A DNA stretch of 64,000 nt from Thuidium tamariscinum (Eukaryota > Streptophyta > Bryopsida > Hypnales > Thuidiaceae): the NCBI GenBank assembly GCA_947034885.2, contig OX344750.2, positions 40,596,821-40,660,820 on the forward strand. Reading direction: 5' to 3'. Each line of letters begins with the position of its first letter. Positions within the stretch are counted from its first letter, which is position 1. The translations under genes and the position numbers were made by a program. Positions 1 to 64,000 of this stretch are shown piece after piece. Under the pieces are notes generated by a model. It had not been told where the DNA came from, did not search any database, and saw only the letters and a program-made list of their open reading frames with translations.

Positions 1-704
1 TCCAATTTTGATGTCAATAATCTTTAATTATGTGAAATTTAGTGTTTGGGGGAGACTTCAATTTGCTATAGCACCACTAGAGCAAACCCTATTGTTTTTC
101 ATTCAAGAGATTCCAAGCTTTGTTGCTTTTCACTAAAAATGATCTAATGTTAGTAGCAAAGTTGGCCCCATAGTTTATCATTCATTACTTTTTTGACTCA
201 CTCTACATATTGTCACTATTTCAAGAAATGACTAAAAGTGATGGTTTTCACAGTAGTGTGTGGAGAGCTAGCTCTAGGCATGTAAAAATAAGTTACAACA
301 TAGTCATTCTGAAACTCCTATTGGAGTAGAAGGGAAAGGAATGTTCAAATAGTTTTTGATAACTTTAGTAAGCTTAAGTTAGTCTTCTTACCTTTGAAGT
401 TGTCTAGTGTGTGCAACAAATTTAATCTCCAACATTGTATTTGTCCGCTTATTGTTGCAAAGAGCTAGAAATCGAGTTCAACGAAGAGTATTTTTGGTTG
501 AAGCCTATTTTTGAAGGTACGTTTGAGTGTTTTGAGACATGTTGTTTGTTCCGTATTATTCTTAGTTCAATTGTAATTGTTTCGTGATGTTTAAATGCGT
601 TTTATGTTTCCTAAGTGAGGGACTTTTACGTTTTGTGGAGTGCGGGGACCATAAGTATTCTCCAAGATTCTCTTTTGCTTATAATCAATCATTTAGAAGA
701 TCAA
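1..704. other. AT-rich intergenic sequence
   Basis: No open frame with coding character, RNA gene or structured repeat was seen here. Only short AT-rich frames occur. Confidence 0.5.
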
Positions 705-1155
705 ATTTTGATTCTTAAATTAGACTTCAAAAAAAAGTTTCCAAAAATAAAAATGACAATATTTTGCTTATAATTGATCTTAAAAAGAATTCAAAATTTT
801 CCCTTTCAAAATTTATAGAGAAATATAAAAATGAAAAATGAAGATATAAAATGAAGATTGAAATGAGAAAAAAGAACAACAATATTAGGCACAATACTTT
901 AAAAAAAATCATAATGTGGTTAATGTAAACCCTATGCCCTCTTAATGTTCCATTCAATTTAAATTTAAAAATTATTCTACATCTAAAACTTTTGTGTGTA
1001 CCTTCATTACAAATTTCAAGACAAAAGGAAAAAATTTGGATTTTTTTTCACATTTTAGGACCCCAATTTTTTTTAAAAGAAGCCAATTAGGTTTCATTTA
1101 ACTTCTAAGTTTTGCAAACACTAGATTCTGGTCCCTTGGGCATTTAGGGGTTAAC
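705..1155. repeat. Dispersed repeat, copy 1
   Basis: Several blocks recur near 16045-16180: one built on CTTAAATTAGACTTCAAA, one on the string TTTCATTTAACTTC followed by an AAGTTTTGCAAACAC-like stretch, and an ending close to GGCATTTAGGGGTT. Spacing is only roughly kept, so this looks like an old dispersed element whose ends cannot be fixed. No coding capacity is visible. Confidence 0.5.
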
Positions 1156-1308
1156 AATGAAAAAAATTGACTCTTGTTTGCATATCTTGTAGTCATTTTC
1201 AATGAGCAACATATACAATGCAAGAAAATACTTTTCACCACTTAGATCTCAAATAAAAAATTTCTTCATTGCACTAGAAATCATAAAAATCATTGAAAAA
1301 ATGATTAG

Positions 1309-1619
1309 ATGGCAAATTTCATTAAAATGGCGGCATTCCTTATGCCATTTTTTAGACCACATGGTTTGAATTGAAAAATGACATCTAGGCCATAGGTATA
1401 TATTTCAAACATCTAGGACGCATGTAGATTCACAAAATCTATGACCCATTTAGATTTTAGACCACACGGTCTAAAACATCTTCGAGTGGTATAGATTTCA
1501 AACATCTACAACATATAGATTTCAAAAATCTATGACAATTTTAGATTTCAGACTGCACGATTTGAACTATCAAAAGTGTCAAACTAATGGAATACTGTTG
1601 TTTTAATGAAATTTGCCAT
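1309..1619. mobile_element. MITE-like element with 19-bp terminal inverted repeat
   Basis: The 19-nt string ATGGCAAATTTCATTAAAA at 1309-1327 recurs as its exact reverse complement at 1601-1619. TTAG flanks both outer ends and could be a 4-bp target duplication. The interior has several degenerate copies of an AGATTTCAAACATCTA-like motif. It is 311 bp and non-coding. The superfamily cannot be assigned. Confidence 0.55.
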
Positions 1620-2540
1620 TTAGTGTGATGTTAATTCACTTTGCTTCAATCCTTGCATTATAGAGCAATTTTAACCAAGCTACTAGTGAGTGGCTAGGTC
1701 CTCATTTGCTTTTGAAAATTTTCATGAATGTACCTAACAAGATTTAGAACTCAATGGTAGAAAGGTGCAATTTCACACCAGGAACAAAAATTTTATTCCA
1801 AGAGGACTTGAAGTTTGCTACACTTGTTTCATTGGAATGGAGAAAGTAAAGATAAAAAAATGAAAAACTTGCTCACTTCAAATGTGAAAATCTCTCAATC
1901 TGCCTGGTCAAATCGGCTGAAAATTTTCCAACCAGTTCTGGCTGTAATCTACTACACTTTTGTATGGTCAAAGTTAAAAAATAAGAAATGTTTTTTCAAT
2001 TTAGGACAATGCACTAATTTTTGAAATTTTCTCTTTAAAATGAAGTTTCAGCAAAAGCGCCGGTGAAGACTATAATACAAGGTAGTGTTTTCAACACAGG
2101 CATCTACACGTACATTCAAGCTTAATTAGCTCGTCTTCTCCACTGAGATGGAGGATGCTAATCCCGTTTACTAGCTTGGGACGTGGTCCCGTGATCTCCT
2201 CGACCATAGCTAGCTACTCATCTATTCGAACATGCACTTTGTTGAACCTGTTAAGCTCAGCAAGCAAGTTCAACATGGCTTCGTTGAACGTCTACAGAAT
2301 TAAGGCCACCGATCTTTGAACTATATATCACTGCACTAATCAGTTGCGTTAATTACTAAATTAAGCCATATAACTTTCAGTCTGTGGGACTTGAAAATCT
2401 TTGCTTCCTTTCGATCTTGTACAGACATAGCTGCACTGGACGTACTCATAAGAGGAACGAATTAAGCAAGCAAGCAGCTAGGTTCACTTAATTAATTAGT
2501 GCCTCATCTGGCCGGTAAGTATCAAGCAGAAGCGCCGGTG
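1620..2540. other. Intergenic sequence
   Basis: No supported gene was found. The GC content rises towards the right, next to the small minus-strand ORF that follows. Confidence 0.4.
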
Positions 2541-2588
2541 AAGATCACGCGAGACTGCTGCGTCCGTGGATCCGTTGATGCCCGGCCC

Positions 2589-2978
2589 TCACCGCATCGC
2601 TTGCAGCCTGGCCTGCCTCTCCCTTTGCAACCGCGCATAGAAGGCAGCCGAGTAGTCCTCTCCTGCCGCAGAGCAGCCATACGAAGACGCGCTCGAGAAG
2701 TCGGCTCGGAAGGCCACGTCGTTGAGGAGCTTCACGTAGCCGTCGCGCAGCTTCGACAGAATCCGCAACTTCGCCGAACACTTCTTCGCAGAATTGCAAT
2801 GGCCTGCAGCTGGCTGAGCACCAGTCTCGCAGTTTGCGGTACAGAGCTCCTCTTCTCCTTCGGGCGCTTCGTAGTGCTCGAGCACGGGCGCCAGGGCTGG
2901 GCTTCCTCTCAAGCCTCGCATTTGCTGGGGATGGGAGCGGGAGGGTCGCTTCTGCGACTCCGCCTTTGCCCCTGGCAT
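2589..2978 (-). CDS. Small conserved-looking protein of unknown function
   Basis: This is a 129-residue GC-rich frame in otherwise AT-rich surroundings, with third positions rich in G/C like the PPR gene. The N-terminal half is low in complexity (Pro, Ser, Glu). The C-terminal half is more ordered, with a KLRILSKLRDGYVKLLNDVA stretch (about residues 69-88) likely to form an amphipathic helix, and ends in a charged RLQRERQARLQAMR tail. No catalytic motif, signal peptide or membrane segment is visible. The family was not recognised. The start was chosen because the ATG follows an untranslated GC-rich leader and the frame then stays open to TGA. Overlapping frames on both strands are shadows of this GC-rich block. 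Confidence 0.55.
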   Translation of the reverse strand: MPGAKAESQKRPSRSHPQQMRGLRGSPALAPVLEHYEAPEGEEELCTANCETGAQPAAGHCNSAKKCSAKLRILSKLRDGYVKLLNDVAFRADFSSASSYGCSAAGEDYSAAFYARLQRERQARLQAMR

Positions 2979-3105
2979 TGTGGCGCCTGGGAAACCTTAC
3001 TACTTGGGGATAGGAAATGTGTAGGGAATGAGAAGAGCAGATGATCGAGGAGGAGTAATACTGGAATGTGGGTTTTGCAACACGTCCCCTCGTGGGTGAA
3101 ATCAA

Positions 3106-5200
3106 GAATCTTGACTTGGGGCAATTCTATGATCGATGGACATACCTTCGACCTTCAAGTGGTGCATGTGTCCTACAGTAGCTATTGAAGACGATCTGTA
3201 TGATAAAGACTCACAAAATCGAGCACTCCACCATGATCAATGTTGGTGTGAAACTTCACCGACTTTGAATTGAAAGCTGACAACCACCTCATTCATGACA
3301 CAATGGAATGATCGTTCGATCACAGCTGGAGGAATGCAAACAGTACCGAGTGCACCGAGCGCTTGAAAATGTCACGAGGAGTTAGCTCGACTGTTTCCCC
3401 AGACCATTGCTAAATGGGTGAACGGTGGAGGAGACGAGAGATGTGATGGTTACCGACTGTGAGATCATCGCACAGAAAATTGAAACCTGCTGGATCTACA
3501 ATAGGAAAGAATGCCTGACAGCCTGACTGAGCAAGTGCTATTCCGGTGAGCAGCCTTTAAGGTGGGGGGCACAGCCGCACAAGTGACAGATTTTATAACC
3601 CAATTTATGGAATCGGTAGGGGTAACGCGGTGACCCAGGTGAGTTATGCAAATCGTATGTTATGTTGGAGGTGCTTCGAGGGTGCCACGTGACTGGAAGT
3701 CAGTGGTGGCGGTACTGTTCGTGGCGGCCCAAAACTCTGACGTTGGACCGAGGTTGGAATGATTCGTCCGTCAAGGTCACATACAAGTCTGAGTTGTGAA
3801 GTTGGACCCCCTGCCAAGGTCAAGAATCTGTGCTCTCGGAGTGGAGTCAGTTCATTCTTCAGTTCCGACGTTTTAATTAGTGGGTCCAGAACTCGGGCAG
3901 TGGTGCTTTAGACTGCATCTCGTGGGTGCGTGAAAGGGAAGAGCATCACTTCCGGTCTTCAGTGGACATGAAAAGGAGAATTTTTGAATTTTTTTTGGCT
4001 GGTTTGCTCATTTTGGGTCCCACATGGAGGAGGAAACATGATAATGTAACAGGTACATGAATGGACCATCCCAAGGCTGCAACTGAACTTTAGAGTGGTG
4101 AAACATCTTGAGATTTAAAAAAACAACATTTCCTTGAAGAACAAGTGGAATTGACATCTAATCCAAGTCATTTATATTTTTTTGGGCTTTGTAAAATTAG
4201 TTACAAAATTTTGAAGTTGAAGTTGTGGATCTCCCAAAATCTTGGAGTGATTGAATAACTCAAATAGAATAGCACATCATGTTCACATGATCCATGACAA
4301 TCACGTAAGGAATGACCTCATGATGGATTTTTTCAATTTATGAGAGTTTAGGCCATAATCAATGTCTAACCTTACATTAATGAAGTGATTACTAACCTCA
4401 TTAGAAACACCCAACTATTTCAATGTAAATCATTGTAGGAAGTGACTTTTTAAAGCCTTTCATTATAAATTTGTTTTGTGTGACTACTTTAGAAACGTAA
4501 GTCGAACATTATGGACACAATTGCAAGTTACATGTTGGTTTGCTTTTGGGATAGTCCACACACTCTCTTGGACTAAACGCTTCAAAAATTCATAGCAAAT
4601 TCATACTTCGCAGAAAAAATATAATTTCAACTGCTCTTGCTATTTCTCACTTGTCTTTATGTGGGAAAAATATTAAGACAATTCAGTAATGACATGAGGA
4701 CCCTCCAGCAATTGTGGCCACGATGAGGTTTTTTACCTTATCACCCATACGGAATTGGGCTTTCGTACTATAGCGTCTCTTCATTCAAGGCCCCACCCCA
4801 GATCCCGGCCACAAGCCGGCGAATGCAACAATAACAGACGCTTGAGGCACCAGTGTCATTAATTGCCTCAATAGGTCTGCGCAACCCATGACTCGTCTTC
4901 TTTCTCAACCTTCAGATCAACCCAAAAGCGAAGATACGTTTGCCATCGAGCCTCCCAGGAGTCCCAGCTTCCAAGTGTTCCCTGGCTAGTCCGTTTTCCC
5001 TATGTGAGGCCGGGTCGACAGCTTCCAAACTTCCAACGTGATATTGGTGTCATAGTCCGCTACGGCAGAAGATTTCTAGCTGTCAGATTCGCAAGCATTC
5101 ACAACCCATGAGGTATTCCTGACTGACTGAAAAAAATGAGGATGCCACTGAATGGTTAGCATATACAGTATAAAATATAACTTACTCACGACTTGTCTAG
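3106..5200. other. Intergenic sequence between the small ORF and the PPR gene
   Basis: About 2.1 kb with no frame I would defend. The right part lies downstream of the PPR gene on its strand and probably includes its 3' untranslated region, roughly 5200-5488. The rest may hold the promoter of the small minus-strand ORF. Confidence 0.4.
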
Positions 5201-5488
5201 CTAAGGAACAAAGTTTCGAAGGGTTCAATCAATTCCACAGTAATTCCATCCAAAAACGAGCGAAATCAATGACACCACCTTAGAAGTAATTTCAGAAAAG
5301 ATATCGGAACTTTCCTTTACATGAAAGGAAATACAAATGTCAGGTGGCCAAATAAAAATGCCCAGAATAGATCGACGATTCTTGAATGTAACATAAGGAT
5401 ATTCAATTGACAAAATGGATCTACGTACAAAAGACTAGAAGCATTTAAATAGACTAAGTTCGTATACTTAGGAACCCCTGGCCTGGCC

Positions 5489-8423
5489 TCACAGCAAGAG
5501 CATGTGCTCCACCTGCGGCTGGTGCAGCCAATTGGAGAGGGGTTGACCATGACTCACAAAACAGCCGACATTGGAGTTTTCGACATAAAAGGGCGAGCCC
5601 AGAGACGACAGAAGATTGTGAACGGCTTGGCGCACCAAAGATGCCCCTGTAACTCGACTGTGCTTCCCCCACCCGGTGATGATCTCAATCCTCTCCGGCG
5701 CGACGCCCGTGTAAAGCATGCTCTGTCGGAAGCCCGACAGCGTCCTGGAGAGCGCCACCAGCGCCGTGCCCATGGACATGACGTGCAGATTGATGGAGAA
5801 CTGGTTCTTGGCCTTCTCCCGCACCGCCTGAGGGTACAAATCGTGCTCCCTGCCCACTTCCCAAACCAGCCCTGCCTCCGGTCTCCTGCCCAAGTTGTGC
5901 AGAAACTCGATCAAAGAATCCGTGAAGCCGCGCTTGCAGTCGTGCTCCTCCCCATGTAACCCTTGAAAAAATTGCTGAACAATGTGTTTCAGCTCCTGGG
6001 GGGGAACCTCCCGGGATAATAATGTACAAACAAACGCATACACCGGATGCAACGTGCTGGCCATGAGGCTGACGACTTGCTGGTGTTGGGCACTGGCCGT
6101 GCAGGAGCTCAAAAGAATGGTGTGTGTCTGTAACGTGGGCACTAGTCCCCACGCATTCATCGACTCCAGCACGCCACGGGCCGAGTCGAATTGATGCATG
6201 CGAAGATATGTGCCCAACAGAGAGTTGCTCGTTTGAACGTTCGGTGTCAATCCTGAATCTAACATTTTCTGGTACCACTCCCGTGCCCGGTTGGCATTCC
6301 CGGCCTTACCCCACATGTCTACCATGGCGCCATAGATGGGAGCGTCAGGGACCCAACCCGCTTGTTCCATTTCCTGGAACACTTGCTCGGCTTCGTCAAT
6401 GTGCCCAGTTTGACCTAATACCTCCATCATGATGCTGTAAGTGACCCTGTCTGGGTGGAACCCTGCATCCTGCATGTCGTTGTACAGCTTCATGGCCATG
6501 ACGTGGTTCCCCGCTTTAGCTTGCAAGTCGATGATGATGTTGTACGTGACTAAGCTGGGCACGCATCCACGCTCAACCATCTCTTCAAAAAGCTTCAGCG
6601 CGGCGTTCACTTTGCCAGCCTTGCCGAGGCAATGGATGATGACACTACACGTACAAAGCATCAAAACAGGGGTCGATCAGCTGTCCACAATCTATCTATC
6701 CAGAGCTAGTTAAATTGGAAAAGACATAAAGGAAGGAGATGGAACACAGCAGGAACACAACTAACACAATCTTTACATTTGCATAAACGATTGTCTTAAC
6801 AGTGTAGATTCCGTACCTGTACGTGAACGTGTCAGGCTGAAAGCCAGCTTGCTGCATTTGCTGATACATGTCCATGGACACATCGTGAAAGCCAGCTTTG
6901 GAATGAAGATCCACGAGTGTGCAGTACGTGACACGGTCCGGCGCGCAACCCTCTTCTTGCATCTGCTGGAATATGCGCATGGCTTCACCCAGGTAATTGG
7001 CTCGTCCATAAGCGTGGATGAGTCTATTGTACGTTACAACGCAAGGCTCGCAACCATCCCTCCGCATCTCCTGAAGCAACCGAGTACACACCTCAAAGTT
7101 CCTGGCACGACCGAGGATGCCTATCATGGTGGTGTAGGTGCACACATCGTGCTTGTAGCCCTCTTGCCCTTTCGCCCAGTCGAAGAACTTCAACGCCAAT
7201 ACCGACTCTTTCTGGTGCTTGAGAACCTCGTTAATTTGGAAAGCGCTAAGTGTCTTGTTCACGTGAGATAATGCCACCAGTGTGTCCGGGCGCCAATTAA
7301 GCTGTCTCAAAATGTTGCACACGTGGTCCACCACCTCCCCATTCGCAGCTCGAGACTCGGAGGCCGCCTTGTGGGACTGTCGCCGACTGCCTGATTGAGA
7401 TCGCCCGTTCTGTCCACTCCGGGCATTGAAGCGCTCCTTGCTACTCGACCGGGGTGCGGGCAACTCAGCCCTTGCAATGTCGACAGTTGCTCCGACGGAC
7501 AAATGCCTCGGCGAGGGAGCCTTCGCAAGGCTGCCATTAGGCTGTGCCCACGGCTGCCCTGGGGAAGAAGGGAAGGCTGAAGGCTTAGACTGGACGCTCC
7601 GAGATTGCCAACCTGGATTGAAACGATCGGACCCGTGCTGCGAAGCTCCGACGGGAGTCGATCTCTGCTGCCGGGAACCAACTCCACTTGAAGGGATAGG
7701 AACTCCTTTAGCTACTGAAGGGACCTCCCTCTCGGTAGGAGCAGAAGGTGCATCTCTAATTTCTCGCTCAGTGGAGTTCTTTCTAGATGATGAGTCCGAC
7801 TGTTGGCGAGGCAACCGGTAACTGTTACTCCTCCCTCCAGCAGCACCGGTTACCACGTTCTCAACCGTAGATAAACTTGGAACTGCTGCAAAGCCAACTT
7901 TCTGTGAAGGCTGGGAATCTCTGTTGACAGCTGCAGCTGAGTCCACAACTTTCGAGACCGTTTTCCCATCATGTCCGGCACTTTCTGAAACAGGTCCTTC
8001 TACAACAGTGTCCCTTGCATAGATTCCTGAAATGGGAGCATTATGTAGAGGCGGCCTCGCAGCAGATGATGCAGGAAACCCAGTTGGGTGGAGAGGGGAA
8101 TGCCCCAATCCATGCACCTGAAAAATAGTTCACAAAACAAGAGATATGAATACGGAACCCGGAGTAATTCAGAAGTTCAGTTGAAGGAAAGTACTGAAAG
8201 AAGAAAGAACACAAAGGTCGTCAGGGAAAATGCCACTCGCCTCATGTCCGTGAAGAGGTAAATGAGGAGTTCTCTTGAGGTGTTCATCCCGGTCATCTGG
8301 ATTAGACAACCCATGCGGGTTGCACGTGCCATCACTGGTACGCGAACCAGCAGAAGTACCGGCCAAAATCCATGATCGCTGACTTGCCTTGATCACAGGC
8401 AGTAGCTGCTTCGCACGAAGCAT
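5489..8423 (-). CDS. PPR-SMR protein, At1g18900/At1g74750 type
   Basis: Three coding exons are inferred: 8423-8241, 8117-6817 and 6644-5489, giving about 879 residues, close to the ~855-860 of the Arabidopsis relatives. The start MLRAKQ lies just after a CTTCAG acceptor, so an intron in the leader is likely. A Ser/Pro-rich linker precedes about nine to ten 35-residue PPR motifs (roughly residues 380-690), for example TYNRLIHAYGRANYLGEAM. A C-terminal SMR domain (about 780-870) carries LHVMSMGTAL and TGWGKHSR. PPR tracts bind organellar RNA in a sequence-guided way and SMR domains are linked to RNA cleavage or binding, so a role in organellar RNA metabolism is inferred. Exons 2 and 3 join cleanly in frame at ACAG/GTACGG and GTGTAG. 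The exon 1 donor is not a clear GT; GAG/GCGAGT at 8241 keeps the frame and would make a GC-AG intron. Confidence 0.9.
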
Positions 8424-10330
8424 TTGGCTGAAGTCATATCACACAAATGGTATTAGAATAGAATAACGTTATATATTCTTCTAGTCCCTTGGTTCCTGAG
8501 CTAAAAAATGGAAAATTCAACTTGGAAGCTCCAATTATGGTCACTTCCAAAGCATACTCTTGCTGTTTATAACGTGAAACCATGACTTTTTCCATTGGTA
8601 CAAATTGCTATCTTTCTTGAAACTTCCTAAAGTGGTTCCATTCTGTCCTACAAATACGGACGCTGCTAATTTTGGCAATTTTAGGAACTAAGAGGCTAAT
8701 CACAATCACGACTGGTGCGAAAAAAATATGGTGAGACCATCTAGAGGTAAGGAGGAGTCCAGATCACCGTCATATTCATCTCCTATGCTAAAATTCAAGA
8801 GAAACCAAGCATCAATGTTGTACATGGAAACTAAGAGCAAAAAAAGACGACATTAATGACAACATGAAAAAACACCCAATGTACCTGCTCAAGAATCAAA
8901 TGAAAAAATGAAAAAAATCTGAAATCCGAGACGGAGAACGTTCAGTTACGTCATCCACGAACTGAACATGGGAAAACCACAAAACACGCGTTAATGAACC
9001 TTGAATAAAAACAGTACCTTCTTTTTCAAATAAAAATGAAATAGAAAATCATCACCAGCCGTCAGGAATGAGAGGATTACTTGCACATGCGCAGGTTACT
9101 TACCTTGGATCAAGGAAGAAAGACGGACAGGGTAGGAGCTCAACCCTGCCCCTCCCCCTTGAACCCTGCATCTTAAATAGTCACATGAAACATGAATCAT
9201 CAGGTGCCACACTAATAAATTTGAACAGAATACACATACTAAGCAAACTCAGAGTCTAGATTATGACATATAAAATCCGTAAGGCGATAATAACAGCATT
9301 TACGATCAATAACGCCACAGGTTTGAGAAGCTCAATATCAAGTTCCACTGCCTCCACCACGGAAGCGACTTGAAATTGAGAAAGTAAGTTTCACACGACA
9401 CTATAAAAAATGATTCTTATCACAGTGCCGATTTCTTCAAAGTTGAGGAACACATCAACAAAATCAAAATCCTAACATTCTAGGTAATCGAAAGAATTCT
9501 AATACGTCATAAAACTAAAAACCCACTTCGACCTAGAAAAAACGCGACATCCCTAGAAACTCGTTCTCGGTATTCCACTCACATAACCACCCCACCGCAA
9601 GACAATAAAAAATCTAGAAGCAAACTGCACAAAATTTCTAAAGCCTCTACACAGTCCAAAACGTCACAGACCCTCACCAACCCCAGAAACAGAAAACCCT
9701 CCAAAACAAAACTAACAACTGCCGATCACCTAATCCAAAACCTCTCTAAAACCCCGCAAAGACTAAAATGTCATTTCAGAACTAAATCTCACTCCACGCC
9801 CCTTCATCAACAATCAAATTTACGCCAACATCAGCTCAAAATCCCAACTCGAAGCAAAAGGCAGTCACCGACCGAGTCATCGTGAAAATTCGGGTGAAAA
9901 TGCTGACCTGAGAGGCATGGCGGAGAAGGGACGAGATTCGTAGCAGTGATATCGGCGCGACGACGAGATCCATTCACAAGAATGAAGCCAGAAGAGAATG
10001 AACAAGCTTGGCCACGGGGGCCGCCATTGCTGCGACTACGGAGCTCCACGCCTCCAAAACTTCGTGAAACTCTTCTCCTCCGGAATTCTTAAGTCTTCCT
10101 TCCTGGGGGCCTTCGGAACCTTAGGTTGACGGAACTTCATGGATGAATGCATGAAAAGGATGGATGGGTGGGTGAATGAATGATATCTTCCCCATCGGTG
10201 AATGAGTTTCTGTAAGTGGGATGAACGGGGGATTTCCCGCGCCGTCATGCGTGGGTGGATGCAGTGGAGGTGATTCGTCCAAGTCTGTTACCAGACTCTT
10301 TCCGACGCGCGAATAGGGACCACCACCTCG
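8424..10330 (-). promoter_or_regulatory. Probable leader, leader intron(s) and promoter of the PPR gene
   Basis: The start codon at 8423 directly follows a good acceptor (CTTCAG/CCAA). A non-coding first exon is therefore expected upstream, most likely in the GC-richer 9830-10300 stretch. No convincing protein-coding frame was found. Exact transcript starts cannot be read from the sequence. Confidence 0.45.
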
Positions 10331-13300
10331 GTTTTAGGGTTCTGCCTGGTAGGTTCTGCCTTCTTCCTCTGCGATGTCCTGCAAGCACTTTCCTTGGCAA
10401 GCAAGTCACAATTTTTATGAACTAAAGACGTGTTCCCACCCGACGTTTGTTTGAACAACAGTACTCACTCACCTACAGTAGCTCAAAGAAGACGCTAGAT
10501 TTGCTGAAAAGGTTGCTTGTTCAGATTCCCGCAAAATTGTGATTTCTAAGTTAATACTCCGGAGTAATTATCTTATGTTCGTGGTAGTCAGGAGCACTAC
10601 GATCCTGGCGACCATGACGGTGAGTGGTGGACAGGTTGAACACCCCGCTCGACACCGACGCCTCGTGGTAGTCGTCGTCCTTCTCCACCAGCAGATCCTG
10701 CCTCTGGCTCGCGCGGCAGCAACGGCGTCCTCTCTGTCTGCGCCGTGCCCACGTACTCTATCCATCGGCTTACAGAGGGCTCAATTTTTTGAACCTGAAA
10801 TTCCAGGACTTCAACCAGAATTTCCATTTCGCACAGTCTGACTCCTCTTGCAGCTTCTACAACTGTGAATTTCCTCGACGGCCTTCCTGTATCTTCTTCT
10901 AAGATCTTGCTCGTGACCTGCGAATCTTGAAGCGAGGCTTCAACTGAAATTTGGTGTGCTCGATCTGGGTTTACTCCACCTTGCTCAGCTTGCAAGCGTC
11001 TCTTCAGTTGGGCCAGCAACAACTCAAGTCTGGAACGGACATAGATAACTTGATACATTTGTGATTTCTAACCAGGTTTGCGAAACAGCCTCATCTTTCT
11101 TGTGTGCATGGCTCCCTTTGGGGCTGTTGAATTCTGGCTGCGGTGGGACTTCATGGAGCAAGGCAACTAAATTTGTTTGAAAGATGCAGACGTTAGCACC
11201 GAAGAAGCAAAGGATTGCAGACTTTCAACAGTCATTAAAGAAGCAAGGTTTAGAGAATATCAAAACCGAAGATGATGGTTTGAGAATCTGCTTCCATGGA
11301 CAGTACAGGACAGGTAGAACCACCTTATTCCTGATCAAGGACCCATACCCAACCTATAGGATGTGGCTATTTTCAACATAAGGTCTCATGAAGTGATTCC
11401 AATAGGGTAAAATTCATTTTACTAGGGGTTGATAGAGGTTTGGGGTTTATGTTTTTGTTGGGTTTTTTGGTTGTGTTTAACTCTTGAAAAGCTAATTTGG
11501 GGTCTCTGATGCCAAATATGAACTCAGAATTTGAAAAAATAAAATAATGCAAAAAATAAAAAATTTCAACGTTTACCCCTGTGGTAAACTCAAGGACTTT
11601 GTGGGACCAATTTAACGGCTTGTGTTTCCAACCAAGGTTAGAAGAGATTTGCAATCAAAGCTTGGAATGTAAATTTTCCCCCTAGGGGAGCATTCCCATT
11701 TTCTTTATGAATAGCATGCAATCAAATGAAGGGTTATTATACTTACCTTGCACCTAAATTTTTGAAATAATTTAGAAGTAAAATAGCATCACCAAAATGA
11801 GAAAAAAAACGTATAAAGAATGAAGGGCAGAAAAAAAATACTAAAATTTGGATTATTTTTTTTCTACAATAGCATTGTCAAAAGAGAAAAAGAAGAACAA
11901 TACCCAGAAGAGGTGGACTTATTGCTAAAATAGTACAAGCCAAAAAAAAGATGGAGATGAAATTACACTAAATGCAACACCTAAACTTGGCAAAATGCTT
12001 AAAGGTGTCATTACTATTTTCCTAGTATTCTTCTATATAGCTCACTAATGACCATTTGATTGAATTTTTTTTCCAATGCACCTTGGGATCTGTATGTGTT
12101 CAGTTTTAGGATTTAGGAGGTTTTGTGTCATTGCAGGGTTAGATGCTTCTCATTACAACATTTTTGGAGGAATTTAGGCTCAATTTTTGAAAGTTCTTTG
12201 GAATTCCTAGAATTATAGTAGTTTTTGCAACTCAAAAGTTGCAGTTATAGGACTTTTAGGAATTCTTCCATCTATTCTAAACCCTGAATTCTTTAATAGG
12301 TGTACCCTTTCTTTTAAATACATTGTAATGTGTTTTTAAACACATGTGTATATATCCATTGAATAGTACTCATTTCCTTGAAATTGAACTTACAGTTTTT
12401 CATATGTGTTGTTCTATTTTTGTGTTGGCATTTGCAAGTGTTATTAAATGCATTTTATAGGTTTTTATTTTGGTAATTCTAGTTCATTTTTTTTCTAAAT
12501 TTTGGATCAATATTTAGTGTCCAAATCCTAAACCCTAATTTGGAAATCCTATACCTTATGTGTGCCTAACCCTAAACCCTAAATAGGGTTGCAATAGGGT
12601 TGCAATAGGATTGTTATTTGAACAAATTATTAAAGCCAAACCCTATTTATAATTAACATAGCATACTTTTAGTTAAGCAAGCTTTTTATTTTAAAAGGAA
12701 GATAAGGTATTTGAAAATATTGTCATTTAGAAATTTAGGTAAATGAAGGCCTATATAAACTCTAAACCTACATAGCCCTCATAGAATAAAGGATTGAATG
12801 CACATTACTCAAGAACACTTCAAATAGTGCCCCCCAGGGGGGTTCCTATTTTCAAGGATGGGACTAATAAGGTCATGACACATGTACCAAAGTATCTTAA
12901 AGTATGTAGGAAGTACCAAGTAGGAAAGTAGTCTTGGCTATGATCTAAATTGGAAAACTCTAAACATTGGCTATCAATTCAATGCATTTTTGGGCTTCCA
13001 AAAATCATAGTAATTTCAGTTTTGAGAATAAAATTACAAAAAATTTGCAATCCTCATATTTCCTACCTTTCTAGATGGGAAAAATTTACATAGCCTTAAA
13101 CTCCTTATGATCTATTCTATAGTTGTTTAAGTGATCTGGTATAGGTGGTTGTACCTTACATCATAAAATAGTTGTATGCGCACTACAAAGGCAATGTAAA
13201 GAAACGGCCATAAATTTGCAACAATTCTCTTTCTTGCTATAGTAATTGTAACTTAGTCAGACAAAATTTCAAATTTGTTGAACTTATTTTCTTATATTTA

Positions 13301-13370
13301 TGTATTTTTTAATTTTAATTTTAATGAAACTAATTATAATTTGTCATGTTGACTAGTGTGCTTTGTGCCA
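10331..13370. other. Intergenic, mostly AT-rich
   Basis: The part up to about 11380 is of mixed composition, with antisense-overlapping frames that show no recognisable domain. Beyond that it is AT-rich and gene-free. Around 12530-12600 a few AAACCCTA-type telobox strings occur, too few to be an interstitial telomere. Confidence 0.45.
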
Positions 13371-13379
13371 TTGGCATAA

Positions 13380-14640
13380 ATAAAAGTAATGGTAATTTTC
13401 TAAATTTTTAATTCATAAAAAATTCAAAATTCAAAATTCAATAACTTTCACATTGTAGATTCAAATGTCATGAAACAAAACTTGTGCACTTCTACTCATT
13501 GAGACCTTAGTTAGTAATACCAAAACCCCTACAAACTCCACAATAAGACACATGTTTGTAGAGATCTTGTTGTAACAAACAAAACAAATAAAACAACAAA
13601 ACAATTAACCTATTTTTAGAAGTATGGATGGATGGAAGAATAGTGCGCTTTATGTCATTGCCAAAACTAGCCAAAACAAAAATAAATGTAATATACTATT
13701 TTTTTAAATTATAATTTAAAAAAAATTCAATAACTTTTACATCAGAAAGTCTAAAGGCCATGAAACAAAGCTTATACACCCCTCTTTGTTAAGGGCTTTC
13801 TCATATTGCCCAAAGAGACTTCATTGTAACAAATAAACAAAACAATCAATCTAACTTAATGTAAAAAACTAATATGCTCTATACTATTGCTATTAATAGT
13901 CAAAAGTGCCTTGTGTTGTTGCTACAACCAAAAAATATAAGTAAGAATAATTTTTTGATTTTAATAACTTCAAAATTTATTAAGTTTTTAATTGTGAGTC
14001 AAAAGACTACAAAACCAAGCCTATGTATCTTTCTTTGTTGAGAATTTTTTTATGATATTCAAATAGTGATGAGAAGATCTCAAGATAATAAACAAACAAA
14101 AGAAAACAAATAAGCAACCTAATTTAAGGTATAGATTAGTGTACCTTATATCATTGCTACATGCCATTTCTATAGTCAAAATAAAAGTCAAAATAATTTT
14201 TTAAATCTTAAAATTTTAAGGACTTTGAAATTCAATACTTTTACACCATGAGTCCAAATGCCAAAGAACAAAGCTCATGCACCCTTCCTTGCTAGGGGCT
14301 TTTTGACAATATCAAAAATACAACTAGCAAATACACAATTTTGAAGATCTCATGGTAACATACAAACAAAACAAAATAAACAACCTAACTTAAGATATAG
14401 ACTAATGAGCCTTGTACTATTGCTACAATCAAATTAAATAAAAGCATAGTTAATTTTATAATTATTTAGTTCATAAAACTTTGAAATTTAATAAAAGCTT
14501 GTACAACCCTCCTTGGTGTGAGCTTTTTCATAATACTAAGAATTCAATTAGGATATGCACAACCTTGGAAATCTTATGTAACAAATATACAAACAATGCA
14601 AAACAAAAAATAGCCTATCTTAAAGGTGTGTATATCTATG
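13380..14640. repeat. Degenerate ~250-bp tandem repeat, about five units
   Basis: A landmark of the form GA-AGATCTnnnnGTAACA followed by an ACAAACAAAACAAA-type run recurs near 13563, 13815, 14072, 14343 and 14569. Each landmark is preceded by a TTTGAAATTCAATAACTTTTACA-like block and followed by a string like GTGCCTTGTACTATTGC. Spacings are about 252, 257, 271 and 226. Units are strongly diverged, so this is an old AT-rich satellite-like array. Confidence 0.6.
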
Positions 14641-14644
14641 TATG

Positions 14645-14650
<6 letters not shown>

Positions 14651-14738
<88 letters not shown>
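14651..14738. repeat. (TA)n microsatellite
   Basis: An almost pure TA dinucleotide tract of about 85 nt. It follows directly on the degenerate tandem array and generates an artificial Tyr-Ile frame. Confidence 0.97.
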
Positions 14739-14740
<2 letters not shown>

Positions 14741-15481
14741 GATGGATGGTACTTTCTATACAAATGTTTATGTAATTTTAAAATTATTATTTTGTGATAG
14801 AAATTGTTATTATGTGGCCATGGAGTAGATCATCACCAAACAATTGACGTGGTGCACTTTCAGATTGAGGCACCAATAACCAACCTCTTAAGCAATTTTT
14901 GAGCAGATTGTACATAATAGGAGGTGGTCAAATTTTTTTGATGTAAGAAGATAGGAAATTTAGAGGTAGAGAAATTTTTAGAATTTTATTCTCAAAATTG
15001 AAATTACCATGAACTTTGGGAGGCAAAAAGTACTTTTGAGCCATAATTAAAGTTTAGAGTCTTCCAAATTCGATCATTTCATAACTTCTTTCTGCTCACT
15101 TCTTCCACTCACTACTATAGGACATGTCTTGTTACCTTCTTAGTCCCAACCTCAAAAATGACCAAAAAAATGCAACTCAAGATGTGGTTCGAAATTTTTT
15201 CTAACCTTGATTGAAAATACTATCCCCTATAAGTTGGGAGTTGTACATGGCTAGTTACTAATGCTTTAACCTTAATTTCTAAATGCCCAAGGCCTTTTTT
15301 GAGCTTCCAGGAATTTGCTCTAAATTGAACAAAATGTCAATATTTTGATCATCTTCATCATTTAAAAAAAAAGTGTAACTGTACAAATTCAAACTGAACA
15401 TGTTAGAAATCACTTAAATAGGAAAAAATACAAAAATATTAGTTATAAATTCAAAAAGATTATAATGTTTGATGATAATGG

Positions 15482-15716
15482 CAATGATGCTAGTGTGTGA
15501 GCATGAACATGTGAGCATGTGAGCTTCTAATATGTATATAGATAGATATACTACCACCTTTGAAGGTGTTTATAGAAAAATATCTATAATATAGGTACTT
15601 ATAGTATAAATATACTCTTATCATAGAAGATTTCTATAGTATAAGCACCTATACTATAGTTGCATGATTTTTGAGGCTTATAAGCTCACACTTCTATGCT
15701 CACATACTAGCAACCC
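15482..15716. mobile_element. MITE with MULE-like termini (copy 1)
   Basis: The left end reads GCTAGTGTGTGAGC and the right end GCTCACATACTAGC, with additional TGTGAGC-like subterminal repeats on both sides. The interior is AT-rich with CCTATAATATAGG-type blocks. The terminus resembles GCTACCATGTGAGC of the 13.9-kb MULE at 46475-60337. The flanks TGATAATGG and TCATGATGG match at 7 of 9 positions, compatible with an aged 9-bp target duplication. A second copy lies inverted at 39945-40167. It is non-coding, about 235 bp. Confidence 0.7.
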
Positions 15717-16044
15717 TCATGATGGTGGTGTTAAAATTTCAAAAGTAACTTGGAGTCCGCTTTCAATCTTCTTTTTACACGTCAAATCTATAAATTTGGT
15801 CATTAAAAAAATATGAGGTTAAAAAGGCCTAATATGCATTACCCCAATCAATTTGTAGCTTCTCAAAATCTACTTTATAATCTTTTTAAATGAATTTCTA
15901 ATGTTTTTTTTTGTCTAAGATCTAGTGTATTTGAGGCTCATTTCCGAAAGCTGTTAATACTACAAAAAGTGAAGATTGCTTAGATATCCTTGTACAAAAT
16001 TTCGAATAGAAAAATCATAAACCATCGTTTTCAAGATCATTTTT

Positions 16045-16180
16045 TAATGCTTAAATTAGACTTCAAAGAGAAGTTTCTTAAAATGAAAAATACCAAAAAT
16101 GTATCCTTGGTTAGGTTTTATTTAACTTCAAAGTTTCGCAAACACCAAATTTTGGTGCCTTAGGCATTGAGGGGTTTAGT
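16045..16180. repeat. Dispersed repeat, copy 2
   Basis: This shares several blocks with 705-1155, including CTTAAATTAGACTTCAAAGA and the string ending in GGCATTGAGGGGTTTA. The repeat edge coincides with the abrupt switch to GC-richer sequence upstream of the CBS gene. Confidence 0.5.
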
Positions 16181-16189
16181 GCCTATTGA

Positions 16190-17000
16190 GTAGGTCGTCA
16201 CCAAGGGGTGTGCGCGGCGAGGTACCGGCCTACACTACCAGCACCGGTAGAGCAACTCCATTTACAGGCCCTGTGATCCAAATGCCAAACAGTGCCCTGG
16301 GGAACAGGATTTGAAATGTGGGAACCGAGCCTGCAACTGTCAAGTGTACGACGTTCCCTTCGGTTCCCGAAGCTGCGGCAGGTATCCTGTCGCTCCGTCG
16401 GTCCGTCCTCCACGCTCACTTGCAAGGCGGATTTGGATTCCACGGCGACAGTCTCTGTTCTCCGTTGCAGCAATTTTGCTCGAGCCCCGCACACGAAATT
16501 GCACCTTCCAATCGCCACGGTGCTCATTCTCTCCGTTAATCGAGTCATTGGAGGCTAATTAGGGTGTCTTGTTGCATTTTCTTGGTGGCAGTTGCGGGCG
16601 TTGCAAGCCGCAATTGGTTACTGCGGTCTGTCTCGTTACTCTGTTTATTGCGGATTTTGAAGGCAAATTTTCCAATTTGCGGAGGTTTTGTTTTCTTCGG
16701 AAGATTTCTTGTTGATTTTGTTGTGATCAGTAATTGTGGTGATGGTTTGAGGTTATCGTTATTATCTGCTTCTTTTGTTTGAGATTTCTTTGGCAGTGAT
16801 AGATTTGGTTTGGTTGCGGTAAATTACGAGGGAGGAAGGACAGGGAGTGAGTGAGGAGACACCTTGTTTTTTTGTTGATTAGTCAGCTGCGGATAGGGCT
16901 CTCTGCGAGGGGAGGATTGCTTTGATGCGGGAGCCGTAGCTGGTGGACGTCGTTATCGGGAATAAGGAGAGGAGTAAGGTGAAGGTTGGTTGATAGAACG
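16190..17000 (+). promoter_or_regulatory. Promoter and 5' leader region of the CBS-PB1 gene
   Basis: A GC-rich block begins near 16190, right after AT-rich repeat DNA, and runs into the leader of the downstream gene. Frames on both strands at 16200-16560 overlap one another and look like no known protein. I read it as promoter plus untranslated leader. The transcript start is not resolved. Confidence 0.5.
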
Positions 17001-20000
17001 ATGAGTAGTAGGGCTGGTTCGGAAGGTGGCGGTGGAGCGGTTGATACTGCGAAGCGGTCGTTGTCGTCGCAGAAGAGTGCTCGTTCCGGGACCACCACTG
17101 CTCCCTCTACTGGACAGAAGAAATCTTCGCAAGGCAATGGGGCAGTTCTTCCTCGCAAGCCATCCAGATCTGTGTAAGTTATTTTGGCTCTGTCAAACGT
17201 TCGAATTTTTTTTTCATTGCTAACTTGCAGAAGCTCAATTGAAATCTTTTCTTTCCAGCAGGCAGTGATAAGATTTTTGAAAAAATCTGTCGCGTAAGTG
17301 AAATCAACCTTGGAGTGCGTGTCTACCATCTGCACTTTCTTTACAACGCTCTATAATTTTGGCACGGGGTTCTTGCCTTGTTGCAAGCTGTCGTACGCCT
17401 TTTGAGCTTCCATTTTCTTTTAATTTAGCTATGTGCGCTCCGAGTAGTGTATTGAGACAAGTGAACGTTTTTGAGTCCTATATGGTATTTTTAACTTTCT
17501 TGTCATTAAGTTCTCTACATAACAACCGCGCGTTCGTATCATATTCCTGCCATTTTCAAACATAGTCAATCTTATTAAATTGACTTAAGAGACAGAAAGC
17601 CCGAAGTCACTAAATTGTGACAGATTACGTTTTCTCTTGATGCAAATTCTCTGCGTGCATGACCCTTGGTTCATGGAGGTTGTGAAGTGTTATGTGCAAG
17701 CTCACGTGAATCTTCCCGATTTTACTAAATCTAGCGGTCGTGCTACCAGTGATCTATAAGCCAGGTGTAATATATCATTTTGTGAATATACGCACGCTCA
17801 TTGAAGTTTTCCGGGTTGCTTCGTTCATTCGCAGTTCTTTGAATACTTATTCAGTATTTCGCTTGAATCTTCGATTGTTGATGTCCTGGAGTTCAAGAAT
17901 CTCTACCCTCCTGCTTTGAAGTGAGAATGTTTACGGCAGCTTTGGTGTCCTTTCAGTCCTCCAGGAGAACGGACTGTCAAGCGTTTGAGGTTGTCAAAGG
18001 CTCTCACCATTCCTGATGGCACTACTGTGGCCGATGCCTGTCGTCGGATGGCCACCCGACGGGTGGACGCGGCATTGCTCACTGATTCTAGCGCGCTCCT
18101 GTGTGGCATCATCACGGATAAGGTGAAGTCTATTATCCTATTTATGGCTTCCTGACCTTAGTTTGAATTTGGAATGCATAATTTCGCGTGCTGTATCGTT
18201 TATTCTAGTTTCAATTTTTATCGGGCAATATATTAGGACTGCTCTTAAACTCAGCATGTAGATTTTGATTGCTCTGCGTCTTTCCACCTTCAACCGGCTG
18301 CTAGATCTGCTGGAGTACAAACTATATCTTCATCTGTGATTGAATGCGTTATAGATATGATATTTAAGTAGCAAAGTTGCGTTTGCAGGATGTGGCGACG
18401 AGAGTCATTGCAGAAGGACTACAGCCTCACGAGACATCGGTTTCAAAGGTGATGACGAGGAATCCTATTTTTGTTATGGGCGATACTCTGGCCGTTGAAG
18501 CTTTGCAGAAGATGGTACAAGGTGCAATAAATTTTTCTTGCTTTTCCTGTGAAGTTTTTATGTCATGCAACGTTCGTATTTTTCGTGCATGTAGTTGGAA
18601 AGTTTGTTTTATTTGCTTTATTCATAATTCTCACATAGCTCCAATGCTTCCTGCTAACTTAACATTTCTGTGGTTTGATCATTATTAATGTTCTAGCATT
18701 CAAACTTTTCTTTGTGCTCATGGGGTCAGTACCAGCCTTTTTTTTTACTTTTTGAGAAAGTGCCAAGATGGCGATCACTTCAAATTTGGTGAAACATTGT
18801 ATTTCTACATTCATCCATCATATTCATACACTTTTTCATCCAAATTTGGCGACTTCATCCATATTTGAAAGAGAATTCGAAAATTTCTGGCGAAAAAAGA
18901 TTACTTTTATCTGGCGGAAAAAAGACATTTATTTTGAATTGGTGCAATCTGGCCCCAAGGTGCCGAAATAAAAAGGGCTGGTCAGTACAGTTGTTTTAAT
19001 GAAGTGCCAGTAGACACAGAGGCTTCTGACAAAGCTGATTGTTGGGTCTTCACAGGCAAATTCAGACACTTGCCCGTAGTGGAGGGCGGGGAGGTGGTCG
19101 CACTTTTAGATATTACAAAGTGTCTCTATGATGCTATCGCTCGCATGGAGCGAGCTGCTGAGAAGGGTAATGCTATCGCAGCTGCTGTGGAGTCTGTTGA
19201 GCGTGAGTGGAGCGTCAAGGGATCTGGTGCGTCAAGACCAGTTTTGATCTCTCGCCTTCTTTTTTTATTGGCTGTCCATGCGATTAATGAAAAATCAAGT
19301 TGGGTATGATAACCCAGGTTTTATATGGTCTAGCTAAAATATGCCAGAAACTGAAAAATCAGACGAGCCAGAATAGTGTCCTAGCTAAAGATTTACACAT
19401 GCGCAGTAGATTCGGTCGCAAGAGCCACATTCGTCTTCTAACTCATGTGACCACTTGATCTGTCCAGATAAATCCAATTTTATTGAGAATTTGCGCGATC
19501 GAATGTTCAGGCCTACTCTGGGATCCTTGATAGTGGAAGGAACAAAGTAAGTTTCCGTGGAGTCGAATATTTCATGTTTTCCAGTTTCGTACTTTCTTAT
19601 TTTAGAAGAGGTGGTATGATGCTCTTAGAATCTTGGGGCCTCTCTCAGGCTTATGCTTTTGACAGAGTACCCACGTGTTCGCCATCTGAAACGGTCACGG
19701 TTGCGACCAAGAAAATGAAAGAACAACGAATGAACTCAGTTATTATCACGTCACCAAGCAACAAACCGATAGGAATCGTCACGTAAGTACTTCTTAAGTC
19801 TCTTGGCTAGTTTGTTTTGAAGTTTCTTGACACTTAATTTAGGTGTTTTGATGCTAAGATTCTATCTATCGCACTTCACACAAGTTTAATTTTTCCTCCT
19901 TTGATGTGCATTCAATTATGCTCGTATATGTTGCAAAATTGCATAATATTGTGGAATGGGCGATTTCAGCTCGAAGGATGTCTTGATGCGAGTTGTTGCT

Positions 20001-22040
20001 CAAGGTCTAAACCCTGAAACCACCACTGTGGACAAGGTGCGATTTTCTTAGACAATGTCTATTATGACTGAAAGTGTGTATTTATCACGTAATAATGTTT
20101 TGAACGGGATGACTAAATAGTTAGATAGTCATTGATATTTGTCAATTGTTGTTTATAGGTGCAACATAAATGTGGTGGAGTTTTGGACAGGGTATCATAG
20201 TTGTTTCTTGGGATGCCTGTGCAGGTGATGACACCCAATCCTGAGTGTGCTGGTTTGGATACTACTCTTGTGGATGCTCTGCATACAATGCACGATGGCA
20301 AATTTCTTCATCTTCCTGTTACAGATCGTGGTGAGTATGCGGATACTATTTTCTTCTGCATTTTGAGGTTTAGTTTTCAGGTGTATGAGTTACATTAGTG
20401 ATTTATTTTCTTACATTTGTGTGTAATCCCTGGTCTTAGTGAGTCTCTACTTTCATCTCATGGCAAGTCGAAGGTACCTGGCTTTTCCAGGGAATTGTCT
20501 CAATTTACTCACTGAATGCGTAATTCTCTTTGGAATTCCGTGCAGACGGTTTTGTGGTGGCCTGCGTGGATGTCTTACAGCTCACGCATGGAGCTGTTGC
20601 TACTGTAAGTGACTGCCTCACCTGAGATGCTTTCAATGAAAGGAAAGTGAAATTTGTAAGCAGAGATCCATAGCATTGACTCTTTATCGTTCCTGTGTCT
20701 GCGATCAAAGTGAATACCTCTGAAATGGTGTTAGAACTGTTTCCAGGTTGGGGGTGCTGCTGCTGGAGGTCAAGACATGGCAACTACCATGCTTCAGAAG
20801 TTCTGGGACTCTGCCCTGGCCCTGGAACCAGCTGAAGACGAATCTGACTCTCGCAGGCAAGCCCGTGCGACTTCTTTTACTTGGCTGACCTCTTTCATTA
20901 TACTGTTAGTGATGCATATATCAAGTCGGATCGCTATGATGAAGTTAGTGCTTTTGATTGCAGTGATATATCTGCACGACAGTCTGACCTCTATTCGGAG
21001 AGGCAGTCCAATTATCCATCGTTTGGACTTGGCAATACTTTTGCTTTCAAATTGAAAGTAACGACTCCTGATGGCAAGGTTGGTCACTATCGGTTCAATT
21101 GTGGTAAGTCCCAATCTACTCGCCACCTAGATAAGCTTTAGATTTCAGAGAGAGGCTTTTTTTTTTGTGATATTGCTGTCGAAGCGATTGACTTTGTTCT
21201 TTGAAAGCTGGAACGGGTTATGACCGCTGCCTTGGAGGTCTCATTTGGGTCTCTTGAATTACCAGGTTGTGAGAGCTTAACCGAACTTATGTCTACAATC
21301 GTACAACGTGTCGGTGACGAAATAGATCACACTCATCTTCCTCGGCTTATGGTGTGTTGGAATATAATTCTTGGTTTAAAAATTCCATTCCCTCTCATAA
21401 TAACAGCAGAGTCAAAGAGCTGATTCGTCCTGTATTTCTATCTTGAGAATAGTTGGATACTACCATTTCTAATGGCACTACTGGGGCTTTGACAGCTTCT
21501 CTTCCTGTTTCTGCTTAATACCTAGGATAGAAGTCAGTATCTGTTTCTGTGGATTGGACTTGTATCCCATTCAATGACGATGAACTGTGGTCACATGTAT
21601 GGATTTTGTGTGGCAGTATATTGATGATGAAGACGATAAAGTGTTACTTGCTACCGACTCCGATCTTGTGGCTGCTGTAAATTTTGCCCGCATTAGTGGG
21701 TGGAAGGTGAGTTTTGAACCTATCTTAAACTTGTTAAATCCTGGCCTGTTATTAGGTTGAACTTCTGTCGTATGTTGCTGGTTATCATATGCACTAGACC
21801 CAAGCCTGAGCAGATTTGCCTGGAGATGTTTCTGATGGAATCTCTGTTATTCAGGCATTGACACTTCATCTGGAAGAATCTCAAGCACCTCGAAATAGAA
21901 AAGCCGTTTCTGCGAACAAATCTCCTCCAGCAGTTAAAAACGCCGAGGGCTGGTCTACTGTGCATACAACACTCATTGCTTGCACAGTTGCAGTTGTTGC
22001 TGTTAGTGTTGTCTTATATATCCGGCGTTCCAATTCTTGA
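17001..22040 (+). CDS. CBS-CBS-PB1 domain protein, At2g36500 (CBSCBSPB) type
   Basis: Fourteen exons: 17001-17173, 17957-18122, 18389-18521, 19056-19226, 19468-19546, 19666-19782, 19970-20036, 20225-20330, 20546-20604, 20747-20856, 20964-21103, 21266-21351, 21617-21706 and 21855-22040. They sum to 1683 nt, exactly 560 residues plus stop; the Arabidopsis relative is of similar length. A Ser-rich N-terminus precedes two CBS pairs (about residues 60-200 and 230-375), with CGIITDK/DVATRVIAEGL and GKFRHLPVVEGGE in the first and IGIVTSKDVLMRVVAQGL and GKFLHLPVTDRDG in the second. A PB1 domain follows (about 414-510; YIDDEDDKVLLATDSDL). A C-terminal hydrophobic segment (about 534-556) ends in IRRSNS, suggesting a tail anchor. 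CBS pairs usually sense adenine nucleotides and PB1 mediates pairing; the cellular role is not established here. All splice sites are GT-AG except intron 10, which appears to be GC-AG. Confidence 0.95.
18733..18980. mobile_element. Non-autonomous hAT-like MITE in intron 3 of the CBS gene
   Basis: The element starts CAGCC and ends GGCTG. It is flanked on both sides by the perfect 8-bp direct repeat GTCAGTAC (18725-18732 and 18981-18988). The inner ends also pair: a T-rich stretch then a GTGCCAAG-like string on the left, and the complement of CGGCACCTTGG on the right. An 8-bp duplication and CAG...CTG termini are typical of hAT elements. It is 248 bp, non-coding, and wholly intronic. Confidence 0.85.
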
Positions 22041-24030
22041 AACACTCATACTGGGATGCCACATATACTGTGTTAATTAATAAAGAAGACGCATGTGCAT
22101 CATTGATGCGCATTTGTTATTGATGGTAAGGACATAGTGGAGGTCAAATAGTTGAGGATAACAGTTTTTGATCGGAAAGCAGTTCAGATTATTTGTAGTG
22201 ATTTAAGCTTGATTTGTAGAGGAAAAAAGTATGCGTTTACGCCAAGATGCTCTATGAACTGAAAGCTTTTTCAATGGTATTAGCTTCTTGGAATCGAGGC
22301 ATTTTCTTAGTAGTCATGTTCTCACTTTCTCTGTAACTAAAACTTCTCTACTTCAAATTCCAAAAAGAAAATGATCAATGCATGCGGTGCTTTTGACGGG
22401 GCACTTTGCATAGTAATGTCTTTCTTGAATGCAATTTGTGCAGAATGTGAAGAATGTGATTAATTCTTTTCAGTTAAATGTACCCAAAACAAGAATTGAT
22501 GAATGTAGACAGAAATGATTCTTAAACATGTAAAGTTGTGTTCCTTTCATCTAAATTTTCTTTACTTACAGTTGTGTTTTTGCTCAACGATTCTCTACAA
22601 CGCATGAGGACATTCCCATTCAGTATTCAACAATGAATTGAATGCAGCCTTCATTTACTGAGGAAATTGAATGCATTTTCTTCCAAGATATCCAAGTCAA
22701 ACCCACCAAGTTATTGAAGAAAAACTGACAAAAGCAGGAGACAAGCATCAAAAACATGTGAAAACAAACTGCAAAGGAAAGTGCAGATGCCCAAATATTG
22801 GACACCAAAGCGGAATAAAATCAATCAATCAGCATAGGAGTGCAGATGTTAGCCAGAAAACATGGCAAGAAATTTAGGTCAGAAGCTTGCACCCATTGCT
22901 GGCGCCACCAACATGAGACAGGTGCAGCAAAAGAGAAACACACCCATACAACAACAGAAGTGAAAACCGCCTTGTCATTTTCATTAAATTGGCAAAATGC
23001 CAGTGCCAGAAATTGTGACACAGAGATACACAAAAATCTGACTAGAAAACTAGGATAGTCGCTAAGAATCTGTAAGTCGGAGACAATCTGTTCCGACAGA
23101 GTTTTTTTCTCTGTGGTTCCGTCTTGCTTCATAGTAGAACTTCTGGATCACTGCTAGCTAGTATTTTAGTTCAATTATGTTTGCTTTTAAATAGTATAAT
23201 CTTCTCACGAGTTTTGTGTAAGAGCATGATATAATGCACATGATTGTGATTGCTGATTTGCATATTATGTGTCGTCTTTCTGTAGATCTATGCACAACGA
23301 TTGTAACTACAAGTTAATTGAGGATGTGGGAACCGATTCTTCCCACCTCAACCTGGTGCATTTGATCACAATCATCTGAATTCGACCATGCTCTTGGCTT
23401 GAGTTCACTGTAAGTAAGATTATATGATTGGACATCCTATTAAAATCAAACTTATTTATAGTCCTTACAAGCTAGCGGCAATCAAAAAGGTCTACTATGA
23501 AGCAAGATGGGCCGTTGAGATAAAACCTAAGATTTCCTCCAACTTGCAGCTTGTTAGCAACAAAGAATGGTTTTCACCGGGCGGGTTCCAGGCGCACCTT
23601 GAGCTTCAACGACTCCTCTCTTTGGAAGACCCTCTTTACTTTTTCCTCGCACTTTTGGTGATGCTGGTGCGGTCGCCGTTGTGGTTGAGAGGGGCAATCC
23701 AAATGAAGTCCATCGTCTCCAAGCAAGCCTTGTTTATCTCTTCCTGTCACATCTACACCCAAAATTTAACTACCATCAGCAACATGTTATGATCTTCTAG
23801 GTGCACAATCAACGCATTATTTAATATTCTCAAAGCACTAGCAGAAGCGAAGCTCTAAACGTGTTCCAATCTGCAGCTGATATATAAAGGATCTTAGTGC
23901 TGACAGCATATTCAATTCAAGAAATCAACTCTAAAATTTAAGTATTAAAAAAGATAAGCCCTCAACTACGAAGACAAGCATTCACCAGCAGTCACTGCAG
24001 AAAGCTAAGAACTTACTCCTACTCAAACCT
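22041..24030. other. 3' region of the CBS gene and intergenic DNA
   Basis: The first ~60 nt past the stop include AATTAATAAAGAAG, a possible poly(A) signal context (AATAAA near 22080). Further right only short, unrecognised frames occur, including one at 23424-23792 with no domain I can name. Confidence 0.45.
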
Positions 24031-24039
24031 TCCTAGCGT

Positions 24040-24540
24040 CACCACAATTTCCAGAAAGAATCAAGTATGACATCTGGAGCTGGTCGAGGTGAGGAACGCC
24101 AGATGGAACGGCACTAGAGGCTGTGTATTTTCAATGGAACAGAACTGAAGCTCTAAATGTGCTGCCAATTCTAGTCTAAATCAACATAACCATCAAGAAA
24201 TTAAAGGTCAATTAAGCTGCTGGAACAGGAAGACACACAAAAACAGTGACGACTGAACCAACTCACTTACAAACTTGTGTACACCACACACTCCCACTCC
24301 CACTCACAGAGAGAGAAATTAATCAGCGTTTGTCTGGAACTCCCTCTTGCCTTGAGAATTGAAGTTAAATCTCAGAACCAATGTATTAATCAAGAATAGA
24401 CAGCCTGACATGTGCAGCTAGCTAGGCTTGAGTCCTCGATCACTAGCTAGTTGACACACAAGCACGGCACAGAGCGAGCAGGGCCTTCAGTAAGCGTGAA
24501 ATTAAAGGAAAGGAATAAATTAATTTATGTTGTTCCGAGG
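24040..24540. repeat. Third, direct copy of part of the inverted-repeat element
   Basis: Blocks match the left arm at 25870-26720 in the same order, such as GAGGAACGCCAGATGGAACG against GAGGAACGCCAAACGGGAGT, AGCTGCTGGAACAG against AGCTGCTGAAACAG, and TGGAACTCCCTC. The GCTAGCTAGGCTTGAGTCCTC region matches 26620-26660. This shows a repeat family with at least three local copies. Confidence 0.6.
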
Positions 24541-25009
24541 TTTTAATTTGTTGCATTGTTGTTTGTGTTGGTGGAATGCCGTATGGAAAAGAAAGGCCAT
24601 ACCTGTCTATCGCCCACTCGAATGCCGTCTTTCAATCGGAAGGCATATATTGTGAGAAACTCCATGCTCCAACGCCGGTTTTTCTTCACACTGGCATGTT
24701 GGAAAAAGCCCACCGCACCAAAATTGGTGACATGCGCTCTTACAACAGTCGATGGAAATTCCTGCACAAAGAGTCATTGAAAGCATTAGTTCGAACGCTT
24801 GATCGTCGAGGAAGGAGCCAAAGCATGGAACTTCATTCGATCCATGATGCAAGAAAATATTAACAAAGCAACGAATAGAAATTTTCTGACGAGATGCTCA
24901 AGTGAAACAGTCGATCGAGCGTCTGTTAATTCCTTTGATCATCGAGGTCCAACAATGGAACATTTAATGCAAGCATTGCAACTTGTCAAGATGAAAAAAC
25001 AGCACTTGT

Positions 25010-27225
25010 CCAGTTTGAAGATAATTTGCAAATCCCACAAGTTCAAATCTCTTAGTGAGAAGTGAAAAACTCTAGCTAGTCTTGGAGCACAGTAGTTGTT
25101 ACTTTTGATCATCAAGGTAGGAACATTGGAAGAGCTTTGTATAGTGAAGCATTGCAAGATTAAAAATATAAACTAATAAATTTTCAACGTTTAATGCTCC
25201 AAAAGAAATTCCTGAAGATTCCTGTCCAACAATTCACCTGTCCAAGCAAGTGGAGCTAATGCATACAAGCATGATGAGATCGAAACAATTCAAGCAGATT
25301 TCAAACAAATAAGTGAAAATTAAGAGTGACTGAGGTGCTTGTATGCAAAATACCAGTGTGTAGGCGCAGGGTCCTTGCACTATATATGCCTGTCGGTGAA
25401 AACCAAAAACAACAACAACTTGCGTTTCCCATCTTGAGTCGCGAAATCATATTCGAGATTTCTGTCTTCATGTTTCTTACAGTATTTTTCTTGGCATAGT
25501 TCACGATGATGTCATCGTGATCATAACTTGATTTCATATGTTAAGCAGCAGGGCTTGGTTTCTAACTCCTTCGCAGCTCAGCAAGACTGCGTCCCCAACT
25601 TGTCCCCAACTTGTAATACGTTCCTGTCAAAACCTTTCGAAATAATGGAAGTGAAGCTCCAGAAGTGCTGACATAAACAAACGAAGTGCAAGCCTAACTA
25701 CATGCAAGTCCAAGAAATATGTATGAAAATCAATCAACTAAGACCCCGAATTAACAGGGAGACAAACATCAATAGACATCAATAGTAGTGATGAATGAAC
25801 TCACCAATAATGAACCGTAGCTTGAATCGCCTTGTCCCCCCTTTGCAGAAAGAACTGAACCATATGATATCACGACTCGAGGGGAGGAACGCCAAACGGG
25901 AGTGCCAGACATATGGAATCATGGCACTCTGTGCATTTTGAAGTAACAAAAATGCAAGCTGTGCGTTATGCTCTTGACTTCCTGCAAAATTGAAAACTCA
26001 ACATGAAAACCCAACATGAAACTGCTGCAACTGGGAGACAAGAATAAGCTACAAGTTACAACAACAGTGATGAAAGAACTCGACCAAGCTGGTGCTCACT
26101 TTACAAACCTCATCTATTTCTAAGTGACATACATGAAGCTCAGAAAGCTCGTGTTTGATTCTGACTATCGACTAATTGCAAATTCCAGAAATCAAACATA
26201 AAATCGATCCAGCAACAAATTGAGCTGCTGAAACAGCCAGGGCGACGCTTAGCTTATACGTACAACACAACAGCGGTGACATTTGCACGGTAGAAGTAAC
26301 TCGATCACTAGATCACAACCTTGTTACGTCTTCACCAAACCACACCCTTTCAAAACCAAACGAGTACAGTTCTAAGCAGGCGAAAATTCCAAACAACACT
26401 CCGGTCGTTCCCAGCCATGGTCGATGGGAAAGTCTACTGAGCCCTCTTCCTCGCGACTAGATCTAGTCGTCATGAAAACAGACAGAAAGCGAGAGAACTC
26501 GATCAGCACCTGAGATCGACGACGCCTGGAACTCCCTCCTCCCTCCGCCTTGAGAGCTCGCTCCAGTTGAAATCTCTAGAGAGCGCAGCGTGACCGATAC
26601 TCGTTCAGGACATGTGCAGCTAGCTAGCTACAATAGGCTTGATCGAGTCCTCAATCACAAGTTCGTCGACTGGCACAGAAGCACATGCAGCACAGAGCAA
26701 TGCGAGAATGCATGGACTTCAGCATGAATGAATTTGTGCTGTACGTTTTAAGGTGGAGCTAGCCCTAAGGCGTGCAACCTCTCGGTCGTCATCTGCCTTT
26801 CGTCGGTGCGAGAAGGAAGACAGTCAGTCCGTCAGAATGCTTGCTTTCCAGTCCCGGGTCGGTGCTGAGTGTACAAGTGCAAATTTATGGGCGTCCCAGA
26901 CTGACTGATCACAAAAGCTCTGTGCATGCATGTGGCGTGAAGGCAAAGCTAAGGAGCGACTGGTACCGCTGTGCATGCAGGGAGGGACTTCACATCCCAG
27001 TCCGTGACCTCCATTTGCAATTGTACAGCAGGTCTTTTCGGCCAGAATTGAATTGATCGAAGGCACAATGACTCCAATGCAAGGCAGGCATGATCGAGGC
27101 ATCGCTTCAATTCCGATCGAACTACAGGGCCCATGCCGGTTGCCAGAAGTACCCGGCCTGTCAGCTGATCGTCCTGGAAATGGGTGTGACAGCCGTCCTG
27201 GTTGTTTAATATCTAGCAGTTTTTG
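25010..27225 (+). repeat. Left arm of a large imperfect inverted repeat
   Basis: Blocks along this arm recur as reverse complement, in reversed order, at 27575-30190. Pairs include AATCCCACAAGTTC (25030) with GAACTTGTGGGATT (30152), CAGTAGTTGTTAC with GTAACAACTGCTG, AAATTCCTGAAGATT with AATCTTCAGGAATTTC, GAGTCGCGAAATCATATT with AATATGATTTCGCGACTC, CGTTCCCAGCCATGG with CCGTGGCTGGGAACGG, and CACATCCCAGTCCGTGACC with its complement near 28010. No coding function was recognised. Confidence 0.85.
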
Positions 27226-27574
27226 CACATACTCACTTGTGATTAATTTTTGTACACTAACTAATTCACCCTGGCTAGCTAGTAGTGCTGAAGTCCCTTA
27301 TACTAGTTCTACTATACCAGCCCTTGAGTTTTCGAGAATTCTAGCCATCGTGTTAACTATTTCATTATAGCTAGACTAATCAACTAAAGTTCCAGTTCAG
27401 TGCTTTTCAAGATCGAATTTATGGCAAATTTTAGCACTTTGAAGTGAATATATATACCGCAATTTGGAGGACTTCAAATGCAAAACACTACCACTACAAT
27501 TCACTGGACTTTGAATTTGTGTGCGAGAACTAAGAACGTGAATTAGTGAATTTGTGCAGAAACTGCTAGACAAA
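27226..27574. other. Centre of the large inverted repeat
   Basis: About 350 nt of AT-richer DNA separating the two arms. No gene, terminal signature or hairpin of its own was seen. Confidence 0.5.
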
Positions 27575-30190
27575 CAACCAGGACGGCGTCACATCCACTT
27601 CCAGGACGATTGGCGACAGGGTACGTCTGCCAAGCGGCATGGGCCAGGCTGCAGTTCGATCGGAAGCGATGTCTCGTTCATGCCGCGCGTGCCTCGCATG
27701 GGAATTCAGTGATCGTCACATCCACTTCCAGGACGCAACAGGGTACCTCTGCCAAGCAGCATGGGCCAGGCTCCAGTTCGATCGGAAGCGATGTCTCGTT
27801 CATGTCGCGCGTGCCTCGCATGGGAATTCAGTGATCGTCACATCCACTTCCAGGACGCAACAGGGTACCTCTGCCAAGCAGCATGGGCCAGGCTCCAGTT
27901 CGATCGGAAGCGATGTCTCGCTCATGCCGCGCGTGCCTCGCATGGGAATTCATGATCGCGCCTTCAATTCTGGCCCAAAAGACCTGCTGTACAACTCGAG
28001 ATGGAGGTGACGGACTGGGATGTGAAGCCCCTCCCTGCTGCTCATGGGTACCAGTCTCTCCTTAGCTTGCCTTCACGCCAGACAGAATTACCTTTAGGTC
28101 AGTCTACGGCGACAGGGATGACCGTTTCCTCTTGCGCTGACCGTTTCCTCACCGCTTCCTTCTTGCACCGACGCACCGACGCACCGACGAAAGGCGGATG
28201 ATCGATCCATGTCTTAGCTAGGGCTCTCCCCTGGCTAGCTTACATAAACAGTAATGGAGCAAAGCCTTCAGCAACAACACAAACATATCCATTCATGCCA
28301 GCTGAAGTCCGTGCTTTAATTTCTCTGCGCTCCATTTGCATGCTCAGCAGCCGATTAGCTTGTAGGTGATCGAGGACTCGAGCCTTTTGTAGCTAGCCTC
28401 ACATGCATGTGCTGATCGAGTGTGGTCAGGCTCCGTTCTCTAGAGCCAGATTTCAACTTGAGTCGAGGGAGCTCTCAAGGCGAGGCAGAAGGGAGTTCCC
28501 GGTGCCGTTGATTTCAGGTGCCGTTGATCCCAGGTACTGATCGTGACGACGAGCAATCAATAGACTTTTCCAATGACCGTGGCTGGGAACGGCTTAAGTG
28601 TTGTTAATCTATAATTTATACATGGAACTGTACTCGTTTGGTTCTGGTTAGAATGAGTCCTTCTAATTTGCTGGGAATGGTGTGGAGGTGTGCATGTTGT
28701 GGGGGAGTGGTTTAGTGAAGACGTAACAAGGTTGAGAGTGATCGAGCTAGCTAGTTCCGCCTGCAAAATTAATTCTGTGATGTTGTATATACATGTATAC
28801 ATCGCCCTGGCTGTGTTTGATTTTTTGTTTGATTTCTCAAATTTGCAGTTAGTCAAGAGTCAAGACAGTCAATGCTTCGATCTGAGCTTCGTATGTGTTA
28901 CTTAGAAATCGATGTGGGCTGTGGGTTGAATTGTGGGTTGTGGACAAGGTTGTGTTATGAGAGTGAGTTTTTCATCACTGTTGTTGTATTTTTATCTCCC
29001 TGCAAGTTTTCATGTCGATTTTTTTATTTTGTAGGACGTCAACAGAATAAGTCACAGCTTGCTGAGCTTCGTTTATGGTATTTAGAAGTGCGCAGAGCGC
29101 TATTCCATCTGGCGTTCATCTACTTGAGTCGCGATATCATATTTGAGTCCTCTCTGCAATGTGCACAGACAATTCAAGCTACAGTTCATCGTGGGTGAGT
29201 TCTTCCATCACTATTGATGTATTTCTCCCTGACTGCTTGGGGTCTTAATTAGTTGATTGATTTTCATATTGATTTCCTGAATTTGCATGTAGTTTTGCAC
29301 TTCGTTTGTTTATGTTAGTACTTTTCGAGCTTCATTTAGATTATTTCAAAATGTGTGGAATGGAACATGTAACAAGTTGGTGTCTTGGTGATGCAGTCTT
29401 GCAACTGCTGAGGAGTTAGAAACCAAGCCTGCTGCTTAACACAAGTGAAGTAGAAGAGGCTACCATGTGGGAGAAATTGGACCATTAACACCTACTAGTG
29501 GAAAACTAATATGAATTCACCGCTTAGTAGGTAGTAATGGTCCAATTTTTCCCAAATGGTAACTCCTCTTACTTCTCTTGTTTAATGTATGAAAGCAAGT
29601 TTTGATCACAATGACATCATAGAACTATGCTAAGAGTAATAGTGGAGACAAAAAAAACATGGAGACAAAAATCTCAAATATGATTTCGCGACTCAAGATG
29701 AGGAACGCCAGTTTCTTCCACTGTAAGGTCATGGCAAAGACCATGGCCTTCAAGATAGTGCAAGGACCCTCCTACCTAAGCACTGGTATTTTTGCATTTT
29801 GCAAGCACCTTAGTGAGATTTATTTTCAGTTTTTCAGGGTTTTTTTGTTTGAAATTTTCTTACATTTCTTTATCTTGTATGCTCTAGGCCTCCAGCTTCA
29901 CTTGCTTGTACTTTGGTGACTAATGCTGAACTATTGTGCAGGAATTTTCACCTGAGAATGTCCCACATAATCTTCAGGAATTTCTTTTGAACATTAGGTG
30001 TTCAATACTTATTAGTTTATATTTTCAATCTTGCAATGTTTTACTGTACAATGCTCTTTCAATAATCCTCCTCGATGATTGAAAGTAACAACTGCTGTAC
30101 TCCAAGCCAAGCCAAACTTATGAATGAATTGAATCCCGACTGAGAGATTCGAACTTGTGGGATTTACTGAATTTCTTCAAGCTTCTTGTT
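27575..30190 (-). repeat. Right arm of the large imperfect inverted repeat
   Basis: This is the mirror of 25010-27225, with divergence and indels. It carries an extra ~244 nt near the centre from a 122-bp tandem triplication. One plus-strand frame at 28872-29198 stays open for 108 codons but resembles no known family and has no intact counterpart in the left arm, so I do not call it a gene. Confidence 0.85.
27588..27954. repeat. 122-bp tandem repeat, three units
   Basis: Two near-identical units begin GATCGTCACATCCACTTCCA at 27711 and 27833. A first, more diverged unit starts near 27588. The spacing is 122 nt. Because 122 is not a multiple of three, the overlapping frames with repeated peptide phrases are an artefact. 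The left arm has only one copy. Confidence 0.9.
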
Positions 30191-30199
30191 TGTTTGTTT

Positions 30200-32960
30200 T
30201 CATACTCTAGTGAAGCTGCATCTAACACACTTTGATTCATTGAGCAAATTCAATACTAACAAAGTTTGCATTACAATAACAAAGTTTGCATTACAAAAAA
30301 ATTAGGTATGCATTGCCTAAGAGCATGGACACCACGTCACGATCTGGCAAAGTGACAAAGTAGCAGTGTAAGACCATCAGCCCCCCTTAGAAAATTGAAC
30401 TTCGATAGCTTCTACATTTAGGTACCCAAATGACACATTCTCTCGTGTTGGAAACTTGGAATCCTCTCTCATATTCCAGCAACATCACTTAAAAATTTGA
30501 CCAGTATAATAATAGTAACTATGCTTCGTAGCAGAAGTGTCGATTTAACTCTCCAATCACTCTTCAATAATCGATCCAACTAAAACAAATATCCTCACAT
30601 CGATCAACCCTTGCACAAGGCTAATGAAACCTACAAAACGATTACTCTCCCTTACTGTAACCACAATATCATGCGACAACCATGGAACCACACCACAGCA
30701 GATGGGGCTCAACACTGATCGAACCTAAAATTCACCCATTCCAGATCTATGGAACCTTGATTTATCGTCCAAACCATGAAGTTCAAAATCATTGAGCCAA
30801 CTCTGTTATTTACGAACTATGAACCACACTTGAAGCGGGTATTGACGTAGATATTGAGAAATTGGGGACCTCGTCGGCAATGATAGCGATGAGGGAAGAT
30901 CCGTGTGAAGTAGCTTGCGCTGCAACTCTTGCCATTGCGAAAACCAACGTCCCCCTCCTTCCAACTTTTGCATATGCTGTTCGTCTCTTAAAGCATTTCA
31001 AGGCTGAACTGCACGACGGCGAAATCCCAACTTCAGTTCAGAGAACCCCAAGTATGCAAGCGTCTATGTAAGAGGGGTTTGTCCAAATTCAAGAAAATTT
31101 CCAAAACGGCATATACATTCTCAAGAATTGGGCTTGGACGAGAGAGAAAACAGATTAAGGAAGTAATTCTCACAGGAATCTGCCCTCACTACAATCTGTG
31201 AGCATACGCTCCAGAAGAGGTGTCTGCTCCTTATTACCATCAGCAAGGAATAAGTGATTCCCAGTGTTTCCAACAAAAATGTGCGAGACTAAAGGAGCTA
31301 CCCACTCAAGCGGAACCAGTCCTAAACAGAAAGGGCAACTGCAAAACAACCGCACTAGTGACTCAGATACTTTTTCCTTTGAAATGCAATCATAAGGACA
31401 TACATCTGAACTTGTTCAAAAAATTTCCAAGTACTCCGTCTCAGATGAAGCATATAGTACCTATACCAAACATAATACCAGAGAAATCATGCTGATTGTC
31501 TCTGCACCCTAGATGTGGTGTCGCAAATTTTATAGAATTGATCGGCTCCAGCCCTGCAATGGTGTCCTTCCTATGGGTGATAGATGCAGACGAATTCTGA
31601 TCTCTTTCACTCCCTCCAGCTTCACTATCAGAGGTGGATGGCTAAGACCACTGTTCTGGAAAGCTAGGTTTTTCTCAACAGGGGGCATACCGTTAGAAAA
31701 ACAAACTCAAAAGAACGTTCTGATTCCAAGGAAATAATTAGCGAAGGGAATGAAATGTCTTGCAATTATACACGACAACTAGGTAAACTGGGTTGGTAAT
31801 GGAAAAACGTATGAGACTAAGAGCATTGAGAATTGTCACCTGGAACGTACAACTGGCCAATGGCATATCGTGAAATCACCCCCCCAAGCGAGTGGCCCAC
31901 GGAGGATATTTTAGTCATGCCTTGATTTTCTCAAATCACTTTCTTACCTAAATTTTGGAAGTGCAAAGAGTTCGTGACCAAGACGACAGGAACCATCAAG
32001 ACTCATATCATAAGCAACAAACTGCTTCGATTGTTACTAGAAAATAAGGTAAACAATAAATTCATTTATAAGGTACAAGTCCCGATCAACGAAGTTAAAG
32101 ACGGTCTCACCTCCTCAGCCAGACGATTCCCCATGACGTTAACGCCATGGAACGTCTTCCGAGAGGAATTAGTAGCACTACCTGGAAAACGTTCAAAACC
32201 AAAACCTAGATCAAACTTCCATCGCACGTATCTTGAATCCTAATGAATACAAAACACACAAGCACTTGCAGTTCAGGCGAACAAACCCAAACCCAAGCCA
32301 CGAACAAGAACTCTTCCCCAGTCAGACCCGCATAACTTCGACAGAAAGACACTGAAGAATGAGGGATAGGAAAAGTAACGAACAGTGCACAACTAATTTA
32401 TCCGCAAGCTTTTCCTTGAACAGTGCAGCAGCGGCTTCCCAATTCTGTGCACGGCAACCACTCAAAACATTCGATTTCAACGAAGTCTCACGAATAACGA
32501 CAGAGACTCAAACACACACAGACTCATATGCAGCACTTCACAGCATATGTGACATTCCAGTCCCAGCACTTGTACCTAAATCATTACGTCACCCTCACTT
32601 TGTGTTCTTTTGGCACTGTGTGGTACATTGAGATCCCTGTAAACCATAACATCACTGAGTTTCTTCGGTTTATGAGGAGAGTCTTAAGTTTCCGCAGGGT
32701 TAAGTTGAAGTTGCAATAAAATATGTAGCTGAAGAAATCACATGATATCAGCAATTGCAGTAGGAATACTAAAGACAACATGCAGGGGTTCAGAATCATC
32801 AACGGCGTTGGACATTGCAACATCACTAGGTGGTCGCTTGCTCGCCTTTCTTCAACAAAAATCTTTGCCTCAACGTCAACGCTTTGTATTAGAACAGCTA
32901 TTGCATAATTGCATGAAGAAGGTAGATGCTCTATAGATAGAATGAAAAACAGAGAGCATG
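30200..32960. other. Intergenic sequence with gene debris
   Basis: Apart from the possible V-ATPase F fragment at 30810-30960, no frame has a recognisable domain. A short direct duplication of CAAAGTTTGCATTACAA occurs near 30260-30300. Confidence 0.4.
30810..30960 (-). pseudogene. Possible V-ATPase subunit F N-terminal fragment
   Basis: A minus-strand frame reads MARVAAQATSHGSSLIAIIADE, which resembles the start of plant V-ATPase subunit F (Met-Ala..., then a conserved SALIAMIADED-type strand). The match stops at GACGAG, followed by GT, after which the frame is unrelated. The conserved GVGNVD continuation was not found nearby. If real, this is a truncated copy or single exon of a captured gene. 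The match is short, so confidence is low. Confidence 0.3.
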
Positions 32961-32972
32961 AAAAAACCATAC

Positions 32973-33737
32973 ATGATATTCTTGGGGTCGTGCTCCATGA
33001 CAGACCATTGTTGATAAAATCTCTTAAAGTACACAATAGCTCTTTCCTGCAGGAATAGTTTGCCCAAAAGTGAATTTTATTCTTATAATATCTATGAAAA
33101 AGAAGCTCTTCTTCAATTGAGAGATGCTCTGGTAAGGATCCCCTCCTTCCTGATGAAAACAGGAAGTCATACAAGAAAAATAACAATCGCAAAAGAGGCA
33201 GCACAAAAGCATACGACTTAGATTTTCTACAATTCGATCACATAGCAGACTCTGATATAGCTTTGAGAGAGATGCGGGTCTCGCACTACCACCACCAAAT
33301 AATAAAAATTCTAAGTAAAAGACTACCAATACAATTCGTAATTCACATTTGCAACACAATCGAAAAATTCATGAGTAAGAGAATTGCAGACCATTTTCTC
33401 CAACTCCACCAGCACCAAGGTAGGTGAAGCCTCCATCGGTTCGTACTTCTACTCTAGTTGCGCCATACTGCAATGAACACATTGTACCCCACTTTACTCA
33501 ACGCTTACTTTGAAACAAATTCAACATAAAGTGGAGACTGTGTCAATGTCTCAGCTGTTCTCATGCTATTTACGAAATTTAGGGTTACAATTTTGCTACA
33601 AACTGCACAAGATAGAAGAAAGACAAGAAGCAAAGCAATCCAAAAAGACATATCCAATTGAGGAATCTTGATAGAATGCAATTTACCTTCTGCAGAACTT
33701 CGACTACCCGCTGATTTGCTGCTTGGTACCTTCTGGT
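32973..33737 (-). pseudogene. Cyclin H (CDK-activating kinase subunit) pseudogene fragment
   Basis: Exon-like blocks occur in the correct order. 33737-33687 gives RRYQAANQRVVEVLQK. 33467-33392 gives YGATRVEVRTDGGFTYLG. 33149 to about 33071 gives [16 protein letters not shown]. 33046-32973 gives [20 protein letters not shown]. These follow the N-terminal half of plant cyclin H. The first three join in one frame through GT-AG introns. Between KNKI and YFKRFY the segment equivalent to EVC...PHKIQ and most of an intron are missing, and the frame changes, so an internal deletion has occurred. No first exon (TPQ-type start) and no cyclin-box remainder or C-terminus was found. The function of intact cyclin H is CDK7/CDKD activation in TFIIH; this copy cannot provide it. 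Confidence 0.75.
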
Positions 33738-34459
33738 CTGCAGACAATAACAACAAATTGATTCAGTACAAAAACAGCAAAAAAAAATCCATCCAATCTT
33801 CGAACTTTCACAATGTACTAATCATGGATTGCTTTCAGAAGAAGCTTCAAAAGTCATTGATACTCTAAATCGCAATGCCAAATCTCTGATCAATCGATCG
33901 AGCGCCCTCACAACATCCACAGAGACTAGCAACAACTGGAGGTTGACGAGAAATAACCAACGTTCCCCTCACGAGAACGCTCCCCTCGTGCGAACTCATC
34001 GGGTTCCCTTTGAGGGGAGCGTTCGGGTCGTCTTTAGCTTCTTCCCATTCTGCTGCACTTTGGATAAAATCCTCTCACAGGGCTTCCGGATTCCTGTCTG
34101 CGCACACCATTTCGCATGTACATCTCAAGCGCAACTTGACATTTTCACTAGAAACTCTCAAATCCCATAAGATTTCGTCTCTAGGCTTCTACCCATTGTG
34201 CATTTTCTACGCATTGGAAGAATTTGACAAGATTGGGAAGAATTGTGGCGAGAATTACATGCTGAGCGCACATTCAAGCTTTCTAGTGCTGCAGCAACAC
34301 TGGTCGCAATTGCCGAGGAGTTCAATTTCAGAAATGGAAGTCTCTTGCCAAGAATTTCAGTAATGGACGTGTACAGAGGCTAGAATAGGGCTTGTAATCA
34401 TGTCGAAGATTGCTCTTCATTGTAAGGCTTTTTGAAATTTCTTTTGCGGTGGAGGTTCA

Positions 34460-37400
34460 ATGGGGTATTCGGCGCTCTCACATGGCATCATACCCAGTTT
34501 CTATGGAGCTTCTCACCACTGTGTCAGACAGGGCAGAGTAGTGGGGGTGAAGCTTAAGAGCAAGAGGAGCTATAGGGATTTGAAATCGGATGATAAGCAA
34601 TGGGAGACGCCAATTCCAGAATGGTACGCCATTCTTAAGCCCTTTTCTTTTCTTTTTTTCTTGCGATTGTGGATGCTTGGTTTGCCAAATTTATGTCGGG
34701 CATGGAAGGATTCTGGTAAGCGAGGGGGCTGGTTATGGACTAAGTGACGGTATTCAAGGATGTGGTTTTCAAAATGAAATTGCAAATTTTGAAGCTTCAA
34801 AATTGTGCATTGGCATCATGGACTAGATTATGTGAAAGAAGAGTTTCATTATGAGATCTCCGGAGTGAAGAAAAAGTTATTCGTAATGAGGCTGTCAAGT
34901 TACCAGACATGACCTCAATGGTTGGATCATGCTCAACCAAAAACTAGGATATTATAACACAAAAGAAGTACAAGTTTACGAGACATTACCATGCTCTTTA
35001 TATCCAATGCTTTGTTTGCCACCTGTACAAAATTGGACAGAATTGGACCCATTGTGGTGATGATTTAGGTGATTGCCTTGTGATTTTTCCAGGACAACCG
35101 AGTGGAGAGTAGGACAATGTATGTGTTCTGGGCAAGAACTCACAGCTGATGAAACCACCCCATCAAAGCCTTCTTCATCAGTGACCAGCAGACGGCCTCT
35201 CCTGTCTCCAACCAAGACATTGTTAGAGGAGAATTTGACCACTGGTGGGAAGGTGTTTGTGATTGCGGCGTCCACCAGAGAAGAATTTCTGGCAGCTGCT
35301 ACTCTCAGGGCTCAAATCTTTTACTCGTATCCGCAAGCAGACGTCACGTTGGGTGGCATGGAAGCCGTCAAGGCTCGTGTGGCCAATGACTTCCTTGTCA
35401 ATGATCTGCTTAAAACGAGAGTGAAATCAGAATTCAGTAGGGTATGTGGATGTGCAAATTTATATTACACCTGATTGTTTTTTTTTGTTTTATTTCAATT
35501 TTATATGTCAATGTCGTCCTTCCTTATGGAACTCGAGTTTAATAGGATTTGTGTATGTCGTGTACAACCGTATAGCATTCCTGAATAGAGCTCCTCACAC
35601 AATGGGCTAATTCAAGGAAGAATTACAGATGTTCTAATCCTTCTTAATAACACACCCTGTTACATCTTGAGTATAAGAATTTTGGAGAAGGAAGCGCTTG
35701 ACATCAATAGCTCCTAACATTAGCTCCAACACTTGTGAGGAATCAGAAGTAGCATGCTGTTGCGCACTATTCTCACGGCAGCCATATTGATTGAGAATCT
35801 ATATCACATCTTGTTTAATTATATGTTGTCAGACGAATAGTAAGATTGGTGATCTCATAGAACAACTTATGACACCTGGGACTCTGGGAGATTTTGGATT
35901 TCATTTCAATTTTTTTTTAATGTGGTTCTTCTTATTTAATCAGGGCTTGATGTGTACATGGATGTGATCATGGCTGCAGGAGAGTAAATTTGAAGTGCTG
36001 GGTATGCATGTGAAGTGTTTGTTAGCGGTTTGCCGGCAATCAACGTTTGAATCATTGAGCTTCCCGGGAGGGTGTGCAGCTAAGCCATCTCAATTGGCAC
36101 CTCCTTCTGTTGCTTCCGTCGACACGAATGGCACAGAGCCGATAGTGGCAATTGGCACTCTTGACATCCAAGTAAGGCATTCTTATCCTTGCCTTGCAAA
36201 TCTTTCTGTCACCATAGTCTACCGTAATCCCGAATGATCGGAATATGCTGTAAGAGAACGATATGCTAGCATTCACATAATTACATTGATCATGCTCGTA
36301 ACTGGAGGTTCAAATGAGTGAGGGAACTTAGTGTTGAATGTTGCCGCCTGAAGGACCGGGATGGGATGCCTGGAAGGATGGAACAGGAATCAAGGCCACT
36401 GCAGATGTTAACCTTGTCACCTTCCAGCTCTATGCTCTGGCCCATAAAGTCCAGCAATTGAAGAAGAAGGTGGGTTTCAAAGCTGGCGAACACCCCATCT
36501 CCTCAATGGCCTTCAAGCTTTAAACCCTAATTTTGCATCTGAAACCCTAAGAAGTTTCTTTATATTGGGTTTGATATCATCACTAATAGAAAAAACACCC
36601 TCCAAAACTAATCTAGAAAACCTAGCCAAGTTACACTTAGCAGGGTTCATATTAGAAACTGCTTTTCCAGATGGCATTGAAACTTGGCTAGGTTTTCTAG
36701 AATACCTCGGCGGGGTCTACAGCATTGCCCCCCGCACAACAACTCTCACCATGAACTGTAGATTGAGCTGACTGATTCTAGGAGTGACATTACCTCAATA
36801 AGCTCTCGAGGATTCTAAATTTTGTAGATTTTGGTTCTTTATTTGTAATATGATTAAGATCTTGTTTGTTCATCTCTTCTGTTGGGATGCCTCGGAGATA
36901 GAATAATACCGCTTTAGTGAGTCCTTCAGGACATTAGACAGAAGTTTCATTCGCCAGGCATGTTCTGTGTCTAATGAAATCAGGGCTAAACCCTGGCTTC
37001 CTCAGTCCGACTGTCTGGGGTCCTAAAGAAACGACTATGACATAGTTTGAATATGCAACAAACTACGTTCAATGATTATGTGATAATGCAGGACAAGCGT
37101 CCACAATGTCGTTTTAAGGAAGATCATATTTTAAAAAGTCTGAGGGTACATATCATTGACCGATCATGAGTTGATAGTCAATTTATCAGCGCATTATTTT
37201 TTGGTACAGGTCCACAAAGGTTCGAAAGGTGTGAAAGACTATTTTCCTGTGGAGCAAGAGAATACCCTGGAGCAGGCTTACATTTTCAACGTCTGTGTCG
37301 TCAAAGAGGCTCGGAGGATGGGGGTTGCGAAGGCTCTAATGGTGGCAGCTCTCAAGGTACGTGAACGACTCTTCTTCGTGGCGATGATCAACAGAAAAGA

Positions 37401-38126
37401 GAGTAAACTGGCAAGAATTAGTTTCTGTCTAGCAATATTAATATGCACCGGGTAACTCAAATCTGGATCCTGGTCTTCGAAAATGTTACATTTGGATCTG
37501 TATAAGCAGCGAAGAATATACATTTTCCACCACCAGGATTCAGATTTTGAGTTCTCTAGCATAATCTGAATGAGGACGCTACAATCTTGGGAGACTCAAT
37601 GGTGAAGAAGCAGATCTCAAGATTTTGAGTGTTGGAATAGGAACCGGAAAGAGGGAGGGATATGATCTTATAATCTATAGCTTCGTTTCTCAATGCTTGC
37701 CCTCTGGAGAATTGAAGGGCTCAGTGAGATCATCCACTTGCAATTCGGTGTAGTAATTGGTAATTTTTTGTTCTAATAATGTAGATAGTTCTGCTCCAGC
37801 CAACTTATTTCCAGTTAATTTGTTTGTAATTTAACAAAACTCTACCAATAAATTAAATAATTCCACGATTTATCAGATTGTGTCCAATTTATCATCTTAG
37901 ATTTTTATCCACTTTGTATTGTGATGTTAAGAGAATTGTGGTGCAACTGCAGGTAGCCAAGCAGATGGAGCTTCAAATAGTATTTGTACACGTTGAGGCG
38001 GACAACGTCAATGCCTTGGCGTTGTATAATAGCCTTGGATATGCAGTGGAGGAAGAGGAAGCTGTGGAGGTTGAAAGTCTCCTCAGACGGCCGCGGCGAT
38101 TGTTGCTCAGTTTTTGGGTTGTATGA
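34460..38126 (+). CDS. GNAT-family N-acetyltransferase, probably plastid-targeted
   Basis: Five exons (34460-34623, 35093-35441, 35980-36171, 37210-37356, 37953-38126) sum to 1026 nt: 341 residues plus stop, all with GT-AG borders. The basic, Ser-rich N-terminus with few acidic residues could be a transit peptide. The GNAT core spans about residues 90-315: FVIAASTREEFLAAATLRA, then AIGTLDIQ, then AYIFNVCVVKEARRMGVAKALM (given here as two overlapping halves, AYIFNVCVV and ARRMGVAKALM), where RRMGVAKA is the acetyl-CoA pyrophosphate-binding loop, then HVEADNVNALALYNSLGY. The layout resembles plant GNAT proteins such as At4g28030, which acetylate protein N-termini or lysines; the substrate here is unknown. 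Intron 3 (36172-37209) is long and contains a foldback. Confidence 0.85.
36338..36465 (+). other. Exon-like open frame inside intron 3 of the GNAT gene
   Basis: The frame starting MLPPEGPGWDAWKDGTG and ending AHKVQQLKKK stops at a good donor (AAG/GTGGGT, 36469-36474). Its composition is protein-like rather than intronic. Including it would disturb the GNAT core, so it is either an alternative exon, a captured exon, or chance. The parent family was not recognised. Confidence 0.3.
36613..36700. repeat. Foldback with 20-bp perfect arms in GNAT intron 3
   Basis: CTAGAAAACCTAGCCAAGTT at 36613-36632 recurs as its exact reverse complement at 36681-36700, with a 48-nt spacer. It could be a very small MITE or the core of a larger foldback. 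In the transcript it would form a stable hairpin. Confidence 0.85.
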
Positions 38127-39940
38127 TTTTCTTTCTCATTCATTTGGGTGATTTAATGCCATTTCATAGTCGTAGCAGGATGATGCTTTTCCAGTGACTC
38201 ATCATTCTAATTCTCTGACTCAAATCTGAAATGTTAAATCTGTCACTATAAGCAATCGTAGGGAAAATCTCTTTAAATTTATGACCCACTCATACTGTAC
38301 TACAGAAACTGAATTCAAATGAGTGACTCTCTTGCACTAATTTGGGAATAATGTGAATTTGCTACACACAAATATGGTAGTTCAGAGTATTTTCAATCAA
38401 TTGTGAATATTCTGAGCTGCATTCTTTTTCTACTATCTTAACCCATGAGCGCCCTAGTGCCTCAAATCTGGCCTCCCCAAATTGAAAGATTGCCATGTTT
38501 GACTATTATAATCTTTTCTACACTAAATCAAATGATTTGTCCATTTCCATGCTCTTTCAAGCCTATCTTCCCTATCTTCCCTATTGATTGGTACTATCAA
38601 TTTTTGTGTGATTGTTTGATTGGAATGAGTTTAGATAGGATTGGATTTTGGTAAACATGCACTAGGTGCTCAAAGGTAAAGATTGTAATTGTTAAACACA
38701 TGTATTTTTAGTAAACTTTTTAGTAAACTTTTTACTAAACATCTCCTTTGTGATCTTTACTTATAATTTTGTATTAAGGACTATACTTAAAAAATTCACT
38801 CAAAACACCCCTTTTTCTTGTCCTAATTGATATAATGCTTTGAGGGAATCCCTTCGAACTCAGTAGATGAAATTTGAGGGCATTAGGAGACTGCAGGTTC
38901 TCGGATTGCAGGAACGCAATTTTTGCCCTATGAACTTGAATCCTACGTGGTTGTGACCCTGCCACGTAATTAATTAATTTTTTTTTGAAAAAAAAATTGG
39001 ACTTATTTTCATATTTCAAGAGCCAAAATATTTATTTATTTATTTATTTTGGATTAAAGCCGACTTGACAACGGCCAACGGCATTGGGAGCCGTTTCGGG
39101 AACAGACCCAAAACGGTTGTGATGCCCTCAGATTTCTTCTAATGCTTTGGAACTCTTTGGAACTTAAGGCATATGTAGTGATGAAATTAATGGAACTTTG
39201 AGCAAATAACTTAAAGTTATGAATGAACTTGCAAGTAAAGTCATTGATTAAATTAATAGAATTCTAAAATTAATTATTGAAGTAACTGACATACATCATT
39301 GATAGCATTGTAATTTTGAATAGATGATTGAAGTGCAAAGTTTGAATAGGTTGGATATAAGATAGGAATACCAATAATTGTTACCCCTCTTTTAAAAATT
39401 ATCTTGAAATCAACAATAGTTGGTTGTAAAAAAGATTTTGAAAAGATTGAGTTTGTTGGCATTTGGTTGGCTCCTTTTACTAAAAGCAAGTTCCAAAGGT
39501 AGATTGTTAGGTAGGTGAACCTATGAAACAAGGATGGGTTCTAATTGAAAAATCCACATTTATATTGCATAAAATATTCATTCTTGAGGGAAAAAAATTT
39601 ATTTTTTTAATATTTTTCCTTAGGCTTGTTTTTGTACATATTGAGTTCGATTTCTCAAAGTATTCCCATCTCCTAAATAGGCTAAAATGCTTATTATAAC
39701 CATTTATGGTATTCCTACCTTATACTACTTGAGCACTCTCAAGCACACCAATTTTTCTCAAGACCCCTTTAAGTCTAATTTCAAAATTGAAGGATGCAAC
39801 CAATGAATCTTTTTCAACTTCCTAGTCAACCAATGATACTAGCATAATTCCAACTTTCAAGCTAGCCAATGACTATGTGCAGATTAAACTAAATTTACCT
39901 TGATGGATGTTGGAGGGATTATTCCAATCTTTAAGGGGAA
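38127..39940. other. 3' region of the GNAT gene and AT-rich intergenic DNA
   Basis: No gene is supported. A short TTTA run (near 39030-39050) and simple AT-rich sequence are present. Confidence 0.45.
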
Positions 39941-39944
39941 GGTG

Positions 39945-40167
39945 GCTGTTATGTGAGCTTCAAAATGTGAGCCTAGAAGCCTAGAAGATTGGACACCTAT
40001 AGTATAAGTATCTTTATTAAAAAAATCTTCAATTATTATAATATATTTATATTATAAATACCTATATTATAGGTGTTTTTATTATAAACACCTTTAAAGG
40101 TTATAGTTTATATACTTATATATTCAAGGCTCACATGCTCACATTTTCATGCTCACATACTAGCAAA
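39945..40167. mobile_element. MITE with MULE-like termini (copy 2)
   Basis: The left end is GCTGTTATGTGAGC and the right end GCTCACATACTAGC, with repeated TGTGAGC subterminally. Read as reverse complement, the interior lines up with the copy at 15482-15716 (CACCTATAATATAGGT-type and CTTCTAGGC-type blocks). No clear target duplication was seen. It is about 223 bp and non-coding. Confidence 0.65.
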
Positions 40168-40169
40168 GT

Positions 40170-42840
40170 TGCTTGTGTCTTGTAGCCAAGTCAATTAACC
40201 TTTAAAGTTTTTTGACTATGTTTTTGACTATGTTTTCACCAAAACCACTTCAAAACTGTCATTTTTTAAACAATTACCAAATTTTTAGAAAAAAAAAATT
40301 TTAGACAAAAATAACTATAGGATTTTTAGAGCATAGGTTTAAAAAGATGTGGAAAAAATTTCAACAATTTCCACCATGTAGATTACAAGATATTAGTGTT
40401 TGAAGTGACAAAAATCATTTTTTTGCCACTGCAAAAATCTAGGAAGCTACACTTTAGAAGACCATATTTGTGTGGAAAATGTTCAAAATGATTGTAACTC
40501 TTTGGATTCATTTTTCAAGTAAAGTTAGCTACATGCTTGAAAATTTTCAGATCATTTGGAATCATACAATATAAAGGAAAAAACAGTAAGTAGAAAGAAG
40601 AACAAAATGAGCCAAAATACTAAATTATTAACAATTTATTTATAGAGTTAAAAGAAGACAATCCCAATGGTTGTAATGTTTTATTAAACAATATACGCCC
40701 AATATTTTTATTTATTTTTCAAAAATATTAAAAATTGAATTAAATAAAGAATTTCAAACTTTTTTTGTAATATAGAGATTCTATAACTAGCCAAAACTAC
40801 CTCAAACTAAAAATCCTCATAATTTTTGATTTATTAATCAAAATGGAATGATTCAAAGCATTCCACTTAGATAAAAATCAAAGAAACCAATTTCAAATTT
40901 AATTTCTTTAAAAGGTGATTTTTGAAGAAGTTTTTTTTGTTGCCTAGGTTGCCTGCTAAGTAGAGAAAACTATATATCATACAATAACTTTTTCACTATG
41001 TAGTCAAAAGTTATGAAAATTGTTGGGCCTTAAAGCTACTCCTTGGACACATGTTTTGTGAAAACTTCAAAGAAAAAAACAAACAAACTCCATTTGTAGT
41101 AAGCTGCCCAAAATTGCTATGTTGCCAAAAAAACATAGTTTGGTGCTTTAGGGGCTAAAAAAAACTACAATGTTTATTTCAATATAGATGAATGTTACAA
41201 ATTTCATTCTATTTTCCAAATCAATGCCCATTTCAATATTGATGACTGCTTTTCATTCATTCCATTTTTCAATTGTAAAAAAAATTGAGTTGCATCCCCT
41301 TTGAATTCTATACATACTGCTACTTATCCTTGTCACAAACAAAGGCAAATCATAGATAAGGTAGACCAACTCATTTTTGTTCAATACCTAATTCCAAACT
41401 CAGACTTTGGCCCCAATTCCATCCAAAAAATTATTCAAATTTAGTTATTTTTTTACAAAATCACTAAGGTAGAACCACCCATTCCTGATCACCACCCCGT
41501 AACCAATCAATAAGGTACCATATTTCCAACCAAGGTTGGAATAGATTTCCATCTTTTCCTTGGAATGTGTGTTTTGTATTTTTTCAAGGTTGGGACAAAT
41601 AACTTAATGAGACATAAGTGAGCAAGAAAGTATGAAACAATGAGTGGGAAAGTAATTCTTGGATGATCAAAATTAGATGACTCTAGATGTTGGTCATAGG
41701 TCAAGTCCAACTTTTGCCTTTCAAAATTCGTAGTAATTTCAATTCATGCAATAAAATTACTAATTTTTTTGCAATCTACATCATTTCTACATTACACCTC
41801 TGGAAAAAAAATTTCACCTTGCACTAGACACCAAATCATGTCTAAAATAACTTAAGTGATTAGTTAAAAGGTGGTTCTACTTTACAATAATGCAAACAAA
41901 AGTTAATATATCAATCCTTCAATGGTGAGCACTTTAAGTACCATTGGATATATAGAAGAGTAATTATGAATTATTTTTAGGAAGTTCATGACTTCACTCT
42001 ATGAATAATTTTGTAATTTTAGGGTAGACCATTTTACTAATTAACAATTATTGTAGTTTTGATTAAAAAAATTTATAAATCCATTTGAATTTGATTCAAG
42101 AAAAAAATGCACACCTCTAAAAAATATGTATCCGTCTTGAAAATGGCCCTTAGATACTCAGATTGCTAATTTGCATTGGTAGTAGCAAGGTTTGTTTTTC
42201 ATTTGGGGTGGGTGCTTATTTCTTGCCATAGGCAAAGAATAGATAGGCAACATTTGTGGCTTTTTTGCAATAAATTTTGGTGCTTCTCTCCTTTAGTTAT
42301 TGGCTCCAGATTAATTTTCTACCTTCTCTTTTAATATCATTTCTCTTAAAAAATGTAGATGTTGCAAGAAGTGGCGACCAAGGATTTGGAATTGGTGGAT
42401 TTGGGCTTCTAAAAGTGCACCATGAAATTGATTTAGGCTACAATTTTGATTATTGGAAAATTCCACAGAGATTTCAGCAATACAATTTAAACATCTAACA
42501 CAAAAATGGTGATTTCATTGAAATAGAAGATGAAAAAAAAAATTTGAAAAGAAAATTCTGAGAAAAATCTACAACTTCATAAAAATGCTCCTATTTCTCT
42601 TAGTTCTACAACTACAAAAATAGGACTTGCAAAATAAACACAAGCACTCCAATGCTTGATTCAGTGCAATGCTACAAAAATGATTGACAACATAACATCT
42701 CCACAATGTAAACAACTATGCAATGCAAGGTATTGATGTGTAACAAATATTACTGCAATTCTATTATCTAAGTGTAGTCAATTATACCACTCTCTAAAAC
42801 TAAATGACTGTTGTGATATCATTTGCAACCAACACATTGG
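40170..42840. other. AT-rich repeat-derived DNA
   Basis: About 2.7 kb with no supported gene. Long A/T runs and decayed sequence suggest old transposon remains that I could not classify. Confidence 0.45.
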
Positions 42841-42844
42841 TACA

Positions 42845-43123
42845 CTAAGGTAGGTACACCCAAAAGCGCCACTTATTCATATTGAGCCTAGTTCCTACTA
42901 TTAATGAGTTCAAATTTTTATGTAATCTTGTTGGCAAGTGAAAGCATGTTCCAATGCACCAAAAAATGCAGGATTTGGATACCGTATGCAAAAGTTATTA
43001 ACAGTCAAAGTCTATTTATGAAAGTGCCATCTACAGTCTGTGAACATGACTGATTTCGGAAATGTATGTACACTGTAGATGGCGCTTTTAGGAACAGGGC
43101 GCTTTTGGGTGTACCCACCTTAT
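42845..43123. mobile_element. MITE with GGTACACCCAAAAGCGCC termini
   Basis: The left end, TAAGGTAGGTACACCCAAAA then GCGCC (42846-42870), is matched by the reverse complement of the right end (43098-43122) with one or two differences. A second nested inverted pair, AGTGCCATCTACAGT with ACTGTAGATGGCGCT, lies inside. It is about 278 bp and non-coding. The target duplication is unclear (perhaps TA). Confidence 0.75.
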
Positions 43124-43308
43124 AATACCTAAGTTAGAAAGGGAATGGAATGCACAAAAGATTACAAGCAATAGAAGAAAAAATAGCATTTATAGTTACA
43201 TAGAAGATAACAAGTAAATGTTTCAAGTTCCATCTTATCACTACAATACCACAATAGAATTTTTGAACTTCAAAGCATGACAGTGAGAAAAGGGGCAGGG
43301 AGAACTGA

Positions 43309-43513
43309 CCCCCTCGCTCGGCCACTTGGGTAAAACGCTGTAATTTTTTATTTTTCACACAAATTTTTTTTGCAAATTTTGAATTCATATTTGCGATCAG
43401 AGACCGCAAATTAGCTAGGGGGTGATGAAAGTAGGGATGATCACGGCCCAAACTAGGGGGCTTTTTGTTTTGATTGCACCTCTGGTAAAACATGGTAAGG
43501 CCGAGCGAGGGGG
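43309..43513. mobile_element. Foldback MITE with CCCCCTCGCTCGGCC ends
   Basis: CCCCCTCGCTCGGCC at 43309-43323 recurs as its exact reverse complement at 43499-43513. The GC-rich ends are unlike the AT-rich surroundings. The interior is AT-rich and non-coding, although a spurious minus-strand frame crosses it. Confidence 0.75.
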
Positions 43514-43889
43514 CCAATCCACCCAGATCGAGAAAAGGTGGTAGTACCTCCATTATGTAAAAAGGCTATCAGGGAAGAGTATTTGCAATGAGCTCTCCAT
43601 CTGCAACAATAAATGTAAATCATCCAAACAAATTGACAACAAGGAAAAAGTACAAGATGTGTTCCACATAAATAGTACATCAGATTTGTCAAGACATATC
43701 CTGGAGTACAACTAGAATTGAAGTGCAAGAAAAAATGAAAGGCAATTAGAACTCTATTACCTTCATACTTTAATACTTCCTCCTTGAATTATCTATTTGC
43801 AAAATGACCTACAAAGCTGAAATAGCTCTACATCCTGCATCTAGAACAAATCAAGTGGTCATTGCATAGTATTGACATTTAGTTATTTA

Positions 43890-44620
43890 GGGTCGTTGCA
43901 AGAAACACTTAAGTACCGGTTTGGGCTCAAAATGGCTCAAAATTAGTGAGTCTTGTGAGTCTTGTGACCCTTTGAAATAATTTTTTTTTAAATTGAAAAA
44001 AATATGGGTAATTTGAAGAGCAATGAGAATATCATGTCTCTTGAAATTCAGACCTAAGAAATTTTTTCTCTAAATGTTATAGACAATGGAAAATACAATG
44101 AAAATAGCTTTTTTTCACTAATTTGATAAAAATAGTAAAAAAATTCAAAAAATGAAAATGAAAAATCCATTTTTTTCCAAGTAAAGGTCTTTCTTTTCCA
44201 ACAAATTTCATCTTTGGAAAAAATATATTATATTCTCTACACTTGCACAAAGTCATCCAGTTTGACGACATGTGGAGGTTGAACAGTATAGTATTTTCTT
44301 AAAATCTCTTTGTGTTCTTTTGTAGCTTTAGGCGAGGTCCTTGCATGCCAATTTTCATCTCAAAATTTTCATTTTTGGGTTAAAAATAGGACTAAAACCC
44401 ACCAAAATGGCCAAAGTAGACACCCGATCGAGGGCAGTTTAAAAATAGTAAACTAATTTTGAAAAAATTGAAAAAATTACACAAAATGTAAAACTTTTTT
44501 AGGCACCTTTATTTCAAATTTCAAGTTAAATGAACAAAATGTTCAAAAGTTATGAGCAAAAAACTACCTCCTAAAGGTCAAGGGGACAAAAAAAAAGACA
44601 AGTGTTTCTTGCAATCACCC
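43890..44620. mobile_element. 731-bp TIR element (family member A)
   Basis: Termini GGGTCGTTGCAAGAAACACTT and the complement of AAGTGTTTCTTGCAATCACCC match with few differences. TTTA flanks both sides (43886-43889 and 44621-44624). The same family occurs at 59096-59828 with nearly identical length. Subterminal phrases such as AACTTGAAATTT are shared. No coding frame. The superfamily is uncertain: GGG ends with a TTA-containing target resemble PIF/Harbinger, but the duplication seems to be 4 bp. Confidence 0.75.
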
Positions 44621-44649
44621 TTTAGTAGCCATCACCCACTACTTGAAGC

Positions 44650-46465
44650 AATCATCATACAATAAGCTTTTGAGATTGTACAGATTTTAGCAATACATGC
44701 CAACTACCACGCCAAAGTGCTCATCCAACCTATTGCAAAGCTTATCTTTCAAAAAAGTGAGGGCAGATAAGGTGCATTCATCTTCTATGTTGCCCAAAAT
44801 ATGAATCATAGTAATTTGTGCCAATTTCATGTATTACCTAATATGTTTGCCAAGTGAGGAGTTTGCGTCCAAAGTTCTCCATAGCTTGGTCAAGGGGTTT
44901 ACTAGTTGATGAGTAGGAGCATTCAATGGAGGCAATTCCATAGCCATGTGAGCATTAGCAATCATGGCTATTTTGAAAAGTAGCTACTATGAATGTAGGA
45001 GGGACTTGTCCAACACTAGAAGAATAAAACGTTTTTCATCACCCTCCCTAATGCACTTTGACTCTCCATAAAAATTCTTTATAATGTTCATGTACTTTTT
45101 GAAGCTGCCATTACAATCCTCCTATAGCTAGTACTATGGTAAACAATGCCCAATATGTCTAATAAGCCACAATCAAGAAATCTGGATGTCATTTCATTTA
45201 TGAGCTTTTGTGTGGCCTTTGTGTCAAAAATGAAGGCAACAAATTAGGCATGTAGGACATTGAAAGAAAGATTGCAAGACATCATAGATTAGAATCTACA
45301 CAAGTTGCATATCCAATTCAAAACTCACAACTGAAGTATCCAAAAGAAAATGCACTCACCTTTGCAATTACTTTGGATGTTGGCTATAATTGATGCATAC
45401 TCATTCCGATGCACCATGCCTCTATTATGGAGGGCATACAAGGCTTTCATGCCTACAACAAATGTCAGAGATTCATAAAGTAAGTTGAGATTTGCCTCCC
45501 ACCTCATCAAAAGCTACTCATGAAAACACTGAAGAACCTAGTTAAATGTGTAGAATTCATCGTTCTTGAGGTTCTGTTAGCATTCTTGAAGTACATTGTG
45601 AAAAGGTTGTTCTAGCAGGTTTGAAGTGCTTCTACAAAATTACAAACAAAGACATCCTATTTTTTAACAAACTAAATGATAGTATCAACTTCCTCCAACA
45701 TTAGTAGTAGGGCCAATATTATGAGTTGAACATAGGGATTAGGGTAGATGCATACTACGCTGTACCAATATGGACTATTATATTCCTTAATTCAGTAGGA
45801 TGTTTTAGAATTCCTATAATTTCAAATAGATACAAGTTGTGCATGTAATATGAAAAAGGACTCATTTTCATGTTGTATACTTGATTATCTATGCATTGCA
45901 AAAGAAATCTTGTCCAAATAGTTTATATTATATTTGTAAAGGACTTTTATATGGACTCTATATATACTGTCACAGTCCAGAGCATTTACCATAAAGACTC
46001 ATTGATCAATAAAGAATTCAAATATTTTGCAAAAGAAGGAATTGTATTTAAGTAGGGTTATATATGATAAAATGCTTAGGTTTAAAATATGTTGAATTGG
46101 ACACCTAAATTTGTAGATATGGACTATTATCTATCCAAAATTGCCACCAAATTTTTGGGATTGATTTGATACATTTAAAGTTAAAATTTTGATATATTGT
46201 CTTCACTAAATGTTTATACAAGTGTTTATCTAAAATGGTATTTTTTTCAAATCATTTTCTTATCATTTTCAATAACTTTTGGACAATTGAATCCATCCAA
46301 TGTATAAAATGCCATTAAAAATGAACTAAAATGACTCCACTTTTGGCATATCGTAGTATGCATTTCCCTATCAAGAAGAAGAGCTAGATTAGCCTAAGTT
46401 CAAAAAAATTCCACCATATTATACTGAGAAGATAAAAGTCAGCCTTCAAGTTTGCACTTCCTCAA
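44650..46465 (-). pseudogene. 3' half of a decayed hAT-type transposase gene
   Basis: Reading the minus strand, broken frames give LLMLEEVDTII, DVFVCNFVEALQTC and NNLFTMYF, then EMTSRFLDCGLLDILGIVYH and FYGESKCIREGDEKRFILL. These correspond to the C-terminal half of hAT-derived, zinc finger protein 862-like transposases. Frames are interrupted by stops, so it is dead. The N-terminal half lies at 60347-62300 on the same strand, and the two are separated by the MULE. The codon-free tail near 45760-46465 may be intron or spacer of the same relic. Confidence 0.7.
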
Positions 46466-46474
46466 CTCATACCA
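46466..46474. repeat. Left 9-bp target-site duplication of the MULE
   Basis: CTCATACCA, identical to 60338-60346. A 9-bp duplication is the usual Mutator-like length. Confidence 0.92.
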
Positions 46475-46550
46475 CAACGACACTACCATGTGAGCGGGGA
46501 GCGGCGAGCGTTGAGCATTGAGCAATGAGCAATTAGATTTGAGCGCTCAT
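46475..46550 (+). repeat. Left terminal inverted repeat of the MULE
   Basis: Starts CAACGACACTACCATG and continues through CATGTGAGCGGGGAGC into a run of TGAGCATT/TGAGCAAT-type 7-8-mers. The counterpart is 60262-60337. The repeated TGAGCRT units inside both TIRs could be transposase binding sites. Confidence 0.9.
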
Positions 46551-46744
46551 AACAAGAATATATACTGAAAATAGACATGTCAGAATAATAAATAGTTTTG
46601 TCAGATCTAAAATAGTAATGTCAGAAATCTAGAAAAGGAAGAATTTAGTAAAAACTTTGTAAATTTTATATTACACATATACACTGAATTTTTTTTCAAC
46701 AAAGATTATTACATCCATAGACATGCTATATGAATGAACCTTAC

Positions 46745-46830
46745 ATATGTCATCCATCCATCATCCATCATCCATCCATCATCCATTCATCATCCATCCA
46801 TCATTCATCCATCATCCATCCATCATCCAT
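46745..46830. repeat. Subterminal CATCCATCATC simple repeat, left
   Basis: A run of CATCCATC and CATCATCC units about 270 nt inside the left end. A related CATCTTCATTCATCC run lies at 60020-60150 near the right end, on the same strand. Confidence 0.85.
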
Positions 46831-47453
46831 GCAAATAAGTCTTTATTTAAATTTTGCTATATATCCTCCAAAATTTAATTTTTTTGGTTTAGGTTTATAG
46901 TTTATGAATGACATTAATTTATTAAGATTATTAGAATTTGTATTGTTGATTTGGAAGCTTTTTTATTTAATTTTGAACTACTTCAATGCTCCTCAGAATC
47001 CAATAGCCATCTTAGAGGTCATTTGTAGAAATGTAATAATTTATGCAACAACAAAATTTTCCGTCATTTAGAGCTATTCAGAATTTGAAAGGCCATTAAT
47101 ATTCACTACAAAATTGTGAAACTATGACTTCAACAATGTTTTTTGGCCACAATAATGTGTCCCTTAGAACCAAAGAGCATCTTCCCAAATCATTTGTAGA
47201 ACTGTAATACTTCACCCAAATTACAACACACTATAGTCTTGCTGAATTCATCTTTTTTTATGTATTTTTTTTTATGTTTACGGTTTTACAAATGATTAAA
47301 ATAAGTCCTAAGAGTCCTTGAACAAACTATTCTTGCTTTCAAGTGATTAGCCTTTGAAGCACATTAGAGTTAGGACAATGAATCATTATTTATCCACCTC
47401 TAAACAAAATTGGTGGTAATTTCATTATCTACTACTAGATGTCTATGCAACAT

Positions 47454-50400
47454 CTAAAGATTGCTATTTTGAAGAAGTAACTTCACTTCATTGAAGCTCA
47501 GACTTGGAGCATGGATATACTTGTCATCTTCAAAATTGGCCTTGCATACAAATCTGAAGACATAATACAGATGCTTGCAATTCACCCATGATTTCTTGCT
47601 ACCAAGTGCAGCTGAACTCATAGTAACAAAGTCTTCGCAGGTACAAGTAGGGAAGTCTGAAATTGTGACCCGATATACCTTCTGGTGGGGAAAGATACCT
47701 GACATTAAAGTTATGACTCGCCCATATCCAGGGTATGGAATGACAACTACATATTGAATAACAACTTTCAAATTTTGTACTGTCTCCCACTTGTTCTGGT
47801 GGTCAACTGTAGGTGCATTAGGGTTACGCCTAATGGTCCTCCCCAATCGCTTTGTGGGATGCACATCAGAGTCAGATGGTTGCATATCTATATCCAGCTG
47901 CGATGGACAAAGAGAGGACATACCTTTCTCTGCGTTGTCTTCATTAAAAAGGTGGAATGCTACATTGCCTACCTCTTCAGTTTGTAGTTGGAACCCTGCT
48001 TCCTCCAAGGAAAGAATCTCTAATTTGGTGAGATGTGTTCCGTTTGCTACGGGCCATACAATTGGAAGAGCGGGCCAGTCGTGAACCCATTTTACCTTAG
48101 ATCCTCCTACACAACGGTGAAGGTCATCTGCACAGAACCAAAAATCAAAGTTGATGATGGCCTTTGTTCCGTATTCAGTCATGCGGCCATTGTAGGTAGG
48201 TGCTGCCGTTCCACTCTTTTTTGATATGTTTATCTTAGCGCCGCATTTCTTCTTCATCCCAACTTGAACGGCATGACAAGTCTTTCCTTCTTTTTTACAC
48301 CTAGCAATGTACCACAAAGAAGGATTACAATCGGTTTCAAAAACCTTAGTAGCATGTGGACATACCGAGCTTGGTTCACCTTCATCTCTCACAGTTGACG
48401 TTGATGTGCTTGCTTCTCTCCTTGCTCTAATTGAGCGAGTTTGAACCATTGGTGTTGAGAAGTTAACTGTATCGTGGCGGTGAGAATTGCTGTCCGCCCC
48501 TGGTGGAAGATCTAATTTGCGCTTCGTGGATCCAAAAAGTTCTTCGCCTTCCAAATGTGGGACCCGCATAGCGAATAACTGGGTACTAGGAAGTTTGGCA
48601 ACAATCTCAACAAACTTAGTTGGATTCTTGCTTCGTCTTGCAACTCGAAGGCGAAGTTCATCCAAGTTGGGGCCAGTGTTAGATGCATATCCTTGGAGGT
48701 ATGCCCAGTAGTTGGTAGATTGTTGAATAGCTCGCATCATGTCATCTGTAGTAGCAATGTACAAGCAAGTACCTCTCTTTCCGGACATTTGCAACCACTT
48801 GTTGTGCACTGTTTTTGCTAGGTTGCAAGAAGGCATTTCTACTAGTTCCTCCAAGCTCAAGTTCTGTACCACAACAAACGTTTCACATTCATGTGGTAAG
48901 GCTTCTTAGGTTCTGAAATGCCTATTATTGAATTCAAAACCAATTGACAACATGTCTAATTTGTACATTGCTAGAGTTTTGTAAAGAAGTCATTACATTT
49001 CAAAGACATGAATTTCTAACTCTTAAGGCATTTTTTCTTGAATACAATTTGAGTTGTTAGTCTAAAATGTAAGAAAACTGAAGAAGCATATAACTTACCA
49101 ACTCTAGAAATCCACCCCACTGTCGATAGCGAAAGTGCCAAAAACCAAGCCAATCATCAAGAGCTCGGAGAGAATCTTCGGAGGCAGCCCTTGAAGAATG
49201 CCACCATCCTTTAATTGCAAGGTATCTTTCTTCAGCTTCGGCCATTGTTTTAGCATCTTTGTATTGTTTACAAAGCCTTTTGTGAGTTTCCTGGAACTGA
49301 GGTTGAATGTGCTTTTCAGTGTGTATTCAGAGATGTCGTCCAATGAAGTAAACACGAGCGCTCCCGATCTTGCATAGGCTCTTGTTTGTTTCCACTTCCA
49401 TAATTGACACGAACAGCATGCCAGTTGGCCATTGCGTTGTCAGCCATGAAGCCCTTAAAATTTGGAGATGGAATACCGTGGCGTGCCATAACAGAATTTA
49501 GAGATCTCCACATCTGCTCTTGTGACAACGCATCTTCACTCATTATGTCACAAACACAAATGGTGAGAACTCGACAAAACTTAGCATCATAGACATGTGC
49601 AGCCATCGTTGTCCATCCCTTCACCCTTCTTACATGGTCAAACATGCACCAAGATGATTGTAGATCTCCACTTGGTTTCATTCTCTTCACAAGATCCACT
49701 CCACTTGTTGGACCTTCTTCAGACATCTTGAAAAGGTAAACCTTTTCTTTACCTTGGCCTGGAAACACACTATCTTGGATGTAGGAATATGCACTTCTCT
49801 TCTTCAATGATATGATGTTGTCTACAGGTCCTTCACTTGCAGTGTGACGAAAATTGGAGATTGTATTTCGAATACTCGGTGAACTGAGTATTCAAAACTT
49901 TTCCATCACCGCTTCTAGTGCCTGACCTTTGAGAGGCTTTGGCTCGCCCTCCAGTTCTTCATTCTGAAACAACTCAGATGCAAGGAACTCTTTGCTAGCA
50001 GCAAGACTTATGGCTGAATTAGTGGCAGACGGTGTTTTATAAACTTCATGACTTATCAAAGATGTTGTCCGCTCAACAAATGCACGACAAACACCCCTTC
50101 CAAGTTCCAACGGGATGTTTGTGATAGCCAACATGGATACAAGCTCTTCCAGAACCATTAGAATTGAAGACCCTATACATGCGACAAGGGTATAATGACT
50201 TGCAAGAAGGGGACACTTTGCAGATTCGACATACAACACTGGATTTTGTAGGCGATTCATTCCCTACAACAAAGATAACAGGTGATGACCCCTTCCACTC
50301 ACTCTCGTTTTTGTCTCCACCACGTTGCATTCTAGGGCAATCAGGATTCTCGCATATTAGATGTCCAATACAAAAAGAATAGCGAAACTCCAGACCAAAG

Positions 50401-51227
50401 TCATTAGCAATATTTGTAGTGTGTGTATGCGTCCACATGTGTCCATCAAACCTACGATCCATGCCTTCTAATAAACGACCTACAGAGGAAGAGGATTGCA
50501 ATCTGGATAAACCACTAGAGGAAGATGATGGAGACGAAAGAGGAGGCAATTCAAAAAGTACATCTCCATTGAATGATTGTGGAAGATGAGGGACAGACTC
50601 AACTCGAAGTTCATCTAGGTTCAAGAACTTCAACTCATTCCGAGCGCGTGGACAACTCTGCATATCCTTGAGGTAGTGAAAGACGCTATGAACTTGCGTT
50701 GAATTTTGTGTACCTACTGACAGCAAAGTGCTACCATCAACATCTTGATTCATCACCAAAATAGTATCTTCGTCAAACTCAAGTATAGGAGACAACTTTC
50801 CAACTACTTTACTAACCAAAACAGCGTCGTCATCATCAGATTCGCTAAGATCGATATGGATAGGATCCAGAGGCTCTACTTTTACACGACTTCCCAAAGG
50901 CATTTGCACTGTAGACATTACAGATTCAAGTGTGACAACATTAGGTGACACTGACCTTGCAATACTTGGGGTCCCAAATGCATGGTACTTGCCAGAGGGT
51001 AGTCTCCATACATCTCCTTCCTCACTCTTAATCTTCAGTTGCATGATAGTTGACACAAGTTGTCCTCCATCAGAATCAAATAGCTCCTCTTCCACCCACA
51101 AAGAAGACAAATTGAGGTTGAACCTTACACTAAGAATCAATGCAGATATGCATGCTACACCATCATTGTTGCAAGGAAATGATATTGGAATGCTAGACCC
51201 ATCACCACGAACAAATGCCATGTCCAT
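47454..51227 (-). pseudogene. Mutator-like (MULE) transposase gene, frameshifted
   Basis: The minus-strand order is as follows. 51227 to ~50090: an N-terminal region with an acidic, Ser-rich stretch and a Cys/His zinc region (CENPDCPRM, VVCRICKVSPSC, HVGYHKHP) of FLYWCH/WRKY-GCM type. ~50120-49892: a helical segment with GRGVCRAFVERT. 49807-49316: the DDE core with CMFDHVRRVKGWTTMAAHVYD, FMADNAMANWHAV and ERSCLLHW, i.e. the MULE D, D and CxxH features. ~49335-49090: EAEERYLAIKGWW and WLGFWHFRYRQWGGFLE. After an intron, 48866-47454: LVEMPSCNLAKTVHNKWLQM and a SWIM-like CTCEDF...CKHLYYVF finger near the C-terminus. Two frame changes (about 50100-50120 and 49315-49330) break it. It would bind the TIRs and catalyse cut-and-paste transposition if intact. 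Confidence 0.88.
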
Positions 51228-51785
51228 ATTGGCATGTGCATACAGTCTACAAACTTGTACTCATGGTCTTTGCTTGCATGGTAACATTTAAAAGCTTGTT
51301 GATTTGTAGTAGGAGGTAGAAGGCTTTGAAGTAGTTGATTTTGAGAGTAGCCATTTTTGGCTATTGGCTTTTAGTGACTTGAAATTTGAATTTGAAAAGG
51401 TTTACATTAAAGGATTTCAAATTTGGCCAATGATTGAATTCTTGTATTTGAATTACCATTAGATGATCCTCAGTTAGATTATAAATTTTAAATAGCGCCA
51501 CATACAAAAGATGGAGGCACATTAAAAGCTAGGAAATGGAGGCTCCCTAACCTCCCTTATTGTAAGGATGATATGTTCAAATGTAGGAATAATTATGAGG
51601 TAGTTGAGCGAAGAAGGAATGATCTTAGTGCTCGTTGATGTCGTCATAAATAGATGTCCTTCCATTTGATTGGATGAAAATGCATTCATCAGACTTTGAG
51701 AGTGCTATGTATAGGCGAGATGGCAAAGTTGATACCACATTGAGAAATAGAATTAGTTTCATGTGAGTGTTTTCATTTTGCAGGG
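51228..51785. promoter_or_regulatory. Divergent intergenic region of the MULE
   Basis: 558 nt lie between the start of the leftward transposase gene and the first rightward ORF. A GTTTTCATTTTGCAG acceptor lies just before the rightward ATG at 51786, so that transcript probably begins with a leader intron. No TATA box was assigned with confidence. Confidence 0.5.
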
Positions 51786-52236
51786 ATGCCAAAGGGTTCT
51801 CATAGGAAGAGACGTAAGGCAGGTCTTTTGTTTTCTAGTAAGAAACAGTTAGAGAAATTGAGGATGCTTCGACGTTTGCAGAAAGCCAATGGAGGTGATA
51901 TGAGTAGTACTATTCGGACCTTGTCGTATGAAGATGATAGAATTGAAGTCGGACATATTGAGTGTGGAAATAGTTGTATACAAAGTATAGAAGGAGCAAA
52001 GGTTGCTGAGCTTGATAACTTGGATGAAATTGAAGACAGTGTGCATCAATCAAGTACACTTGCAGATATCATGTTGCTTGAAAGTATAGAGTTGGTAAGT
52101 GAATCAATTTTTTTGATAGAAGATGAGTCATTAGAAATTTAGAAGGTGAACAATTGAATTTATATGATATTTTTTTTGTAGAGGTGCATTAGGAACAAAT
52201 CATCATTGCGTGTATTTCAAGAAGACGATTCCAATG
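51786..52236 (+). CDS. Small basic-to-acidic ORF of the MULE, possibly 5' exons of the accessory gene
   Basis: The first exon, 51786-52094 (103 codons), starts MPKGSHRKRRKAGLL and continues KKQLEKLRMLRRLQKANGG: very basic, nuclear-targeting-like and probably helical. It then turns acidic (LDNLDEIEDSV). It ends at a good donor (TTG/GTAAGT). A second exon, 52182-52236 (RCIRNKSSLRVFQEDDSN), follows a TTTTGTAG acceptor and ends at G/GTATAT. Joining this to the exon at 53907 breaks the frame by one, so either an exon was missed, an indel has occurred, or this is a separate small gene. No known family was recognised. Confidence 0.5.
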
Positions 52237-52394
52237 GTATATAGCATGTAAAAAACGGAGCTTTTTTAAACATTCTACGGCCTAAAAACGAATTCAGCAT
52301 ATTGGAATCTTCTCTGAAATCTTAAAAATCAATAGATTTTTTGACCAAATCTTGCCCATGTAGTTTTTAGAGAAGTTTGCTGATTTTTGTAAAA

Positions 52395-52830
52395 TCACTC
52401 GGGAGTCCAAAAAATCTGAAAAAAATTGGAGTGAGTGCTAAGGTTATAATCTACCCATAGAAAAATTTTGGATTCAAAATCTTCAAAATCGCAGATGTTA
52501 TTCAAGAGATTCTCTTGCCCTAAATCTACCAATTTTGTACTCTTTTTTTTTTTTCCAGACCAGCGCAGCGCATAGTTGCACACATCCTGGGGTTTGCTCT
52601 CTTCCACACTTTCTTTGTTTTCTTCGTGTGTTGCGTTGTACATTGGTGGATGTTCTTTTGCAATGAACTTACGAAGTGCAACAATGCGGAAGGATGGAGA
52701 GGCGGCGAGGGTGGCGAGGGCGGCAAGGGTATACCTGATTGCATCGAAGGTGTCCACGGGCTGGAAATTGAAGCCACCGAAACACCACAGTAGATAACAT
52801 TTCTGACCATCTTTGTGCTGTAGCTCATCG
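52395..52830 (-). other. Possible captured host gene fragment inside the MULE
   Basis: This GC-richer block has minus-strand frames such as KDGQKCYLLWCFGGFNFQP followed by VDTFDAIR and then a GT dinucleotide (AATCAG/GTATAC). It differs in composition from the AT-rich sequence on either side, as captured exons in Pack-MULEs do. The source gene was not recognised, and the overlapping plus-strand frame (52576-52797) is as long. The identification is weak. Confidence 0.3.
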
Positions 52831-52849
52831 CCTCCTTAACAAGGCATCA

Positions 52850-53885
52850 ATTTTGAGTTTTCCTTTCCTCTCCTCGAGTTGGCGGAAGTTTAGAAGACAT
52901 GTTCAAAAAAAGTTATTTTTTGCTAATTTAGGGTGTAGAAGACCACCTCGTCAACGAGGTGGCAATTCACAGTTTTTTACTACAAGGTTGCAATCAGCTA
53001 CCAATACATTCAAAAACATGTTTCAGATTTTTTTTCAATTGCTGATTTACGATTTTAGGTTGTAGAAGGCCGCCTCGTCAACGAGGTGGCAAATTTAGTA
53101 TTTCTATAGTTCTCATCAATTAGTCTAAGCTTGCTCTACATGTTGTACAATTTTTTTCCAATGGTTGATTTTGGTTTTAGAAGACTACCTCATCAACGAG
53201 GTGGCAATTTCAAATTCTAGGCTTATGATGAACTAGTCAAAGCTTGTTAAAAATGTTGTTGAATTTTTTTCTTCAATGCCTGATTTTGTTTGTAGAAGAT
53301 TTCCTCGTCAACGAGGTGACAATTTGAAATTCTTTAGGGTTGTAATGAAGTAGTCTAAGCTTGCTAGGAAAGTTACTAAATTTTTTTCAAAGGCTGATTT
53401 TACTTCTACAAGACCACCTCGTCAACGAGGTGACAATTTGAAATTCTTTAGGCTTCAAATGAAGTAGTCCAAGCTTGCTAGGAATGTTGCTGAATTTTTT
53501 TTACATGGCTGATTTTGCTTCTATAAGATAGCCTCGTCAACGAAGTGACAATTTGACTCTCTTTAGGCTTCAAATGAAGTAGTCTAAGCTTGCTAGGAAT
53601 GTTGCTGAATTTTCTTTTACATGGCTGATTTTGCTTCTATAAGATAGCCTCGTCAACGAAGTGACAATTTGACTCTCTTTAGGCTTCAAATGAAGTAGTC
53701 CAAGCTTGCCAAGCATGTTGCTGAATTTTTTTTTACATGGCTGATTTTGCTTCTATAAGATAGCCTCGTCAACGAAGTGACAATTTGACTCTCTTTAGGC
53801 TTCAAATGAAGTAGTCCAAGCTTGCCAAGCATGTTGCTGAATTTTTTGTAATGGCTGATTTTGTTTCTAAAATACCACCTCATCC
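52850..53885 (+). repeat. Tandem array of ~115-bp units with a central palindrome
   Basis: The inverted-repeat core, CCACCTCGT-CA-ACGAGGTGG in the best copies, lies at 52943-52962, 53070-53089, 53185-53204, 53300-53319, 53414-53433, 53529-53548, 53645-53664 and 53761-53780. A ninth, half core lies at 53875. Spacings are 127, 115, 115, 114, 115, 116, 116 and 114. CCTCGTCAACGA is identical in seven of eight cores; copy 3 has CATC for CGTC. The rest of the unit is AT-rich and also conserved (TGGCTGATTTTGCTTCTA; AGTAGTCTAAGCTTGCTAGG), most strongly in the last four copies. The array ends some 30 nt before the first exon of the accessory gene. Confidence 0.95.
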
Positions 53886-53912
53886 TACATCTTGTTGATG
53901 AAATAGAACTTC

Positions 53913-56900
53913 ATGGACATTGATGGAGGGCTTCTCCAAGTGGAAGGATTGGACCTCATCATCAATGATGATTCTCAGCCTACCATTACCATTGCACCGA
54001 TAAGATTTGTTTCTAACTCTTTTTGCTTTTATGCATTCTTCATTGACTATTCTTGTTGCACCATTGTGATTCATTATCCATTGAGTTTCAATGTAATGCT
54101 TTTTACTATTAACTAAATTTTTTGTTTGAATGTACCATTCATTATAGGTGGATCACATTGTTCAAAGTGAAGGTCTTGATCCATCTTTTGAGGGGCGAAC
54201 TATGGAGGAGGTGGAACAAGATGTGCGGAATGGCCAAAAACTTGACTCCAATGCTATTATCAACAGTATGCTATTCAACGGTGGTGGATCAGGATCACGC
54301 TTTGATGTTCTTTTGTGCAGGATGATAGGACTTCCATTGGTTCGCCCCCTTCTTCAGAGTCAAGTGAAACGATTGGAAGCCGAGTTTGTCCATGGATACC
54401 GACAAGGTGATCGGGTACTTTATGTGTCTACTACAAATGACAAGGGACTATGCAAATTAGTAACCCCGGAGATTGTGGAGACATGGGATGATCATTGGAT
54501 AGAGGAGAATGACCAATTTAAATGTTGGTTGAAGTCTCAACCATCCATCTCACATTTGTCAAACCATATGTTCTTTGTATGGGATGGCAACCATAGATTG
54601 GCAGCTTGGTATGATTACATCAACAGGATGCATCGATATGATCGTGAGAAGCATATACCCGTTGATTGTATGCTTCTGGTATCAGAGGGTCGTACATGCA
54701 TTCTATTGGAGGCTATGAATGACATCAATTGGTGAGTTTCATTTTCTATTTCAAATGTTTTTCTTAAACTTCATCACTTCCTTTGGTGTATTGCACTACT
54801 CTATGATTTCAAATTCCTTTATCTTACTTTCTATTTTTGTGGCTAATTGTAGGTCTACAGAGCATTCCCATGTCAAGAGCAATTTGGTTCAACAATTGCA
54901 CAGGATGAGTACATATGGCAACATGAAACTAGAGGAATTTAAAGGTCTTCTAAGTGATGAAGATTACAAGAAATGCGAGAACAGAAAACTCCCAGGTGCT
55001 TGGTATCCATTGACATCAAACGTCTTCATACAATTTCTTCATCGAGTGAGTGTACAATCTTTGCTAAAGTTTTTCATTCATTTGTTGAATTTTCTTAAAT
55101 TTGTTTTACATTGGTTTAACACTCTTATTTTTCATGTGCAGCAAGAGATTGCTATTGTTTCAAATGCTACAGTAGGAACATACTATGAGAAAACCAAGCC
55201 CGAAGATCGAACTCCAAGAGGTGTACATGACGCCATGACTCTAGCCGCCACTGCAGCTATCAAGGGGTTTCGAACAGAGTTTGATAAGCAATCAGCCATC
55301 ACAAATCCCAAAAATGGCGTTGGATTCTTGGAAGAGGTATGTAATTTTGATTGCTTTCAAATGAATGAATTGCATGATTTGCATAATTTGCTTGATTACT
55401 TTTGGTATTGGTTTTCACCATGATTTCTGATCTTTGAAATTTTAGATCTACTTGCATTACAGCGCCAATGAGAAGCCAGAGATGTCATTGGAAAAACTTC
55501 AGAGGATATCTACATGTGTAGTTCAGCCACACTACAAGGTTCGTTGGCTTCGTTGGTGGAACTCTAGTGAGACTTACAAGGAGGGCTTCAGATTTCCTAC
55601 CCTTGGTTTCAACACATTAACCTTAGAGACTTGGCTCTCTAAGGCTGTTTTTTGGGCTGAGGTATATTATGAACCTTTTCTTTCATTCACATGATCACTA
55701 CTTTCTTTTATAAGCTTGTAAATATTTGCATTATTCTTCCATTGTTGTATCATTATATGTTTTACTTGAACAATGTTATATTTATTTTCTTGGAGTTGTT
55801 TGTTGTTTGTAGTTGGAAGAGGCAGCAAAAGCAGAATTCACAAACATCATCAAATCTGAAAATATTGTGGTTCAATGGAGTGCTAATGATGAATTGGATA
55901 CAATTGGAGATTATGTGGAGACATGACGTATTGTATTATGGGGTCATGGTTTTTGGTGGCTCTTCAAAAAGGATTCTTCATATTCAAGGTCCACTCCTTT
56001 TAAAGAGCAAGAGGATATAGATGCTGCAACAAAAAGGCTTCTATACAGGTAGACCTTTTACTTCAATTTCATTCATTTGTATAAATTTGAATTGCTTATT
56101 TCCTTTACAAATCTTTAAAATAATGACACTTGCATCTTCATCATTGCAATGATTTCATTTACTCTATGAATGCAGATATTTCAAGTGAGAGTTGGTTCAA
56201 AAAGGTGGGATTGAGAGGAGATCCATGCCCAAGCTTTTGAAAAGATGGCTTGACACATCTTTGAAGGGTTGTATGTTCACCTTGACTCAACAATGGGGAT
56301 ATTCTATCCAAGAACTTCAAGCTTGTTCTTGGTACTTGGAGTGTCCAAGGACTTTTGCCCCTGCTCTTGAAGGACCTGAGAAAGAAGCAGTCAAAGACCA
56401 TCCCAAATCAGTCACACAGCAAGAGTCTTTGGATGAAGAAGAGGAGCCTGAGGAGATTGTGCTAGCAAAGAAGGGGCGCAAGCCAAGGGAGAAGAAGGTT
56501 ACAAAGAAAACAAAGAGTGACAATGCAACCAAAGATGACACCTCCTCTTCATCTATACCTGCATCTATTATTGCACCTCCTCCTCCTATGCCTTTTGGTA
56601 CAGTTGAGGTGATTGATACAGCTCGTTCTCATTGTCCTCCAACTCTTATGTCTATTACAACAGATGTCTTTGCTTCATCTGAGTACATTGCCAGATCAGC
56701 AATTCAACCTGATAGACATGGAATTGAGCCTCAAGCTCTATTTCTACCATCATTGATTTCTGCAATGCTCAGCATCAAGGAGAAGACAGGGGACAATGCA
56801 CCAGCATGGAATGAAATGCTTGATTTTGCCAAAAAAGTAAGATTTATACTCCCTAGTGTTGTTGTAATTCTTTCTATTTATTTTACAAGTTGTAAACATG

Positions 56901-58367
56901 ACATTGCAATTCATTCATACAACTAAAATTGTGTATTTCTTATGTTTAGGTTGGGAGGGAGCGGGTCCGAACTCTTGGAGGCAATGAGAAGCTTGCTCCA
57001 TACTTTGACTTGATTGTTGCAGATATCCCCGATGGATTACCAGTCCCCAATACCTCAGTTTCACCATCTCATATCCTTGCATGGAATATTTTAAATGAAG
57101 AAGAGGTTATTGAACCCATCTTTGAGTTTGCTTCAGAGCACATTCATGATGATGGAGAAATTTTGTTGTTCCATTCAGAGAACGGCAAGGTAAAGGAATT
57201 TATACTTGAGCGTGCTGATGCATATGGGTTTTGTTTACTTGATTCATGGACAGGTGTGAACGAGCTAAAGCTTTCTAGTTACAAGAAATCCAAACGTTGG
57301 GTAAGTTCCATTGAAATTTTCCTAATGTTTAGTTTTAAATGTTTGAACTTATTTCTTGCAACATTGTATTTATGAAGTATTAATTGTGAAACTTGTTTAT
57401 CCTTGGCAGTCGCAACTCTTTCGAATCCTTCTCTTTGTACGAAGCAAATGGGAGGAAACATTGGTGGTGTCTAAGTTCTCTATCTATGTGAACCAACAGC
57501 TTAGCAATGCAGGCACAAACCTTGAAGAAATTGATCTTCTCCACAACTTCACCTCTTCACAGACTCAACTCATGAATGGTACAGTTCCATGGAGAGGTGC
57601 TCGTGAGAAGGATCCTTTATTTGTGCAACTATTGATTGAGGCATTTTCAAAACCTAGCGATGTGGTACTAGATTGTTATGCATCTACAGGTATATTCTAT
57701 TAGCTATCATTTTCTCAACCATTTTAAAAAAAAATTGTGTGTCACATATTTGTTGCAAATTATAACTAATGACATTCTATTGAATGAATAGGGGCCTCTA
57801 TTCATGCATGCCGCAACATTGGATGTCATTTGGTGGCCTTGGAGAGTGATACTGAGATTTATAAAGCTCTCCTCCAACCTTTGAACATTCCTCCTTCTTC
57901 CACTGCCAATGATCAAGTCAAGCGCCCTCTATGCGTAGTGGTAGATGATTCTGATGATGAAGACATTGTGAGGCCTTCTGTAAGGCCCCGAAAGAGACGT
58001 TGCTGTAAGTAAGTTGGTTGTTGTTTTCATGCATGTCTTCATTTTCTTCTATCGTTTGATATCTCAAAATTTTCTTGAAGCTTCTAATTGTTTTTTCATT
58101 GCATTTTGTAGAGGCAATCCTCTTCAGCATTTTGTGCTCTCACCTTCACCTAGTCCCAAGAGTTTGCCATGTTACATTGAGACTCTAGCGACAGCTATGG
58201 CAGAGGCTCCATCACCCATTCGTATTGCCAAATATCCTTCATACAATGTTGTTGTCAAAAAGTTTTTAGACCTTGAGGCTGAGGTTGAGACACCAGGATT
58301 TATATGCAGTGATAGTAGTAAAGGCAGTGATCATTCTTCTCCCATATGTGGTATTGGGTCAAATTGA
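53913..58367 (+). pseudogene. ParB-like plus beta-class methyltransferase-like accessory gene of the MULE
   Basis: Eleven exons: 53913-54008, 54148-54731, 54853-55045, 55142-55336, 55446-55661, 55813-56048, 56176-56836, 56950-57300, 57410-57689, 57792-58004 and 58114-58367. They sum to 3279 nt, 1093 codons including the stop. Borders are GT-AG; exon 1's donor is weak. Residues ~33-227 hold a ParB/sulfiredoxin-like domain with FVWDGNHRLAAW. Residues ~575-640 are a Lys/Pro/Ser linker (KKGRKPREKKVTKKTK). Residues ~728-1000 follow the beta-class order of N4/N6 DNA methyltransferases: DLIVADIPDG in place of the DPPY motif IV, later FVQLLIEAFSKPSDVVLD then CYASTG in place of DPFxGSG motif I, and VALESD. 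The altered catalytic residues suggest weak or lost catalysis, perhaps leaving a binding role. TGA codons at 55924 and 56186 interrupt this copy. The two-domain reading is from motifs only. Confidence 0.72.
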
Positions 58368-59095
58368 TCTTGTTCTAAACACTATTGTTGTTACTTGGTT
58401 TTCTAATATGATGTAGTGAGACTAAAAGGGCCACTACATTCTTGCACCTTATCATATTCTCGAGTTATTTTGCATTCATGTGATCCTAAGTGTGGTGATA
58501 AACGTTGTCTTTGTTCTAAAAGAGAGTCCCCCACTTTAAAAGACTTCTTCATTTTAGATGTAAATTATTAGAAATGTTTGTAGCATTAGAAGAGAATTGG
58601 CCTTTCTATGAGATTGTTTCAGCTTGTTTCTGATTTTGTTCCCAAAACAGCAAGGTTGCCGTCTGATCCTGAATTTAAAAATTGTTAAAAATTATTTAAA
58701 ATTTAAAAAAAAAATTGCCTTTGAAATATGAAAAAAAGGAAGGGAAAAAAAATTTAATGACATGGTCATTGCTTGACCACATTAGCGCTATTGCCAAAAC
58801 AACACTATAGTGCTGCAGTGAGTTTTCCAAGTGCCGAAAACTCACAGTCTCCTAGAGAGGTCAAATCTCCCCTAATGATAAAAATATTTCTTGCAATTAG
58901 CAACATTCTATTTTTTTTTAATTTTGATTTTATTTAAAATAAAATTAGTAGTAAACAAATATTGGTATTATATAATGTAATAAATGTTGGAATTAGCATA
59001 GAAATAAATTTGGTGAATCTCAATTATAATGCTTAAAAGTAATTAGAAATTTTGATTAGAAATGGTACCTCCCTTGAAATAATATTATAACATTA
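58368..59095. other. 3' non-coding part of the MULE
   Basis: AT-rich, no gene. A 10-bp stem hairpin, GTGAGTTTTC / GAAAACTCAC with an 8-nt loop, lies at 58818-58845. Confidence 0.5.
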
Positions 59096-59828
59096 GGGTC
59101 ATTGCAAGAAAGACCGACTGATTTATGTAGCGTTTTCCACAATACTGCTGAAATTTTCGGGAGTATTGTATAATTAGAAAAACAATTTTTAAAAAATGTA
59201 AAAAATATGTTTTAGGTATATACCTCTAAGAAGAAGGTACCCTAGGAAGGAAAAGTGTAGGAAAATTCTCTAAGTAGGAGAACTAGAAAAGTGCAAATTT
59301 TCATGAAAATATATACTTTGACATTTTAATTTGTAAAAAATAGGAAAAAGAATTTTAAAAAAAACTAAAAATTGGAAATTGGGGAGAACTTTATGATGAA
59401 GAGATTTCACCAAAAGAATGATCCCAAAACCATCTTAAATGTTCAAAAGTATGCGTGCAAGGGAGGCCTGTTCACGCATATGTAGAGGAAAGAGAATAAT
59501 GATTTTTAAGATTTCCTTTGGTAGAAACATGCCTACCTAGTATGGGAATAGGCCACAGAAATTTTAGCTTTAGATCATTAATTTTGGATGCTCCCTAGTA
59601 CTAAAAACCCCTAAACCGCAAAGTGTGACAAATTAGCTTAATTGAGATTTAATTATAAAATGATTTTTGAAAATTTCTGAAAAATAAAGAATTTGATTGT
59701 TGTCATGTCAGAAATCTTTAGTCAAAATTTCAAGTTAATATGGCTCATACTTTAAAAGTTATAATCAATAACAACTCCGTCATTCAAAGTGTGACGCAAA
59801 ATAGTACCGGTCTTTCTTGCAATCACCC
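59096..59828. mobile_element. 733-bp TIR element (family member B), nested in the MULE
   Basis: Ends GGGTCATTGCAAGAAAGACCG and the complement of CCGGTCTTTCTTGCAATCACCC. Flanked by ATTA on both sides (59092-59095 and 59829-59832). Length and terminus match the element at 43890-44620, and both share AACTTTTAAA/AACTTGAAATTT-type inner blocks. It inserted into the right non-coding end of the MULE and is non-coding. Confidence 0.75.
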
Positions 59829-60019
59829 ATTATGTAAACATAGATCCCTAATTTCCAAAAAATCACCTAAAACTTTAGATCTTGAATACTTTATAATTGT
59901 CCTTTAGCCTAAAGAGATATTTTATAATCTCATCCATCAATCTTTCAAATCTTTTTTCATCCAATGCGATGAACAACACATATATTTCATCCAAAAAATC
60001 CAAATATAAAAAACTCATC

Positions 60020-60150
60020 CAACTCCGTTCATCTCCATTCATCCCTATTCATCTTCATTCACCTTCATTCATCCCCATTCATCTTCATTCATCCCCATTC
60101 ATCTTCATTCATCTCCATTCATCTTCATTCATCCTCATTCATCCCCAATT
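60020..60150. repeat. Subterminal CATTCATCC simple repeat, right
   Basis: Runs of CATCTTCATT and CATCCCCATT about 190-310 nt inside the right end of the MULE. It generates a spurious His/Ser/Pro/Ile frame. The partner repeat is at 46745-46830. Confidence 0.85.
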
Positions 60151-60261
60151 TTCCATTAATCCTCATTAGGCACTTCTATAGCTATATATTTTTATTCAAA
60201 ATCATTGATATAGGTATATTATGGTGAAAACTTGGAAAAATTTTACAAGTTAAAAAAAAAT

Positions 60262-60337
60262 TTCAATGCTCAATGCTCAACACTCGATGCTCAACGCTCA
60301 ACGCTCGTTGCTCCCCGCTCACATGGTAGCAACCCTG
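60262..60337 (-). repeat. Right terminal inverted repeat of the MULE
   Basis: Read on the minus strand it starts CAGGGTTGCTACCATG and then has GAGCGGGGAGCAACGAGCG, followed by TTGAGCGTTGAGCATCGAG-type units. The external 8 nt differ from the left end except at C1, A2 and G5. The inner 20-nt block is identical. Confidence 0.9.
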
Positions 60338-60346
60338 CTCATACCA
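60338..60346. repeat. Right 9-bp target-site duplication of the MULE
   Basis: CTCATACCA, identical to 46466-46474. Confidence 0.92.
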
Positions 60347-62300
60347 TACCAAATGGGAAAACATACTTAGTAACTAATGAATTGAGCATAAGAAGAGATG
60401 TGAAGCCTACCAAAAAAATAGTACAAAATAAAGAGCCCAAAAGTACTGAACATATAGGATCCCAAAACCTAAAATATACAACATATAAAAGCTAAAAAAG
60501 TAAGAGACAGAATCGCTGAACAAAAAAATTTGGAATTCATAACAAATAATACAAAAACAAATCAATAATAAGTATGACATAGGACAAGAAATAAAATTCA
60601 CCCGTGCCTTTTGCCTCCACTTTTTGTTGTTCTTATTTGCTAACATAATCGCTATAACATTCTTATATTCACAGAGAAGCCTTTGGATTGGAGCAAGATA
60701 GCTCATTCAATGAGTCTTTTACATTTTTTTAGCAACTTCATGCCTTTTAATTAAAGTTGTTGTACCAAAGCCTTGAATTCAACTGCCTTCTTCAAAGAAT
60801 GAATAAAGTATGCATGAGTGGTGCGAAACACCTCTTCTACAAAGTACATGACTAATAGAGAAGAAAGACTCTGGATAGCCAAATTCAATCGGTAGGCACA
60901 ACGGAGAACTCCAGTTGCAAAAGGAGCATATTTATCTTTAATTTATATTGTAACCCCAGACTTCAGGATCTGGATAGTATTCACTCCATCAGTGCCAAAG
61001 CATAGCAACTTCTCCGCAATTTCAAAGTTACTGCACCCCCACCAACTCTCAAAGCACTCGTGATTACAAACATCAAATTGTTCATAGTGGCCCTAGTGGT
61101 GTCTATTTTTATATTGACAAAAGGAGAGGGATAATGATGCAAAACTAATTTGCAAAACATAAATGTGGATAGCAATCCAACTACTATTATCGCACATACT
61201 AGTCTCATTTGCGGATAGGGCAATGTAAGTAGCAGTAAAAACCAATGTTTTGATCTTTTGCTTCACAAAATCGAATAAATGCTCAACCATAATCCAACCA
61301 CAGCCATTGGCCCAATACTTTTGAAGCATGTTTGGCACCTCAAGGAATTGGTATAATTCAAACCTATCTTCACATTTTATCATAGGTCTTCTACTAGTAA
61401 GCATTTGGAATAAGGTACCAAATTGTACTTTTTTTTTGCATGACTCTATCGTACTACAACCTTAAATCTGCTTAGCCACAATTGTAAAACCACAAGCTTC
61501 ATACAAATCCATACACTTCTTGTGGATCTTCCAATTGCCATGTTTGGATATGGTATCCCACTTTGGAGCCATCTAAATTTGTTTTCCATATACCACTGTG
61601 CACGGCTTGCAATAAACCATATCCATCACTCTATCCTCTGCCAACACCCCTTCACTCTAGGATTCTTTTACAAACCGGTTACATTGAAATTTGCAATGCC
61701 GATTGTAATTTTTCTTCAACTTCTTCATTACAACAATGGTGGAAGCTTGTCCATCATTTGCATTCTTCCACCCAAAATCTCTGCTCTTTCCCTTCTTCCC
61801 ACCATAGCTCAGTGGTTCCACAAAGGCATCATCGGAGTCAATCATATCATCTCCATTTAAGTCGATGTTGTCTTTAGAATCGCAGATGCTTCTTCATCAT
61901 CAAACACAAGAACCATGACAAGGCATAATAGCAAAATCTCATTTTCTAAGGATTGAGAGCCTCCCACATCAATTAAGCTCCTCCCCTCTTGTAGCTCTAA
62001 GTTTAGAAGACTATGATTGAGTGAGTTTTGATTGGAGCTAAAATAATTCCACATGGTCTTTAACTTCCTTGCTTTCTTGCAAGCCTCCACTTTAAATGCC
62101 CTCTTCGATGCAATTGCCTTCTTCTCTGTAACTTTTGCCTAACGCTCTAATCTTGCAAAAAAATTTCAACGATTTTCTACTAGTAGCACATTGTCTTTGG
62201 CCTTTGCAGCTTCTACAAAGCCAATGTCCCCTTGGATGGAAGTAGAGTCTACCATTGGTAGCAACAAATCCTCGACTCCAACTTCCAAAATCAAAACCAA
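60347..62300 (-). pseudogene. 5' half of a decayed hAT-type transposase gene
   Basis: Minus-strand frames, with stops between them, give KWDTISKHGNWKIHKKCMDL and YEACGFTIVAK, then IALSANETSMCDNSSWIAIH, IDTTRATMNNLMFVI, KLLCFGTDGVNTIQILKSGV, KYAPFATGVLRCAYRLNLAI and LAPIQRLLCEYKNVIAIMLA. This is the order found in hAT-derived, zinc finger protein 862-like proteins. It continues on the far side of the MULE at 44650-46465. The MULE therefore landed between the CEYK region and the LLMLEEVDTII region. The N-terminal limit near 62300 is uncertain. Confidence 0.75.
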
Positions 62301-62309
62301 TTTGTAGAA

Positions 62310-63470
62310 AGGAAAACCCTAAATCCAAACTCCAACAAAACCAAAGTGAAAAAACAACAAAGCATATGACCAATAGCTTCACACAACTTAGTAAAGGATA
62401 CTATAATTCTATCTTCCACAATTGCAAATTTAAGTACAAGCCTGTATGCATAATTTTTCTATCCTTCAATAATGTGCAGTACCAATCCCAACTATGAAAT
62501 CCTTTACAACCACAAACATAAAAAAGCCATAATTTAAAAAACAAAACGATCTTCCATTCCTTCAGAAGGGTGGCTATGAATATGGCAACTCTAATATGTA
62601 AAAGCTTTGCCAGGAGGCTCCCTATAAAACTAGGGCATGGCAAAGTGGGCTACAAGAAATTCAAAGCAAATGTTCATTTGGCAATGGCAAGATTTAATTG
62701 AGGAAGGGGGTGATGTTCAAAACAATGATTATGAGAGAGAAGGTGGCTCTGCAACACCAATTGAGAGGATGGATTGCAGTTAAGATGGCTACATCATGGG
62801 AGAAGATAGCAAATGTCTCAAAAAACAATTAACAACGTCACCATGCTCTCGATACCCGTTCCGCGCGATTGCAACTCTGGGTCCTAAATCCGCGCATTAT
62901 ATAAGGTGATTTTGGGCCCTTTTTGCAATTTTTTTTGTAGCCATGGTGCCAAGTAAAAAAATTTAGTACAATTTTGCTCCAAATCGCTAGAAAAAATGCC
63001 CTAAGTAGTAGGTTACATCCAATTCCAGAAAACCCCATTCACACTCACACGTTCCCAAGGTTCCCAAATTCCCATTCACACCATCCAAGTACAAGTCAGA
63101 AAGACCCCGTTACCAACCTCGTCTTTTCTATTCATTGTGTTCCCGTGTCTTTTTCCTCCGAAGGAGAAACCGAAGTAACTTAGACAACAGTCTTCTCTTC
63201 TCTCGCCTCGATTGCATCGCCCCCTTCGACAGCTCGCTAACTGAACTTAGTTCCTCAGCCAACCATCTCTGGTCCCCGCCCTTCGCAAAACAAACTTCTT
63301 TACTCCTTCTCGTATCCCACATTGCCTTCACAATTCCTCAGAAATGTACTTTCACTCATACATACACACTCATTCAGGTTGATTTCCCTCCTGCATTCCC
63401 CAAACATTTTGCTCCGCTAAAAGTTAGCACAATCCGCTCCTCATCGCAATCCTAGTCCCGGTTGGAGCTA
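62310..63470. promoter_or_regulatory. Intergenic DNA, promoter and leader of the gene at the right edge
   Basis: The left part is AT-rich and gene-free. From about 63020 the composition shifts to CT-rich (CTTTTTCCTCC, CTTCTCTTCTCTCGCC), typical of plant 5' leaders. The downstream ATG lies in GCCATGGCG, a strong plant start context. Confidence 0.5.
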
Positions 63471-63473
63471 GCC

Positions 63474-63522
63474 ATGGCGTGCCACACTCCACCGGCTTCG
63501 GCCTTTGCAGCATCTCTTCAAG
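63474..63522 (+). CDS. First coding exon of a gene running off the window
   Basis: ATG at 63474 in a strong context gives MACHTPPASAFAASLQ, and the exon closes at CAAG/GTGGGT (donor 63523). The Ala/Ser/Pro-rich start could be a plastid or mitochondrial presequence. Sequence from 63523 to the edge looks intronic (T-rich with G-rich patches), so the product cannot be identified. Confidence 0.5.
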
Positions 63523-64000
63523 GTGGGTTTCATTTTTGGTCGTTTGGTTTGGAGTTTTGGTTTTGGGTACTTTTTTCCCGTGTGTGTGTGAGATCGCTCG
63601 TTTTGGATTGATAGGATTTGAGTGTGGATTTTGGTAGATGAGTTTGTGGTTGTCCGACTCGGAATTAGGGTTTGATTTCTGCATTGTTTGTGGTTGGGGA
63701 TTCAGTGGCATTCTTAGATTGTGAGCTTTTTTCGGAGGACTTGGGTGAGGGGATGGATTGGTACGTGGTTCAGCTGATTGTCTGCTAGGGAGGCTTGAAA
63801 TCGATCGCCGGATTGGCTGTGGAGCAGAGTTTATAGTGTTAGATTGGTGGATTTTTTTGTATTCTTTGTTGAGAAAGTTTCCAATGTACCTGAGAATGCG
63901 GTGTTTGGAAATCGTAGACGAAGTTAGGAAGGGTGATTTTCTGAAATTGCTTCTTCAACAACAGGTCATCATTGATGTACACTGGCTTAACTTCTTTTGA

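What the first reader, a model, noticed from the sequence alone, without database searches (positions are those of the whole stretch)
46475..60337. A Mutator-like transposon carrying a ParB-like/DNA-methyltransferase-like accessory gene
Seen: 9-bp direct repeats, matching TIRs, a MULE transposase gene and, divergently, a ~1092-codon spliced gene. That gene has a DGNHRLAA (ParB/sulfiredoxin) box and a block in the beta-class order of DNA amino-methyltransferases. Known: MULEs can carry accessory genes; VANDAL elements carry VANB/VANC, and VANC counters silencing by binding clustered short motifs in the element. Inference: this element uses a different protein, with a prokaryote-like ParB-MTase composition, for an analogous self-recognition or epigenetic job. 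I know of no described MULE with this pair.
Basis: partly seen in the sequence, partly recalled or inferred. Interest (0 to 1): 0.93.

Follow-up and report, generated by a model that had tools for sequence, protein, structure and literature searches.

The report
Transposon carrying ParB-methyltransferase gene and sites
A jumping gene, apparently from a plant, carries a large protein that joins a bacterial-type DNA-clamp domain to a DNA-methyltransferase-like domain, next to a row of repeated palindromes that may be the sites by which the element recognises its own DNA.

Summary
The element is real: 46475-60337, perfect 9-bp target duplication (CTCATACCA), terminal inverted repeats, a broken Mutator-like transposase gene on the minus strand and a spliced gene on the plus strand. 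That gene is also broken in this copy (two in-frame stops), but its ParB-like exon has 75 relatives among public predicted proteins, with a near-invariant DGNHR box. A model built from them matches ParB, Noc, SerK and sulfiredoxin. The later exons match PF01555 (N6/N4 DNA methylase) just above its cut-off. One distant relative (L001) has no stop in the stretches compared and keeps the domain order. In both genes the catalytic (D/N/S)PP(Y/F/W) motif reads D[IV]P[DE], so enzyme activity is doubtful. New here: eight ~115-bp units just upstream of the ParB exon, each built round a palindrome conserved far better than its surroundings. L001 has the same layout (four ~107-bp units) with a different palindrome; both share CTCG-N4-CGAG. 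ParB-methyltransferase accessory proteins are already reported in brown, green and red algal transposons (PMC12477816), so the protein is a known kind. The Mutator-like setting and the paired palindrome arrays were not found in the papers searched.

The parts
46466..46474 (.). left target-site duplication CTCATACCA
60338..60346 (.). right target-site duplication CTCATACCA
46475..46544 (+). left terminal inverted repeat (54 of first 70 positions match the right one)
60268..60337 (-). right terminal inverted repeat
47454..51227 (-). broken Mutator-like transposase gene: stop at 49892-49894, at least two frame changes, one intron near 48885-49100 (approximate), CxC..CxH (SWIM-like) letters near the C-terminus
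51228..51785 (.). region between the divergent genes, probable two-way promoter (inferred)
   Evidence: inference
51786..52094 (+). possible first coding exon (MPKGSHRKRRKAG..., GTAAGT donor); not confirmed by relatives. If real, the array lies in the following intron
52895..53881 (+). array of eight units (site spacings 127, 115, 115, 114, 115, 116, 116), each centred on a palindrome, best form CCACCTCGTC/AACGAGGTGG; candidate binding-site array
53913..54010 (+). probable start exon (MDIDGGLLQVEG...), donor uncertain, end approximate
   Evidence: position compared with the L001 ATG at 552
54148..54731 (+). exon with the ParB/sulfiredoxin-like domain, DGNHRLAA box
54853..56836 (+). exons 54853-55045, 55142-55336, 55446-55661, 55813-56048, 56176-56836: middle part; in-frame stops at 55924-55926 and 56186-56188
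56950..58008 (+). exons 56950-57300, 57410-57689, 57792-58008: N6/N4 methyltransferase-like domain, motif IV ADIPDGLPVP, motif I LDCYASTGAS
58112..58367 (+). probable last exon, ends at TGA after ...CGIGSN

Best explanation
This is a decayed copy of a Mutator-like element whose family carries, besides the transposase, a divergent gene for a self-recognition protein: a ParB-fold NTP-binding clamp fused to a methyltransferase-fold domain. Proposed working: the ParB-like part recognises the array of palindromes that lies just upstream of its own ParB exon and, as ParB does from parS, gathers or spreads on the neighbouring element DNA. The tethered methyltransferase-fold domain then marks or shields that DNA, so that the element's promoters escape silencing or are self-regulated, much as VANC does for VANDAL elements. 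Shown here: the element, both folds, the array, and the same gene-plus-array layout in a second, distant locus. Inferred: that other family copies carry the gene, that the protein binds the array, NTP use, spreading, any base modification, and the benefit to the element.
Against: No binding, methylation or expression data. The shared CTCG core is only suggestive (chance 0.011 with fixed centre, 0.031 with +-1 shift), and the pattern was chosen after seeing both arrays. Three of the eight window sites pair at only 6 of 10 positions. The catalytic motif is D[IV]P[DE] in both genes, so methylation may not occur. No Pfam ParB model is reached by sequence. Foldseek gives no match at E 0.001 or better (best 6.7e-3) and VIA Z stays under 8. 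A DNA-binding HTH was not shown: the part after the ParB fold is poorly modelled. L001 carries no detectable transposase, is only 4691 bases and starts inside its array, so the link of gene to transposon rests on one copy. CpGs sit in the palindromes in the window array (16 of 17) but not mainly so in L001 (6 of 13).
Confidence: 0.5

Rival explanations
1. The palindrome array is bound by the transposase or by host factors (subterminal or enhancer repeats); the ParB-MTase protein acts elsewhere or only as a general DNA-modifying passenger.
For: Subterminal repeats bound by transposases are known in other plant elements (recalled). The array sits in the region between the two coding parts, where a promoter or intron could be.
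Against: The palindrome core is absent from the TIRs, and apart from three weak 3-mismatch places all matches in the window lie in the array. The array is about 6.4 kb from either end of the element. A distant relative keeps an array beside the same gene on a contig without a detectable transposase.
Confidence: 0.25
2. The fusion protein is an active N6-adenine or N4-cytosine methyltransferase that writes a new mark on element DNA, as suggested for the algal proteins.
For: Beta-class motif order and a collinear profile match over most of the domain in the window gene (PDLC03371, residues 19-238 to 30-249, E 6.4e-6); last glycine of motif I and the acidic residue after it kept in both genes; same proposal in PMC12477816 (passage).
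Against: The aromatic of (D/N/S)PP(Y/F/W) is replaced by D or E in both genes, and FxGxG reads YASTG or TASTG. In L001 the profile matches reach only the motif I half.
Confidence: 0.3
3. The gene was swept up once by chance (Pack-MULE style) and is an ordinary host gene elsewhere.
For: MULEs tend to acquire host gene fragments (PMC6446971, start of abstract in listing). This copy is broken. The own genome could not be searched.
Against: Introns are retained and the gene is full length; the ParB exon has 75 relatives of 29-84% identity among 146 candidates, which would fit a transposon family, though their genomic setting is unknown; the upstream array is kept in a distant relative; the same pair is reported in transposons of three algal groups.
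Confidence: 0.1
4. Motif resemblance only: no real ParB or methyltransferase domain.
For: No Pfam ParB model reached; Foldseek E above 0.001.
Confidence: 0.03

Closest known systems
Sola1-1_Ec32 accessory protein of Ectocarpus and the green and red algal cases cited with it (PMC12477816, passages; its refs 50 and 51 are not held)
   Same: ParB-like domain plus N4C/N6A methyltransferase domain in one protein of about 1100 aa (1104 aa there), coded opposite to the transposase in a large DNA transposon; that paper also says transposase genes of such giant elements are frequently pseudogenized.
   Different: Different transposon superfamily (Sola1; giant EnSpm elements are named for red algae) against a Mutator-like element here; host here appears to be a plant. 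No palindrome array appears in the passages seen ('palindrom' 0 occurrences in that text). Sequence kinship between the proteins was not tested.
Phage and prophage ParB-N6_N4_Mtase (PF01555) fusions (PMC12704722, passages)
   Same: Same domain pair; a phage DNA methylase is among the structural neighbours.
   Different: Eukaryotic, spliced, with a long middle part and altered catalytic motifs; below Pfam's ParB threshold, so that paper's PF02195 search with gathering cut-off would be expected to miss it.
VANDAL/VANC anti-silencing system (PMC5735166, passages)
   Same: MULE with an accessory protein (VANDAL TSD 9 bp in the table of PMC6446971); target motifs in tandem repeats in noncoding parts, including introns of VANC21 and VANB21 and upstream of VANA21.
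   Different: VANC motif YAGTATTAY is short and in one orientation; here the sites are palindromes of up to about 20 bp. The protein looks of a different kind (no VANC sequence was compared).
DIRS retrotransposons with Dam-like N6A methylases and retrotransposons with DNMTs (PMC5890265, passages)
   Same: Transposons that carry their own DNA methyltransferase.
   Different: Other element class and other methyltransferase families; no ParB part is mentioned in the passages seen.
Bacterial ParB-parS
   Same: ParB fold with a conserved GxxR box; palindromic sites near the gene.
   Different: No ParA seen in the element, no partition role suggested; HTH and dimerisation domains not shown.

Membership tests
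Mutator-like element (MULE) | 8-11 bp target-site duplication (range as in PMC6446971) | tested here: met
   perfect 9 bp
Mutator-like element (MULE) | long terminal inverted repeats | tested here: met
   54 of first 70 positions, exact 20-bp core
Mutator-like element (MULE) | MULE transposase profile match | tested here: inconclusive
   no MULE model listed; PF00872 Transposase_mut in 2 of 27 members, best E 0.034
Mutator-like element (MULE) | SWIM zinc motif CxC..CxH | tested here: inconclusive
   motif letters present in window and P0001; Pfam SWIM 10.8 bits against cut-off 19.6
ParB/sulfiredoxin fold superfamily | fold | tested here: met
ParB/sulfiredoxin fold superfamily | Box II GxxR phosphate motif | tested here: met
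   DGNHR: D 75/75, G 75/75, N 74/75, H 73/75, R 74/75 of the rows with a residue there, out of 76 rows, window exon included
ParB/sulfiredoxin fold superfamily | Pfam ParB-family profile match | tested here: inconclusive
   none at threshold; weak hits only, such as DUF1015 in 13 of 76 and CB_ParB_C in 5 of 76
Canonical ParB DNA clamp | HTH and binding to palindromic sites | tested here: inconclusive
   palindrome array present but region after the fold has low confidence; binding not testable here
Beta-class N6/N4 amino-methyltransferase | family profile match | tested here: met
   window PF01555 28.8 bits, cut-off 26.7; L001 25.8 bits, just below cut-off and over the motif I half only
Beta-class N6/N4 amino-methyltransferase | motif IV before motif I | tested here: met
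Beta-class N6/N4 amino-methyltransferase | catalytic (D/N/S)PP(Y/F/W) (motif recalled) | tested here: not met
   DIPD in window, DVPE in L001; so methyltransferase-like, activity not claimed
Transposon ParB-MTase accessory proteins | ParB-like and N4/N6 methyltransferase-like domains in one protein inside a DNA transposon | tested here: met
VANC anti-silencing proteins | homology to VANC and loss of cytosine methylation over the element | not tested
   no VANC sequence compared; methylation not measurable here

The most novel reading that the evidence does not exclude
Some eukaryotic DNA transposons, including a Mutator-like element, carry a complete ParB-parS-like self-recognition module: an array of palindromic loading sites beside the gene for a ParB-clamp fused to a derived methyltransferase-fold domain, with protein and site sequence changing together between families, used to tell own DNA from host DNA and keep it from being silenced.
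Probability: 0.4. Interest if true: 0.85.

Novelty: new variant of a known kind. Interest (0 to 1): 0.62.

Why it matters
The algal reports propose that ParB-methyltransferase proteins bind and mark their own transposon, but the passages read here name no binding site. A conserved array of palindromes at the same place in two distant loci supplies a concrete candidate site and makes the idea testable by a simple binding assay. If true, transposons in plants and algae use a prokaryote-type clamp for self-recognition, a second solution beside VANC. The altered catalytic motif also raises the question whether the domain still methylates DNA or has become a reader or shield.

Tried and rejected
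Searches that gave nothing: full-length protein against 5.8 billion proteins, 7993 candidates scored, none at E 0.01 (in hindsight the length rule excludes exon-sized relatives). ParB exon against PDB sequences, none; phages with P0030, none; plasmids, two chance-level matches. Four scans of viral contigs with the exon, A1, A3 and A4, none confirmed. Methyltransferase part against phages: 282 records, of which 20 were listed, E 0.4 or weaker and under 30% identity in those rows, not used. Single-sequence model of the exon: pLDDT 36.6, discarded. The long L001 exon alone gave no Pfam methylase and one PADLOC methylase at E 0.021; the match appears when the last exon is joined. ORFs elsewhere in the window: 0 of 6 had a Pfam match at E 0.01.

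Considered and dropped: that the GTCAAC centre is a methylation target (L001 has GATC at the centre; no evidence). That the 106-116 bp spacing reflects whole helical turns (10.1-11.0 turns by arithmetic at 10.5 bp per turn; the first window spacing, 127, does not fit so well; not tested). That CpG retention in the array shows low methylation (not repeated in L001). Linking ParB and transposase relatives by contig: the tables share no longest-contig length, so no link could be made.

That the gene is a host gene captured by chance was kept as a rival because the own genome could not be searched.
Full report
What is there. The element runs from 46475 to 60337, flanked by CTCATACCA on both sides. 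The first 40 positions of the two ends agree at 33 sites and hold an exact 20-bp core that occurs nowhere else in the window at up to three mismatches. On the minus strand lies a transposase-like gene. Read in joined pieces it finds 26 relatives (E 0.1 or better) among 7435 candidates, of 45-65% identity in BLASTP local alignments that cover 40-50% of the query. The family has invariant acidic residues and a nearly invariant CxxH and, near the C-terminus of the window gene and of P0001, CxC..CxH letters like a SWIM finger. No Pfam MULE model is listed; PF00872 (Transposase_mut) appears weakly in 2 of 27 members. The superfamily call therefore rests on the TSD length, the TIRs and these motifs. 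This copy of the transposase has a stop and frame changes.

The plus-strand gene. Nine exons with GT-AG borders run from 54148 to 58008, with a probable start exon at 53913 before and a last exon 58112-58367 after. A further possible first exon, 51786-52094, is unconfirmed. Two in-frame TGA codons break the gene in this copy. The ParB exon found 75 relatives among 146 candidates, the weakest at E 2.3e-8, at 29-84% identity. The box DGNHR is kept at D 75/75, G 75/75, N 74/75, H 73/75, R 74/75 of the rows with a residue there (76 rows, window exon included). Relative P0096 runs without a break from this exon into the next, and P0093 also covers both, which supports that join.

Methyltransferase-like part. 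PF01555 is matched at 28.8 bits (cut-off 26.7, E 1.5e-6); a PADLOC type II methylase model matches over residues 19-238 in order (E 6.4e-6); PDB sequence hits are weak, DpnA at E 0.002 and MboIIA at 0.04. Motif IV precedes motif I.

A second gene. One locus of the genome collection, L001, a 4691-base contig filed in a cyanobacterial genome, encodes a relative: 35% identity in the ParB exon, 33% in the methyltransferase part. It has introns. By the tblastn breaks five of them lie at places equivalent to introns of the window gene, and three were compared base by base (after the ParB exon, before the exon at 55813, and inside motif I); the other three window introns are absent from L001. So it is eukaryotic DNA. 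No stop falls in the stretches translated. It keeps D[IV]P[DE].LPVP, PWRGAREK and ASTGAS..AC. With two genes to go by, the departures from the usual motifs look like family traits rather than decay. The usual (D/N/S)PP(Y/F/W) motif is absent from both. In L001 the profile support covers the motif I half only, 25.8 bits against 26.7.

The array. At 52895-53881, between the two coding parts, lie eight sites spaced 127, 115, 115, 114, 115, 116 and 116 bases. Each holds CCTCGTCAACGAGG or a one-base variant. In the first five units the 18-base palindrome is 163/180 identical against 621/1053 for the rest; over all eight, 442/504 against 1935/2886. The best 16-column run is the palindrome itself and 0 of 10000 column shuffles reach it. 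The last three sites, in near-identical units, are less symmetric (6 of 10 positions paired). L001 starts inside a like array: four units spaced 106-109 bases, best palindrome ATTGGGTCTCGGATCCGAGACCCAAT, paired at 14, 12, 11 and 14 of 14 positions, followed about 155 bases later by an ATG in frame with the ParB exon. In the window the array ends about 30 bases before the probable start ATG at 53913. Both palindromes share CTCG-N4-CGAG; a shuffled half-site gives such a run in 1.1% (fixed centre) or 3.1% (+-1) of trials. The pattern occurs 4 times in the window, all in the array, and 3 times in L001, all in its array.

How it may work. A ParB-fold protein, a kept phosphate-box arginine and palindromic sites beside its gene suggest loading on own DNA. 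PMC12704722 (passages) reports that changing this arginine to alanine abolished nucleotide binding in the tested proteins, and that ParB-fold fusions to N6/N4 methyltransferases are frequent in phages. VANC is the functional model in MULEs: its targets form tandem repeats in noncoding parts (PMC5735166, passages). What the methyltransferase-like part does is open. I hold recognition of the array by this protein as likely but unproven.

What is known. PMC12477816 (passages) already describes a 1104-aa ParB + N4/N6 methyltransferase protein opposite the transposase of Sola1-1_Ec32, cites green and red algal cases, and proposes binding and marking of the own transposon. The MULE survey table in PMC6446971 (passages) lists no such gene in the groups shown. 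Paper searches for a transposon with ParB brought up, for a eukaryotic transposon, only the Ectocarpus paper among the rows listed; the library holds open-licence papers only. The protein is therefore a known kind; the Mutator-like setting and the paired palindrome arrays are what appears new.

Limits. One element copy, dead; own genome not searchable (thirteen unanswered calls); L001 carries no detectable transposase; host named only by inference from pentatricopeptide repeats in the ORF at 5489-6676.

Noticed in passing
window 25015-30180: Large inverted-repeat, fold-back-like structure: several arm pieces match in inverted order (for example 25539-25894 with 29441-29110, 76%).
   Followed up: no
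window 27587-27958: Tandem unit of about 125 bases, 91-95% identical copies, inside the fold-back structure.
   Followed up: no
window 15488-15718 and 39938-40165: Inverted pair, 79% identical, about 24 kb apart; may be ends of another element.
   Followed up: no
window 5489-8129, minus strand: Two long ORFs; the one scanned (5489-6676) holds pentatricopeptide repeats and a weak Smr match, which points to a plant host.
   Followed up: partly
window 46750-46830 and 60023-60147: Short simple repeats (CATCCATCATC; 10-base CTCCATTCAT) just inside both element ends.
   Followed up: no
L001 1-4691 (CADCWO010000058.1): Intron-bearing eukaryotic gene on a contig filed as a cyanobacterial metagenome genome: a contaminant in the public record.
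   Followed up: yes
L001 1-60 and 90-183: The L001 repeat units are palindromic well beyond the core (30- and 47-base arms, 85-87% complementary).
   Followed up: partly
window 54148-58368: Strong CpG depletion in the gene (observed/expected 0.31, against 0.62 outside the element), as would be expected of a methylated, decaying element.
   Followed up: partly
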